From Mytilisepta virgata (taxonomy: Eukaryota > Mollusca > Bivalvia > Mytilida > Mytilidae): a DNA stretch of 64,000 bases. Below the pieces are notes generated by a model. It searched no databases and was not told the origin of the DNA. It saw only the letters and a list, made by a program, of their open reading frames with translations. A program made the translations under genes and the position numbers. Shown in pieces: positions 1 to 64,000 of the stretch. The stretch covers positions 36,038,150-36,102,149 of the forward strand of contig CM051514.1 in NCBI GenBank assembly GCA_028015205.1. Reading direction: 5' to 3'. The first letter of the stretch is position 1. Each line of letters starts with the position of its first letter.

Positions 1-1
1 G

Positions 2-247
2 GAAAAATCATATGAAAACTGGCCACGGCAACTTATACAAAAACCAGAATTTCTTGCACGTAATGGTTTCTTTTATACTAATATTGGTGACCAAGTTACC
101 TGTTTTTATTGTGACATTACTCTTAAACAGTGGACATTGAATGATGACATTGAAACGGAACACATCAAGTGGGAACCAAACTGCTTATTCGCTAAAATGG
201 TGTCCAGCAAGCAACTAAGCTCTGTGTTAACACAAACATATAAGTGA
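2..247 (+). CDS. BIR-domain (IAP-like) protein, C-terminal part, cut by window edge
   Basis: The open frame runs from the window edge to a TGA at 245-247, leaving about 81 residues. It carries a BIR-type zinc-binding pattern: a WP near the start, GFFYTN, then C-x2-C, and about 20 residues later the H-x6-C pair (EHIKWEPNC). BIR domains bind caspases or IAP antagonists, and viral IAPs delay host cell death. The next gene starts 56 bp downstream on the same strand and belongs to a Maverick/Polinton element, so I read this as element cargo, acquired from a host or from another virus. The start and any further BIR or RING domain lie to the left. The stop follows the BIR closely, so there is no C-terminal RING in this reading. 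BIR assignment is strong; the anti-apoptotic role is inferred. Confidence 0.8.
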   Translation, partial: EKSYENWPRQLIQKPEFLARNGFFYTNIGDQVTCFYCDITLKQWTLNDDIETEHIKWEPNCLFAKMVSSKQLSSVLTQTYK

Positions 248-303
248 CATCAATTTTGAATCTTTGTTCATTTTGTAATTCATACTGACAGAAAACAGTC
301 GTT

Positions 304-711
304 ATGAATGCTAAAATTCAGAGACTAGCAAAAAATACTCTGGATTTCCTCTACGCCAGGACTATACTAGATTTACTACCAAACGTGGTCAAAGAAAACT
401 GTTATGGATGTGATGTCGACCACCCAAGTCAGACTCACCATACATGTATTATGTGGACCGAACAAGAGCATCTAGACTGCTACTTTGATCTCTGTGTGAC
501 AAAAGTATGTGAAAGGGACATTATCAACAAATTTCGGGAACAAGTTGAACTCATGGACACACCAACAGATCTTAAAAATATCTTCTTGAATTCTTTGGAT
601 GATTGGTGTCTACAGCATAAACCAAAACAAGAAACTGTTCTTAAAATGTGTGAGAAACTACTTTCCTTAGAAAGTAGATTTGAGGAAAATGTTAATCACG
701 AGGACCTGTAA
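304..711 (+). CDS. Maverick/Polinton small Cys/His-rich protein, function unknown
   Basis: This gene encodes 135 residues from a clear ATG. Residues about 33-48 hold a compact Cys/His cluster (CYGCDVDHPSQTHHTC) that could bind one zinc, followed by further cysteines (DCYFDLC, VTKVC). The rest is predicted helical and charged, with an acidic end. I recall a similar C-x2-C..DHPSQ..H..C signature in small uncharacterised proteins of animal Maverick/Polinton elements, but I cannot name a function. It sits between the BIR gene and another small gene, ahead of the integrase. A DNA-binding or regulatory role is possible but not shown. Confidence 0.7.
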   Translation: MNAKIQRLAKNTLDFLYARTILDLLPNVVKENCYGCDVDHPSQTHHTCIMWTEQEHLDCYFDLCVTKVCERDIINKFREQVELMDTPTDLKNIFLNSLDDWCLQHKPKQETVLKMCEKLLSLESRFEENVNHEDL

Positions 712-729
712 GACACATTCCACATTGCT

Positions 730-735
730 TATAAA
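730..735 (+). promoter_or_regulatory. TATA-like box close to the 745 start codon
   Basis: TATAAA lies 10 bp ahead of the ATG at 745. That is too close to place transcription start upstream of this ATG in the usual way, so it may be fortuitous or may serve a leaderless or downstream start. Confidence 0.25.
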
Positions 736-744
736 GCGTAATTC

Positions 745-1098
745 ATGGATGGATTATCAATCTTATCGTTCCCTTTTGAAATGAATAGTCAGATTTTTAC
801 GCACTCTACTTTTTTAAAGGGATTATATTATGCTCAACCAATGGACAGACAACACATGGTTCAAAACATTTCTGCAAGTCAGATTCGTGCTATTGTATAC
901 CTCGCTGACAACATTCTATATGAAAGAATTCATATTGGAGACATTCATCGACGTAAACTTCGACAATACAAACAAAGTATTAGATTTTTAACAAATCAGA
1001 GGATAAGTGTTACCAGGAAAAGGAGAACTTTATTAACTTTTCATCAAATAATACCATTACTCATTAAACCTGTTCTTCATCTATTGGATGAACAATGA
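745..1098 (+). CDS. Small basic Maverick protein, paralogue of the gene at 5970
   Basis: This gene encodes 117 residues. Its C-terminal 75 residues line up with the protein at 5970-6269: both have a short helix (QNISASQIRA against QHLTKRQLQW), a second helix ending in N, a basic stretch rich in K/R with a LRQYKQSIR-like core, an RK/RR-x-L motif, and a hydrophobic tail (IIPLLIKPVLHLL against ILPIFLKAFLKYV). Small basic proteins with a hydrophobic C-terminal end are widespread in Maverick/adintovirus genomes and have been compared with adenovirus core or membrane-active proteins; the exact role is not established. A poly(A) signal follows at 1146. The pairing with 5970 suggests duplication inside the element. 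Confidence 0.65.
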   Translation: MDGLSILSFPFEMNSQIFTHSTFLKGLYYAQPMDRQHMVQNISASQIRAIVYLADNILYERIHIGDIHRRKLRQYKQSIRFLTNQRISVTRKRRTLLTFHQIIPLLIKPVLHLLDEQ

Positions 1099-1145
1099 AT
1101 TTAGTAATGTCTTGTAAACGATTTGTGTATGTTTCAACTTTGATA

Positions 1146-1151
1146 AATAAA
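1146..1151 (+). terminator. Poly(A) signal after the early small genes
   Basis: AATAAA lies 48 bp past the stop of the 745 gene and before the integrase, so it could end a transcript covering the BIR and the two small genes. Confidence 0.5.
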
Positions 1152-1305
1152 TGCAAACTATCAATTATACCTTTTTTGTACATTGTAATTTGATAGTAAT
1201 TTTTGTTCATCATTTCAAAGTCTTTTCTACCACCATATCATACTCAAACTTCTACTTAAACAATTTCCTAACACCTTATATTTTATTTGTTATGTGTTTG
1301 TGAAA

Positions 1306-2421
1306 ATGAAAACACACGATCAAATCAGAGATTTATTACAAAAAACATACAACAAAGCCTACGTTGGTCCCGAAAAATTATATCGTTTGTTAAAATCTAA
1401 AGGGATTTCACATATTGGTAGATCCAAAATAAAAAACTTTTTAAACAGTCAGGACAGTTATACATTAAGACGAGAACTGAGAAAGTCTTTCAAACGAACT
1501 CGTGTTGTGGTATCCAGTATAGATGATCAGTGGGATGTAGATCTGGCTGATGTTAGCAACATATCCAATGAAAACGATGGTGTCAAATATTTGTTGGTAG
1601 TGGTTGACATATTTTCCAGGTTTCTCTGGGTTAAACCACTGAAAAATAAAACAGCAAAAGATGTTACGAATGCTGTAAAGGCCGTCATAAAAGAAGGCAG
1701 AAAGCCCGGAAAGATCCGCACTGATAAAGGAAAGGAATTCAATAACAACATGTTGAAAACCTTTTTAAAAACACAAAACATTTACTATTTCACCACTCAA
1801 AACTCTGAGACAAAGGCAAACTATGCTGAGAGGGCGATAAAAACTCTAAAAAATATTATTTTTAAGTATTTTACTCAAAATAGAAGTCACAGATTTGTAG
1901 ATGTTCTCCAAGATCTCGTCAATACATATAATTCAACTCCTCACAGGAGTTTGAATAACATTGCCCCTAAAAATGTCGATAAAACAAATGAAGCAGATTT
2001 ATGGGGTTTTATGTATTTGAAACCAAAGAAAATCACATCAAAAAGAGTAAATCGTTATCATTTCAAAATTGGAGATTTTGTCAGAATTTCTCACTTAAAT
2101 ATGATATTTGACCGGTCCTACGATGAACATTTCACTAGAGAAGTGTTTAAAATCAGACAGAGATTTAGGATGCAAGCGATTCCAATGTACCAGCTGCAGG
2201 ATTTTCTTGATGAACCCATCAAAGGAAACTTTTACGAGTCTGAGTTGCAAAAGGTTGACAAAGACCAGAACACGTTATGGTTTATTGAAAAGAAAATTCG
2301 TAAACGAAAAAGAAATGGACGAATTCAATGGCTGGTTAAATTTGAAGGTTGGCCTAACAAATATAATCAGTGGATTGATGATGATGCTATCAGAGAAGAA
2401 AACGATTCTCAGCAGAAATGA
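1306..2421 (+). CDS. Maverick/Polinton integrase (retroviral-type DDE) with C-terminal chromodomain
   Basis: This is a DDE recombinase that would insert the linear element DNA into host chromosomes. I start it at the first ATG (1306); the open frame extends 12 bp further upstream only through GTG codons. The catalytic triad is visible: D79 in WDVDLADVS, D140 in IRTDKGKEF and E175 in NYAERAIKTL, so the last two are separated by 34 residues, as in retroviral integrases. The C-terminal 40 residues (about 323-363) form a chromodomain (WLVKFEGWP then QWIDDDAI). Such domains in retroelement integrases bind methylated histone tails and steer insertion. The stop codon overlaps the next start as ATGA, so the two genes may be translated from one mRNA. 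No frame damage is seen, so it may be functional. Confidence 0.93.
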   Translation: MKTHDQIRDLLQKTYNKAYVGPEKLYRLLKSKGISHIGRSKIKNFLNSQDSYTLRRELRKSFKRTRVVVSSIDDQWDVDLADVSNISNENDGVKYLLVVVDIFSRFLWVKPLKNKTAKDVTNAVKAVIKEGRKPGKIRTDKGKEFNNNMLKTFLKTQNIYYFTTQNSETKANYAERAIKTLKNIIFKYFTQNRSHRFVDVLQDLVNTYNSTPHRSLNNIAPKNVDKTNEADLWGFMYLKPKKITSKRVNRYHFKIGDFVRISHLNMIFDRSYDEHFTREVFKIRQRFRMQAIPMYQLQDFLDEPIKGNFYESELQKVDKDQNTLWFIEKKIRKRKRNGRIQWLVKFEGWPNKYNQWIDDDAIREENDSQQK

Positions 2422-2837
2422 GTGTATACGTAACAATGAGTAGTGACAAATCGATGCAATATTTTTCAAAAAACACAGCATATAAATTTACATGTCATTT
2501 AAACACACCACTGTTCTTCAGTGGACAATGGAGGGTAGCATTAGTGGAAGTAGATGTATCCAGCAGTTTTTCTAAGACAGAACCTATTTACCTTTATTCC
2601 AATATATGTAGCGAATCCATCGTAAATGGGGAGCAGAAACCTCTTCTTCGAAGGTTGACATCTGTAACCATGGGTAATTGGTCGAATATTTTCGAAGTAC
2701 CTCACTACTTGCCTGTAAGAGTAACAGAGGTTTATGATATTGAAGTTTATATAACAACCGATCACAATGAACTTGCTACATTTTTAGATAAACCGGCAAC
2801 AGTGACACTTCATTTCAAGTCTTTCCCATTTTTCTAA
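2418..2837 (+). CDS. Penton-like minor capsid protein (single jelly-roll)
   Basis: This gene encodes 139 residues, mostly predicted beta strands. The N-terminal pattern (SVYVTMSSDKSMQYFSKN, then LNTPLFFSGQWRVALVEVD) matches what I know of the Polinton minor capsid protein, proposed as a single jelly-roll penton at the capsid vertices. Position agrees with that: directly after the integrase (4-bp ATGA overlap) and two genes before the major capsid protein. The C-terminal half continues in strand-like segments (VRVTEVYDIEVYITT, PATVTLHFKSF). A fold prediction could confirm the jelly-roll; I cannot compute it here. Confidence 0.8.
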   Translation: MSVYVTMSSDKSMQYFSKNTAYKFTCHLNTPLFFSGQWRVALVEVDVSSSFSKTEPIYLYSNICSESIVNGEQKPLLRRLTSVTMGNWSNIFEVPHYLPVRVTEVYDIEVYITTDHNELATFLDKPATVTLHFKSFPFF

Positions 2838-2839
2838 AG

Positions 2840-3343
2840 ATGAATAAAATGTATATTCCTAATACTAGTCAATGGATGCTTTACTATGAAAATTTGGGAA
2901 AAAATGGACATAACCCACACATTACACAACGAATGAAGAGTGGGAAACAAGTTGGTGGGGGTTCACTGACGGGCAGTCCGCATTCATTTATTACACCCAT
3001 TGGCGCTCCATCGAAAGCTCCGACTGAAGAAGAAAAGGTGAAAGTGCAATTGGTTTCTCCGGTTCAACAAACCAATGAAATGGCGCGTGATATGGTAGAA
3101 CGAAATCGGTTACAAAAAGGAATAAAACGAAAAGCCATTACCACCTCATTTAGTTCGATGCACAAACCTCGACGAGTGAAGTCGAAAAAGGCTAAAAAGA
3201 CAGTAAAATCAAAACCGAAAAGAAAAACACTTTCTATCATAAAAAAGCAGAAAAAAATAAAGACGGTTCAGCAAAAAAGAAAAGCAAAAAGTAAAGCCAA
3301 AACTAAAAGGTCTATCAACAATTTTAAGGATATTTTTGACTAA
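2840..3343 (+). CDS. Basic core / DNA-condensing protein (pX/pVII-like) of the element
   Basis: This gene encodes 167 residues. The first third is neutral and rich in Gly/Ser/Pro, and the last ~75 residues are extremely rich in Lys and Arg, ending in NNFKDIFD. The composition fits a DNA-condensing virion core protein comparable to adenovirus pX or pVII. A GGG stretch (KQVGGGSLTGS, residues about 37-47) is a candidate processing site for the adenain-like protease encoded further down, though it lacks the Met/Ile/Leu that the adenovirus consensus prefers. The gene starts 2 bp after the penton stop and ends 2 bp before the capsid start, so the three are tightly linked. The role is inferred from composition and position. 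Confidence 0.65.
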   Translation: MNKMYIPNTSQWMLYYENLGKNGHNPHITQRMKSGKQVGGGSLTGSPHSFITPIGAPSKAPTEEEKVKVQLVSPVQQTNEMARDMVERNRLQKGIKRKAITTSFSSMHKPRRVKSKKAKKTVKSKPKRKTLSIIKKQKKIKTVQQKRKAKSKAKTKRSINNFKDIFD

Positions 3344-3345
3344 AG

Positions 3346-4668
3346 ATGGCAGCTCTCACTGTAGAAGGATTCCAAGAAGCACAACCTAGTGGATTAGATC
3401 TTTTTACATTACCACCTACTCAAACAGCTGTAGAAAATGTTTATTATGAGGAAGTTCGATCAACGTCACAATTAAGTGGCATGTCTCCGATAGAATTCAC
3501 GGTAGCAGCGCAGAATTCGTTGGAATATATTGATCTTAGGAAGACTCAATTGTGGGTGAGAGCTAGAATTAAGCACGCAGATGGTAGTAGTCTTAAATCA
3601 ATTGAGTACGTGGGACCGGTTAACAATTTCCTTCATTCTATGTTTTCACAGGTTGATCTAACTTTACAAAATAAACTTATCACCTCTACTACCACACACT
3701 ATCCTTATAAAGCAATGATTCAGACAATACTGTCGTTCGGTTCGGAAGCAAAAGAATCACAGCTTACCAGCCAACTATGGAAAAAGGATAAGGCCGGACA
3801 TTTTGATGACAATGACGTACAAAATGGAAGTAACAGTTCACTGTATGAACGTTCACAATACTTCGCACAAAGTCAAGTTTGTGATATGATTGGACCTCTT
3901 TTTCATGATCTAACTAACCTCGATCGCTACTTATTGAACCAAGTTGCCGTCAACATTAAGATGTATAGATCAAGACCAGAGTTCTCTTTGATGACTAAAG
4001 AATCAAATCCAAACTTTCAAGTCATCATAGAAGACATTGCCTTGAAAGTGTGTAAAATTCAACTGAATCCAGCAGTCATCACAGCACATGCTCAGAAACT
4101 ACAAACTACCAATGCAAAATACCCATACACGAGAACAGAGGTTAGACTGATATCTATTCCGGCAGGAAGTCTTAGTTTCAATTATAACAATTTATTCAAT
4201 GGATTAAGAGCCACTCGCTGTGTAATTGGATTTGTAGATTCTGCTAGTTGCAGTGGTTCCTACGCCTTAAACCCATTCAATTTTCAACATTTTAATTTAA
4301 GTCAGATTGCACTGAAGTTGAACCAGGTTCCAGTTGGTGGAAGTGTTATGCAATTAAATTACAGTCCTCCAGGTCGTACCATATTGCCTGCATACACTTC
4401 AATGTTTGAAGTGACCAATAAATGGATGCGTGATGATGGTAATCAACTTAGTCGCGATGAAGTGGCAGGTGGATACAGTCTATATTGTTTTAATATTGAA
4501 CCAAATTTCAGTGATGAGGGAAACTATTTAAACTTAGTAAAACAAGGAACTTGTTCATTAGAAGCCACATTCGGTAAACCTCTTCCGAAGGCAACCACAT
4601 GTGTCGTTTATGCTGAGTTTCCAGCTTACTTTGAAATCAATTTAGAAAGGAACATTATGCTAGAATGA
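3346..4668 (+). CDS. Major capsid protein (double jelly-roll, Maverick/Polinton type)
   Basis: This gene encodes 440 residues, the usual size for Polinton-type double jelly-roll capsid proteins. Recognisable elements are PIEFTVAAQNSLEYIDL near residue 50, a strand-rich first half, and the sequence FNYNNLFNGLRATRCVIGF in the middle of the protein. Pseudo-hexameric trimers of this family build icosahedral shells like those of adenovirus and virophages. It lies between the core-protein gene and the protease gene; its stop overlaps the protease start as ATGA. The full length is open without damage, which suggests the element could still form particles, or integrated recently. Family assignment rests on motif memory and gene order, not on a search. 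Confidence 0.85.
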   Translation: MAALTVEGFQEAQPSGLDLFTLPPTQTAVENVYYEEVRSTSQLSGMSPIEFTVAAQNSLEYIDLRKTQLWVRARIKHADGSSLKSIEYVGPVNNFLHSMFSQVDLTLQNKLITSTTTHYPYKAMIQTILSFGSEAKESQLTSQLWKKDKAGHFDDNDVQNGSNSSLYERSQYFAQSQVCDMIGPLFHDLTNLDRYLLNQVAVNIKMYRSRPEFSLMTKESNPNFQVIIEDIALKVCKIQLNPAVITAHAQKLQTTNAKYPYTRTEVRLISIPAGSLSFNYNNLFNGLRATRCVIGFVDSASCSGSYALNPFNFQHFNLSQIALKLNQVPVGGSVMQLNYSPPGRTILPAYTSMFEVTNKWMRDDGNQLSRDEVAGGYSLYCFNIEPNFSDEGNYLNLVKQGTCSLEATFGKPLPKATTCVVYAEFPAYFEINLERNIMLE

Positions 4669-5180
4669 ATACTTACCAGTTGCAATGTGCTGTAGACTCG
4701 GATAATATGATGAAGTCATCGATACTCGGTGTGTTTGCCGCCGATGAAATCATCAGTGTTAGACTTCTTCCCGGGACTGGTTTTATCTCAAATACGGACG
4801 TGAAACAGCTACCTGGAAAACATTGGATTGCATTTTTCTATAATGAAAAAAGAACACTCGAAATATTTGACTCTTATGGTAGTACAAAGGACCAATTGTC
4901 GTTTTACTTTAAGAAATTTATGATTAAATATACAAATATTCTAACGAACAGGAAACGGCTGCAAGGTGATGATACAGTCGTGTGTGGTCAATATTGTCTA
5001 TTCTATTTAATGTGTCGCGTGAGAGGATACACCATGCAGCAGATTTCAGATTCATTTTCTGAGGACTACCAATTAAATGATCAATTTGTATATGATTTTA
5101 CAGATAATCGTTTTCATTGTTGTGTGGCAAATACTTGTAATGAATTAAGTCAATCTTGTAATAATATTAAATGTCAATAA
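4665..5180 (+). CDS. Adenain-like (C5/Ulp1-type) cysteine protease, capsid maturation
   Basis: This gene encodes 171 residues with the adenain/Ulp1 catalytic layout: H53 in KHWIAFFYN, D69 in EIFDSYGS, Q100 in RLQGDD as oxyanion-hole residue, and nucleophile C107 in VVCGQYCLFYL. The adenovirus enzyme cleaves core and capsid precursors during particle maturation, and likely targets here are the neighbouring core and capsid proteins. The start codon overlaps the capsid stop by 4 bp. The C-terminal 40 residues are Cys-rich (FHCCVANTCNELSQSC). The AATAAA signal at 5176 overlaps the stop codon, so the late mRNA would end almost at the end of this frame. Confidence 0.9.
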   Translation: MNTYQLQCAVDSDNMMKSSILGVFAADEIISVRLLPGTGFISNTDVKQLPGKHWIAFFYNEKRTLEIFDSYGSTKDQLSFYFKKFMIKYTNILTNRKRLQGDDTVVCGQYCLFYLMCRVRGYTMQQISDSFSEDYQLNDQFVYDFTDNRFHCCVANTCNELSQSCNNIKCQ

Positions 5181-5181
5181 A
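5176..5181 (+). terminator. Poly(A) signal overlapping the protease stop codon
   Basis: The hexamer AATAAA spans the TAA stop of the protease gene (5178-5180). It would close a transcript covering integrase to protease with a very short 3' UTR. Confidence 0.5.
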
Positions 5182-5223
5182 GAGTAATAACTTTAGTTTT
5201 GTTGTATTGATAACTTTCTGGAA

Positions 5224-5230
5224 TATAAAT
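5224..5230 (+). promoter_or_regulatory. TATA-like box upstream of the ATPase gene
   Basis: TATAAAT lies 30 bp before the ATPase ATG and 43 bp after the preceding poly(A) signal, as expected if a new transcript starts here. Confidence 0.45.
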
Positions 5231-5253
5231 GTTTTGGTTTCTCCTTTAAATAC

Positions 5254-5970
5254 ATGTTAAATACTAATTGTATTTCATTTCATGAGATAATACCGAACAG
5301 TATGGATGAATGGTGGAAGAGAGAAAGTTTAATCAAGTTTAAAAGTCCGACTTCGATTTTTGTTGTGGGTCCATCCAACTCTGGAAAAACAGTTTATACA
5401 AAACAATTATTAGTAAACGCGAATGAGATGTTTGAAATATCACCCTCTAAAATATATTATTGCTATAGCATTTGGCAACCAATATACGATGACATGAAAG
5501 TCTCTGTGAAGAATATTGAGTTCTATAAAGGTTTTCCCAATATGGAAATGTTGTCTGAATGGGGAGCTTTACAAGGACATCAAATAATTATTTTAGACGA
5601 TCTTTTATTGGAGGCTTCAGATAGTAAAGAATTAATTTATTTGTTGACAGTTGGAATTCACCATTCTTCCCTTTCATTGATCTTTATTTTCCAGTCCCTG
5701 TATTTTAAGGGTAAAGCCATGAGAACAGCCTCACTGAATTGTCATTACTTTATTTTATTTCGAAATTATCGAGATCAATTACAGATACAAACTTTGGGAA
5801 AACAAATTTTTCCAGGACAAACTAAGTTTTTTATGGATGCTTACCAGAAGGCCACCTCTGTCAAGTTTCGCCCGTTCATCATTGACTTAAATCCACATAC
5901 AGACAAAACATATCAGTTGTCAACAAACCGTGGAGTTGGACAGATGCCTATTATTTTCGAGCCTATATAA
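5254..5970 (+). CDS. Genome-packaging ATPase (FtsK/HerA-type, A32-like)
   Basis: This gene encodes 238 residues. Walker A is GPSNSGKT at residues 39-46, and Walker B is HQIIILDDLL with D115/D116. Following segments (LTVGIHHSSLSLIFIFQSLY) match the sensor region of viral A32-like packaging ATPases, which pump DNA into double jelly-roll capsids. The gene has its own TATA-like box and follows the poly(A) signal of the capsid block, so it probably belongs to a second transcription unit. Its TAA stop shares a base with the ATG of the next gene (TAATG), a classic stop-start overlap. Confidence 0.9.
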   Translation: MLNTNCISFHEIIPNSMDEWWKRESLIKFKSPTSIFVVGPSNSGKTVYTKQLLVNANEMFEISPSKIYYCYSIWQPIYDDMKVSVKNIEFYKGFPNMEMLSEWGALQGHQIIILDDLLLEASDSKELIYLLTVGIHHSSLSLIFIFQSLYFKGKAMRTASLNCHYFILFRNYRDQLQIQTLGKQIFPGQTKFFMDAYQKATSVKFRPFIIDLNPHTDKTYQLSTNRGVGQMPIIFEPI

Positions 5971-6269
5971 TGAAAGAAAGACGAGAATTAATTCAATTCC
6001 TTCTCAATAGCAATACGCATCAGAGGATTCAACTTATCCAACATTTGACAAAACGACAATTGCAATGGCTCATAGAAATAATTTACAATGTTATTCATGG
6101 GACTTGTTCCATTTCAGACACCGATAAAATACTTTTGAAGAAACAAAAACATATCATACGGAAAGTGGTTTCCAAATCCATAACACTGCAAAACCGTAAG
6201 CTGCTCATTGTCAAAATTAAGAACATATTACCAATTTTCTTAAAAGCTTTTTTGAAATATGTCTCGTGA
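5970..6269 (+). CDS. Small basic Maverick protein with hydrophobic end, paralogue of the gene at 745
   Basis: This gene encodes 99 residues, strongly basic, with helices and a hydrophobic C-terminal stretch (IKNILPIFLKAFL). It aligns over most of its length with the protein at 745-1098 (for example IQHLTKRQLQ against VQNISASQIR). Related small proteins occur in many animal Mavericks; a virion-core or membrane-active role has been suggested for that group but is unproven. The start is the overlapping TAATG with the ATPase stop. The next gene begins 11 bp before its stop, so three genes overlap in a chain. Confidence 0.7.
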   Translation: MKERRELIQFLLNSNTHQRIQLIQHLTKRQLQWLIEIIYNVIHGTCSISDTDKILLKKQKHIIRKVVSKSITLQNRKLLIVKIKNILPIFLKAFLKYVS

Positions 6270-6573
6270 ATTAATACTCATTCCCAAATCAAGATATGAG
6301 CAATTGGTAAAGCACGAAGCGGTAGAAGAGTTACAGCAAAGAAAGGATGTCAATGAAATGAAACCGCCAAATGAAACTATAGCTGAAAGTATTGAAAACT
6401 GTAATAGGTTGCACGACGACAAGCCAATAAAGAACGTTGAGCAGGTTGAAGAACAGAACCACACCACTAAAAAGAAAAAATCTTATATTTCAATGGCACC
6501 AGAAAAAATGTTAAAAGCTAACGAGAAATTCAAACTTACCAAGAAAAGAAAATGGTTGTCCTTTAAAATATAA
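6259..6573 (+). CDS. Small charged Maverick protein, function unknown
   Basis: This gene encodes 104 residues. The N-terminal end (MSRELILIPKSRYEQLV) resembles the start of small proteins I associate with other animal Maverick elements. The middle is acidic and probably disordered, and the C-terminal end is basic (LTKKRKWLSFKI). It starts 11 bp inside the preceding gene in another frame. No catalytic motif is visible. A structural or assembly role is a guess from position between the packaging ATPase and the polymerase. Confidence 0.6.
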   Translation: MSRELILIPKSRYEQLVKHEAVEELQQRKDVNEMKPPNETIAESIENCNRLHDDKPIKNVEQVEEQNHTTKKKKSYISMAPEKMLKANEKFKLTKKRKWLSFKI

Positions 6574-6580
6574 TCTTCGA

Positions 6581-6710
6581 TGACGTCACCGCAAGTACCT
6601 TTAAAGAGAGAAGCAATAAACATTTTAGCGCCAGCTTTCAAAATGGATACGATTCGATGATTATTTGAATAAAGCTTAACTGACGTCATCTTGAAAGCCT
6701 ATTATAAATA
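6581..6710 (+). promoter_or_regulatory. Promoter-like region: two CRE palindromes and TATA box ahead of the polymerase
   Basis: Perfect CRE/ATF palindromes TGACGTCA occur at 6581-6588 and 6681-6688, exactly 100 bp apart. A TATA box (TATAAATA, 6703-6710) follows 15 bp after the second and lies 41 bp before the polymerase ATG. CREB/ATF-family proteins bind this site and respond to cAMP and stress kinases. The layout is typical of an inducible RNA polymerase II promoter, so polymerase expression may be tied to host signalling. Confidence 0.65.
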
Positions 6711-6750
6711 TGTTTGTTCATAAATAGATCAGATTGAAATTAACAAAGCT

Positions 6751-9700
6751 ATGGCTCAGGCGTATATACATCATGTAATAAAAAGGGATAAGCGTTTGGA
6801 GAAGCAAATAAATGATTTAAGAAATACCACATCGGCGTTTAATGATTCCGATAATGAACTGTTGGTGCAAGCAGCAGATAAAATCGAGGAAAAAATCAAA
6901 CGAAAGCAAAAATTGAACAATTTTGAAAAACTATGTAAAAACCCCAGAATGGACACTCATTTTATGTGTGATCTATGTGACAAAGTGTACAGACATAAGA
7001 GGACCTTAATTCGCCACATCAAAACACATTTTACTAAGTTCAAATGTACTATGTGTAATAAATCCTTCACTCGTCAGACAAACTTGAAAAAGCACAAAAC
7101 AAAATGCAATACATTGTATAAACCCTCGGCTGTATTGAGATGTGGAAATGCAACAAATATGTGTGCAAAAGAAGGGGGCTATAATTGTAGACATTGCAGT
7201 ATACCTTTTCAAAGTTATGAGGATTTGTTTCAACACGTCACCGCAAATCATCCCCTCAATCAAACAGGAGGCAATATTAATCAAAAGTCATCACCAGCTG
7301 TTCCACCGCAAAATATACCATCGCCTGCAGAAGAAAATGGGTTAAAAGCAAAATCAGTCACAGTTAGGAATCGGATAAGAAGAAATGCATTAAACGGTGC
7401 TGTTCAACAAGTGGATATTGTTCCAGAAGGAAATGAAAAATATGACTTGTTACAATTTCTAGCCAATGTTAAGGAGGATGTAGATATCGAAATTGATTTT
7501 CAAAAGAAACAAAGACGAAGTGTTAAATGGTATGTTAATGCTAGGGTTGAAATGGTTCGAGATCTAGAAGGGGAAGGAAATCAAGAAAAAGCTCATCCAC
7601 ACTTTCGAAGTAAAAATTATATATCATTACAGCATGATTTTAATGAACATAATATTAATGAAGCATTTCAAGCAGTGAACAAAGCAATGGAGGAATTCAT
7701 TAACAAAGGTTCTAACTGGATTTTGAATAAAATTATTTGTTTAGAGGTTCATACAGTAGTATACTCACCCATAAAAGGATCTAGTTACATGGAACTTCCA
7801 AGAAAGCTTCGACATACTCGTGGAGTGGTTAACATCAAGAATGATGATCAACGTTGCTTTATGTGGTGCGTTTTAGCAGCTTTACATCCGACAACACAGC
7901 ATTCAGAACGAGTTTCACATTACATGAATTATGAAAATGAACTCAACATGAAAGGAATAGACTATCCCGTGTCACTCGACAACATTGGGAAGTTTGAGAA
8001 ACAAAACAAAATCTCTATAAACGTTTTTGGATATGAAGATGGGGAAGTATTTCCACTACATTTAACAAAACTGGAAAATGGATATAATGAAGTTGATCTA
8101 CTATTTTTAACAGAGGGAGACAATACGCACTACTGTTGGATAAAAAATATAGATCATTTCTTTGGTTCTGTAAGGAAAACTAGTACGAAACGCTTTTATT
8201 GTCGCCGTTGTTTACATGGATTTATCAGAAGAGATTTACTGGACCAACACAAACCGTACTGTGATAAATTTGACTTTCAAAAAGTGGAATATCCACAAGA
8301 AGGTAAGAACTTTTTACAATTTGATGAGTACGAGAAGCAAATGCCAGTTCCATTTGTTATATATGCCGACTTTGAAGCTTTTGCAAGAAAGATGGATACT
8401 TGTTTTCCGAATGCAGACAAACCGTCAACAACACATCACACGAAATTTGAAGCTTGTGGTTATTCGTACATTGTTGTGTGCACCAATGATAAGTATACAA
8501 AGCCTCCAGTTGTGTATCGTGGCGAAAATGCAGTTGAACACTTTTTTGAAAACATCATGAAGGAGGAAAAATATATTCAAGACAGGTTGATGAACCCTGA
8601 ACCTTTAATTATGAGTGAACAATCAGAACAGGCTTTCAGGAGCGCAACACATTGCTATGTTTGTAATAGACAATTTACTGAAAATCTCATTAAAGTGAGA
8701 GATCACGATCATCTCGGTGTTAACGCGGATGTAGACTCACCGATCTACACAAATTATCGTGGGCCCGCTTGCCAGCGTTGCAACCTTAGTCTTAAGGCTA
8801 ATCATGTTCCGTGCTATTTTCACAATTTACGTGGATTTGATGCCCATTTACTTATGGGTGCTGCAGGAAAATACAAAGACAAGAATATAAGTGTTATTGC
8901 TAACAACTCCGAGCGATATATTTCATTTTCCATCGGAAAACTACGATTCCTAGACAGCTTTCAATGTATGCCGAGTTCATTGGAAACATTAGTTGCAAAT
9001 TTAGCAAAAGATGGACTTCATAATTTCACCCAATTTCACAAAACCTTTCCGTCAGACGAAGCTGCAAATTTACTACTACAAAAAAACGAATACTGTTACG
9101 ACTATGTAGATTGTGAGGAACGATTTGACGAAACGGAACTTCCCCCTAAAGAAGCCTTCTTCAATAAACTTAACTCTGAACCCATTTCTGATGAAAAATA
9201 TGCACATGCACTGAAAGTATGGGATTTCTTTAAAATGAAAACTTTAGGAGAATTCCACGATTTGTATGTCTTAACAGATTGTCTATTACTGTGTGATGTT
9301 TTTCAAAAATTTCGAGAAATGACTTTGAAAAGTTACAAACTTGATGCATCTCACTTCTACACAAGTCCAGGTTTGGCTTGGAGGGCCGCGTTAAAGATGA
9401 GTGGGGTCTGCTTGGAGTTAATTACAGACCCTATCATGTACAACATGGTTGAAATTGGAACCAGGGGAGGTGTTAGTATGGTGTGTAAAAAGTACAGCAG
9501 AGCAAACCATGAACTTTTGGATGACTATGACGCGTCAAAACCTTCAAAGCATATCATGTATTTGGATATGAACAACCTTTATGGATTTAGCATGTCACAA
9601 AACCTACCACATGGGGGTTTACGCTTTCTTACGGAAGATGAAATTAAACATTTTGATGTGCGAAAGGTGCCAGAGAATGCAAAGGAAGGTTTCATCCTTG

Positions 9701-11733
9701 AAGTGGATTTGGAATTGCCTCCTCATCTTCATGATTACTGCAACTGCTATCCTCTTGCGCCGTCACATAAATTTATAGAAAGCGAATATCTGTCCCCCCA
9801 TAGTCAATGTTTATGGGAGAAGTTGTATGGAAAAGCGAATTCAAGGGTAAAAACTAAGAAACTCATACCAACATTAGGAGAAAAAAAGAACTATATTCTT
9901 CACTATCAGAATTTACAGTTATACCTCGATTTAGGAATGAAAATAACCAAGGTTCATAGGATTCTAGCTTTCCAACAATCTCCCTGGCTGAAGTCTTACA
10001 TCAACTTTAATGCCGAAATGAGGAAAAACGCTAGGAACGAATTCGAAAAAGATTTCTTCAAACTCATGTGTAACAGGTAAATGTTATTATATTATGTTTC
10101 AGTTTTCAGAATTCTGGATTTCTCAGTTCAGTGCATGTTTTTCACTTCTAAATATATATATAGCTATCGCTCTCCTTGTTCGGTAATTTTGTTATTACCC
10201 TTATATTTATTAAAATGTAAAACAACAAATCAGAAAGATATAATGTTGAGTAATATTTTTGGGGGTATTTTTTGGAACATTAAAATACAGATTTTAGAAT
10301 TGAAAAAAAAAGAATGTGTCAAATCATACATGTAATTTGACTTTTATATGCAACGGTGGTAAATGACATGTCCTGCCACCTGAAAGGTATGTTTTCGTAA
10401 CTATAAATGATATTTAATCTTATATTTCAGTGTTTTCGGGAAATTTTTAGAAAACTTGAGGGACAGAATATGCTTCCATTTAGTCCATTCAGAAAAGATG
10501 TTGAGGAAATATGTAGCCAAACCATCTTTTGATCGGGTTATTATATTCAATGAAGACCTTGTTGGAGTGCACAACAAAAAAGTGAATCTCGTTTTGAACA
10601 AACCAATCTATGTGGGACAAACTATATTAGATCTTTCAAAGAAAATGATGTACGATTTCCACTACAACGTTATGAAACCCATGTATGGTGACAACATTCA
10701 ATTACTGTTTACTGATACAGGTAATCATTCAAATCATATTGATGATAAATCATAGTTTTAAAGATTTATATAAAACATAAATGTGCTTAAGACAAAGTTT
10801 TTCTGTTCAGATTAATTAATTTCTTTCTTTTTTGAAAAAAAAAAAACATTTTTCTTTAATTCATTCTGTTTTTAAATAATTTGTCTCCTCAACCAACTAA
10901 ACTACATACTGGTAATATATTTAACAATTTAAAAAAAAATAATTTCAAAATGAAAAGAAAAGATCTTTTGTCAATTCAGATTCCCTCTGCTATGAAATCA
11001 AAACCAAAGATGTGTACAAAGATATGGAAAGCATTAGAGGAAAATTAGATACATCGAATTATCCTAAAGACCACGCATTATATAATAATACCTACAAGAA
11101 AGTTCCGGGGAAAATGAAAGATGAACTTGGAGGTATTTATATATATATATATAAAATGTTAGAATGGAATTGGGGAAAAAAGTGAAATGATTAATTAAGA
11201 GTATTGTTATTTATTCTTTTTCTAAATTGATGCAACTTTTCATTATAATTTCATTTTTTCTATAATCTTCAACTTACAAATAAAAAATAATAAATGCATA
11301 CAATAAAAATCCAGTTTCAATAATTTCGTACTGATTAATTTTTTCTCTCTTTTTTAAACTTTTAGGTATGCCCATTCAAGAATTTGTAGGTTTGAGGCCA
11401 AAAATGTACAGTCTGATGTACAACGTCAAACGATTAGATGAAAATGGAAAAAGTTCGTCTTGTCAACAAGAGAAGAAAACAGCGAAAGGAGTTGTGAAAA
11501 GTGTCATTCAAAAAGACTTACGTCATGAACACTTTAAACAATGTTTATTTAATGAAGTCGCCACAATGCATTCAATGAACGTTATTCGCAGTGAAAATCA
11601 TAATCTTTTCATGGACACTATCGTTAAGAAATCGTTATCAGGATTTGACGACAAACGCTACTGGCTTGACAATGTGAATTCACTTAGTTTTTCACACCAC
11701 AGAATCAATGCTATTACAAATGAGTCTGCTTAA
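6751..11733 (+). CDS. polB: Protein-primed family B DNA polymerase with zinc fingers, four exons
   Basis: Exons are 6751-10076, 10431-10720, 10980-11132 and 11366-11733, about 1,378 residues. The N-terminal part has C2H2 zinc fingers (73-93, 99-119, 146-167), and another Cys/His finger lies near 490. The exonuclease motifs are Exo I (DFE, D540), Exo II (HNLRGFD, D697) and Exo III (YVLTD, D843). A Cys/His DHDH module, HNH-like, sits around 645-675. Polymerase motif A is YLDMNNLYG with D939. Motifs B and C span the exon 1/2 and exon 2/3 joins, and the K-x-Y motif (KMYSL) is in exon 4. All introns have GT..AG ends, with phases 2, 1 and 1. The enzyme would copy the element's linear DNA from a protein primer. 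It is far from degraded: every motif is kept. Splicing inferred from frame and conservation needs cDNA proof. Confidence 0.92.
10077..10430 (+). other. Intron 1 of the polymerase gene, inside motif B
   Basis: This 354-bp intron has donor CAG|GTAAAT and acceptor TATATTTCAG. It is AT-rich and has in-frame stops. It splits a serine codon (phase 2) in the N-S-x-F/Y-G element of polymerase motif B. Confidence 0.85.
10721..10979 (+). other. Intron 2 of the polymerase gene, inside the catalytic DTD motif C
   Basis: This 259-bp intron has donor ACAG|GTAATC and acceptor GTCAATTCAG. It splits, in phase 1, the codon of the second aspartate of motif C, which binds a catalytic metal. Confidence 0.85.
11133..11365 (+). 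other. Intron 3 of the polymerase gene
   Basis: This 233-bp intron has donor GGAG|GTATTT, followed by a short (AT)n run, and an acceptor after a strong pyrimidine tract (CTCTCTTTTTTAAACTTTTAG). Phase 1. Confidence 0.85.
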
Positions 11734-11762
11734 AACTTGTATATTATCTTTAATTGAGTTTG

Positions 11763-11768
11763 AATAAA
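11763..11768 (+). terminator. Poly(A) signal of the polymerase gene
   Basis: AATAAA lies 30 bp after the polymerase stop. The - strand PC4-like gene ends 78 bp further on, so the two genes converge. Confidence 0.6.
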
Positions 11769-11845
11769 AATGTACAAAATTCTTCTGTGTATTAAGCCAA
11801 ATATGTTTTGTTAGATTATATAAACAAGATTTTAAAAAGTCTACT

Positions 11846-12851
11846 TTACTGTCCTTCATTGTCTTGTATGTTTGGATTCATATATAGATCTGCCAGAACC
11901 TCTGCTGAGAAATGTGCCTCTGTAGCTTGCCATTGATTCCTGTCTTGATGAACACTTTGGGCTGATACAGGCTGTGAGGGTCCTTGGGGGACTGGTACAG
12001 GGGTGGAAACAGGCTGTGAGGGTCCTTGGGGTGAATCATACACTGGTTGTAAAGCCGTTAAAGCCATTCTTCGAGTGGGAGTTGGAGTTCTTGGGTGCTA
12101 TGAAAATAAAAACATATGGATATGGAAGTTTAAGCCAATCGTGTAATAAAGTAGATATTTGTTATTGTTATGCAATTATGATCCCAATTGAGACAAAAAT
12201 TTAGAACAATAATTGAAATGATTTATGCCAATACACAATTTTGAAAGCTACAAATAGAACACGGGGAAATAAACTAAAGCATAAATCAATCACCATAGAT
12301 CAGTCAAGAAAAATATGAAACAATGTAATACCATATTTAGTGTGCCATATGCGCATTTTCTCATTCTCATTAATGCTCAAATCCTAAAGGTTGGAAAGTC
12401 GAAAGTAAATAAAATGTTGCAGAACAGAATAAATACGAAAGTGAATGGCTAAAACATGAATCCATAACAAGCTAAGGACAGAGCACGAGGGAGTACTCCT
12501 TGGTTCTATCAATTTACAAAATTTTGCAGTGGAAATTGTATAAGTTTGTATAAATAAGATACTTACTTGTTGGAACCTGCCTTTCAGCTGCTCTAGGCTT
12601 AAAAACAGCTGGATCAGTGAATCTATTTCATCTAACCCCAGTGAAATTCTCCCGGTCTTCCCTGGTCGGTTGTCATAAATGTCTGAGTAGAAAAAACCCT
12701 CAAACATTCTGAAAGTTAGGGTCTTGTTTCTTCCAAATTTAGTTCTAAACTCAAGCTGTCCATTCTTATCACGGCACTCGTGAAACGTTATTCCACTTGA
12801 CGGACTGTTCTGCATTCTACACAATTCATAATATAGTTGAGCTTGTGCCAT
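11846..12851 (-). CDS. PC4/Sub1-like ssDNA-binding domain protein with Pro-rich tail, two exons (perhaps three)
   Basis: Exons are 12851-12567 and 12097-11846. The donor is CAA|GTAAGT, the acceptor is TTTTATTTTCATAG, the phase is 0, and the product has 178 residues. Residues about 35-90 (GRNKTLTFRMFEGFFYSDIY, then RPGKTGRISLGLDEIDSL) match the PC4/Sub1 fold pattern: strands with basic/aromatic residues, then G-x-ISL-x-x-x-E and a helix. PC4 binds single-stranded DNA and assists RNA polymerase II transcription. The second exon is Pro/Gln-rich, with PQGPSQPVS twice. The ATG at 12851 sits in ACCATGG, a strong start. A strong acceptor 31 bp upstream keeps the frame open and allows an upstream exon at 16495-16152 (see that entry), giving 303 residues. 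The fold assignment is by eye. Confidence 0.6.
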
Positions 12852-12882
12852 GGTTGTACCTGAACTGATTTTTGTAAAAATT
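12852..12882 (-). other. Possible in-frame extension of the PC4-like exon to an upstream acceptor
   Basis: On the - strand, a pyrimidine-rich tract ending CTGCTCTCAG (AG at 12884-12883) precedes ten open codons that run in frame into the ATG at 12851. The phase matches the donor at 16152/16151. Confidence 0.4.
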
Positions 12883-13739
12883 CTGAGAGCAGAAGAAATT
12901 TGTGAAAAGAAGTTAAAAATTATTTTATTTTATAGTAGTCTCCTACTAAGGCTGTCACACCCATTTTGTGGGTGCGTACGCAACTTTATATTGTTCTATA
13001 TTTTTAATGGTATTTACATGGCAACTCGCGCAAGTCAAAGTAGTTTCCGAAAATTTTCCTTTTTTTTTTTAATTGGACAAGGACCCAATTGCTTTCTTGT
13101 CCACTCATGTAGAAATAAGGGTGGATCGTTATTCTTTCACTTCACGCCTACATTTATCTTTTGGTTGCCCCCCCCCCCCTTTCTTTTTTAAATTTTCAGA
13201 ATCTGCCTCTGGGAATCCAACAAGAGCTTAAGGGGTTTCCGTTATATTTAATCATGAGCATTTGTTATTGTCATTTAACTTCCAAAATAAGCCGATAAAC
13301 TTCATAAAAACATGATATATACACTTAAAATAATATTTTTTTTAGAAATATGACAGTAATTTTACTTAAAATACAATATTACACCTGCAGGCGTATTTAT
13401 GTAGGACCGGCTGTACCATCCCGCATCCCGAAAGTTTTTACAAAATTTAGTATTCCCGGTCCCAATTTGAACTTAATAAAATAATATGAAAAAAAAATCG
13501 ATCAAGAGTTGTCTTTCTTTGTGCACAACGTCTTATATTCTCTTTGCCGATAAATAAGTTATTTTTAATTTTTATTTTATTTTATGCGATGGAAAATTAG
13601 ATAAATTACATAAAGTGCCTTATTAGATAATTTTTAAACAAAAATAAATTCCTTTACAAAGTATAACTTGACGCGAACTCTAGTCTCTGCGCATGATCTG
13701 TGACAAAATCAGTTTCATAAGCATTTTCAACTGTTCAAG

Positions 13740-15022
13740 ATGGCGAACGTAATCATGGTAATTCTGGTTGTGCTTTTTTTGTTTTTGTCACAAGCTGCAG
13801 CAAATGTATTTGATACAAAGACATGTAGACCAGTGGAGGATCCTGTGACATACGTGTTGTATAAATTACAGTGTAAATATGGAGGACCCGGACTTTACAG
13901 CTTTACTGGCCCCGAGACTGTCAAGACGTTGGAGGTCGATCGGTTGACAGAAGAATCACACTTGGTGATCACAAGTAGTACTTTGCAGTCTGTTACAATT
14001 AAAAAGGGGACGTGCTCCCTCGTGTCAGCCCCCCTCAAAGTCAAGGTTACAGTAGATGGAAAATTATGTGTAAGTCTTGATTTTTTTCAAATTAAAATAT
14101 TATGTAATCAACTAATAATCAATGTTTACGTTCTTTTGGTCAACGAGGCGTGCTCGAGGACAAAGTAATGTTTCATTATCCACTGTCAAAAATTGTGATC
14201 TAAAAAAGTGTTAAGCAAAATAAGTTATAAATAATAACCAGAATGAAACTTTTAGTGTCCAATTGAGTTCTACTTGCTAACCACTACAAGGACAATATGT
14301 AGCATGAAATAAAAATAAAACAAACAGGTTTCTACATTTTACTTTGTTGTCCAATATTAATAGAGAGCATCTTAAAATGGAAGTAAAATGCATATCAAAA
14401 TAATTGGAATGAAAATCAGTTTAAAAATTGACAGTTTTCTCATAAAAATTATTTTGTTGATAATTCCCCATTTAAACACATGCTTGATCAAGATTTTGTT
14501 AATTTTTAAAAGTCAAAGTTTTGTTATTTTCTGTAGAACCCTCAGTTAAGCCTGTTCACTAGAGATGGAGTTGCACAAAGTGCAGCTGTCACCACATCCA
14601 TGACATCAGAAACAACAGACAGTGGAACCATCCCGACCGACACCACTATGGATTTTGACTCCCTATCCCACCCTCAGGAGCAATCAAGTCAACATCAGAA
14701 GCTTCCGGACCAGTTCCAGTCTCAACCTGGTGTGACAATGGAGGTTTCGACCTCGGGACCTGATCAGTTACCAGTATGTTTCCTCCATATAAGTTTGTGA
14801 CCTTATCCATCATCTCGCTGTACAATGTACATCTATATAATAAAATAATATTGCCTTTCTTACACCAGATCAAGAAAATAGGTTGATTTAGAGTAAAATG
14901 GAAATTAGGAAAGTTATTAGAGAAAACTTATCCAAATATGAAATATTTCTTTTTTCATGATTCACAAAATTTGAGTATATCTTTACATAGAATTACTAAC
15001 ATACAACAAACGTAAAGTGTGT

Positions 15023-15061
<39 letters not shown>

Positions 15062-15194
15062 GTTTCAATAGATTATAAAATGTTTATTATAATAACGAAA
15101 TTATTATAATTTTAATATAAAATATATTTATAGGATGATGACACTACAGACATGACAGAGGCATGGATGATATCTACAATAGCCACTGCTATAG
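13740..15194 (+). CDS. Single-pass membrane protein, common exons 1-3 (secreted-side domain, stalk, half of TM helix)
   Basis: Exons are 13740-14069, 14537-14773 and 15134-15194, with canonical donors (GTAAGT, GTATGT, GTAATT) and acceptors (TTTTCTGTAG, ATATTTATAG), phases 0, 0 and 1. Exon 1 encodes a signal peptide (residues 1-21) and a ~90-residue domain with four cysteines (29, 45, 92, 110) and LRR-like strand spacing (LEVDRL, HLVITSSTLQSVTIKKGTC). Exon 2 encodes a Ser/Thr/Gln/Pro-rich stalk of 79 residues. Exon 3 encodes an acidic DDDTTDMTE stretch and then WMISTIATAI, the outer half of a transmembrane helix. The helix is completed by one of four alternative terminal exons that follow. I do not recognise the extracellular domain. 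A receptor or adhesion role is inferred from topology only. Confidence 0.75.
15023..15057 (+). repeat. Poly(T) tract in intron 2 of the membrane protein gene
   Basis: A ~35-base run of T lies just before exon 3. It is a homopolymer in the intron, not the acceptor tract itself. Confidence 0.9.
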
Positions 15195-15257
15195 GTAATT
15201 CATTTTATTTCAAAAGTTCTTACATTTGGATATCTGTACTCACTATAATTTTTATAG

Positions 15258-15373
15258 TATTGTTGGTGACGGTTATAGTATTGTATAAAATAAGACAAAG
15301 CAGTGTAGATTCTAATACATGTTATTATAAACCACTGAATTCCATTGAAATGAAAGAAATTGAACTTGCATGA
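15258..15373 (+). CDS. Alternative terminal exon A: TM half plus YKPL tail
   Basis: The acceptor is AATTTTTATAG. Joined to exon 3 in phase 1 it encodes VLLVTVIVLYKIRQ, completing the helix, then a 25-residue tail with a YYKPL endocytosis-type motif. The product has 247 residues. The 63-bp intron is a multiple of three and open, so retaining it is also possible and gives a longer protein with the same tail (helix ISVLTIIFIVLLVTVIVLY). A poly(A) signal AATAAA at 15406-15411 follows and precedes exon B, which supports a terminal exon. Confidence 0.6.
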
Positions 15374-15405
15374 CTTAATGACAACATTTAAATAATGGGA
15401 AAGTT

Positions 15406-15411
15406 AATAAA
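15406..15411 (+). terminator. Poly(A) signal behind alternative exon A
   Basis: AATAAA lies 32 bp after the exon A stop and before the acceptor of exon B. Confidence 0.5.
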
Positions 15412-15445
15412 TGAAGTAAAAAATATTTCAATTTTTTCATTGTAG

Positions 15446-15549
15446 TTATTGTTGGGATTTGTTGTTGGTTCTGGATTTGGAAATGCCGAGTTCGGGCTGT
15501 TAGAACAAATCAATTACCAATGTACAACCTCCAAAGAAAAAATAATTAG
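15446..15549 (+). CDS. Alternative terminal exon B: Cys/Trp-rich TM half plus short basic tail
   Basis: The acceptor is strong (AATTTTTTCATTGTAG). In the shared phase 1 it encodes VIVGICCWFWIWKCRVRAV, completing the helix, then a short basic tail ending PMYNLQRKNN and a TAG. The total is 243 residues. The tail has a Y-N-L-Q element and juxtamembrane cysteines that could be palmitoylated. No AATAAA was seen before exon C. Confidence 0.6.
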
Positions 15550-15616
15550 TTCAGACAAGAGTTGATGGGTTGTTAACTTAATATTCTGAATTTTGAAACA
15601 TTCTGTTATTTTACAG

Positions 15617-15765
15617 TTTTGCTTGGTTTTATATTTGTAATTGTCATCTACATCAAGAAAAGAAGATGCAGAAATAATTATGACAATAACAGTGACAGTG
15701 ATGTAGAGATATTCAGTATATCAACATACAAATTTATGGAAAAATTTGACAGCACTTCATTATAA
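15617..15765 (+). CDS. Alternative terminal exon C: TM half plus acidic tail with PDZ-type end
   Basis: The acceptor is TTCTGTTATTTTACAG. In the same phase 1 it encodes VLLGFIFVIVIYIKKRRC, completing the helix with a basic stop-transfer. The tail has an acidic SDSDVE patch (casein kinase 2-like), a YKFM sorting-type motif and the C-terminal end DSTSL, which fits a class I PDZ ligand. The total is 258 residues. Confidence 0.6.
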
Positions 15766-15789
15766 TTTTTTTTTATTATTTTTTTTTAG

Positions 15790-16031
15790 AACAACTTAGG
15801 GTCATTTTGGTAACCATTTCCGGAATCGTTATAATGTTAGTACAAATTAAAAGAATACTTAGAGGACAACCCATCAACAATTTTCAGCTACCTCATCCGG
15901 CCCAACCAGAACCTCAACCTCATCCCATACCTGTGCAACCTACACCTGAACTACCTCAACCAGCACCTGAGCCAGTACCAGTTCGACGCAGTAATAGGCG
16001 GAGAACACCTGTAAATCGTCTCAATTTGTAA
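15790..16031 (+). CDS. Alternative terminal exon D: TM half plus proline-rich tail
   Basis: The acceptor follows a long T tract (TTTATTATTTTTTTTTAG). In phase 1 it encodes EQLRVILVTISGIVIMLVQI, a hydrophobic helix, then a long tail with repeated P-x-P/P-x-x-P units (QPEPQPHPIPVQPTPELPQP), which could bind SH3 or WW domains. The end is basic (RRSNRRRTPVNRLNL). The total is 289 residues. Confidence 0.6.
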
Positions 16032-16151
16032 ATGGGGGTGGGGGTAAAGTTTTATTTTAAAATTTGTTTTCTTTACATGTAAATATAGTTATTATCTGAG
16101 AAATATTTTAAACAGTGGGGTTAGTAAATGGAAAGTGAATAAGAAATTTAC

Positions 16152-16495
16152 CTTATTTGCATTATTTTGCAACAAACGTTGTACATATCTTTAGAATAGG
16201 TGGAATCCATTTCCTGACATAGGAATATCATCCTTTTCAAAAAATTTGCTGACTTGTCCTTCAAGTAAGTTATCAAATCTTCATTTCTGAGATGTTGATG
16301 TATTGCATAGTGGTATGCAGCATTTACATCCTGCTCCAAGTCATTAAATCTCAAGTTAATATCCAAAAGATGTCCCACCTCTAACATTTCGGTCTTAATT
16401 TGTCCGTCTAGTTCACAATCGGGGCACGGGAAACTGTTAGAATTGATTTTTCTTGCTTTCAGATACAGTTGCTGAATATTTCCTCTGAAGTTCAT
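16152..16495 (-). CDS. Putative first exon of the - strand PC4-like gene, or separate small gene
   Basis: This exon encodes 114 full codons from the ATG at 16495: a basic start, one C-x-x-C (FPCPDCELDGQ), then helical charged segments. The frame ends four bases past a consensus donor (AAG|GTAAAT at 16152/16151, phase 2). The nearest strong acceptor downstream on this strand, at 12883, resumes the same phase and leads straight into the PC4-like exon. If so, the + strand membrane protein gene lies inside a 3.3-kb intron. Unspliced, the frame simply stops at 16148, giving a 115-residue protein. No family recognised. Confidence 0.5.
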
Positions 16496-16499
16496 TGTG

Positions 16500-17466
16500 A
16501 TTTAATAAAACTTTTTAATCTGTAGTGTTAAACAGAAGTTTTAAACTTTATGTATATAATGTGATGTAATTGGGGAGGTAACTATTTGAGATTATGAGAA
16601 AATTAATACATGTCAAATGTATCATTTCAGTGTTTGATTGGTCTTCCCCCATTTTCTGCAAATGCAAGTTTATTTATTTACAATTAACAGTAGAAAATGT
16701 AATACCCAGTCACTCTCCCTAAATTTGAACAAATTTGAATTTTATATCAGATTTTAATTCTGTTTACTCCTTATGTGTCAGATGGTGAGAAAACAAACAT
16801 AAAACCAACCAAATGAAATCAGCTCTTTTTTCATTGGTAATCTGTTTTCTCTAATTAATATTTAATAACAATTTAATTAGCTTTATCCTTGAAAGGGGAT
16901 GTAAACATTAACATTTCCTGTGTATTGTATGGATGATTATGATGCCATTCTTCTTCAAAGTGTTAATATTTAACCTTATGATTATAATCATTCTAATATG
17001 ACACATTGTGATTTTTATCAAACCTATTGTTGACAAAATACTGAAATAATTAAGTATTTATTTCCTGTGTATTGTTGCACTTTGAATTCTACTATGATGG
17101 TTCAATGATTCATGTTAATTGAAGTCTAAAATTCATTTTTCATACTTCTTATCTTGTTCAATGTTTATTCCTGAATATATTTTTCATGTAATAGCTTTAA
17201 CCATTCAGATTCTATGGTGCTTATGAAATTTTTTTTTCCTATGGTTTCTTCTGTAATGCTCTGTTCTGAAAGAGTTTTTTGTCAATAAAAAACATATATA
17301 AATAAGTTTACATAAATCTTTCTAGGGTAAAGGTTTTGAATGCATATTTTTTTATTTGATAGATGTAGATATTTTTATTGTATATGTGTTACCTTTTATA
17401 GTTTTTAGCATATTGTATTTCTTGGTGCTGCTTTGTGATAATGTCATATTCATTGATCTTTCAACT
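16500..17466. other. AT-rich intergenic stretch, no gene seen
   Basis: AT-rich, no long open frame. Several short T runs and AATAAA-like hexamers. Nothing else supported. Confidence 0.6.
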
Positions 17467-18186
17467 CTCAATATTGACTCAGGGTCTTTTTCAACATTCC
17501 GTTAACAAAAGTGCCAATTTGTTACTGTCTTTTGTTATTTGCCATAATTGTTTTACATGACTTTCAAGAAGTGTAGTTGTCAAATGTTAAATAGATGAAT
17601 GTTTATACTTTGACAATTTAAAGAATTTTGTTTTCTGCTGCTATATAGAAGTAATAACACATTTACTATATTAATGTATTGACTCAGGATATTTTTCAGC
17701 ATTTTATTAACAAAAATGTCAGTTATTTTTTATGCAATGTTTTATATGTGCAGTGCCAAGAAAAATGGTTGTAAATGTTATATAGTTTTTTGTTTGATGT
17801 AAATAAATGTTTTTTTTTTAAACTTTGAATATTGACTCAGGGTCTTTTTCAACATTCCATTAACAAAAGTGCCAATTTGTTACTGTCTTTTGTTATTTGC
17901 CATAATTGTTTTACATGACTTTCAAGAAGTATAGTTGTCAAATGTTAAATAGATGAATGTTTATACTTTGACAATTTAAAGAATTTTGTTTTCTGGTGCT
18001 ATATAGAAGTAATAACACATTTACTATATTAATGTATTGACTCAGGATATTTTTCAGCATTTTATTAACAAAAGTGCCAATTATTTGTTATGCAATAATG
18101 TTTTATATGTGCAGTCCCAAGAAAAATGGTTGTTAATGTTATATACATTTTTTTTTTGATGTAAATAAATGTTTTTGTTAAAAAAA
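17467..18186 (+). repeat. 358-bp tandem direct duplication with internal half-unit repeat
   Basis: The segment starting TTGACTCAGGGTCTTTTTCA at 17474 recurs at 17832 with only scattered changes over the full ~358 bp, ending AAATAAATGTTTTT each time. Inside each copy a related GACTCAGGATATTTTTCAGC block starts about 206 bp in, so the unit itself arose from an older duplication. No coding frame. Confidence 0.85.
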
Positions 18187-19917
18187 ATCTGTTTTACACT
18201 TTATTTTCCCTTTGAAGTTCAGTTTGAGTTATTGGGTGTCTATCTGTCCATCTGTTGGAAGGTGTGAACATTTTGGCATACAGCCTAAATACTCTCATAC
18301 ATATGTAAAGTCAGTTGTTTCTAGCCATCCTACTCCTTTAATAACATGCATTACCATTTACTCTTGAAATCCATTTAAAGTAAACAGATCACTTAAACCA
18401 TAAACAGAAGTTTGTTTGCTCATCAAATGTTTACATACAACACTACAAATTTGAACGCTCACCCAGGATTAAAATGAAAAAAATATTAATATTGGGAAAA
18501 TGCCATGAATGCATCAGTAATATTGTCAAAAGATGGTGAAAAAAAAACAAAGGCTAGAATTAAACATTTCATTAAAGACCTGACTACAAAAGTAGGTCAC
18601 TAAGAGGATTATCTTCAAATTTAAATTCTCAACTTCAATTGTGTGGTCATTAAATATTTACATATACCACTTCAAATATTAATTCATGTGACGTCACTCT
18701 ACATTGTCCCTCAAATACGTTTCGGACTGCGCCACCCTTCCCCTTTTCAAGATTGCGCCACCTGCACCAGGCGCCACTTGTCCTCATATCATCATTATCA
18801 CACTACTGATATCTATTGAAAATATGTGCTGTTTTGCATATGTGATAAGTTAAAAAGTTTGAGGCTGGTATCTTTTCCGGCGGAGATAAGGCTTATCTGT
18901 CCAGCGTCAACGGCAAATGACATCAAAATATTTGATTTACAGATTATGACATGGCTGCATCCCATATCTTCCCGGATATATTCTCCCGAACAATATTTGC
19001 CTTTGGCTGGCGCCTCGGGAAGATATCCGGCAGATATGGAAATAAGCACGAAATAATATATATTATGTGACTACTCCTCATCACGGAAGGTACCAGAGGA
19101 CTAAACCACTAGCTATACAGTACCTTTTCCCTCTGAATTTTAATATAAATGTAAAAAATAACAATAAAAAGTAAAAATAAAATAAATAATAATACTAAAT
19201 ATGTTAGTCTAATAAAATAAAGCTTTATTTAAAATATGCTTTCTAGAAAATTTTGCATGTAAAAAGAATTGGGTTACAATTAGCTTGACAAGACATTTCT
19301 TTTAGAGTATGTTGTGCAATTCTGACGTAAATTTTGAGCGCATTCAGTCTCGTACCAGATTTCGTGCATATTCAGGGGAAGTTTGTATTTCTTTTTGCCG
19401 CTTCCTAGAACACTATTTTCACTGTTTGTACTTGGGAATACTTGTCAATGAAATTAAACATTCAGTTCTATTTGTTAATATCAAGGATTGAAATTATATT
19501 TACAGGACCAAAATATTTTTTAGTCAAATAAAATCTTAATGAAATAATCACACTTTATCCTTGAAATGTCAATTTCACTTTCATTCTAATTATGTTTTTT
19601 TTTAGATGTCAATGTCCTGTTTCATGAAAGCTGATTCAATGCGAAGTTGTATACGGTGTAATTAATTATATAATCTGATGATGGCACACCCAGCTTTTTG
19701 AAATTCAACACGACTCTCTGAATGTATTAGTATATAGGTAAGCTGTATTTGAATCCTCAAGCCCACCAATTAACCTGTTACTGGGGTGCATTTAACTTCC
19801 TAAAGATAAGATTTATCAAAAAAAAAAAAAAAAAAGAAATCACACCTATACGTATTCTTTCTTATACATGTAACCACAAACTGCATTTACATGTACGAAT
19901 TCCATTTCCATTATCAC
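18187..19917. other. Intergenic, one imperfect inverted repeat, no gene seen
   Basis: No convincing gene. Between about 18965 and 19035 an ATATCTTCCCGGATAT block faces a CGGGAAGATATCCGG block, a weak foldback. Short frames on both strands there are shadows of that symmetry. (A/T)-rich runs at 19140-19200. Confidence 0.5.
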
Positions 19918-19992
19918 TTAGGGTTAGGGTTAGGGTTAGGGGTTAGGGTTAAGTTTAGGGGTCAGGGGTCAGGGTTAAGGTTAGGGTTAGGG
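19918..19992 (+). repeat. Interstitial telomeric sequence, degenerate (TTAGGG)n
   Basis: About twelve units of TTAGGG, several with an extra G or changed to CAGGGG. This is the telomere repeat of molluscs and vertebrates. Here it is short and internal, as expected after repair of a double-strand break or an old fusion. Confidence 0.9.
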
Positions 19993-19999
19993 ACACTTC

Positions 20000-20919
20000 A
20001 TTTGAACTGATATCTTGAGATTTATTGCACTGTTCAAGCTCTGTATTTATCGCACACTTCAAGCAACAAATGGATACCTATGTACCTCTGATAATTTCTG
20101 GTGGTTGAAAAATCTTTATCTCTCCTTTAGTTGTTACTCCTACATCAGCCTTTGAGTTATCAAAATCAAACATTTCTTTGCATATTTGGGAGACATTTTT
20201 GTTATTTATGCAATTCCGCTGTACATATTAAAGATAAAAACTTACGTGTCCTTGAATCCACTGCCTGCAATAGAGGCTGAGGTTAGAATATCGACAAAAG
20301 AATACGGAAGCGACGAAACAGTGAGAAAAGTCAACAAATTCGAAGTCTAAGGAAAAGACAAAGTCAGGAGAATAGAACACAACAAACAAAACGCCACAAG
20401 GATACATGTATAACTAAAGGAATAAAAAACGTATAATAAACACCTCAAAACTAGAACAAGACAGCAAAGAAACTAAAGCACTAGCAATGTGAACTCCCAT
20501 GAAAAACCGGGAGTGACACCAGGCGCTCCGGAAGGGTAATCATACACTGTCCCGTTTACGACACCTTACAATGATTACATCTGAACAATGCAAATGTATT
20601 TTTCATGAATTTTGATTTTTATCATTATAGGAGATCATAAAGATTTCCTATATAATTTACATATCTGTAGGTTATCTCAGCTTTTTTTTAAAGAGGATAA
20701 ATATAGCTAAGGGGCAATAAAAAAAACGCAATCCAGACAAAACCTGGGAAGACAAATGAACAACCATAATATTCTAGGTTTGTAATCTACGATGAATGGC
20801 TGGAGTAAAACATTTCCGTCTGTTTAAGTTGTATAGGTGCTATTTCACTCTCTTCAGAAATATACAATTTAGAATTCTTTTTCAAACAAGTGTAAAACTA
20901 TTTATTTCATTCTAAGGTA
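20000..20919. other. Intergenic; dispersed-repeat fragment at ~20,480-20,560
   Basis: No gene. The GC-rich stretch with GGCGCTCCGGAAGGGTAATC resembles a fragment I associate with bivalve dispersed repeats; its limits are not clear. Confidence 0.35.
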
Positions 20920-22460
20920 ATATTCGTTAATATTATTAATTTAATAATTTCTGCTTATTTGATTCGCTAGAATTGCATCGTATTATCCCCTGTCTTTTTG
21001 CGAGTTGACTGGACATTTTTTGGATTGACTGAGCATATGGGGGGGGGGGGGGGGGGGGGGGGGCGAATATTCCACGGTTTCTACATTAATTCCGTGCCTA
21101 TTGATGACGAATTCAAATGACCAATCAAAACGCCTCTAATAATAATTTTATTTTGCAGATTAACTGGGCATATTGCAGGGTTTCTAAAAATTCTGTACCT
21201 ATCAATGTTTTTTCTTGTTCATTCAATATGTGATATTAATTAAATGTTTAAAATTTTAATGCAATTAGTCCTTAAAATTAATGATGAAACAAGTGTAGCA
21301 GTTCGAAAGTCGAACGTTGTCCTCGGTCGATATATTTCTCTCTGGTTGATATAACCTTGCATCGACTTTCAACTTTATTTATATAATCGGTTTCTATGCT
21401 TACTGGTTTTTATATTTAATGTCAATGACGTCACATGTTACATTAAATTATTATTATATACTGAAATTTGCAATCAGTGTGTAAGAAACGTTTTCGTGGA
21501 GTGGACATTAAATAAGTACTTCACAACGTACACACATTCCACATAATTAATCAATTTCTGCTGTTTCAATATAGTGTTACTTGAATAAAAACAAGGAAAC
21601 GTGCAATTCTCATGAAATATCATATGTCGTATCCTGGATTTTACAGTATACATATATAGACTTTGTTGAAGGTCGATGCAAGTTACATGTACATCGATCC
21701 GAGAGAAATATATCGACTGAGGCCAATATGCTTCTCTGGGTTGATATACGTAACCTGTATCGACTTTCAACAAAGACTACATTCATTATATTATGGACTA
21801 ACCGGCATTAAAATATCTTTACCATTTGAAACATTTAATAAATCAACACATGCTAAACAAACAAGAAAATACATTGATTAAAATTGTCATTAATCTATAT
21901 ATGGAATTTTTCCAACTTTATTTAGAAACCGTGCAATATTATATGCCAAGCCAATCCACAAAATGTCCAGTCAATTCACAAAAAGACAGGGATCATGTGA
22001 TGCAATTCTAACAAATCAAATTAACAGAAATTACTCAATTAATAATATTATAAAAATATAGCCTTTGTTGAAAGTCGATGCAAGGTTATATCGACCCGAG
22101 AGAAACAAATCGACCGAGGACAACGTCCGAGGTCGATATGTTTCTCTTGGTCGGTTTAACCTGTATCGACTTTCAACAAAGGCTATATATTTGTTATATT
22201 ATTAATTGGCACATTTAAGGTATAACCTGCATTAAAATACCATTAACGTTTAAAACATTTAGTAAATCAAAACATATTGAATAATCAGGAAAAACAGATG
22301 ATTTTTCAGTATTCAAGTAATCATTTCCCCTTGAAAATGATTCAGTTTATGGTCACACTCTGCCAGTTATTTAAGAATGAAATTTTTAGAAACTGTGCAA
22401 TATGCCCAGTCAATCCGCAAAATGTTTTCACTAAAAATGACACAATGACCCATATGACAT
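20920..22460. repeat. Cluster of one inverted and two direct copies of a ~300-400-bp repeat with palindromic ends
   Basis: Blocks of one family recur: AATGTCCAGTCAATTCACAA-type sequence with GATGCAATTCTA and CAGAAATT (about 21940-22050 on +, about 20930-21035 on the reverse strand), and a TTTTTAGAAAC..TGCAATATGCCCAGT block (about 22381-22430 on +, about 21165-21205 reversed). Palindromes at 21657-21779 and 22033-22207 and a half palindrome at 21300-21375 separate them. A poly(G) run sits at 21040-21063. It is probably a non-autonomous foldback transposon family. Short frames inside are not genes. Confidence 0.7.
22033..22207. repeat. Long hairpin (imperfect palindrome) with TCGACCGAGG core
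   Basis: The arms face each other from CAATTAATAATATTAT on the left to ATATTATTAATTGG on the right and run through GCCTTTGTTGAAAGTCGATG to a core of TCGACC-GA-GGAC-AAC-GTCC-GA-GGTCGA. The stem is about 80 bp. A second, more diverged copy lies at 21657-21779 and a half copy at 21300-21375. Confidence 0.85.
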
Positions 22461-22633
22461 GACAACGTCATGAACGGACTTGCAGTTGCCAATTGGACGA
22501 CCTAATTTGTTCACGCCATAAACATCTCACGCTAAATTGTAAATTGTAAATCTTTGCTGCTTAGTTTAAAGTTTTATTCTCGTGTTTGTTGAAGAAACAA
22601 GTGTTTACCATCATTCAAATTGGAAATCTGTGC

Positions 22634-22849
22634 TCAACCAGTGAAAAGTACACATGAACGATACCCGATCGTCAATATAGAACCGTGTAAGAATCCGTCA
22701 TTCTTTTTAGAAATCCACTGTTTGATTTTTATTGAGATATTTTCCATATTTTGTTTTTCCGAATCAATGGGCATGTCTTTTTCCAGGTGTTTTAGCATGA
22801 ACTTTTTCATCATATTTTCAGCCTTTTCAGAGTCCTTTTGGTCCTCCAT
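22634..22849 (-). CDS. Hypothetical short open frame or exon, low support
   Basis: This frame encodes 71 residues from an ATG at 22849. It is charged and helical in the first 45 residues (KKFMLKHLEKDMPIDSEKQ), with no recognised domain. Codon use looks protein-like, but no clear splice sites or neighbours support it. It could be a lone exon, a pseudogene piece, or chance. Confidence 0.25.
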   Translation of the reverse strand: MEDQKDSEKAENMMKKFMLKHLEKDMPIDSEKQNMENISIKIKQWISKKNDGFLHGSILTIGYRSCVLFTG

Positions 22850-24206
22850 ATAAAAAATAAAATGATCGCTCCCTTCTTTGACAGAAACAACATATAATTC
22901 ATTCTACACAGTTTTCGATTGAATTTGTTATTCTTTTCAAAGTTTAGTTACCATAGAAAAAGACAGAAAATAGAATGCGAAGTTACAATTCATACAACGG
23001 TCTTCTTGGTGCTATCGAGAAAGTAATAGGTTAGTAGTATCTGTAGCCGTAGGCTCGAAAACTTAGATGTGGTCATTGATAAACATAATATCCTATTCAT
23101 GCTGTCATACAAATAAAGATAAACGACGAAATGTACATTTTTTTTTCATTTTATTTAATCAATATACACGTTTTTAATACTTAGGGAGCAACCATTTAAT
23201 TTTTGTCGGGGGGAGGGGGGGGGGGGGGGGAGGAGCGGGGTCTAGGATCAAATGTTTGATCCTGGCAATTTATTTCGTCGAAATTTTAGTCGTTTTTGCG
23301 GCCTACATTTTTTTTTCATTTAAACCAAAAAGTTTCCTGATTGACACAGGTGCTGCATTTTTTTCACACCTAAAGTGATCCTGTCTTTTTATTTTGCCCC
23401 CAAATCCTGGAACTGCCTGTTTTTTACGGAAGAAATAGGTACCTAACCACATTAAAAAACGTAGAGATCTGGAAAATCTTCAATTTGTTTTTAAAAATTC
23501 AGCGTCTTTGCCTCGTTCCACTGCGCTGCACTCGGGAAAAACGTGAATTTTAAAAGATTTCCCAGTCTTCATTTCGAACTCGTGTGAGAACCCTATTACT
23601 CTGGACTATTTTAGACTCAAAATTACTGATACGTGACTAAGCTTGAGCAAAAGTACATCGATTAATTGCTTTCATCATATTATAAAAAATCGCATCCTAA
23701 AACAAATTCAAGGCGCCAAATATCAGCATTTTTAGCAGAATTCTTTGTTAAAAGTCGGTCCCGTTATATCTGTGTTAGGACACACACAAGAATAAGCAAC
23801 ACACACACATGCAATCTAAATGGTGTGTGATGAAATTTCTAATCAGATTCATTTGATTGTTTTCATGTGAAATCTACCTGAAATTTGTTTAACATTAAAA
23901 TATTTATTGTTGATTCTGTAGGAAATAATAACGATGGATAGTAAAAATAGTATCAATTATACGTAGAAAATGGGTCAAGTTTATTTTATTGCTGTAACTA
24001 ATACCCCGACCCGGAAGACACGTAAATCTATAAATAGTAATTATAAGTATAATAAAAATTTTTTAAACCACGATAACTTCCTTATAGATTATTGTTTCCG
24101 CAGGTGAATTTGAAGTTGAGTTGTTACTACTTATATATATGGAGATACTATTGCATCTTGTGCCATAAACACAACTGTACATTTTTTTTATTTTTCCAAC
24201 ACTTTT
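22850..24206. other. Intergenic, no gene seen
   Basis: AT-rich with a poly(G) run near 23210-23230. No coding or structural feature supported. Confidence 0.5.
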
Positions 24207-24543
24207 GGACGAGATCAAAAGTTCAATTTAAGATAAAAAACTTAATTCACATAGTTTTTTTCACGGACCCCCCCCCCACCCTCCCTCTTAACTTATTTTG
24301 TGAAAAATTGATTGACCAATATGGGCATATGCTTTGAGAGTATACTTTTTGTATCATGGGTACTGTTTTTCCTTAACAACGTATGTTTGTTCTGTATATT
24401 GACCTGGATATCACTTGAATCCGTATTTTTCAATCCGAAAATCGATGTCGGATAACTAAACTTGCAGCGATTTTTGCCCCCCCCCCCCAACTATTTGAAT
24501 TAAGTTTTTTATTTATCCTACATTGAACTTTTGATCTCGTCCA
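24207..24543. mobile_element. Foldback/MITE-like element with ~48-bp inverted ends
   Basis: GGACGAGATCAAAAGTTCAA at 24207 faces its reverse complement ending CTCGTCC at 24543. The symmetry continues through AAAAAACTTAATTCA for about 48 bp. The inside is non-coding and has poly(C) runs near both ends. No transposase. A target duplication is not clear (T-rich on both sides). Confidence 0.65.
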
Positions 24544-25349
24544 TTAATAGGATCAACACTCAGAATAAAGTAAAGTACGTACGTTATAATACTCAGAAAT
24601 ATATCACAAATAAATTTAAACAATTATTATTGCACCATGCAGCTTGTTGCTCTAACTGAACCACCTTTTTATATGCTGTAGAATGTGTGTTTTTTTTAAA
24701 ATAATTTAGATAATATTTCATCCAACGACTTAAAAAGACGTGTTCATTTGACATGGACTTTTTGTCCTTTATACTTTCCTGAGCGGGGTACACAAAATAA
24801 CAACAAAGATCCCGGAAAGTAAATAATTCCATGGTTCATGCAATACAAATACATTCTATGATAAACAATTTCGTCGATTTACGAGTCATCAGTTGTGCTA
24901 AAGGCCTATGTTGAAAACGAAACAAAATAATCAAAAAAATTGATGAATAAATTTGAAAAAAGATCGCTTTTACAAGACTCAAGTATTCAAATTTTCGATG
25001 AGCACTATTATTAGTCTGTTCGAACTTTATGTTACGCTTTTCTACCTTTATTATTTATCTTTATGAAATATACACTACCCTGTGTCTCAATTACAGGTAT
25101 ATGATGTCAATGTGAAGTCAAAAATGTACATTTAGTAATTTAATTTAACTAACCAAGATATCTCCAAATTTCACATTTCTGTCTAAAAACCATATTGTAA
25201 AGTTATTAATGAAATACGTGTATAGAGTTCGCCAAGTTTCAAATAATATGAAATTGAAACGATATGTCTTTGAGACCCTAACATCCATTCATGTATGTTC
25301 TTCATGACAGAAGATGGATAACTTATATGTGTAGAACAGTGAAATACAA

Positions 25350-25518
25350 CCATAGTATGGTGGCCGGATAAGGCCATTTCGCTTTTTCGCCCTTCATATT
25401 CTATAAGGCGAAAACGAAAAATGGTTTCGCTTCTCGTTTTCGCGTTTTCGACTTTTCGCTCTACAGAATATGAAGGGCGAAAATGCAAAATGGCCCTAAC
25501 CGGCCTTCACAACTATGG
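25350..25518. mobile_element. Small foldback element (hairpin with GGCCATTT..CGCCCTTCATATTCT arms)
   Basis: Left arm 25350-25402 and right arm 25464-25518 are inverted copies. They share CCATAGT ends, GGCC boxes and TTTTCGCCCTTCATATTCT. The loop is built of CGAAAA/TTTTCG repeats. Non-coding. Confidence 0.75.
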
Positions 25519-26986
25519 ATAAATTGATATATGTATTTTGATACTAATTTTCGCAGATTTGTGTCTGAATTAACAAAATAAGTAATCGATGAAAAGGCCA
25601 TATCGTAAAATTCGTTAATACAAGAAATGTAGACCTAAAGTACCATAAAATTACGCTTCAAAACAATTTGCATTTCAATAATCCACTAACATTGATTCCA
25701 TCCAAAATACAGTTTAAAACACTTGTGATTGAAATTGTATTTTATTTTCAAAAGGGACCTCTTAACTTCCTCATACATTGTTTTACCCATGTTGAACACA
25801 CGAAAGTTTTATTAAACAATAGTCTCTAAACTTCCTATATACTATACATAATAACAGGTGGGTTTAACAAGATGTTAGTACAATGTCATAAGATTATATC
25901 AAAAATAATATCTACGGGCTTTTGATGTCTTCTTGACAAGACTGACGTAAACTTTACACATATAAAAGTACAAGACGTAATTTTGTAGTGAGAAGTACCT
26001 TGAATTTCATTATCATGTACATAATTTCAATACATAAGTATTGTAACACTGAAATTGAATACTGAATGTGGAAGATATGTTAATATTGCACGGAAGAATC
26101 GTTTTTATGTATGCTGTAAAATGGGTGTTACAGAAATATTAGTTTATCCTGCATACGTTGGATTTAGATTTAAGTTGATTAATTACAGGTTACTTGTAAA
26201 TCTCTACTAACTAAAAACTGTTTGGAATGTAAGATCTGACACCATGTCACAATATAAGTATCATTCATACAGAGAGTTGTAGTATAGGGAAATTACACAC
26301 GAGGGGTCACATTTTTCTGTAAATATAAAATATAATCTCAAGGGTGGAATTATCTTATCCTACATGATAAATATTTTCTCATTACAGAACGAAATCTGAG
26401 ATGATATTGACAGCCTTGACAGAAAAAAACCGTCTCCAAAAACGAATGATTCTAGACTAAAACAAAGATGATCATCGGAAATATCACCCATTTTTGGCAC
26501 TTAAAATTACATTTTTAATGGCAATCCTGTGGTAGTTTTTTATTATTATTATTATTAAAGCAATTTCTTTTTTCTGAATCTTGAAACATAAATGTTTTCT
26601 TGACGTTTAAAATGTAAGCAATTGCTCTATTAAGCGATTCACTTAATCATTAAGAAACAACCACGAACATCAGATGTTTGAAAACTAAAATTAGAATAAC
26701 GTCATTACAACGCACGTTACGTGATCGTTTGGATTTGTAAAGACTGAAATATAAAAATAAACGACTGAATATTATACTTCTTTTCTCCTAAAATATTGCA
26801 ACAAAATACACAATGCTCGGCTTTGTGCGTTTCAAATTTGGGAGAGTAGTCAAGAGAGAGAAAAAACCGGGAGAGGGTCTTGTGGTGGTGCGTAATTAAT
26901 TTCTACATAGGTTCGTCATTGGAAATTTTTATACTAAATTACGATATTTAAGACACCTGAAAGAATACCTTTCTAAGGAAGTAACC
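25519..26986. other. Intergenic, no gene seen
   Basis: AT-rich, with a short ATT-repeat run near 26541-26560. Nothing else supported. Confidence 0.5.
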
Positions 26987-27205
26987 CCCCCCCCCCCCCC
27001 AAAAAAAAAGAAGAAACAAAACCAAAAAAAAAAAATAATAATAATAAACAAAACAAAAATAAACAAAACAAAAATAAACAAAAGAAAACAAAAAAGAAAC
27101 AAAAACAAACAAAAACAAAAACAAACAAACAAACAAACAAACAAACAAAAAACAAACAAAAACAAAAACAAAAACAAAAACAAAACAATAAAACAAAAAC
27201 AAGAA
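26987..27205 (+). repeat. Poly(C)/poly(A) then (AAACA)n low-complexity tract
   Basis: C13 is followed by A-rich sequence made of AAACA, AAAACA and AAAC units up to about 27205. It translates on the - strand to Phe/Val/Cys-rich open frames that are artefacts. Confidence 0.9.
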
Positions 27206-28203
27206 AAGCCAAAAATTCCAATATTATCTCAAATAATAACCAAAAAATTTTTAAAGGCCTGAACAGGGTTTTTTAAATTAACTGAATAACTTTAGCAATT
27301 CAAATACAACGATTTAGTATTTTGATATGTTTCTTTAATAGGAAGATTTGTTCTGACTGCTTATGACACTAGAGTTTAATCTTTAAACCATTCCCTCTTG
27401 ATTAGTACCCTGAATGGTTTGTATTTTCAATTATATTTTCACTAGAATAATTAGAAATATACATTGTATATTTATGAATCGGAGGCAATGTTGTATGTAT
27501 TCTTATCATTTTTGTTAATGAAGCTGCAATTGCTTCAGGACAAGAACAGGTGCAATAAGTAAAAAAAAAAACTATGTAGTTGCAGATATTTGAGAGATGT
27601 AGCCGTTTTATTACAATGTTATGTCTTATTCGTTTTTTTTTCACGCAAACCTTAGACAAAACAATGGTTTATTTTTTTTATATAAAGCAAAATTGTTCAA
27701 TTTCATGTCAGCTCCCTCCATTACCTAAATTAAAAATAAACAGGCGCATTTTTGTATGTTGGTGTTGATCCTTTTCAATCTACACGATCACGAGCAACAC
27801 TGACCAATGAAAAAATTATATTCTAAGTCATTTAGAATACATATATGAAGTAAAATTTTATTGGTTAAGAAGGAACCCGCTCGCTGACGCTCGCTGTGCC
27901 TACTTCTTAACCTAATATATTCTAACTATAATTTTGACATTATGACGTCGGAGAAATATAGTTTCGTGACGTTTTGCATGACGTGATGTACGAAAAGCAC
28001 CGCTAAACACTGTACTGAACCTCTTTTAATGAATATTGTTTTAAATCATAATTTTCTCTTCTGGTTGTCTTCTTGTCATACATGGGTATGCTTTTAATTT
28101 TTGATTGCTATAACATATACTATATGCTTCTGTAAATAAATTCATTCATTCATTCAACTAAGATCGAATTCTATTTTTTGGAAACTTTTGATACGGTATA
28201 TTG
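27206..28203. other. Intergenic; small hairpin at 27863-27912
   Basis: GGTTAAGAAG at 27863-27872 and CTTCTTAACC at 27903-27912 form a short stem around a GC-rich loop containing CGCTCGCTGACGCTCGCTG. A (TTCA)n run at 28140-28155 may be the tail of an old retroelement. No gene. Confidence 0.4.
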
Positions 28204-30468
28204 TTAGGCATAACACGGTTGGATCTGATAGAAATCAACAACAGTTTGGCGAATTTTTCTTTTCCTTACTTTATGGTTAACTTTCGGAGTAAAGAAGTTG
28301 TAAACTAAATTTGGAAGAATGGTAATTAATAGTACGCTAATCACGTGATAAACCTCCCGTCGTTCATCTGTCATTAAAGGAGTCACGTAGTTGTACACAA
28401 ATAAGATTGACGCTAAAACAAAAAATGCCATTAAACATATTTGCAACAAACCCAAAAACAACGCAATGTGAAGAGGTCGATGCCGTCGAACTACAAAACA
28501 AAATAAATCCCTGTGAATACCGGGTAAATTGTGCTTTTCACGAATGTTGTCTTGTACTGAAATCTCTCCAATAATCGTCATTTCTCGTCGAATTTCCCTA
28601 GTGGAATCTGTAAAGTTATTATTTTCCACATGAACTGCATTAAGATGTGTCACCGCTTTGATAGTTTCGTAATGCAATTCAAAATAGTCCTTCTCCATCT
28701 CGCCGATAATTCGGTAGATAAAAAATATCAGCATGAGAAACGAATATACAAAAGAAAATGAATAATTTGGAAATATGATAACAGACAAATAAACAAAAAA
28801 TACAACACTTGATAAAAAGTTGAAAGTTTGAAGTAGTATTATAGCTGACATAAACAAATATATTAGCAAAAACAAAGGGAAGATAATCCTGAACAGTATT
28901 TTCAGAACTATGTGTCGATCAAAAAATTGACGATTGAGATACATAGTATAGCCATTAACTATTGTATGCAAAAAGTTTATAACTGGTATTCCGTAATATA
29001 ATACAGCTACAATGCTTTCAAGAGTCAAAAAAATTATATACAGTGGAAATAAAGCTACCTTTAGTAGAAATCTCAATATGCTAGAGGTTTCTGTATGCTG
29101 AGTGATCCGAAAAATTATATGTTTCCAACGCTTTTGTGAAAACTTCAACGCAAAATGCCAAAAGTGAGGATTTAACATCATAAAAACATTTGCTTTCATT
29201 ACTGCGTACACTTTATGGTATCCTGTTTTATTCACGCAAGATTTGAGGGAGAGTTCTTCAATTTGCACTGTGTTCAACATTAACAAAGTACTTTGTCGGT
29301 GAATATCCGATGAAACCCCCTTTTCTAAGGCAGCTCCAAGGTCTCTTGGGACGACGAGTACGATAATACCTATTACAAAAAATAAAATCAGAGACACAAA
29401 CGGCCCTCCTAGCATTGGCAAAAATAAAGAACTACTTTCACATATTCCTCCAGCTATTGATGAAAACCCAAATGGTATGCCGACTTTAACGATATCTTTT
29501 ACGAGTTCAGGCCATCCAAAATAAAACATGCATATTTCAGCATAAATTGCTAAAGGCACTGCAATAATATAGATAACACGTCTGATTCTGGAGGCCATGA
29601 CGGGATGTTTAATTCCTAGTCCAAAAATTCCGAACAACAAACCGTCGACTGTAATTGGACCTCGGTTTTTCAAAAACAGCCAATCACTTTTGTACTTATC
29701 AAGATCTTCGTATTGTCTCGTTTTATCTTCAAACTTACCCCCAGAATCCATAGCACGAGCGCTGCATTTCATAAGCAAAATTGGGAAAAAACAAAAGAAA
29801 ACAATACCAGCATAATACGGCAAAACCTGATATTTGTTCCACTGTATATTGTATTCATCATTAAAGTATAAGCAGGTGTCATTCTGGTGACAACAGCGAT
29901 AACCGAACATTCCTACCGGAAATCCAAGATATACCTTTAATGAATACCACACAGTATGTCTAATACCGGGGTATTCACTTATATAACACCAGCTAATGTT
30001 CCCATGTTCTCTTTTTAGTCTTTTAGATATATTCACATGTATTTGTAGCAGTGCTGAAGCGAGTCCATAGTTCGTTTCATCATCACCAATTACCACGTTG
30101 CACGTAGGCGGGTCAACATTTATTTTCAGGACGACGTCTTTTAAAGTCCGAGAATCTAAAAGGCCAAAAGAATAAAGAAAATAGTCAACTGGCCAAGATG
30201 TAAATAAATCGCCTCCTTTTGAATGAACATATGACATCATCCAGTGGGTTGGTAGGATTGTTCTGTTTGTGGCATTAACTTTCACACTTTCAGGAAACTC
30301 CAAATTAGTTTTTATCAACATACTTTCAGAGTCTACATATGCTGATACCATTTGTGCGGCAGAAGCAGGATCAACTGTAAAATTGCATTTGCTATTTTGT
30401 ATCTTGACACAACTTTTTGTGCTTTCTACGAAGATCAAACCAAGGAGGAAGAAAACTGTTATTCCCAT
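28204..30468 (-). CDS. Multi-pass membrane protein, 754 residues, paralogue of the gene at 37,715
   Basis: This is one long exon. I start at the ATG at 30468, eight bases after a strong acceptor (TTTTTGCAG, - strand), so a non-coding first exon probably lies upstream. Order: signal peptide (GITVFFLLGLIFVEST); a ~195-residue Cys-containing ectodomain with several N-x-S/T sites and motifs WCYISEYPGIRHTVWYSLK and FGYRCC; then about nine to eleven membrane segments (for example PYYAGIVFFCFFPILLMKC, LFLPMLGGPFVSLILFFVIG and VVFFVYLSVIIF), with a short basic loop RIRRV and a cytosolic-type basic end (KVRKRKIRQTV). I do not recognise the family. The size and many helices suggest a transporter, channel or receptor, but no catalytic motif is visible. 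Confidence 0.8.
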   Translation of the reverse strand: MGITVFFLLGLIFVESTKSCVKIQNSKCNFTVDPASAAQMVSAYVDSESMLIKTNLEFPESVKVNATNRTILPTHWMMSYVHSKGGDLFTSWPVDYFLYSFGLLDSRTLKDVVLKINVDPPTCNVVIGDDETNYGLASALLQIHVNISKRLKREHGNISWCYISEYPGIRHTVWYSLKVYLGFPVGMFGYRCCHQNDTCLYFNDEYNIQWNKYQVLPYYAGIVFFCFFPILLMKCSARAMDSGGKFEDKTRQYEDLDKYKSDWLFLKNRGPITVDGLLFGIFGLGIKHPVMASRIRRVIYIIAVPLAIYAEICMFYFGWPELVKDIVKVGIPFGFSSIAGGICESSSLFLPMLGGPFVSLILFFVIGIIVLVVPRDLGAALEKGVSSDIHRQSTLLMLNTVQIEELSLKSCVNKTGYHKVYAVMKANVFMMLNPHFWHFALKFSQKRWKHIIFRITQHTETSSILRFLLKVALFPLYIIFLTLESIVAVLYYGIPVINFLHTIVNGYTMYLNRQFFDRHIVLKILFRIIFPLFLLIYLFMSAIILLQTFNFLSSVVFFVYLSVIIFPNYSFSFVYSFLMLIFFIYRIIGEMEKDYFELHYETIKAVTHLNAVHVENNNFTDSTREIRREMTIIGEISVQDNIREKHNLPGIHRDLFCFVVRRHRPLHIALFLGLLQICLMAFFVLASILFVYNYVTPLMTDERREVYHVISVLLITILPNLVYNFFTPKVNHKVRKRKIRQTVVDFYQIQPCYA

Positions 30469-31310
30469 TTTAATCTGCAAAAATTCAAAATTATCAAATC
30501 TACAAACATTTTAGAGATACAACCCTCTTTACAGCGACCATGTTGGTTTCAGCTCAACACTGTCGTTAAAATGAGTTTGCTGTTAAAATGAAACCGCCCA
30601 TTTTCAAATTTTCTTCTACAGCAAACTCATTTCAGACCGTGCCTGTGTCTTATTTATTATGATGACCATTCTTTTTGTATAAGCTTTGTTTTTTTGTTCG
30701 TGTGTATTATAGAGTAATACAATAAATGCATACTTTCCTAAAGAAATTATTTCATTTTAAAGATGCATGTTGTATTTTAACAACTATTCTTGGTTATATT
30801 ATTTAGACATTTTCAAGAGCGTAAGATACAACTCCCTGTATTCTCAGAGTAAATTGACTCTGACGTAAATCGATCTGTCGTGATTTAAAAATTGTTTCGG
30901 ATTTTTGATTTGAGATCACACTCCAAATACATGTATATGTAAAACTGGAAAATAATTAAATGTTGCGAACAACATGTTTTACTAATTTGAAAATAATTTT
31001 CATAAAGAGAACCTTGTCTAACAACAAAACAATAAAGGTCAACAATGACTTACAGGTATCAAAATCACAACCAATTAACGCCATCCGACCATGGAATAAT
31101 AACAATATGTAACTCCAAAAATTATTTTCATTATCTTGAGTTTGTCGTTTTTTCTCATGCAAAGGGAAAGTTGACGCTAAAATGAGGTTTAATTATTGTC
31201 CATACCCATGCACTTAATTAATATCATAATAACCAGGAGACTGTTGTTAAAACTATATTTTTTAAAAGAAAATAATGGTTGTTAACTAAAGATTTTCTTA
31301 ACATAAAATA
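30469..31310. other. Intergenic/5' flank of the membrane protein gene
   Basis: It holds the acceptor for the - strand gene (tract just upstream of 30477 on that strand). A short inverted pair AATGAGTTTGCTG / CAGCAAACTCATT occurs at about 30571-30632. No first exon could be fixed. Confidence 0.4.
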
Positions 31311-32203
31311 CAGTTGAATCTCGTTATCTCGAAGTGCAAGGGACCATAGGATTGTATTCGAGATAGCCGAAGTTCGGCTAAAAAGTAGCTGGAAATTCTC
31401 GAGTCTTGGACAAGGGAGATAAACATTAAATGACTTTTATATCCCTTTCCATGCGTTCACTGATCGTTTTTACTTGTTAACGTAATCAAATGATTTTAAT
31501 TAATGATGATTGTCTCATAAATTCTTATTGTTTCTTAATTACAACTTGTTTAAAATCACAAATTGATAATCCTTTCATGTTGACCAATATTGATTTTATA
31601 AATATTCTTTTTCTGCAAGTCACGCGTTATTAACATAATCCGAATTTTACAATGACCGTCATGACCATGATGACCGTAGTGTGAATAAATAGGACGATCA
31701 CATAAGAAAACTTTCGATTGATTGATGTGAAATTTATTTTTATCACAAAATCCGATATATTGCTCAATTGTAAAAACATAATAAAACATTGTTTGTTTGT
31801 TGTGTTCCATTCTCCTGACTGTCTTTTCCTTGGACTTCGAATTTGTGGACTTTTCCCACTATCATGACTGTTGTTGCTTCCGTATTCTTTTGCCGATATT
31901 TATGTCTTAACAAGATTGTTATCAAAACACAAATAACATGATATGACATTTCCGTTATCGATTTCCTACATATTGTTTGACAGGTGTAAAGATTTGGTTC
32001 ACCTTTAAAGATGATTAATAAATTCGTCATAACGAGTTTATTTTTGCACTAATCATATTTCCTTTTTACAAAATATCACTTCGACACAACCGAAAAGGAA
32101 TTAAAATACATAAATTATACTGTTGGCTGGTCGAGACCAGAAAAAAAGTTCGACATAACCGAAATTTCGACTCAAGCGATTTCGAGATAACGAGATTCAA
32201 CTG
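31311..32203. mobile_element. Non-autonomous pogo/Tigger-like DNA transposon with TA target duplication
   Basis: The ends are perfect inverted repeats of 23 bp starting CAGTTGAATCTCGTTATCTC. A TA dinucleotide lies directly outside each end (31309-31310 and 32204-32205). Similar AACCGAA-type motifs recur inside each end. TA duplication and the CAGTTGAA start fit the Tc1/mariner superfamily, pogo/Tigger branch. The interior has no recognisable DDE transposase; the two short - strand frames (31556-31810, 31764-32030) show no family motif. Confidence 0.8.
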
Positions 32204-33909
32204 TAAATGTATTACTCGAAAACACTGATATATGCTGATTCTTGGCAGACTTGGACTGATTTTTTTTACCTAAACCACTCTACCAACCTCAACATTTAAG
32301 AAACACTTTGATTTAATATTTTTTGTACATTTATGTTCGAAGTTTATATTTACCAACTCTCATTTCTACAAGCTCCTCCCCCCCCCGCCCCCTCCCAAAA
32401 ACACAAAAAAACCCCTAACGATTGTATTGGTGTTATTGTATTTAACTACACAAGGTTTTTCTATAAACCTCAATAAAATTTATTTTCAAGCATTTTTTCC
32501 TCACTGAATTAAAAACACTGACCATATGCGTGGAAGATTCTGTGAAACGACGCGTGAAGAACAGACAAGAAATTTATACATTTTTGAATTTCTACGGTTT
32601 GATTTTTCTTTCAGTTTTCAACATTTTTGTCATTTAGCACTGCTGATGAACTATACCGTGCTTAAATATGTATATCGAGTTCATCAAAATAGATAACATC
32701 CCAATTTTTGCAAAATTAAATTACATGTATAATTTTTTTATATGAAAATCCGCACGTTAATTACTGCCATGATGCGTTAAATAAGTGATTACTAATATCC
32801 TGAAATTCACTCTGATTTTTATGCGTCATTTAAGTGGCATAGTTAGAATGTCGGGCAAAATATAAAGAACTTGTCAGAATGCCTTGCCTGTTATGCATGT
32901 ACTGTGTGTAATTTGTTCATAAACTTCGACAATATATCTTCAGAAACACAGCTGAATGCCTCAAGATGAATAACAGCAATATAAAAGCGCCTTTTCTTTG
33001 CTTAAACATTTCGCACGCATATGTAGTAGGCATTTTGTGTCAAGAATTAATCCAGATCATATCCCCTTTAATTCAAATTGAATATTAGATGGTTTATTTT
33101 ATATGGTTTAATTTTTGGGTGAAATAATATTATATTTTAAAAAATCGACTATTAACATTTCCTCACTAAATTTTTTTTTCTAAAACAATGACATGCAGTA
33201 ATGTTACTGAATAGTCTTGAAATATGTTGTGTTTATAAATGCTGATTTGTGATATTCTAAAGAAATACTTGTTTTTTATTACTAAAATTTAAATATAAAT
33301 ATTGAAATCATAGTATCTTACCTATTACCGAGTATTTTATGTCCTGCTTACTACATGTAACACGAACATCTGAAATGGTTATATACACTTGATATTAAAA
33401 GTAGGCCAATCATAGGAAAAATAAACTTTTTAACAGAAAGTAAATCCCCTAGCTGGGAAGTCATGTTACTTTATTTGAATAAAACATGAAGTTTAAAGTT
33501 CTGGTCTATATGAGGACACAGATTACAAAGGTCACACAATGTCATTTGAAATATTTTAGTTTCCCATACGACGTTGCTGTATTTGGAAGGACGCAACCTT
33601 TTCAAAATTACAGTCACGCCATGGGAATAATCTTAAATTGGGGCAAATAATAATATATATATATATACGTGTATTTACAATCATTTTCAATTGTTAATTT
33701 AAAAATTTCACACAATCGGAAACATCTGCAGATAAATATCTAAAATATATGACACAGGTGGACGATACAAGGAAATATTTTTACCCCTCTATTAAACATA
33801 CGTTTTCAATTCACGTGGCAAAATCTTATCTATGAACTTCCTTAAATTTTTATCATTAAAATTTATTCATGCTTTTTTTTTAAAGAATAAACGTGTTTTG
33901 TTGCATAGT

Positions 33910-34020
33910 TGTATCAGTCCTTTTATCCTTTTTTGTTTCGGATGAACATTGTCCAGCACCAGAAGTATTTTATCCTTTTTGTGTCAGATGCACATTGTCC
34001 AGCACCAGAAGTATTTTCAA
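33910..34020 (+). repeat. ~50-bp tandem duplication
   Basis: ATTGTCCAGCACCAGAAGTA occurs twice, preceded each time by TTTTATCCTTTTT and GT(T/G)TC(G/A)GATG. Confidence 0.8.
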
Positions 34021-35378
34021 CCCTACAATAAGATAAAAATGTGGGGTAAAGGACAAAGAATGATGCCAAAAGTATCTTTTTAAAAATATCTTAATTATTC
34101 CACTTGAATTTCTTCAAAACATAATTAGAAACTATACAACATGCAAAATTAATCCAGATATCTATCTCAGAAGTTACACCCATGAATACAGGTAAAATTG
34201 ACGACACGATTTACTGACATACTGAAAATCAGAATTATCCCTTTTCGAAGTTACTATTTTTTTGTTAACCTATATTAGATGCATCCTTATTTTTACATTG
34301 TTTTGTGATCTCACAGTCCTAAATTTTATTGAACATGTAATACTGATGATTATACTATACATATATATATTAAACGCGCATGTTGTAATTTGCAGAGAAT
34401 AACACATAGTTATTGTAAAGTGTCACTTTTAAGACTCTAGTGGACGATTTAGTCGGTCTCTACGGAAGCCGGTACATGCCATAGGGAGTTTTATTTTAAA
34501 CTTAACTCGTTATAACGACTTAGCTAGTTAAAACAAGTTAGCTGTGCTACATTGTAAGTTGTCAGTTTTTTTTTCGATTTTCCTCTCCTTCGAATATCGC
34601 TTTGGTATTTCTTGACTTTACTTATTATATTTGACATCAGAGCTATCATGGAATTATAGTGCAACTTACTGTAAGAAAGTTCTAATATTTATATCTGTAA
34701 TTCGTTATAATGAGCAAACTGAAATGCATTTTTTATTCTGTTTAATTGCCTTACATACTCAGAAGCAAATGGCAGTTGTGAAGATTAACATTCCTCTTCT
34801 ATTCAAAGAAAACAGTAAATGAATTCAGCGGTCGCATTTTGGATACCCTATTTTGCAATTTGAGTTCTCTGAAATAGTACCATGCACAAGAGCAGAAATC
34901 ATGAGGATAAAGGGGGGGGGGGTGTTAACCATTGTCCGTCATAATTTATAGTGCGAGTTGTAGTCATAAGAATCAGACAAATAGTTTGAATCAGGTTTTT
35001 AGAGTAGATAAAGACATCTTTAAATAAGTCTAACTCTAGTATTAGTCCAGATGGCGGACACCTCTACTGGTTTTTTTCCTTCAAGTTTTAGTTTTAATAC
35101 AATAATTTTGAAGTAATGGACTTTGTTTGTCAAAGAAAAATGTGGGGATGCATGTACTCATTATTGAGAAATTTTGGAGTTTGTACATGAAATTATAATT
35201 TATATTTTAAGCTACGTATTACCAGTTTTACCCGTAAGATGTTCTTAAGTGACGAGGAATGTAGTGACTTTAAATTAACTATTGTCACCTTGTCACCTTG
35301 CCACTTTAGTTTTGAAACTTACATATCTTACATAACAGCAAACTGTAGAAAGTCGCAAATGTAACTATCTAATAGAAC

Positions 35379-35505
35379 AGAGAATGGAAACGGGGAATGT
35401 ATCAAAGAGATAACAACCCGACCAAAGAGCAGAAAACAATTCAAGGCTACCAATGGGTCTTTAACGCAGCGAGAAATTCCCGCACCCGGAGGAGGGTATC
35501 TATCT
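35379..35505. repeat. Fragment of a dispersed repeat
   Basis: A block with GGAAACGGGGAATGTATCAA, CCAATGGGTCTTTAACG and CCCGCACCCGGAGG. I recall very similar blocks as common dispersed sequence in mussel DNA. Moderately GC-rich compared with its surroundings and not coding. Confidence 0.45.
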
Positions 35506-36180
35506 AGACTATTTATACGTAACATGTACTTTATTATATACAACTTTTATAAAAAAAGAAATGGGTTTTAAAATATTATGGAATTATAGCGTTTTAGGTT
35601 AACCAAGTGTAATTCTCGACAGTCCCACGAAGAGTCCGTTCATAATTTTTTTTCGGTTTTTGGGATCAAGACACAACTACCAACAACTATCACAGAGGTT
35701 CAACAGTAATTGTTTACTTGAAAGAAATGTGCGTCCAAACTTAAATACTTTTGCTCGAAAAACTGCATAAACATGTGCATACAGGTATTTAAAATTAAGA
35801 TTATATAATAATTGTGGAAATAAAGATTCAAAAGAAAGGTATAGAGAAACGTCCCGTTGTTCGGCAGCTTGCTATTTTTGGATTCAGTAACCCACTTTAG
35901 TTTTGAAACTTACAAGTCAAACAAATCAATTTCAAAGAAGTTTGCTTAATAATTTTATGCCTTCATCAATTCGAGGATTTTCAAACTACAGGCAATCTAT
36001 ACAAAACGTTGACGTATATTTAACAAACCTACAAAGGTGATGCAAAGGTCAGTAAAAAGAATATATTCAAACAAGCACATAGCCTGACAAACGTTTAGGT
36101 TTTCTATATAGCATACACAATTGAGAACCGAGCGAATCATAAAGCAGATAATTCAGTTTCTATTTCAAATGGCCACATAG

Positions 36181-36535
36181 TGCATCAAATTTATTTAGGT
36201 ATTTGTGATACGTTTTATTACTACCACTGGATCTATGTCACCTCTGGTGGACTGTTAGTCCCTGAGGGTATTATCAGCCCAGTAGCAAAAACTTTTGTAC
36301 TGGAATGATTCATTACTCAAATGCCTTTAAATTTTCCATTCAAAATTTGACAAAAACTACAAGAAATTTCTAAGGTTTTCCAATATTTTGATCTCGAGCA
36401 CTGCTGATGAGTTGTCAGTCAACGAAATGGCCACACAGTGCATCAAATTTATTTAGGTATTTTGTGATACGTTTCATTACTACCACTGAGTCTTTGTCAC
36501 TGCTGGTGGACTGTTAGTCCCTGAGGGTATTATTG
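36181..36535 (+). repeat. Two direct copies (~105 bp) of a dispersed repeat, 248 bp apart
   Basis: GCATCAAATTTATTTAGGTA..GGTGGACTGTTAGTCCCTGA occurs at about 36182-36270 and 36439-36530 with few changes. Confidence 0.8.
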
Positions 36536-36714
36536 CGTTCTATTAACAACGAGAGAAATTTTGAAAAATAATTTACAATAAAAGGAAGAAATAAACACTA
36601 AGGAAGTATTTGTATGAATACATTCATGTTCAATAATTTTGAACAAAAAACAATTTTTCAACATTCTGCAATGTCTATTTTTGGTGTGCACTTCCGTGTT
36701 CTCCTTCCTTGTAG

Positions 36715-36821
36715 ACAATAATGAAATGTCTCTGGACTTTACAAGATGTTCAATACAAGAGAGAGATTGGCCAACAAAACTTCTTCAATTGGAACTTGAT
36801 AATCTGAAAACGTCTAAAATG
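36715..36821 (+). CDS. Candidate isolated exon, possibly upstream exon of the gene at 37,742
   Basis: A strong acceptor (CCGTGTTCTCCTTCCTTGTAG) and donor (AAAATG|GTATGTG) bound 107 bp with one open frame, coding MSLDFTRCSIQERDWPTKL and a further helical stretch. It ends in phase 0, and the acceptor at 37741 starts in phase 0, so the two could be joined. That would place a cytosolic-type segment ahead of a signal peptide, which is odd, so it may instead be a relic exon of another gene. Confidence 0.35.
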
Positions 36822-37714
36822 GTATGTGAATCATTTCTCTAATATAACAATGGTTATCAATAAAAGAAAGTATCGATCAAGGTGTGGCGAGCTCTTTTCT
36901 GGAGTATTTCAAGTTACTTATGACCTTGTTCACACTGGTATGGGATTAACTTAATCTGGTATAACTCAACCTATAATACAGGTAATGCGCTGTATTCACA
37001 CTATGATAAATATTGTGGGCTTAGTTAATGCTACTATGAACCTATACGGGCACGTTCGGAAAATTTGGGTGGGTTTTTCATGAATTTTGGTATCAATTCG
37101 GGGTATGTTTTAAAAAATAATATTCATTGATTGCTATTCAATTCCTCCGATATTTGTATATAAACATCAGTATTAGTTCGAGTGTGTGTTTTTTCGATAT
37201 GGCTGTTTTGCGGGTAGGTATTTTCATCAAAATTATTTTTTTCGGTATATTATTGACATGTATTCTATTATTTGCTTGGGTACCCTTTCTTAGGCCATTT
37301 CCGCACACCCCCGTCAAAAATCCCTCTCCCGGGGTGGGGGACTGGCATTTATTTGAGTTAGCGGTGCAAGACATGTATACATAGTGTACCCTTTAGCTAT
37401 TTGTTTTGTACTCCTTTAGTTGTGTCTTTAACGTATTGTCTTTGCTGTCTTAGTTTTCTCACAAATTCCCTTCATCTTGGATTTTGGTCTTGAAGAATTT
37501 GCTCGCTGTCGTATTGCTTCGGTATCAGTCTTTGTCCGATATTTAGACCACACAAAACAAATTTGGCAATACTAAAATATTTTGGAGGAGTTATTTTTTA
37601 TTTAAAAGGACAACTGGCTATCTTGACATTTCCTTTAATTGAAATACAGTTTTATTCAATAGTAAAATCTCGTTCCTAACATTAATTGAAAATTGGAGTA
37701 TTTAATAACTTTCA

Positions 37715-40048
37715 ATGTATTTTAAAAATGTTATTTTTCAGAATACAAGAGAAGACGGTTTGTTCCTATATTTTTTGTTTGTCTTTGGGAATCTATGTCA
37801 AATATCGACCTGTGAACATTTGTGTAATTGGCCCGTAAATAAACAACAATGCGACTTTCAAATCGACCAAGATTCAATACAATCCATGAAAGCTGATTGG
37901 AAAGATTCAAATAGCCTTGTGGCAAAGTTTAAAATAAATTTACTTGATTTAAATGGATACGGCGCTAAATATTCTAAAACCAATGACACGATTTTACCTT
38001 TGGACTGGATTATAGTACCAATGTATGAATCAAAAGGGAACTTAATCACTGGATGGCCAGTGGATTACTGGTTGTATTCATTCGGACTTTTAGATTCTAA
38101 AACTTTAAAAAATCTAACAATGGGAATATATATTCCATCTTCACGATGTCCTAAAACTGAATTTGGAGGAAACATGACAGTATGTCGACTTATTGCAGCT
38201 TTTTCGAGAACTAAAACTGATTGGCCATGGGTTGAAAACAAGTATAAAAAAACAAATGCATATTGGTGTTATTTCAGCGAATATCCTGGTATTAGAGAAT
38301 CTGGTTGGTATTCATTAAAAAAATACTTTGGGTTTACACTCAGAATGTTTGGGTACAAATGCTGCAGTGCGTTAGAGAAGCAAGAAAGATATGAAATTAA
38401 CTGTGAGGATAAATACAACATCGAATTCAATGAATGTCAGCTGTTGCCGTATTATTTTGGCATAGTATTCTTCTGTTATTTTCCAATCATGCTAACGAAA
38501 TGTAGTGCACGAGCAATGAAATCTGGCAAAAAAATACACAACGCAAGGCAAAGGGGATATGAAGATTTGGACACTGATGACCAATGGTTATATTTGAATA
38601 AGAGAAGTCCGATAACAATAGCTAGTATATTCTTTAGTGTTGGTGGTATGGCAGACAAACATCCATTAGTTGCCACAAGAATAAGAAGGGTAATTTTCGT
38701 AATAGGATTGCCCATATTAGTGTATGCCCAAATTGCGATGTATTATATCGGATGGCCGGAACTTGTGCCTGCACTTGTGAAAAACAGAATACCATTTGGA
38801 TTTCCAACAATATTGGGAGGAGTCTCAGAATCTATGGAACTGTTTTTACCTATGTTTGGTGGTCCACTGGTAGCCCTTTTGACATACTTCGCTACAGGAA
38901 TAATTGTTCTGATCGTCCCATCGGATCATGGATACAGCCTAGAAATGGGGCTGCCAACAGATAACCAGACATATTGGTCACTTTTGTGTATGAACATAAC
39001 AACATTAGAAAAATATTCATCGAAAGAATGCCTTAACCGACAAGGCTATCATAAATTTCACGCAGTTTTGAGATCAAGTGTTTTTATGTTGATGAATCCA
39101 AAATTCTGGGTTTTTGTGCTTTGTTTTCAAGCAGAGCGTTGGAAGCGAGTCTTCAATTTAAAAAGACATTTAAATACGTTTGTATTCATTTCCATATTCC
39201 CTTTTTATATATTAGCTTTTCTGTTGTACATTATTTTTTGTATCGTTGAAGTGGTTTGCATGATTCTATATTATGGCGTTCCCGTGGTAATATTTTTGTT
39301 TGTATGTGGAAGGGGTTATGCACGGTCTCTACATAACACTTTCAAACAAAAACGTCGTTGTTTTGTTAATTTAATCGTGTTAATAGTATTAATGTTTCAT
39401 CTTTATTTCTTATTTATGTCATGCTTGATAATTTTAACATCTTTTAACTTTTTAACTAACATCATCTTCTTTGTCTATCTTTCTATAGTAATATTTCCTA
39501 ATAACTCCTTTACTGTTGTATATTCATTTCTTATGCTATTGTTCTTTGCCTACCGAATTGGAAGTGAGGTTGAAACCGACTATTTTAACCTACTTTATGA
39601 AACGGTCAAGGCCGTTCGCTATACTGAACACAGCAGACACGATTTGAATAGTTCAAAGGGACAATCTGGGTACGAAATGATAAATATTTATGATTCTATG
39701 CATAATGTGGAAATAATTCGAGAAAGAAAGAAGCTACCTGGAATTCCGAAGAATTTATTCAACTTTGTTATTCGGAAACATCGGCCATTACATATTACTA
39801 TATTTTTATCTATTTTGCAGATAGGCCTGATGGCTTTCTTAGTATTAACTTCTATCATATTCGTATCTAAGTATGTTATTTCAATGAGGACAGACCAATC
39901 AAATGAATTGTTTCATGTCCTAAGTGCGTTGCTGATTACGATCTTACCAAATCTTGTTCATAATTTCTTCACAGAGAAGGTCAATCACAAAGTCAGAAAA
40001 TTAAAACTCAGACAAACTGTCATAGAATATAAACAAACATTAATTTAA
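37715..40048 (+). CDS. Multi-pass membrane protein, ~777 residues, paralogue of the - strand gene at 28,204
   Basis: It aligns along its whole length with the - strand protein. Shared motifs are PVDYWLYSFGLLDSKTLK, YWCYFSEYPGIRESGWYSLK, RMFGYKCC, KCSARAM, RIRRV, GGPLVALL, FVYLSIVIFPN and KVRKLKLRQTV. It has a hydrophobic N-terminal stretch (LFLYFLFVFGNLCQ), a Cys-containing ectodomain and about nine to eleven membrane segments. The frame opens at an ATG at 37715, but an acceptor (TTATTTTTCAG, to 37741) lies at the position corresponding to the acceptor just ahead of the paralogue's start. The true N-terminal end may therefore come from an upstream exon (see 36715). The coding part is a single exon. 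Function unknown. Confidence 0.8.
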   Translation: MYFKNVIFQNTREDGLFLYFLFVFGNLCQISTCEHLCNWPVNKQQCDFQIDQDSIQSMKADWKDSNSLVAKFKINLLDLNGYGAKYSKTNDTILPLDWIIVPMYESKGNLITGWPVDYWLYSFGLLDSKTLKNLTMGIYIPSSRCPKTEFGGNMTVCRLIAAFSRTKTDWPWVENKYKKTNAYWCYFSEYPGIRESGWYSLKKYFGFTLRMFGYKCCSALEKQERYEINCEDKYNIEFNECQLLPYYFGIVFFCYFPIMLTKCSARAMKSGKKIHNARQRGYEDLDTDDQWLYLNKRSPITIASIFFSVGGMADKHPLVATRIRRVIFVIGLPILVYAQIAMYYIGWPELVPALVKNRIPFGFPTILGGVSESMELFLPMFGGPLVALLTYFATGIIVLIVPSDHGYSLEMGLPTDNQTYWSLLCMNITTLEKYSSKECLNRQGYHKFHAVLRSSVFMLMNPKFWVFVLCFQAERWKRVFNLKRHLNTFVFISIFPFYILAFLLYIIFCIVEVVCMILYYGVPVVIFLFVCGRGYARSLHNTFKQKRRCFVNLIVLIVLMFHLYFLFMSCLIILTSFNFLTNIIFFVYLSIVIFPNNSFTVVYSFLMLLFFAYRIGSEVETDYFNLLYETVKAVRYTEHSRHDLNSSKGQSGYEMINIYDSMHNVEIIRERKKLPGIPKNLFNFVIRKHRPLHITIFLSILQIGLMAFLVLTSIIFVSKYVISMRTDQSNELFHVLSALLITILPNLVHNFFTEKVNHKVRKLKLRQTVIEYKQTLI

Positions 40049-40947
40049 GTATACGTTATTGTACTGCAGCTGGAGAAAAATATTACGTTAATTTAATAAA
40101 ATATTTGTATAGTGTGTGATATGTAAATTTCGAGACAGATTTCAATTTCAGTTGTTGTTTTTAAGTATTATTTGTTTCACATATATTTTAGATTTTTGGC
40201 AAATGTTGCTATAATTTCTCTGATATGTTTTATCCAATTCAATGGGCATTTTTTCCCTACTTACCAAAAATATTCTTTCCACTGTTACAACCATGTTTTG
40301 TCAAACGTAAATTTATTATAATCCCTTTATTTGTCCAATGGCTTTTGAGAGTCTGAAACATGCCCATACAAAACATCAGAAACAAATAAAGAAAATATTG
40401 TTTCTTCCCGCCAATTATTCAGTCGCATATAACCCCCCTCCCCCCCGAAAAAAAATGACATTAAAAAGTTCAGGGCCATTTCACTACCCATTTTGTACCA
40501 ACCTTATATAAGCAGCCGGAAACATTCTTTATTGTTAAGTAAAGGTATTACTGTGTTTACGTCACCAAAGAATACATAAATGACCAACCATCTGATTTTT
40601 ATGGGTAGGCAAGAAAGAAATCTGAAATAAAAAGACCCACTCAAAAATGTGTTGTTAAAAAGAAAGGCACGAATAGACCTGGAATCAAATAATGTCATAT
40701 ATTTTTGAAGTTGGGCATCCTTTCGCGCCAAAAAAAGCTATATCATGAATGGGGAAAACAATTCCATTATCCCAGAATTTAAATTGTGCCTCCATGGCTT
40801 AGGATAATGAAATAAAATAGAAAATAAATATACATGACTGTATTGAAACCATAGGTATTTTTTCTGTCTTCTTTCGGGTGTCTATTTATAAACATATCAT
40901 AATGTTTTTTTATAAGTGTTTATTACTGTTGACATCATAATGTATGG
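40049..40947. other. 3' flank and intergenic, no gene seen
   Basis: AT-rich, with a poly(C) near 40436. Nothing else supported. Confidence 0.5.
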
Positions 40948-40999
40948 AACGCCATAGCTGTCTTCCGTTGTTCATATTTAGTATACGCTGTGATCATTT

Positions 41000-41520
41000 A
41001 ATTATTTTCAGCGGTTTTTTCTCGATTATGAGTGGCCTTTTTATTATGTTCAGTAGTATAACAATTATGTTGAGCAGTAACATCATAATGATCAGTAGAA
41101 TAATCATTATATTGTGCAGATCTGGTATTATATTCAGCACTTTAATCAATATACTTAGCAGTTTTGGCTTTATGTTCAGTAGGTAAATTATTCTATTGAG
41201 TAGATTTGTCTTTATATTCAGTACTTTTGAAAATATCTTCTGTGGGCATATTTTTATATTATGTAGATTTCTCATTATGTTGACTACAGAAACCGAAATA
41301 TTCAGTGATCAAACACTCTTTATAATCAGTACTGTTATCATTATGTTGAGTGAAATAAATATTATGTTCTGTAGACTAATCATTATGTTCTGTTAAATAG
41401 ATATTATGTTCAGTACAAAAAACTTTATGATCAGTGGTCAAAATGTTTTATGATCGGTTCAAAAAATATTATACTAGGTGGTTAATCAATTATATTCAGT
41501 GCTTTTTTCATTATGTGGTG
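41000..41520 (+). repeat. Degenerate ~26-bp AT-rich minisatellite in the left arm
   Basis: Units resembling ATTATGTTCAGTAGTWTAATCA repeat about twenty times with heavy drift. The mirror copy lies at about 43196-43716. Confidence 0.6.
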
Positions 41521-41597
41521 GTGGTAAACTTCCGAAAATAACCGAAAACATACGAAGCCGGACATTTTTTTCGGGTTTATTTTCATACTGTCATAAC

Positions 41598-41841
41598 ATG
41601 TCGTCTGCCATACAACGTTCTCTTGAAGAACTTAATCTGCAAATCTTTCAAAAGTTTAAAGATGAGAGGATAGAGGATGACACTTTTCAGCACCTTACTG
41701 ATCAAGACTTGATCAGACTAGGTGTTGAAACTATTGGTGATAGGATAAGATTGAGGGAAGCGATGAGGAAGACTCTGTCTCTACGTACTACTACTACTAA
41801 CGTTAATATTTCAAGTACAGGTGCCACCAATAGTTTAGAAG
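41598..41841 (+). CDS. SAM-domain first exon, left palindrome arm
   Basis: This exon starts at an ATG and ends at donor GAAG|GTAATT (phase 1), encoding 81 codons. Residues 1-62 fit a SAM domain: SLEELNLQIFQKFKDERI, then DDTFQHLTDQDLIRLGVETI and GDRIRLREAM. SAM domains mediate protein-protein oligomerisation. A short Thr-rich linker follows. No second exon could be identified in the spacer or beyond, so this may be a 5' gene fragment. An identical exon lies on the opposite strand in the right arm. Confidence 0.65.
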
Positions 41842-42023
41842 GTAATTGTTTTTCTAAGTTTAAAATACAGACATTTTATTTTTGTGAGCTTCCCTATTAC
41901 AGGAATGATTTTTTTTTCTATCTATAGTGGAATACCGTTTTTTGAAGCTTTCGAGACGTTTCGGCCATAAACCAGTTCGTCCATATACCGTTTCGTCCAT
42001 AGACCAGTTCGGCCATAGTCGTT

Positions 42024-42695
42024 GCGGCATACTTTTTATAATGAGATATATACTTAATAGCATCATTGTTTCTTACGAGAGGTATTCTTAGTAGTTTACT
42101 TAGTAGAAGAAAAAAGTTTTGGCACCGATACTTAAACTTTTTAAAGTGGTCAAGCTGTATGCCTGAACCTATTATTAAAGGACTGGGTTTATATACAGCT
42201 TTTTATTGGCATCTCACCGTGACTATCATACCTGTACAGATTACAGATTACAGATTATCATATTTTTTTTTCTGTAAATAATGAAACACTCACAATTGTT
42301 TTCACCTTTATTTATTCTCTTTATATCATGCAGGTTGATAACAAGCACATACATAATTAACAACAATTTAAACAAAAGCACTATAACAGTTGAGTTGCAC
42401 TATAATTATATATAAAATATGTTCTGAATTGACTGAAATGACTAGATTCACTAAGCGTCAGAATCGGAGTCTGGTAGATCTTGGTTTGGTACTGCTGGCG
42501 AGTACAGGTTACCCACAGCACACAGGAAGTCTGATGGAATTGCTGTCATACTCCTATATATATATAAAATAAAACTTAAATTTTGAGCTTAGAACTTGTT
42601 AAATATTTGTTAGATTCCGTATAAATATTCCATGGCCAAATCGACTTTAATTCTATGGCCGAACTGGTAGTATGGCCGAAACGACTATGGACGAA
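42024..42695. other. Spacer of the inverted repeat
   Basis: Mostly AT-rich non-coding sequence. Its last ~50 bp on the right continue the TGGCCGAA/TGGACGAA unit array. No gene seen. Confidence 0.5.
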
Positions 42696-42874
42696 ACGAC
42701 TATGGCCGAACTGGTCTATGGACGAAACGGTATATGGACGAACTGGTTTATGGCCGAAACGTCTCGAAAGCTTCAAAAAACGGAATTCCACTATAGATAG
42801 AAAAAAATCATTCCTGTAATAGGGAAGCTCACAAAAATAAAATGTCTGTATTTTAAACTTAGAAAAACAATTAC

Positions 42875-43118
42875 CTTCTAAACTATTGGTGGCACCTGTA
42901 CTTGAAATATTAACGTTAGTAGTAGTAGTACGTAGAGACAGAGTCTTCCTCATCGCTTCCCTCAATCTTATCCTATCACCAATAGTTTCAACACCTAGTC
43001 TGATCAAGTCTTGATCAGTAAGGTGCTGAAAAGTGTCATCCTCTATCCTCTCATCTTTAAACTTTTGAAAGATTTGCAGATTAAGTTCTTCAAGAGAACG
43101 TTGTATGGCAGACGACAT
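42875..43118 (-). CDS. SAM-domain first exon, right palindrome arm
   Basis: The mirror copy of the exon at 41598-41841 has the same 81 codons with no amino acid change seen in the SAM domain, and the same donor and phase. The two exons face each other across the spacer, so transcripts from both would converge. It is not clear which copy, if either, is the parent. Confidence 0.65.
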
Positions 43119-43768
43119 GTTATGACACTATGAAAATAAACCCGAAAAAAATGTCCGGCTTCGTATGTTTTCGGTTATTTTCGGAAGTTTACCACCACCA
43201 CATAATGAAAAAAGCACTGAATATAATTGATTAACCACCTAGTATAATATTTTTTGAACCGAACATAAAACATTTTGACCACTGATCATAAAGTTTTTTG
43301 TACTGAACATAATATCTATTTAACAGAACATAATGATTAGTCTACAGAACATAATATTTATTTCACTCAACATAATGATAACAGTACTGATTATAAAGAG
43401 TGTTTGATCACTGAATATTTCGGTTTCTGTAGTCAACATAATGAGAAATCTACATAATATAAAAATATGTCCACAGAAGATATTTTCAAAAGTACTGAAT
43501 ATAAAGACAAATCTACTCAATAGAATAATTTACCTACTGAACATAAAGCCAAAACTGCTAAGTATATTGATTAAAGTGCTGAATATAATACCAGATCTGC
43601 ACAATATAATGATTATTCTACTGATCATTATGATGTTACTGCTCAACATAATTGTTATACTACTGAACATAATAAACAGGCCACTCATAATCGAGAAAAA
43701 ACCGCTGAAAATAATTAAATGATCACAGCGTATACTAAATATGAACAACGGAAGACAGCTATGGCGTT

Positions 43769-45349
43769 GCATAATAATGCCATAAAATGTAACCAGATAT
43801 CCTGCATTTATCATAGTTAATCTTTGCACTATGTGAACTTCCTAAAAGACCCATCTCTGTGGTGTATGACAACAGCAACGTTTGATTGTATCCGTCTGGT
43901 TTCAATCAAAATGTCAATTTTCGTAAATTCTAGGGGTGCAATGAAAAAATGAATTTAAATATCAATATACAATCACATTTTATAATTTGTAATTCTAAAA
44001 TCGAAAATCAGGAATTTGATGTCGTCGGAGCAACTGTCATTAAATTACGAAAATCAACAATAAATTGTTGACCACTTTCATTTTATAACACAAATAACAC
44101 AAATTGAAAATGAGAACTGATAGATTTTACAAAAAAAAAAAAATAAATAAATAAATAAATAAATAAATAAATATGCGAACAAATTTATAAACCTTATTTC
44201 AATAAGACGAAGTACATGTAAGTTATTCAATATACAATGTACCCTTATTCCTACATGTCCTATGGAATATCTATCTATCGAGAAACAAATGCTTCTGTCA
44301 TGTCTACACAAGAAAACCTTTAGGAAGAGTAAATATAATCTGCTCCTATCAAAGAAAAAGGCCTAGTAATAAAACTGTTCTGATAAAAACATGTAGGGTT
44401 TTTGGAGTCTTTAAGTAAACACGGAGGCCAGTTATCCGTGATTTGTCATTTTGTACCTTTTTGTATTGAGTGATTACATCCATTTAATTGCTTTCTCTAA
44501 CAATAAATAAATAAATAAATAAATAAATACAAAATTCACCCCTCCATGATCAAATAACTACATGTATAGTACAACACAATCAAACTTAAAATTAGAACTC
44601 TGCATAGTAATTAACCGAGTTCTACATGTTATAAGATTTATTGTAACTCCTGTCAACACTTTTCATTTGATAGAAGAATAAATTGCCCACAGTGGCATGT
44701 AATAAACCGATAATAAATGGAACTATATTTTAGAATTATTTGTAGAATCTGGATTTCATTGTTAACTGTCAAACAGTAATTAAAAAATGATCTTATATTT
44801 CCTCATTCTTTTGAGAACTATGAATCAACAGATCCCGAGACAATGAAAAGGAACAAATACACATGTAATTTTAAGGTTACATATTTTCAATGCCAGGCGA
44901 CTCAAATTTCTTCGGAGATCTGCGGATACTGCAGTTTCATTATAGATGTGGAATCAATTATTCAATTTGTAAGGAAATATTATTTAAAAAAAACCACAAT
45001 TATTCCAGAGGAAATATTGGCAAAAAATTGTTTTGTTCATGTTTTTTGGTACAAAATAAAAATTTGATAGATTCGGAGGGCATTTATTGTTTACTTTATG
45101 GTCCCTTGTTGTTGAATAACACACTTCAACCTAACATGTAATTCAACATGTTATCAATTTGTTCCTTGTTTTTTCGTACATTGCCTTGCGTGCTGTTTCA
45201 TTGACACATATCTCAAAACATTGCACTATCGAAGAAAAACCACTGGGGAGGGAAATTCTTAAAGACTTGACTTAATTTAAACTATTAATTTATAGTGGAT
45301 TGGAAAACAAGTTATGAAAACTTATACTAATCCCTCTCCATTTGGCGGG
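43769..45349. other. Intergenic with (AAAT)n microsatellites at 44,143-44,170 and 44,503-44,528
   Basis: Two runs of AAAT units and A-rich tracts. No gene supported; the short frame at 44843-45067 shows no family trait. Confidence 0.6.
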
Positions 45350-45629
45350 TGGGAGAGCGGTCCTTGTATCGGCGTTTTAGCCTACTCTTTTTCGGCATAT
45401 ACAGGGGAGTCTTAAGCGTGCTAAGGGTGTTGCTCTCCCTTAACACGGGACAGCCATTTTTCGTCCCGATCCGACGGACTAGCATCGTTTATCGAGACCA
45501 TCCTCGCAAATGGTCTCGATAGGGCGTCGCAAATTTGATCCCTGAAATTTTCATCGGCTGAACGGGAATCGAACCAGGGATCTCTGGCTTCGAAGTCCGA
45601 TGCGCTAATCAATACACCACGGCGCCCTT
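45350..45629 (-). mobile_element. tRNA-derived SINE
   Basis: On the - strand from about 45629 there is a tRNA-like head: GGGCGCCGTGGTGTATTGAT, then a box A-like TTAGCGCATC, and a perfect box B GGTTCGATTCC. The cloverleaf does not close: the acceptor and anticodon arms mismatch. It is therefore a SINE head, not a tRNA gene. The body continues to about 45350 with no clear tail. The GC content is much higher than in the flanks. Confidence 0.75.
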
Positions 45630-48300
45630 ACTTGACTTACGCTAGTGGTATAAACTTAGATCGTTTTTTCTGGAAACCTTCAGCACCTGCGATCATGACA
45701 AACAATCGGAAAAGCCGTAAATGTTAAAACATTGTGAGCACATAATTCCATGCTGTTTGAAACAAATCTGCAGAATCCTGAACTCATTAACAAAAACGTA
45801 AAAAATATTCAATTTTATTCCTCCTATTAAGCAGGGTTTTTGCTATGTATTTATTGTTAATCATGTAATATTTATAAAGCATTAATAGTACTTTCATCTT
45901 TTTTATGAATTACATGTATAAAAAAATATAGATCCTGAAGAAAATAACTGTTTGACTATATTGTATATAAACAGTATCTTAAATATAATGCAGAAACTTG
46001 CAATAAATGTCACATTATCTGTTTCACATTTGTGATTGTTTCAGTTAAGTATTTGTCTTTATCGGCTGACATCACAAAAATAATGGTATATTTAATTCAA
46101 AATGTTTATTTTGAAAAATGTGGATTGCCTTGAAAAACATTCTTTGAAATATCTCAGAGTTTGGAAACTGTTAGTACCCAATGTGATCATGAGATTGTTC
46201 GCTGCATTTCATTTCCGGCAATATGCTCAGCATTTCCATATTTTTTTTACATATCCGGCATTTTTTATTAGTACTTTCCCGGCAATATAATGTTACCTCT
46301 TCTGTAAGCCAGGTAAAACCTGTTGCCCCCTGCTCACCACAGGGAGGTGAAAGTAGGATTCCCTCAACGATGATAACTTTATTCCCTCTATTGGTTTCTG
46401 TGTGCGTTTTTTCATCTTAACCTATCTGTTCTCAAACTTAAAGTGAATATATTGATTTGAAAAGATGAGCGAAAGTTCACCAACACATAAATGTAAACAC
46501 CCTAAGTTCCAAGCCTGGGTGAAATCTACATTAGTTTCTTTAAAGGCCAAGAAAAGCTTATTCTTCGGATACCAATGATTTATTTAAAAAAAAATAATAA
46601 GGAAAATCTTCACTTCAATTTTATTGCCGGAAAAGTACTATTCAATTAATGCCGGAAATTAAAAGTATAAAATTTCGAGAAAGAAAAGTATTAGATTTTC
46701 AAAAATGCCGGAAATGAAAGGCAGCCAGATTGTTCCGTTGGTGATATGAAACTTGTATCAATCGGAACATCACTCGGCCATTTCCGACAAAGATCGATAC
46801 TTTACGACGCTAGGCGGACATAACCGAGGATGATCCGATTGATGAAGTATAACAATTGCTGATATATTTAACTAATTAACGACAATATTTCGGGTGAAAA
46901 ATCATATTTCATCATATTTATTGTTTGAGAAACAATCTATTATATAACTAACAAATAAGTTAACCGAACATTTTGTCTACAGACATGTACATGTACCGGG
47001 AGTTTGCCAAATAGATTTTCGACGGTCAAAGTTCGATAACTCTAGAGCCCAAAATCTGAAAAACCGGCAAAAAATACCTGTATTAAGAATTACTGCGACA
47101 TTCTAAAAATATTCAAATGATTGCACAATTGTCATATTTTACATAACGAAGAATCACACATTTTTAGAAGGCGAAAGTTCTAAAACTCTGGTTTAAGAGT
47201 TTGTTGGAAAACCGTTAAAATCAACGAGTTACCTTTACTTATTAACTTTAATATCACAATGTGAAAGCATCGCCCATTTTTCATAGAACAAAGAAAAATT
47301 TTAATAACTCAAGTGTGTACCGAAAACGGACAACAGTATATCATAATACATTCGTAACGAAGGCGATAAAAAAAAACATTTAAAATTTAAATAAAAAGGA
47401 ATTTAATCGAATTAATGGCAACGAGGAAAAATTCTTTTATGTGATATAAATTGTTTTATCTTATATACATATTTGTGTACATCTTTTATTTATATTAAAT
47501 TTGCATAAACTCACAAAAGAACAGAATAAATGTATTTTTACATTTCGTGGACATTATTTTATAACTAAATTTTTTCTTAGACACCCTTTTACTGTAGAAA
47601 TTGTCCACATGCCATGCATGAAATATTTCACATGCAGTGAAGTTGTCGAGACTGAATGGACAAAATTTCATGGCGATGGACAATATTTCATACTGAAATT
47701 TTATTTTAGGACAGTATTTCACTATACTATCTGTGGAAAGTTTTCATTTGATTTTTTTCCTGGAGGACACTATACATTTATTTCCCTTGCATTAGTGAAA
47801 TATTAAGGTTTGTTCATCCGACTGAAGTCATGTTCACGTGGCGTACATGTACACGTTTGTAGATATTTCGAAATGTCCTTGTCTATTAAATACTTCGATT
47901 CGTTTTTTTTTAATATAATGCCAGTAACAGTTGCTGTAAAACCGGCAATGATGCACTGCACTGTATCGCAAAACCAATAGCTCAGTTATAATTTAATTAG
48001 TGTTTTTTTTATCATCAAGTGTTAATAAACTAATACATGGCACACTTATCCATTTAAATATAGTATTAATACATTTAAAATTAAACCTACACATGTAAAC
48101 ATATCGCATGAAATACTATCAGCAGAAAAGGGCTCTTGTTCTTTCTGAAATTTCTTTAGATTTAACTTTGCCATTTGAAATAATGGTGGGTGGAAAGGTC
48201 GCCATCTCTATTTTGCAACTCTTTCTTGACTAGTGAACAAACTATACCAGATGCCTGATCCATTAATTCTATGATAATGATTTCCACAAGCCTATTTCAG
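45630..48300. other. Intergenic, no gene seen
   Basis: AT-rich. A repeated CCGGAAA/CCGGCA motif cluster lies at 46210-46720, and a few ATATTTCA/GGACA repeats at 47560-47740. The frame at 47501-47806 and its mirror on the other strand show no family features. Confidence 0.45.
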
Positions 48301-48427
48301 GAATTTACGACTGATCAGTTGGGCTCGAGACAAAAATTGTTGAAAACTATACTGAACAAATTCAAAAATGCCAAATTGTTCAACACAGTAAAGCTGAAAC
48401 AACCCAAGAGCAACGCCCTGCATGAGG
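48301..48427 (+). CDS. Candidate orphan exon
   Basis: The acceptor CAAGCCTATTTCAG and the donor GAGG|GTAATA bound 127 bp with one open frame encoding a basic helical segment (LLKTILNKFKNAKLFNTVKL). The entry phase is undetermined; the exit phase is 1. No partner exon was found nearby. It could be an internal exon of a long-intron gene or chance. Confidence 0.3.
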
Positions 48428-48520
48428 GTAATATAAATAATATGTTATTTTTTATAATTTGTCTATAATTCATGTTGGCGAGTGCTTTCAGCAATATACA
48501 TATATTTATACACAGTCTAC

Positions 48521-48928
48521 AAAATGACAATACAAAGATACTAATATTAGATATAGTAAATTTATGCTATGCTGTATACGAGGCATTTCAAGGAGTTACC
48601 TCTCATCAGCGGCATTAAAACCGAAACATTTGGAAGACCAAAAACCAAAATTATTTTAAACAAGAAGTACTTATAACCCAAAATACCGAAATAGGAAGCC
48701 AAATTTCAGCTAAGGAGATCTACCTTGTGCAATACCTTAGTATTTTTATTATTTTTGAATTTTGCTAAATACTTGTAATTTCTGTAACAAATCAATGAAT
48801 AATCATGTCAGACAATTCTGGCGACTGGGTTGACGAATACCCTCGGGACCTAGGATCAACCATGCAGAGGCATCGAACCAGGAGTTTCAAAATAACAATC
48901 CAAAGATACTAATATTAGATATAGTAAA
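48521..48928 (+). repeat. Two ~35-bp direct repeats bracketing ~330 bp
   Basis: AAAGATACTAATATTAGATA..TAGTAAA occurs at about 48534-48560 and again at about 48901-48928. It could bracket an insertion or be the trace of a tandem duplication. Confidence 0.6.
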
Positions 48929-49189
48929 ACTAGCCCAACACTGTTAAAATCAAAATGTTATACCGTCTATTTTTTATCCACCTATTGCTGGTCTCGAACT
49001 CACACCATTGAGAAACTGTGGCACCTACATGTATTCGCCTATCACCATGTCCAGCGCCCTAATAGATCGTAATCCCTCATTAGTATATATGGAAATAACT
49101 AAAAGAATCTATAACGGGAAGGATAGGTCAAATCGTTATTTTTTATCCCTCCTCACACCTTCTCTTTCACTTTTGAGATTAGGAATTTA

Positions 49190-49580
49190 ATTTCTCTATG
49201 GAATGGTTGCATAACACCTGTAGATGCACAATTTTGATTTTCTGAAAAGGGGACCCAAATGGGGTCGAACTTCGCAAATTTTGAATTCAAGCTTGTGACA
49301 TAAACTCCTCCTTCATTTTGCAATTTATACATTTTACTTCTATAAAGTATTGTCATGCACTATTTTGATATGCGCAATAAGGTTTGAGTATTTCGATTTT
49401 CTAGAATGGGGCCAATTGGGGTCGAATTTAGAAAATTGTATTATTTCTTTTGATGTAAACTCCTCTTTGATTTTTCAATATATGGAGTCTGTTTCTTTAC
49501 ATTATTGTCACACACCATATGCAGATGTGCAATAAGGTTTTAGAAATTTGATTCCCAAAACTTGGAGGCTACAGGTATGA
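49190..49580 (+). repeat. Degenerate ~165-bp tandem repeat, two to three units
   Basis: GATTTTCT(G/A)(A/G)AA..GGGG..CAA.TGGGGTCGAA followed by TGTAAACTCCTC and TTGTCA.(G/A)CAC(T/C)A blocks repeats at about 49235 and 49397, with a decayed third start near 49540. A poly(G) run of ~30 follows at 49644. Confidence 0.65.
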
Positions 49581-49917
49581 ATTTCAAACATGGTGAATTT
49601 ACAAAAAATGTAAACTTGTGTCCTAAACTATTTTCATTTGGGACGGGGGGGGGGGGGGGGGGGGGGGGGGGGGTGCAGTGATCACTGACAATTCCGACAG
49701 GAGCTAAAGCTACTAGTTTTATTTGTCTTTATGCGTGCTTTCAGTTGATATGGAGATAAATGGATCAAATGCAATGATTAAAGTTTTGGTATTGTGGTCC
49801 ACTGTATTTGTATGTAGGACTCATGATTAACAGATCAAGCAAAATTGTATGTTTAGGCTTACGTTAACTGTTCATCACTCGAAATTCTGGGGTCTTATAA
49901 ACATGCTAGTATTTTAT

Positions 49918-50345
49918 TTTCAGTTAAAATTTCATTCGTGACAAATTTGATTTATTTAAACAGTCTGTATACTATATGACCCCAAGGTGATAATCTATGT
50001 GTTTTTCCCGGATCTTTTATTCCTAATGTAAACAAGTTCACGTTTTTGTCAATGCGGCTAAGAAGCGGAAGAAACATGTAATACGCAAACATATTTTCCC
50101 GTTAAATTAAAGAGGAAATAATTAAAGTGTTATTCTTAAAAACGTTTGTTCCTGTTACTAGGAACAGAAAATATTAATAAATCTTCCTCTGATCGCTGTT
50201 ACATAAAACAAATTAGTAAAACGCTGTCGTGAGGTCTTGCTTTTAGTGATGTTATTAGATATAGCCAAGTGAGCAAAACACGCCTCATAATCCAGTAGTT
50301 CCATAAATGCGCTTTTATTACAATAAACAGGTTAAAAGCCCGTAT
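49918..50345 (+). repeat. Dispersed repeat copy 1 (uninterrupted)
   Basis: It shares GTTCACGTTTTTGTCAATG, ATTCTTAAAAACGT, GTTACATAAAA.AAATTAG and TTATTACA.TAAACAGGTT.AAA blocks, in the same order, with the split copy at 59655-59895 plus 61580-61740. Non-coding. Copy 1 shows the original continuity. Confidence 0.75.
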
Positions 50346-51334
50346 TTCTCTAGGCGCGGATCCAGGATTATATGTTACGGGGCGCAGTATTCCTTCGAGG
50401 CGTCTTGAGGCCATTCAAGGCCCCCTGTGGGGCCAGGAGCGAACCCCCACCCCACCGGAAGCTCCGCAGATGTGAGCAAATGTATGAATTCAATCATACA
50501 AAAAAAACATTGTTGGTCGAAGTGAGACGATACGTCCGAATCTTCTGATTTCTGCTCGAAGTTAAAGGGTGAAATCTTGAATCTAAAACCTTGTCGTAAC
50601 GTTATACACAGTGGTTGAAAGTCAAACTTTCAATAACAGAAATTAATTGGTTAACATTAATCTGAAAATTTGACATTTTTACATTGAACTGTCACTCTTG
50701 CAAAAGTTTGTGTTGATGTATAATGCGTATTTTGCAAAAATAAATATTTTTACTCAGGCCAAAGGCTACGTAGTCTGAGTACTCTATTGCGTTGCTAAGT
50801 CTGAATCGCAAGGAATAATCATTTAAATTTTATTATTTTCAAAGTCACACACAAAAAAAAAATAAATAAATAAAAACAGGTTTTCCTTTTTTAATACATA
50901 ACATCATAGCGTACAACCTAAGTCGAAATTTCGCATCGCGCATCAATAATGCGGTAAAAATACTTCAGGTTCCATCTAGGGTGACCTATTAACGTACCAC
51001 AGACAGATGACGAACCGGAAAAATTAATACATGTAATACTAGTGATGTCCCCTTACGTCTTTTCATTGTCTTGCTATGTTCAACAAACTCAACAATTTAA
51101 ACTATTCAGTCAAGGTGCCGCCGCCGCCGGATCACTATCCCTATGTCGAGCTTTCTGCGACTAAAGTCGCAGGCTCGACAAAAACCAAGCTTTGCAAAAA
51201 AATTATAAGATGGGTACGAGTTGGTAAGAGAATGAGTTGGTTAAGTATGAGCTGGTAAAATATGGTACGAGTTGTCGGATGGCGTTAACTCACTTCTTAA
51301 AAGCTTTATATTTTAGAAGGTGGAAGACTTAGAT
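50346..51334. other. Intergenic, no gene seen
   Basis: A GC-richer patch at 50350-50470 (GGATCCAGGATT.., GGCCCCCTGTGGGGCC palindrome) looks like a repeat fragment. The rest is AT-rich without features. Confidence 0.45.
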
Positions 51335-52226
51335 GCTTTATACTTTGTATATAGATGCCTTATGTTACGAAGTTTCCGTCTGTCATATGTACATTGTCCT
51401 TGACCTCATTTTCATGGTTCAGTGACTACTTGAAAAAAAAAATCAGATTTTTTGTAATGTTAATTTCTCTCTTATTATGAGTAATAGGATAACTATATTT
51501 GGTATGTGCGGACCTTACAAGGTCCTCATCCCCATCAGACAGTTTTCAGTTGACCTCGACCCAATTTCAAGGATCAGTGAACAAGGTTAAGTTTTGGTGG
51601 TCAAGTCCATATCTCAGATACTATAAGCAATAGGTCTAGTATATTTGGTGTATGGAAGGATTGTAAGGTGTACATGTCCAACTGGTAGGTGTCATCTGAC
51701 CTTGACCTCATTTTCATGGTTCAGTGGTTATAGTTAAGTTTTTGTGTTTTGGCCTGTTTTTCGAATACTGTATTCAATAGGTCTACTATATTTGGTGTAT
51801 GGAAGGATTGTAAGGTGTACATGTCCAACTGGCAGGTGTCATCTGACCATGACCTCATTTTCATGGTTCAGTGGTTATAGTTAAGTTTTTGTGTTTTGAC
51901 CTGTTTTTCGAATACTGTATGCAATAAGTCTACTATATTTGGTGTATGGAAGCATTGTAAGGTGTACATGTCCAACTGGCAGGTGTCATCTGACCTTGAC
52001 CTCATTTTCATGGTTCGGTGATTATAGTTAAGTTTTTGTGTTTTGGCCTGTTTTTCGAATACTGTATGCAATAGGTCTACTATATTGGTGTATGCAAGAA
52101 TTGTAAGGTGTACATGTCCAGCTGGCAGATGTCATCTGACCTTGACCTCATTTTCATGGTTCAGTGGTTATAGTCAAGTTTTTGTGTTTTGGCTTGTTTT
52201 TCGAATACTGTATGCAATGTGTCTGA
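51335..52226 (+). repeat. ~147-bp tandem array, about six units
   Basis: The marker GCAATAGGTCTACTATATTT recurs at 51627, 51774, 51921 and 52068, with decayed versions at 51481 and 52214. Each unit also carries TGACCTTGACCTCATTTTCA. The end units are the most diverged, as expected for unequal exchange. Widespread in bivalve DNA as far as I recall. Confidence 0.9.
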
Positions 52227-52389
52227 TAGCATTTACTTTCATTAGAAATACACGACAGACGAGACATTTTTGTGTGTCCACTCTTGTTTATTTAAGCATT
52301 AAGCCCATAGATCTATATTTTCTTTTTGGAAGAGATAGAACGGTTTTGGATGTTCAAAGTGCGATAAGTCTATCATCCAATATACATTT

Positions 52390-52522
52390 ATTGACTTTTC
52401 ATGACATCTACTCATGATTATACGGAGCATGTCAGACATTTGTCGACCGAGGCCAACAGCCGAGGTCGACCAATGGCTGGTCCTGTCCGTATAGTCATGA
52501 GTAGACCTCATGAAAAGTCAAT
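52390..52522. repeat. Hairpin element with GTCGACCGAGG..CCGAGGTCGAC core
   Basis: The left arm TTGACTTTTCATGACATCTA and its reverse complement at the right end enclose a second stem (CTCATGATTATACGGA / TCCGTATAGTCATGAG). The centre GTCGACC-GAGGCCAACAGCCGAGG-TCGAC matches the core of the hairpins at 21-22 kb, although the arms differ. Confidence 0.8.
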
Positions 52523-54161
52523 AACTGTTTTATTAACTAATAAGAAATTTTACTGTTTTTTTATAATATATTCAACAACTTTCAAATATCAACAATTTTT
52601 TAAATACAATAATTATGAAATTTCAACATTTCAATTCATTTTAGTTTTTCACATTATAATTTATCGTTATTTGTCCATGGTTTTTTAATGTTTGGTAATG
52701 CCATCGTTCGCAAGTTTGTAGAAACAAGCAATTTGATTGGCGGATTAGAAATGAATACTCGGTTCTGGTTGGTCAATAGCAAATCCCGAATAGAGCCTGA
52801 CGAGGTGTACTTACTCTGAGGTACGACTCAGAAAAAGCTGTTTAGACTAATCAGCGTAAAGCAAAGTTCCTTATCATTTAAAAATAATAATACTATACCA
52901 ATGTTATGATCAAAATTAAATGTTCAATGTGCTGTGTTTATTTCGACAGTTTTTACAAGTAATAACAACCTGAGTTTCTGACTTTGGCTACAGCAAATTT
53001 GACCCTATACATGACCGTCAAAGGGATGTAGTTAGATCTCCCACGCGTGACATAGTAAACAACCAAACGAAAATAAGGAGCAAGTGCGGAGAACTATTTT
53101 AATTAGATTGGAGTTAGTCAATTCAATTTTTTTTTCAAATTTTCAAGTGTATTAGTATTTCTGTTGAAATTTCCCCAGTCTGAATAATTTTTGAGGTGTA
53201 CAAATATAACCGTTATAAAAATTTGTAAAATTTTCATGTTTTATTTGACAACTTAACAATGCTAATTAACCAAGAAAATATGTCTTATAATCCTTACATT
53301 TGGACTTTCAAAATGCCAAAAATCCATTATACAGACAGTAGACAGTAGTATATTTAAGATACATGTAGTTTGTTGCCTATTATTGCATCTCCCATACCCC
53401 CCCCCCCCCCCCACGAAGTGCAGTTTCTTTTACTATTGTTATTATTGTTATCATTATTATTATTATTCTGTCTTCAGTAGCCGCTTTGTGCAGGGGTGTT
53501 ATCGGAAAAGGCTCAATCGAATGAAACCAAGCTAAGCATACAAATAGGGCAACTATTCTGGATGGCTCCAATATTAGCGTAGAAATCTTCTGCACCATCG
53601 AAAATGGTACAGACGACCATTTTCAAAAATCAAATATGTTAAAAAATCAAATAAGTTGAAAAAATCGGAAAAAAAATTAAAAAAAATAAAAATTAAAAAA
53701 AAACCTATTTGCGTAAAAATTTATATTTGAGGTTAGAGTGGCAATGGGAGGACGGGGAAACATCTGTTATGCAATAAGTACTATCTATTAATTGGTATGA
53801 TAACTTGTATGGTCTATATAAATAATGACTCCAATCTAATATACAGTGTACATGTACCATCTATAGTTAACATTTATTTATTGTTCCATATATACATGTA
53901 TGCTTGGAATTGAACGAGAGAGGCTACATGTAAAAAAGTCAGAATGCCATTAATTATGTACACATTTCACAAATTTGTATAAACAGAAATGTTAAAGCCA
54001 AACAATGCATACACATAAGGCATGAAATTATATTGATTTTACGATGGATAACAGATTAGTCCTTTATACATATTTATCCTGCAATCAAGCCATTTCCGGT
54101 CTAATAAAGAGGTAGAATAAACTTTAGTCGTATTAGGTCCATGACCTATAAAAGTCTACTG
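52523..54161. other. Intergenic, no gene seen
   Basis: AT-rich, with poly(C) at 53397-53412, (TTA)n at about 53420-53468 and A-rich tract at 53640-53705. Confidence 0.5.
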
Positions 54162-54170
54162 GTATTTGTT

Positions 54171-54422
54171 TACATGAAGAACGCGAGGAGTGTAGTGAAT
54201 AAACCAGATGACGTCGTGGCGTTTCCCGCGTTTTCACGGCAGTTGGATTTCAACTTCAAACGTAATTTAAAGGCATTTTACGCATCTAAAGGGGATTGCA
54301 ACATAAAGACAATACAAAGTTATTGTCAGAAAGTATACAATTTATTTGGACTCGCTGCGAAAACATTGGGAAAAGGCTCGCTAAAGTTCGCCCAAATATT
54401 TTTTTATATTTTCCGACAATGA
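54171..54422 (+). CDS. Hypothetical small basic protein, low support
   Basis: From the ATG at 54171 the frame encodes 83 residues, basic, with mixed helical composition (FKRNLKAFYASKGDCNIKTI). A TATA box-like TATAAAAG lies at 54148-54155, 16 bp upstream, with a longer in-frame ATG at 54141. No domain recognised and no splice evidence. It may be chance. Confidence 0.25.
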   Translation, partial: YMKNARSVVNKPDDVVAFPAFSRQLDFNFKRNLKAFYASKGDCNIKTIQSYCQKVYNLFGLAAKTLGKGSLKFAQIFFYIFRQ

Positions 54423-55864
54423 CTATGTATTGTATATGTATTTTTCCACGAGGGATATCGTTGTCCTAGATCCTATTTATGTACATACAATGTATATCTA
54501 AATAAGACACATATAGTTAACACCCGTCCTATATGTAAAACATATAATGAGGCTGATTTGAAATACAGACAACAAAATAGAAAGGTAAACAATGACAAAA
54601 CAACCAATCAAAGCCGCCCAACAGACAGAACTCTACACAAACATAAACACAAGAGTCAGGATAGTCTGATTTGGTACAGGCATTGAACAGAGATGGATAT
54701 AAACCGGTTTTTATGGGTACCCAAACTTCCTAAACCTCCAAAATCACCCAAACTATCGTAACAGTCTTGTGTAAAAAACATAAAATATACCCCCAATTAT
54801 GTCCTGACACTCTACTGTATAAAACAGAAAAATACCTCCCACTTAACTATCCTGAAACTCTGGCCGTATAAAACATAAAATATACCCCAATCTGTCCTGA
54901 CACTCTAAATGTGTAAAACATAAAATATACCTTCCTCTTAACTACATGTATCCTGAAAATCTGGTACATAAAATAAAAATTCCGAGTACTTTCAAAATTC
55001 GGGGACTGTGATTCGATGGAGCAATTTCCGTTTTACACAATAATGCGTTTGTATATTGCCGCATTTAGATACATAAAAATATTATTGTTGAACAATTTGT
55101 TCCAAAGTAATATTGGTTAGCTGTACTCGTTGTTAATTAACTATATTTAAATAAACAAACTAAGGAAATAATATTACAGCGAATCACTTTCTTAAATGCT
55201 TGAAATAGAACATTTAACATAATCACATGTTTTGTACTAATATATACGTTTTTGTATGTCCAATAATAGCCGGAAGTCGGAGTCGGTTATTTGTCCTCGG
55301 GGCCAATATCGATATTGACCCTCGAAAATCCATATTTGCCCTCGAAAATCCGTATTGGCCCTCAAGATCCAAATTTTTGTTTCTTTGTTTTTTTCTCTCC
55401 ATTTTTTAAAAATCTAAAATTCTTTTTAATTTTTTTAAATATGTGATAAATAGATCATAAAGCCCTCAGTCCGATATGGGAGTCTCGAGATGATACCAGG
55501 GCCGACATGGAAAATGCCATGTAATAATCTATAATTATCACGGGACATATTACCTACCAGTCGTGATCATGACACCCTTAACTATCCGGAAACTGGTGTA
55601 TAAAACATGATAGAATATACCTGCTATCTATCCTGATGCTTTGCTATATGTAAATTTTCCAATATTGATTGGACACGAAGCGTTAATAAGACGTCATTTA
55701 AGATTTTATTTAGTTATTTACAGTTTGTTTAGTTATTTACTGCAATGGTTCAATAACTCATTAAAATTTATGAGTAGAGTCCCGGATTTGTCTCGGTTTT
55801 AACTATACTGTGACCTTGGTTATATCATTTGGACAACCTAGATAAAAGACAAGATAGATATTCG
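54423..55864. other. 5' flank of the methyltransferase gene with short tandem repeats
   Basis: At about 54770-54985 a ~55-65-bp unit (GTCCTGACACTCTA..TAAAACATAAAATATACC) repeats three to four times, with another relative near 55575. At 55316-55365 CCCTCGAAAATCC(A/G)TATT repeats twice. No gene. Confidence 0.6.
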
Positions 55865-58800
55865 ATGGCTGGTAAGTCTTTATCTATAAATGAAATATTT
55901 TAATGACTCAGCATCTGCATCGTGCATAACTCTGTCCTTAATTGGTTAGTTTTAATTTTGTTTATTTTAATACTTAAAGTTTGGAAAATTTTAATCAATT
56001 TTCAGTACGGTCTGATAAAATTTATATTTATTGTACTATGGCTGCAAATTTCAATAATGAGAAAGTATAAATAGGATATATTCCTGACAAAATGTCAACA
56101 TATGCACACGACAAACTGTTAGACAAGGGACGTCGCCTTATTACCTGGTACATCAGATTCTAGGTTCAGGTTGGCCTCAGAAGTAACATATGGAATCTAA
56201 TAAAGTCGCAGAGAACTGTACATTGTGACGCCATAATATATTGCAAGGAAAGCCCTTAGAAAATTTGATATATTTTATTAAATATCAACACACTACATGT
56301 AAGCACATGGACCCCGACTCTTTTCTTTCACGAACAGAATTCTATAACTTCAAGAAAATTAGACTACACTTGATATTTTAATCAGGGTATCAGGACTATT
56401 CCTAGTTTTTGGTACATGTGAGTTGTTCCCCATTTACAGAGTTATCTGCTCTATGAAGAACTTGTCTTCCATAGATATCACTGGACAAATTGTCATTTTT
56501 TGGTAAAATTTTATGTCTGGTCAAAGCCTTTCCCAATTCAGTTTTCTGGGGAAAAAATAAAAGTGATGTTTGCCCTTTTTTCTGTCAGGAAATATAACTT
56601 ATGGATAAGGGAGACAACCCCAATATCCACAAGTGTGGTATAAATGACCACGCGTTTCAAATGTCTCGGATGTTTAATACAACGTAGTGGCAATGGCTTC
56701 GCTATTTTTTGGCAAACTTTGGTAACATAAAAATACGTTTTGACAATTAGGCGTGTGTTGCACATGAAAAATAAAGAAGATTAAGATATGAGTTGAAATG
56801 AATCCTGAAAACTAGTAAAGCATGTGCACAGAGATAATTTACCACCAGCAACATTAATGTATTCTGTAATATTTTCATTTGTCTTACGTCAACACAAATC
56901 TTTACATTTTAGCTGATTACCAAAAATACGAGAAAGAACTGTTTAGAGGAAATTTATCCTCAGAAGATATAGCTGTTTATTACAACAACTGGTCGGGAAA
57001 GTATGACAAGGTAAGATAACTGATTATTACAACAACTGGTCAGAAAAGTATGACAAGGTAAGATAACGGATTATTACAACAACTGGTCAGAAAAGTATGA
57101 CAAGGTAAGATAACTGATTATTACAACAACTGGTTAGAAAAGTATGACAAGGTAAGATAACGGATTATTACAACAACCGGTCAGAAAAGTATGACAAGAT
57201 AAGATAACTAATTATTACAACAACTGGTCAGTAAAGTATGACAAGGTAAGATAACTGATTATTACAACAACTGGATGGAAAAGTATGACAAGGTAAGATA
57301 ACGGATTAATACAACAACCGATCAGAAAAGTATGACAAGGTAAGAGAACGGATTATTACAACAACTGGTCAGAAAAGTATGACAAGGTAAAAGAACGGAT
57401 TATTACAACAACTGGTCAGAAAAGTATGACAAGATAAGATAACGGATTATTACAACAACTGGTCAGAAAAATATGACAAGGTAAGATAATGTATTATTAC
57501 AACAACTGGTCAGAAAAGTATGACAAGGTAAGATAACATTATTACAACTTGTCATAAAAGTATGAGACAGTAAGATAACGGATTATTACAACAACTGGTC
57601 AGAAAAGTATGACAAGGTAAGATAACTGATTATTACAACTGGTCAGAAAAGTATGACAAGGTAAGACAACTGATTATTACAAAAACTGGTCAGAAAAGTA
57701 TGACAAGGTAAGATAACGGATTATTACAACTAGTCAGAAAAGTATGACAAGGTAAGATAACGGATTATTACAACAACTGGTCAGAAAAATATGAAAAGGT
57801 AAGATAATGTATTATTACAACAACTGGTCAGAAAAGTATGACAAGGTAAGATAACATTATTACAACAACTTGTCATAAAAGTATGAGACAGTAAGATAAC
57901 GGATTATTACAACAACTGGTCAGAAAAGTATGACAAGGTAAGATAACTGATTATTACAACAACTGGTTAGAAAAGTATGACAAGGTAATATAACGGATTA
58001 TTACAACAACCGGTCAGAAAAGTATGACAAGATAAGATAACTAATTATTACAACAACTGGTCAGAAAAGTATGACAAGGTAAGATAACTGATTATTACAA
58101 CAACTGGATGGAAAAGTATGACAAGGTAAGATAACGGATTATTACAACTGGTCAGAAAAGTATGACAAGGTAAGACAACTGATTATTACAAAAACTGGTC
58201 AGAAAAGTATGACAAGGTAAGATAACGGATTATTACAACAACTGGTCAGAAAAATATGAAAAGGTAAGATAATGTATTATTACAACAACTGGTCAGAAAA
58301 GTATGACAAGGTAAGATAACATTATTACAACAACTTGTCATAAAAGTATGAGACAGTAAGATAACGGATTATTACAACAACTGGTCAGAAAAGTATGACA
58401 AGGTAAGATAACTGATTATTACAACAACTGGCTAGAAAAGTATGACAAGGTAAGATAACGGATTATTACAACAACCGGTCAGAAAAGTATGACAAGATAA
58501 GATAACTAATTATTACAACAACTGGTCAGAAAAGTATGACAAGGTAAGATAACTGATTATTACCACAACTGGATGGAAAAGTATGACAAGGTAAGATAAC
58601 GGATTATTACAACTGGTCAGAAAAGTATGACAAGGTAAGACAACTGATTATTACAAAAACTGGTCAGAAAAGTATGACAAGGTAAGATAACGGATTATTA
58701 CAACAACTGGTCAGAAAAGTATGACAAGGTAAGATAACTGATTATTACAACAACTGGATGGAAAAGTATGACAAGGTAAGATAACGGATTATTACAACAA

Positions 58801-61800
58801 CTTGTCCGAAAAGTATGACAATGTGATATAACTGATTATTACAACAACTGGTCAGAAAAATATGACAAGGTAAGATAATGTATTATTACAACAACTGGTC
58901 AGAAAAGTATGACAAGGTAAGATAACATTATTACAACAACTTGTCATAAAAGTATGAGACAGTAAGATAACGGATTATTACAACAACTGGTCAGAAAAGT
59001 ATGAGAAGGTAATATAACGGATTATTACAACTTGTCAGAAAAGTATGACAAGGTAAGATAACTGATTTTTACAACAACCAGACAGAAAAGTGTGGCAAGG
59101 TAAGATAACTGATTATTACAACAACCGGTCAGAAAAGTATGACAAGGTAAGATAACGGATTATTAAAACAACTGGTCAGAAAAGTATGAGCAAGATATAG
59201 AAGTGGACTGGCCAAATGAGTCTATGTGTGGCAGGATATATCATATCTTTATTTTTTTTTCATATGTCAGATTTTGAAAGATGTTTTTCAAACTTGTATT
59301 TGTCTTTATGAATGTCAACAGGTTGTTACTATCTTTTACGATTTTAGAGATAAAAAATCAACGAGTTAAAAGTATGGCCTTGGATATTTAAAATATTTTA
59401 CCATACTATTTTTAAGCAATGGTGTTTTCAGTTGTAAATACATTCTATCATGAAGATAAACGGACTCAACAGAGCAAATAAGCAATTATTACAGCTTTGC
59501 TTATGTTGAAAGCCCAACGTATTACTGTATTTTTATATACGACTCCTGATCAATACATTTAGGTCAAGGAAACTTGACAGTCAACATCCTGCGGTTTTAC
59601 GTAATAGATCATGCTTAGTGAAGCCTTTATTCTTACTATATGTTATCACTTGTAATTTCATTCATTACTAATTTTACTCTATATTTAAGCAGCATGTGTA
59701 CTATATATACGACCCCAAAGTATTGATTTTCTATGTGCTTCTCCCGTATCTTCCATTTATAATGTAAACAAAAGTTCACGTTTTTGTCAATGTGACTAAG
59801 ATGTAATACGCATGTTTTGAAACTATTTTTCCTTTAATTTAAGAGGAAAACATTTAATTATTATTCTTAAAAACGTGAATTGTCAGTATGATCCGAATAT
59901 TTTGTAATTGTTTATTAAAAAGTACGGTTTGTTTGTTTGTTTAGGTAGGGTTTTACGCCATTTTCGGAACATTTGGCTATTTCGCGGCGGCCAGTTTTTA
60001 GTTTGTCTCAACGAAGTTGATGGGGGACTTAGGGAATACCCCTGGCGTCCGCGTCCGCATGCGCGTCCAAAGCCAGTATACTAGTTGACCTAGGGTCATA
60101 TAATTTTGTGTGTAGGTGCATGTTGAAGAGACTGACAATGTGACCTAAGATGAAGCTCACATGACCCATATTACACGGTTGACTGGCTTTTAAGTTTTAT
60201 GTCAAAAATCAGTTTTAACATACAAAGTGACCTACAATCATATTACTTGGTGTCAGGGTGCATCTTAAGGAGTAACACAGCCTTCCACCAATAGTAGGTC
60301 ACTCTGACCAACTTATTGCACTTTATTACCTTAGGTTAAGATTTCATCCGAGTTCAGTTCTCTTATACTAAGGGACCTACAATCATATTACTCGGTGTTA
60401 GGGTGTATCTCCGGCGTAATACATAATTAGGTCACTCTGACCTACTTTTCCTGCTTCATAGACTTAGGTTAAGTTTTATGTCCGAGTTCAGTTCTCTGAT
60501 ATTAAGGGACCTACAATAATATTACTTGGTGTCATAGTGCATCTCAGGAAGCAACGCAGCCTCCCACCAACATAAGGTCACTCTGACCTACTTATCCTGC
60601 TTTATTGACTTAGGTTAAGTTTTACGTCCGAGTTCAGTCCTCTTATTCCAAGGGACCTACAATCATTTTACTTGGTTTCAGGGTGCATCTCAGGAAACAA
60701 CACAACCTCCCATCAAAAATAGGTCACACAGACCTACTAATTGCGCGTCTTTGACTTAGGTTAAGCTTTACGTCCGAGTTCAGTTCTCTGATACTAACGG
60801 ACCTACAATCATATTACTTGGTGTCAGGGTGCATCTCTGGAAGCAACACAACCTCCAACCAATATTAGGTCACTCTTGCGCTACTTCTTGCGCTTCATTG
60901 ACTTAAGGTAAGTTTTACGTCCGAGTTCAGTTCTTCTATACCAAGCGACCTAAAATCATATAACCTGTTGTCAAGGTGCATCTCGGGGAGTAACACAGTC
61001 TCCCACCAAACATAGGTCACTCTGACCGACTTATCGCGCTTCATTGACTTAGGTTAAGTTTTACGTCCGAGTTCTCTTGATTCCTAGCGGCCTACAATCA
61101 TATAACTTGCTGTAAGGGTGCATGCCAGAGACCTACACAGCCACACAACAAAATTAGTGAGGGAACGAGGCGAACTTTGTAATCGTAGATTTCTGGTTAT
61201 TGGTGGAGGAAAACGGAGTACCCGGAGAGAACCACCGGTCTTCGGTAGCAAAATTGGCAATCCTGGTCAATTAAGACCGGAGTCGAACACACCTCGCCAC
61301 AGGTGAGATTCGAGCTCACTACCTCAGTGTTGACAGGATATTTATCATTAATAGTCATGACGAACTACAAAAAAAATGTACCTAGACCACTCGCGGCTGA
61401 GGCCCTAAAAAACAAGGCCAGGACCCATCCACCCCCCCCCCCCCCCCCCCGACATTATATTGAAAGATACTGAACTTGGACAACTATGGCTACCATTACT
61501 GTAAATGAATTAATCTGCAAGAAATATGTTAAAATGGCCTACTAGAAATCGAGAGTCCAGGATTCTTATGTCGGGACAAATATGGCCACTGTTACATAAA
61601 AGAAATTAGCAAACACCGTAGTGGCCTTGAATTAGGAATTAAATATAAACAGGCGTGCGAAACACGTTTCGCGGATCCTCTAGTACCATTAATGCGCATT
61701 TATTACAGTAAACAGGTTGAAAGTCTGTTATTGCTACGGTTACCAAAGAAAAAATACAATAGCACCGCCATTGGACATGGGCATTGTGCAAATCACTCCC

Positions 61801-63011
61801 AGTAACGTTAATACTTTATTCACTTTTAAATAAAATCTTGCATTTCAGGAAGTACACGAGGTATTAAAGGCCCCAGTTATGGCTGCCAAAACAGCTGCAT
61901 CATTGTATGATTTAGATGCAAGATCGTCTGTGAAGATTTTGGATGTCGGAGCCGGAACGGGCTTGCTTGCTGAAGAGGTATTACATATTCTGATATTATA
62001 TTTGAATACGCTGTTTATGATACAAATGTAAAACAGATCTGACAAGATATTAATACAGGCGGTTGTTAATTTTACTAAGGCTAACTCTAAATTTCCACTG
62101 CATATTAGTTTAAACACTCGTTAAGTTTCATAAAGGTAGATTTTATGAAGATATTAATTTTTATATGAGAAATACCAGAACAAGGAAATGAAAAATAAAA
62201 TCATGAAAAATGTTAACATATTATAAGAATACATAATACCAAAAAATGAATTTTGGGAAAAGGGAGTGAATACCAAAAAATGGAGGAATATGGGGAAAAG
62301 GGAGTGGATATGTGGATAATCTTACTACAAACTTGACTTTATCACCAAATATTTTGTTAAATGAACTCAAATTCTAAATTTCATGCATATATAACCTATT
62401 TCTAGATTAACATTTATTAGGTACCCAAGTCACCAAAGCGGAGAAATAATCAAAAACATTGGTAGCAATCGAGGCGAACGGTCGAAACAGGGCCAAAATT
62501 GAAATAAGGTCAGCTACTTTTCCTGCAGGGAGAGTTTAAACCTTTCTTTCTTTTTCAGCTTAGAAAAAATGGTTTCAAGGATATTGACGGCCTTGATCCT
62601 TCAAGAGGAATGCTTGAAAAGGCAAAGAAAAAGAATCTTTATAATAAATATCTGTGTGAATGCTTAACCAAAGACTCTTTGCAAGATTCGAATGGTAACT
62701 ATAAGTCACAATTTTTAATTTAAAAGACCACTTGAATAACAAGACATTAAGCGCCGAACACGAAAAGTGTTGAAGGAAATTCGTTTGGCTAAATTTGCAA
62801 TCAGAAACATATAAAGGAAAGTAACATTACTAAAATCTGGCAATCACAAAACATACAAAGGAAAGTAAAATTACTAAAATGTAAGTTATTTTTATAGTAA
62901 ATGACTATTATTTTAAAGGGACATACGATTGCATTGTGACGTCAGCAACTATGGTTCCTGGTCATATTCCTTCTGCTGCTCTTGAAGATTTTGTACGACT
63001 AGTGAAAAAAG
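55865..63011 (+). CDS. METTL27: METTL27-like SAM-dependent methyltransferase, exons 1-5 (3' end beyond window)
   Basis: Exons are 55865-55871 (ATG plus four bases), 56913-57010, 61849-61977, 62559-62694 and 62919-63011, all with GT..AG borders. Phases at the joins are 1, 0, 0, 1 and 1 (the last open). Exon 2 encodes YYNNWSGKYDK, typical of the N-terminal part of METTL27 (WBSCR27). Exon 3 has the AdoMet-binding motif I, KILDVGAGTGLLAEE. Exon 4 has GLDPSRGMLEKAKKK, the adenosine-binding acidic loop region. Exon 5 has YDCIVTSATMVPGHIPSAAL. The enzyme is a cytosolic class I methyltransferase whose substrate is not known to me. The last exon(s), normally encoding the ~70-residue C-terminal end, are not found before 64000. 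Intron 2 carries the 47-bp repeat array. Confidence 0.88.
57001..59195 (+). repeat. 47-bp tandem array made of the exon 2/intron 2 junction, ~47 copies
   Basis: The unit is the last ~27 bp of coding exon 2 plus the first ~20 bp of its intron: ATTACAACAACTGGTCAGAA then GTATGACAAGGTAAGATAAC. Nearly every copy keeps the consensus 5' splice site CAAG|GTAAGA; a few have CAAGATAAG, ACAGTAAG or ATGTGATA instead. The first copy (57001) is the real exon end. Blocks of several variant units recur, showing higher-order amplification. Confidence 0.95.
59655..59930 (+). repeat. Dispersed repeat copy 2, left part
   Basis: It matches copy 1 at 49918-50160 (ATACGACCCCAAAG.., GTTCACGTTTTTGTCAATG, ATTCTTAAAAACGT). 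The match breaks near 59930 and resumes at about 61580. Confidence 0.75.
59931..61580 (+). mobile_element. Insertion carrying a ~145-bp tandem array, splitting the dispersed repeat
   Basis: The insertion lies between the two halves of copy 2. It begins near a TTTGTTTGTTTGTTTAG run. It holds GC-richer sequence (GTCCGCGTCCGCATGCGCGT), the tandem array, and at 61140-61330 a block with GGAGTACCCGGAGAGAACCA and GATTCGAGCTCACTACCTCA that I recall as common in bivalve repeats. Exact ends and a target duplication were not found. It is probably a composite, non-autonomous element. Confidence 0.5.
60080..61125 (+). repeat. ~145-bp tandem array, eight units
   Basis: CCTACAATCATATTACTTGG and close variants start at about 60089 (decayed), 60231, 60376, 60510, 60656, 60802, 60949 and 61091, 134-147 bp apart. 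Each unit also has TAGGTCACTCTGACCTACT and TTAGGTTAAGTTTTACGTCC. Confidence 0.92.
61575..61745 (+). repeat. Dispersed repeat copy 2, right part
   Basis: GTTACATAAAAGAAATTAGC and ATTTATTACAGTAAACAGGT match copy 1 at 50199-50345 in the same order and strand. Confidence 0.7.
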
Positions 63012-64000
63012 GTTAGAAAAAGATTAACTGATAATTATTTAGATTGCAAGTAGTAATGCTTAAGTTGACAACAGGAACAATCTGAATCTTGCTGCAGGAT
63101 TGAGGTTTTGACTCATTGTTGATATGATCTCAGCGTCTGTCAAGACCAAGAACGAAACGAAAAGCTTAATCCTTCCACTTCCTATTGAGTGCATGTATAA
63201 CCTATTTTTTGTTTCCACACATAGAGTAAAATATTTCTTTTGCTTCAAAAAAATCAAAGAGAACAAGAACAAAAAACAACAATAAAATTTAAAAAAAAAC
63301 CAAACAAAATATAAAAAAAAATAAAACTAAGAAAAACAAATAAACAAACCAAAAGACGCATACGTGTACAAAAAAACACAAATCACAACAAAATATAACA
63401 AAAAAAAAAGACAGGCTTACTTAAGTTGACAAAGGAAAAGCCTTTATCTTGATCAAAATTTGAAATCTCCCAGTTTTCCAGTAAGCTCAACACATATCCA
63501 CTTATATCCTTTGTATTTGGGAACATCCGAATAATTTCGGTAGAAAATTGAGATATTAGAAAAGTTGCAGGGACATCATTTAGTAGAAGCATTTAACAAT
63601 TTTCATATCAATGACAAATTTCCTCATGCCGTACAAAATGGATCTCATTTGGCTGAAAGGAAATAATCTACAATTTTGTAAAATAGAATTAAATGCATGG
63701 ATAGTCTGACTAGTTTAGCAAAGCACAATCATCGGCAAGAGCTCCCTGGCTTCCGATGTTTTTACGATTTTCCAAAGCTAAAATCTTAAGAATTAGTTGT
63801 ATGTTATTGTGTGTCCCTCGTAAACCGTATATACAGTAGATTTTTTAAAACTTTATAATGTAACAAAATATAAATAGAAACGTGAACTGACTATAGATTA
63901 CCCTTTTACTCTAATTTGTCGTGACTCACTGTGGCCTGAAGGAATGGAAGGATTCTTCAAATTTTGAACGAGAGAAGATATTTCATTTCTGTGTACAATA
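63012..64000 (+). other. Start of intron 5 of the methyltransferase gene, A-rich, with a weak - strand open frame
   Basis: The donor AAAG|GTTAGA opens the intron. A-rich sequence lies at 63240-63410. On the - strand a 69-codon frame (63592-63383) looks protein-like (LISQFSTEIIRMFPNTKD) and ends at a possible donor TTAA|GTAAGC, so it could be an antisense exon. There is no other support. Confidence 0.4.

Follow-up and report, generated by a model that had tools for sequence, protein, structure and literature searches.

Alternative tails on one ectodomain are already known in host receptors, the closest case compared here having two variants. In IgM, a composite terminal exon separates the secreted from the membrane form, depending on whether its donor is spliced to the next exons or left unspliced, with the transcript ending at a poly(A) site close by. 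Unlike IgM, the gene that we describe here, which lies in a Polinton of the bivalve Mytilisepta virgata, would have two membrane-bound outcomes and three further competing acceptors. Dscam of Penaeus monodon is described, in the passages concerned, as having alternative membrane exons 32.1/32.2 and stop-bearing exons 44.1/44.2 (PMC6851185). The Polinton gene is similar to this arthropod Dscam in that a single cell-surface gene has alternative membrane and stop-bearing exons; as far as those passages go, Dscam has two variants of each, in separate exons of a long Ig/FNIII host protein (PMC6851185), whereas the Polinton gene has four predicted ends, in which membrane piece and whole tail are united, within 0.8 kb of a mobile element. 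In the Tetrahymena MTA/MTB genes, DNA joining in the terminal membrane exon completes mating-type-specific genes (PMC3608545). In both systems, a terminal membrane exon joins variable and shared parts; in contrast with what is described there, the ectodomain of the Polinton gene is shared, the tails vary, and we infer RNA processing.

A meeting report outlines that Mavericks of nematodes contain cargo genes and a putative fusogen gene (PMC10680173). They share with the carrier of our gene that an animal Polinton holds a gene for a membrane-acting protein; unlike for the nematode gene, no match to a known fusogen was seen for ours, and the sections of the report concerned do not mention alternative tails. 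Adintoviruses, in the relevant sections of PMC11071296, have an rve integrase with a C-terminal chromodomain and, in many members, anti-apoptotic genes. The authors of that study also raise the idea of hidden virion isoforms, in which alternate C-terminal domains would arise by non-standard translation such as frameshifting. There, the proposal concerns virion proteins and translation, whereas the Polinton gene encodes a predicted membrane protein with a terminal-exon array. Two further candidates were discarded as precedents, namely Crumbs, whose isoforms share one tail, and, for the introns, PMC12220804, whose relevant passages concern group I introns. No virus or transposon with such a conserved module of four tails was found described in the open-access literature searched through titles and the starts of abstracts, a collection from which subscription journals are mostly missing.

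A shared ectodomain followed by four tail frames

The analysed DNA (the window) is a 64,000-nucleotide stretch of the M. virgata genome, covering positions 36038150–36102149 of contig C7. Exon coordinates and phases were re-read from the sequence, which confirmed exons 1–3 where the initial annotation had placed them, all with GT-AG borders and with end phases 0, 0 and 1 (Table 1); the exon-3 donor, gtaatt, lacks a G at +5. The frames at 15258, 15446, 15617 and 15790 also stood, each following an AG, resuming in phase 1 and ending in its own stop at the last position listed. The accompanying proposal, that each frame opens with the hydrophobic second half of the membrane helix, is borne out by tails b and c; in contrast, tail d starts with the charged EQLR, has no second helix half and brings a separate membrane segment of its own, as does tail d of other families. 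The four-tail layout as first annotated is confirmed in part.

Table 1. Features read or predicted in the window.
Feature	Position	Strand	Remarks
Exon 1	13740–14069	+	Signal peptide and ectodomain; ends in phase 0; donor gtaagt
Exon 2	14537–14773	+	Ser/Thr/Pro-rich stalk; phase 0 at both ends
Exon 3	15134–15194	+	Acidic piece and first half of membrane helix (...WMISTIATAI+G)
Tail a, predicted read-through of exon-3 donor	15194–15373	+	Complete membrane segment and tail ending IEMKEIELA
Tail a as spliced exon	15258–15373	+	Version of the initial annotation; possible minor route
Tail b (predicted spliced)	15446–15549	+	Half helix, basic tail, LPMYNLQ
Tail c (predicted spliced)	15617–15765	+	Half helix, KKRR, acidic SDSDVEIF, C-terminal STSL
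Tail d (predicted spliced)	15790–16031	+	First residue E, own membrane segment, proline-rich tail, C-terminal RRSNRRRTPVNRLNL
Polinton/Maverick provirus	C7:36037436 to window 18807 (window 1–18807)	+	19,521 bp; left 714 bases outside the window
Right terminal inverted repeat	18550–18807	.	Match extends to 18815
BIR (inhibitor of apoptosis) domain gene	2–244	+	Pfam 2.1e-21; truncated by window edge
rve integrase	1189–2418	+	Pfam 6.1e-11, above cutoff
Putative adenovirus-type protease	4635–5177	+	Peptidase_C5 6.2e-4, 19.9 bits against a cutoff of 21.3
A32-like packaging ATPase	5197–5967	+	Pox_A32 2.6e-5, above Pfam cutoff
Probable DNA polymerase B (PolB), first exon	6724–10077	+	Assigned by eye and position
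Element ORF	12387–12929	-	Adjoins the gene; part 12567–12857 has homologues in families K, N, P and Q
Element ORF	16151–16501	-	Weak homologues beside four copies of family M (24%, E 0.001)

A Polinton provirus carries the gene

An inverted copy of window positions 18550–18815 lies to the left of the window (98.1% over 266 nt; C7:36037428–36037693), and the junctions read GATATC / AGTAGT...ACTACT / GATATC, with a 6-bp target duplication at this copy on contig C7. A second copy, on contig C2, has the same ends and its own target duplication, AATGCC. Terminal inverted repeats starting with AG and a 6-bp target duplication are defining features of Polintons/Mavericks. The repeats and duplications therefore place the gene within a Polinton that has inserted twice, independently. 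The two copies have the same exon 1 sequence and show 2 changed bases out of 237 in exon 2 and 1 out of 61 in exon 3; among the tails, the differences amount to 1/116 for a, 0/104 for b, 3/149 for c and 1/242 for d. All four tail frames are open in both copies, with unchanged stops.

The integrase has a chromodomain-like C-terminal end (Chromo 1.2e-3, residues 370–402), although at 19.1 bits it falls below the cutoff of 25.1. In the frame assigned to PolB, a palm motif was seen by eye across an intron near 10719/10978; Pfam returned no polymerase match for it, only zinc fingers and a weak endonuclease VII match. From its position, we tentatively take the ORF at 3340–4665 to be the double jelly-roll major capsid protein, and it gave no sequence match in Pfam or the PDB. 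A PC4-like reading of 12567–12857 was abandoned for want of Pfam support, and the structure model of the ORF at 16151 was unusable (pLDDT 46); no similarity was found between this ORF and that at 304–708. Judging from the inverted repeats and target duplications, the gene is cargo of a Polinton provirus and not a standard host gene. In the relevant sections of PMC11071296, adintoviruses share with this element the rve integrase and, in many members, an anti-apoptotic gene, and possibly also the C-terminal chromodomain, for which the match here is below cutoff; the likeness is one of gene content.

Tail types and their order recur in distant relatives

A search of the 1.03-Gb assembly of the source genome with exon 1 gave at least 76 matches with E 0.001 or better. 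Downstream DNA was read for 37 of them, and for two more on the inner side only. At least two tail types were present in 17 of the 37 regions (window, C2 copy, L012, L014, L015, L017, L018, L020, L022, L024, L031, L032, L034, L041, L042, L043 and L048), some of the tail queries having been taken from among these same loci, and fewer than two in the other 20. Nine of these 20 belong to a family in which exon 1 occurs in outward-facing pairs, of which there are 13, spaced 8.5–12.6 kb; in the inverted pairs read whole (L026, L027), PolB lies between the two exon-1 copies.

The loci were grouped by ectodomain into eight families: W (window, C2), K (L017, L032), M (L041, L042, L043, L048), N (L024, L034), O (L022), P (L014), Q (L015, L018, L031) and S (L020). 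Exon-1 proteins of K, N, O, P, Q and S are 35–43% identical to that of the window in an alignment in which O was represented by the near-identical L021 and M was left out; for the M copies, the genome search gave 36–38%. The exon-3 half helix, (P/A)W[IMV][IV]..., with its phase-1 donor was present in seven of the eight families (W, K, M, N, O, P, Q) and was not found in S. Tails c and d occur in 8/8 families and tail b in 6/8 (W, K, M, N, O, P); no tail a or b was identified in S, and no b in Q. Every tested exon start of tails b, c and d comes after an AG and resumes in phase 1, the start of d being read by eye in P (after cag) and not placed in O. The order a-b-c-d is constant wherever the types were found, and the distance from the exon-3 donor to d is 570–654 nt in the five families measured. 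Given that the same kinds of tail stand in the same order in distant relatives, the design has evidently been kept. The central claim of the initial annotation, one ectodomain with four terminal tails, is upheld to the extent that layout, order, phase 1 and motifs recur in the paralogues.

It should be noted that some copies are damaged. In L017 the b frame continues into c without meeting a stop, and in L032 a frameshift interrupts c. L003/L012, L004/L013 and L031 are decayed copies; in L003/L012, c and d contain stops, and a stretch that begins where exon 3 ends and reaches half-way into c is missing. Dead exons at related loci, named in the initial annotation as evidence against the layout, thus exist in L003/L012, whereas the frames are intact in several families.

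Each tail type has features of its own. The motif of tail b is [IL]P[LMF]Q in five families (K, M, N, O, P) and LPMY in W; tail c has a dibasic stretch that is followed, in most families, by acidic residues and an aromatic one; tail d starts with E or D and has its own membrane segment and a proline-rich stretch, with RRS[NG]R in W, K, M, N and Q. We compared the cytoplasmic parts (a from 5 families, b from 6, c from 8, d from 4). Tails of the same type reached a mean z of 4.30 between families (59 pairs), tails of different types 0.20 (168 pairs), and none of 2000 within-family label permutations attained the observed similarity, in a test that is not wholly independent of the tail finds since labels and tail queries were partly similarity-based and came from the same loci. 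The order along the DNA yields the same labels. By type, the mean z was 1.31 for a, 5.86 for b, 3.94 for c and 7.09 for d, the similarity of a being weak (z ≥3 in 2/10 pairs). Tandem duplication was rejected as the origin of the tails because a–d are barely alike (DNA z ≤1.42; full-exon protein z ≤2.38) and the types also stay distinct across families.

In protein-guided alignments, on which the counts depend, the differences at codon positions 1, 2 and 3 ranged over 0.46–0.54, 0.28–0.42 and 0.59–0.65 in the four tail types. In every type, differences are most frequent at position 3 and rarest at position 2, as would be expected of coding sequence. In this set as in the similarity set, d came from W, K, M and N, with O, P, Q and S left out, and the b of K was cut before its run into c. 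The four M copies differ too little to reveal selection (5/474 coding and 5/409 noncoding columns); gap columns number 0 in the coding and 5 in the noncoding part.

The array compared with chance

We scanned for frames with an acceptor, the right phase, a hydrophobic start, basic residues and at least 30 codons, the settings having been picked after the array had been seen. Between 15100 and 16100, the scan yields exactly four frames, which are a, b, c and d. None of 3000 dinucleotide shuffles contained four such frames and one contained three, in agreement with the earlier statement that chance hardly accounts for four in-phase frames; the rest of the window (both strands, three phases) holds at most two per 850 bases. 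For a–c alone, the strict setting gave 0/2000 shuffles and 0/1891 other places, a looser one 1/2000 and 3/1891, and the loosest 14/2000 and 13/1891. Codon statistics back exons 2, 3 and d as coding, and did not separate a, b and c from noncoding DNA. In our judgement, the strongest support for the array comes from the relatives rather than from the shuffles.

The exon-3 donor and tail a

The 63 nt that separate the exon-3 donor from 15258 contain no in-frame stop and are divisible by three, which allows tail a to be read without splicing; in the window, the unspliced frame gives a complete membrane segment and then tail a. This long frame is open in five of seven families (51–62 codons), its length to the stop being 51 codons in K, 56 in N, 62 in P and 51 in Q (L018). 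In M it comprises 23 codons, which encode a membrane segment but no tail; in O it has 21 codons and is not hydrophobic, tail a being lost. In N, where no in-phase acceptor giving tail a was found, the unspliced frame provides it. The unspliced route is thus the sole route to tail a common to W, K, N, P and Q. Against read-through, the 63-nt stretch scores as noncoding by codon statistics, although the adjacent membrane half of a does so too.

The exon-3 donors lack the +5 G in all seven families (gtaatt, gtacaa, gtaaat, gtaatt, gtaaat, gtaaag, gtacaa). The exon-1 donors have it in W, K, M, O, P, Q (L015) and S, the boundary of N not being placed in this comparison; that of L018 is of the GC type, with the +5 G present. 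Tail a is most likely a read-through of the weak exon-3 donor rather than a product of the 15258 acceptor. An AATAAA stands at 15406 in the window, 33 bases past the stop of tail a; as a possible 3' end of tail a transcripts it is only suggestive, because such hexamers are common in AT-rich DNA and their positions vary between families.

RNA hairpins were considered as a device for tail choice and dropped after comparison with shuffles and with the rest of the window. The score of a 13-nt inverted repeat (15561–15573/15866–15878) was matched by 1/300 shuffles, and the array region folds no better than shuffles (z 0.14; z -1.32 for a 361-nt part). The best duplex of the region was reached by 1/200 shuffles, yet by 6 of 21 other or overlapping window stretches.

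Ectodomain, neighbours and searches for homologues

The predicted fold of exon 1 is beta-rich (pLDDT 61) and had no match at E 0.001 in viral and PDB libraries. Several weak PDB rows pointed to a leucine-rich-repeat fold, which was discarded as unsupported, and none of eight exon-1 proteins (alignment A1) matched Ig families at E 0.1. With no relative recognised in these searches, the ectodomain may be a decoy, an entry factor or a protein of another kind. Searches by narrow means, in IMG/VR (with exon 1), the PDB and Pfam, gave no homologue outside the source genome. The ORF at 16151 and the core genes, or a piece of one, also had no relatives in IMG/VR, which may therefore simply lack such elements.

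Homologues of the minus-strand 12567–12857 part adjoin the gene in K, N, P and Q (43–57% identity), and in N, PolB lies beyond this homologue; the ORF at 16151 is weakly matched next to the four M copies. These conserved neighbours make the gene part of a conserved Polinton block in at least those families. Upstream of the gene in M and O, the two further families whose upstream flanks were fetched, no element gene could be recognised, so that some copies may be of host origin.

Discussion

We favour, with a probability of roughly 0.84, the reading in which the gene is accessory to an adintovirus-like Polinton provirus and would encode a small type I membrane protein from a transcript with four alternative 3' ends. 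Exons 1–3 would supply the signal peptide, an ectodomain rich in beta structure, a stalk resembling mucins and the opening half of a membrane helix. When the weak exon-3 donor stays unused, translation would read on into a full membrane segment and tail a, in a transcript possibly ended at the AATAAA at 15406; if it is used, three acceptors would compete, giving tail b, c or d. One read-through end and three acceptors would thus set the ectodomain on the membrane with four tails of different short motifs: [IL]P[LMF]Q in b, dibasic then acidic residues in c, and a proline-rich stretch with RRSNR in d. Such different motifs would most likely lead the ectodomain to different compartments or partners. 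The sequence itself shows the layout, its place within the element and the conservation of layout, phase and tail types; from it we infer transcription, the use of all four ends, the switch at the weak donor, the membrane topology and any function.

The initial annotation had pictured four mutually exclusive terminal exons, all spliced, with tail a joined at 15258. A phase-1 AG indeed precedes a in W, K, Q and P; however, family N reaches tail a by the unspliced frame without an in-phase acceptor, the acceptor distance is variable where the open unspliced frame is common to five families, and the exon-3 donor lacks its +5 G in 7/7, so that we regard splicing of all four as unlikely. Since b, c and d are spliced in this model and a is most likely not, the four exclusive exons become one read-through end and three competing acceptors: the predicted splicing of b, c and d stands, and tail a is better explained by read-through. 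Against our preferred model speak family M, with a reduced tail a, and family O, which has lost it, as well as the weak similarity among the a tails, the tails not identified in S and Q, the defects in L017 and L032, and the 20 regions with fewer than two tail types. That tail d alone is used, with a–c being decayed or random frames, would fit both their codon statistics, which do not set them apart from noncoding DNA, and the old copies L003/L012, which lack a, b and half of c; given that b recurs in six families and c in eight, with phase and motifs kept and frames mostly intact, we consider such a chance or relic origin very improbable.

A different question is where the gene came from. Many exon-1 copies are clustered on contig C6 and the upstream flanks of M and O hold no recognised element gene, as would suit a host receptor family with alternative tails that was partly captured by Polintons, the element being a mere carrier. 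This origin seems improbable to us, as the window and C2 copies lie strictly within an element with target duplications, families K, N, P and Q have the minus-strand neighbour next to the gene, PolB following further out in N, the gene at 16151 is weakly matched beside the M copies, and PolB lies between the two members of each inverted pair read whole. As to how the tails work, a host origin is compatible with our preferred explanation.

Going further, we lean slightly towards an old accessory module of Polintons, in which one ectodomain, a fixed order of four tails and a conserved weak donor would serve as a single sensor or decoy with four intracellular destinations. What stands out is that a mobile virus-like element holds a compact four-tail set, conserved in order, phase and motifs although the ectodomains have diverged deeply. 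The families offer a natural series for studying the division of one transcript between a weak donor and competing acceptors, and the prediction may guide the choice of features to be sought in membrane genes of other Polintons. Moreover, the array suggests that Polintons invest in membrane signalling or trafficking.

Probable spliced genes and repeats within the Polinton

The presumed DNA polymerase B (PolB) gene of the Polinton, named by eye and from its position, carries GT-AG introns when likewise read by eye, and its palm motif is divided by one of them. Since this gene has such introns, spliced genes appear to be normal in this element. The BIR-domain (inhibitor of apoptosis) gene is also present, at 65% identity, in the related element at L021, another locus of the same genome that matches exon 1.

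Positions of the features (window coordinates unless a contig is named)
Feature	Position	Strand or orientation	Location
BIR-domain gene	1-244		inside Polinton
Intron-containing part of presumed PolB gene	10078-11366
13-nt inverted repeat	15561-15573 / 15866-15878		around exon c
Tandem repeat, unit ~358 nt	17459-18179		inside element, beside right terminal repeat
Long ORF, many hydrophobic stretches	28207-30510	(-)
Long ORF, many hydrophobic stretches	37709-40045	(+)
Inverted duplication	40943-42026 / 42692-43773
Example pair of exon-1-like matches	G000:C8:20303299/20313192	outward-facing

Putative alternative tails

Exon c and the acceptor of tail d lie between the arms of a perfect 13-nt inverted repeat, which was equalled by 1 of 300 shuffles; the wider region around it gave no support for a role of this repeat. 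At L017 (family K), the frame of tail b lacks its own stop and continues in frame across the c acceptor into tail c.

Features beyond the element

The two long ORFs are related (64% DNA identity across 0.9 kb), and a Pfam scan of the plus-strand one matched no family. Both arms of the inverted duplication (1.08 kb, 99% identical) carry a SAM-domain-like reading frame, which scored below the cutoff when the frame of one arm was scanned with Pfam.

Paired copies elsewhere in the genome

Among the matches listed, exon-1-like sequence occurs in 13 outward-facing pairs (including L026 and L027) with a spacing of 8.5–12.6 kb. The outward flanks that were read showed no recognisable tail array, and PolB lies between both members in the two pairs read whole (L026 and L027). 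This paired arrangement looks as if a different family of Polintons carried the gene within its terminal repeats.
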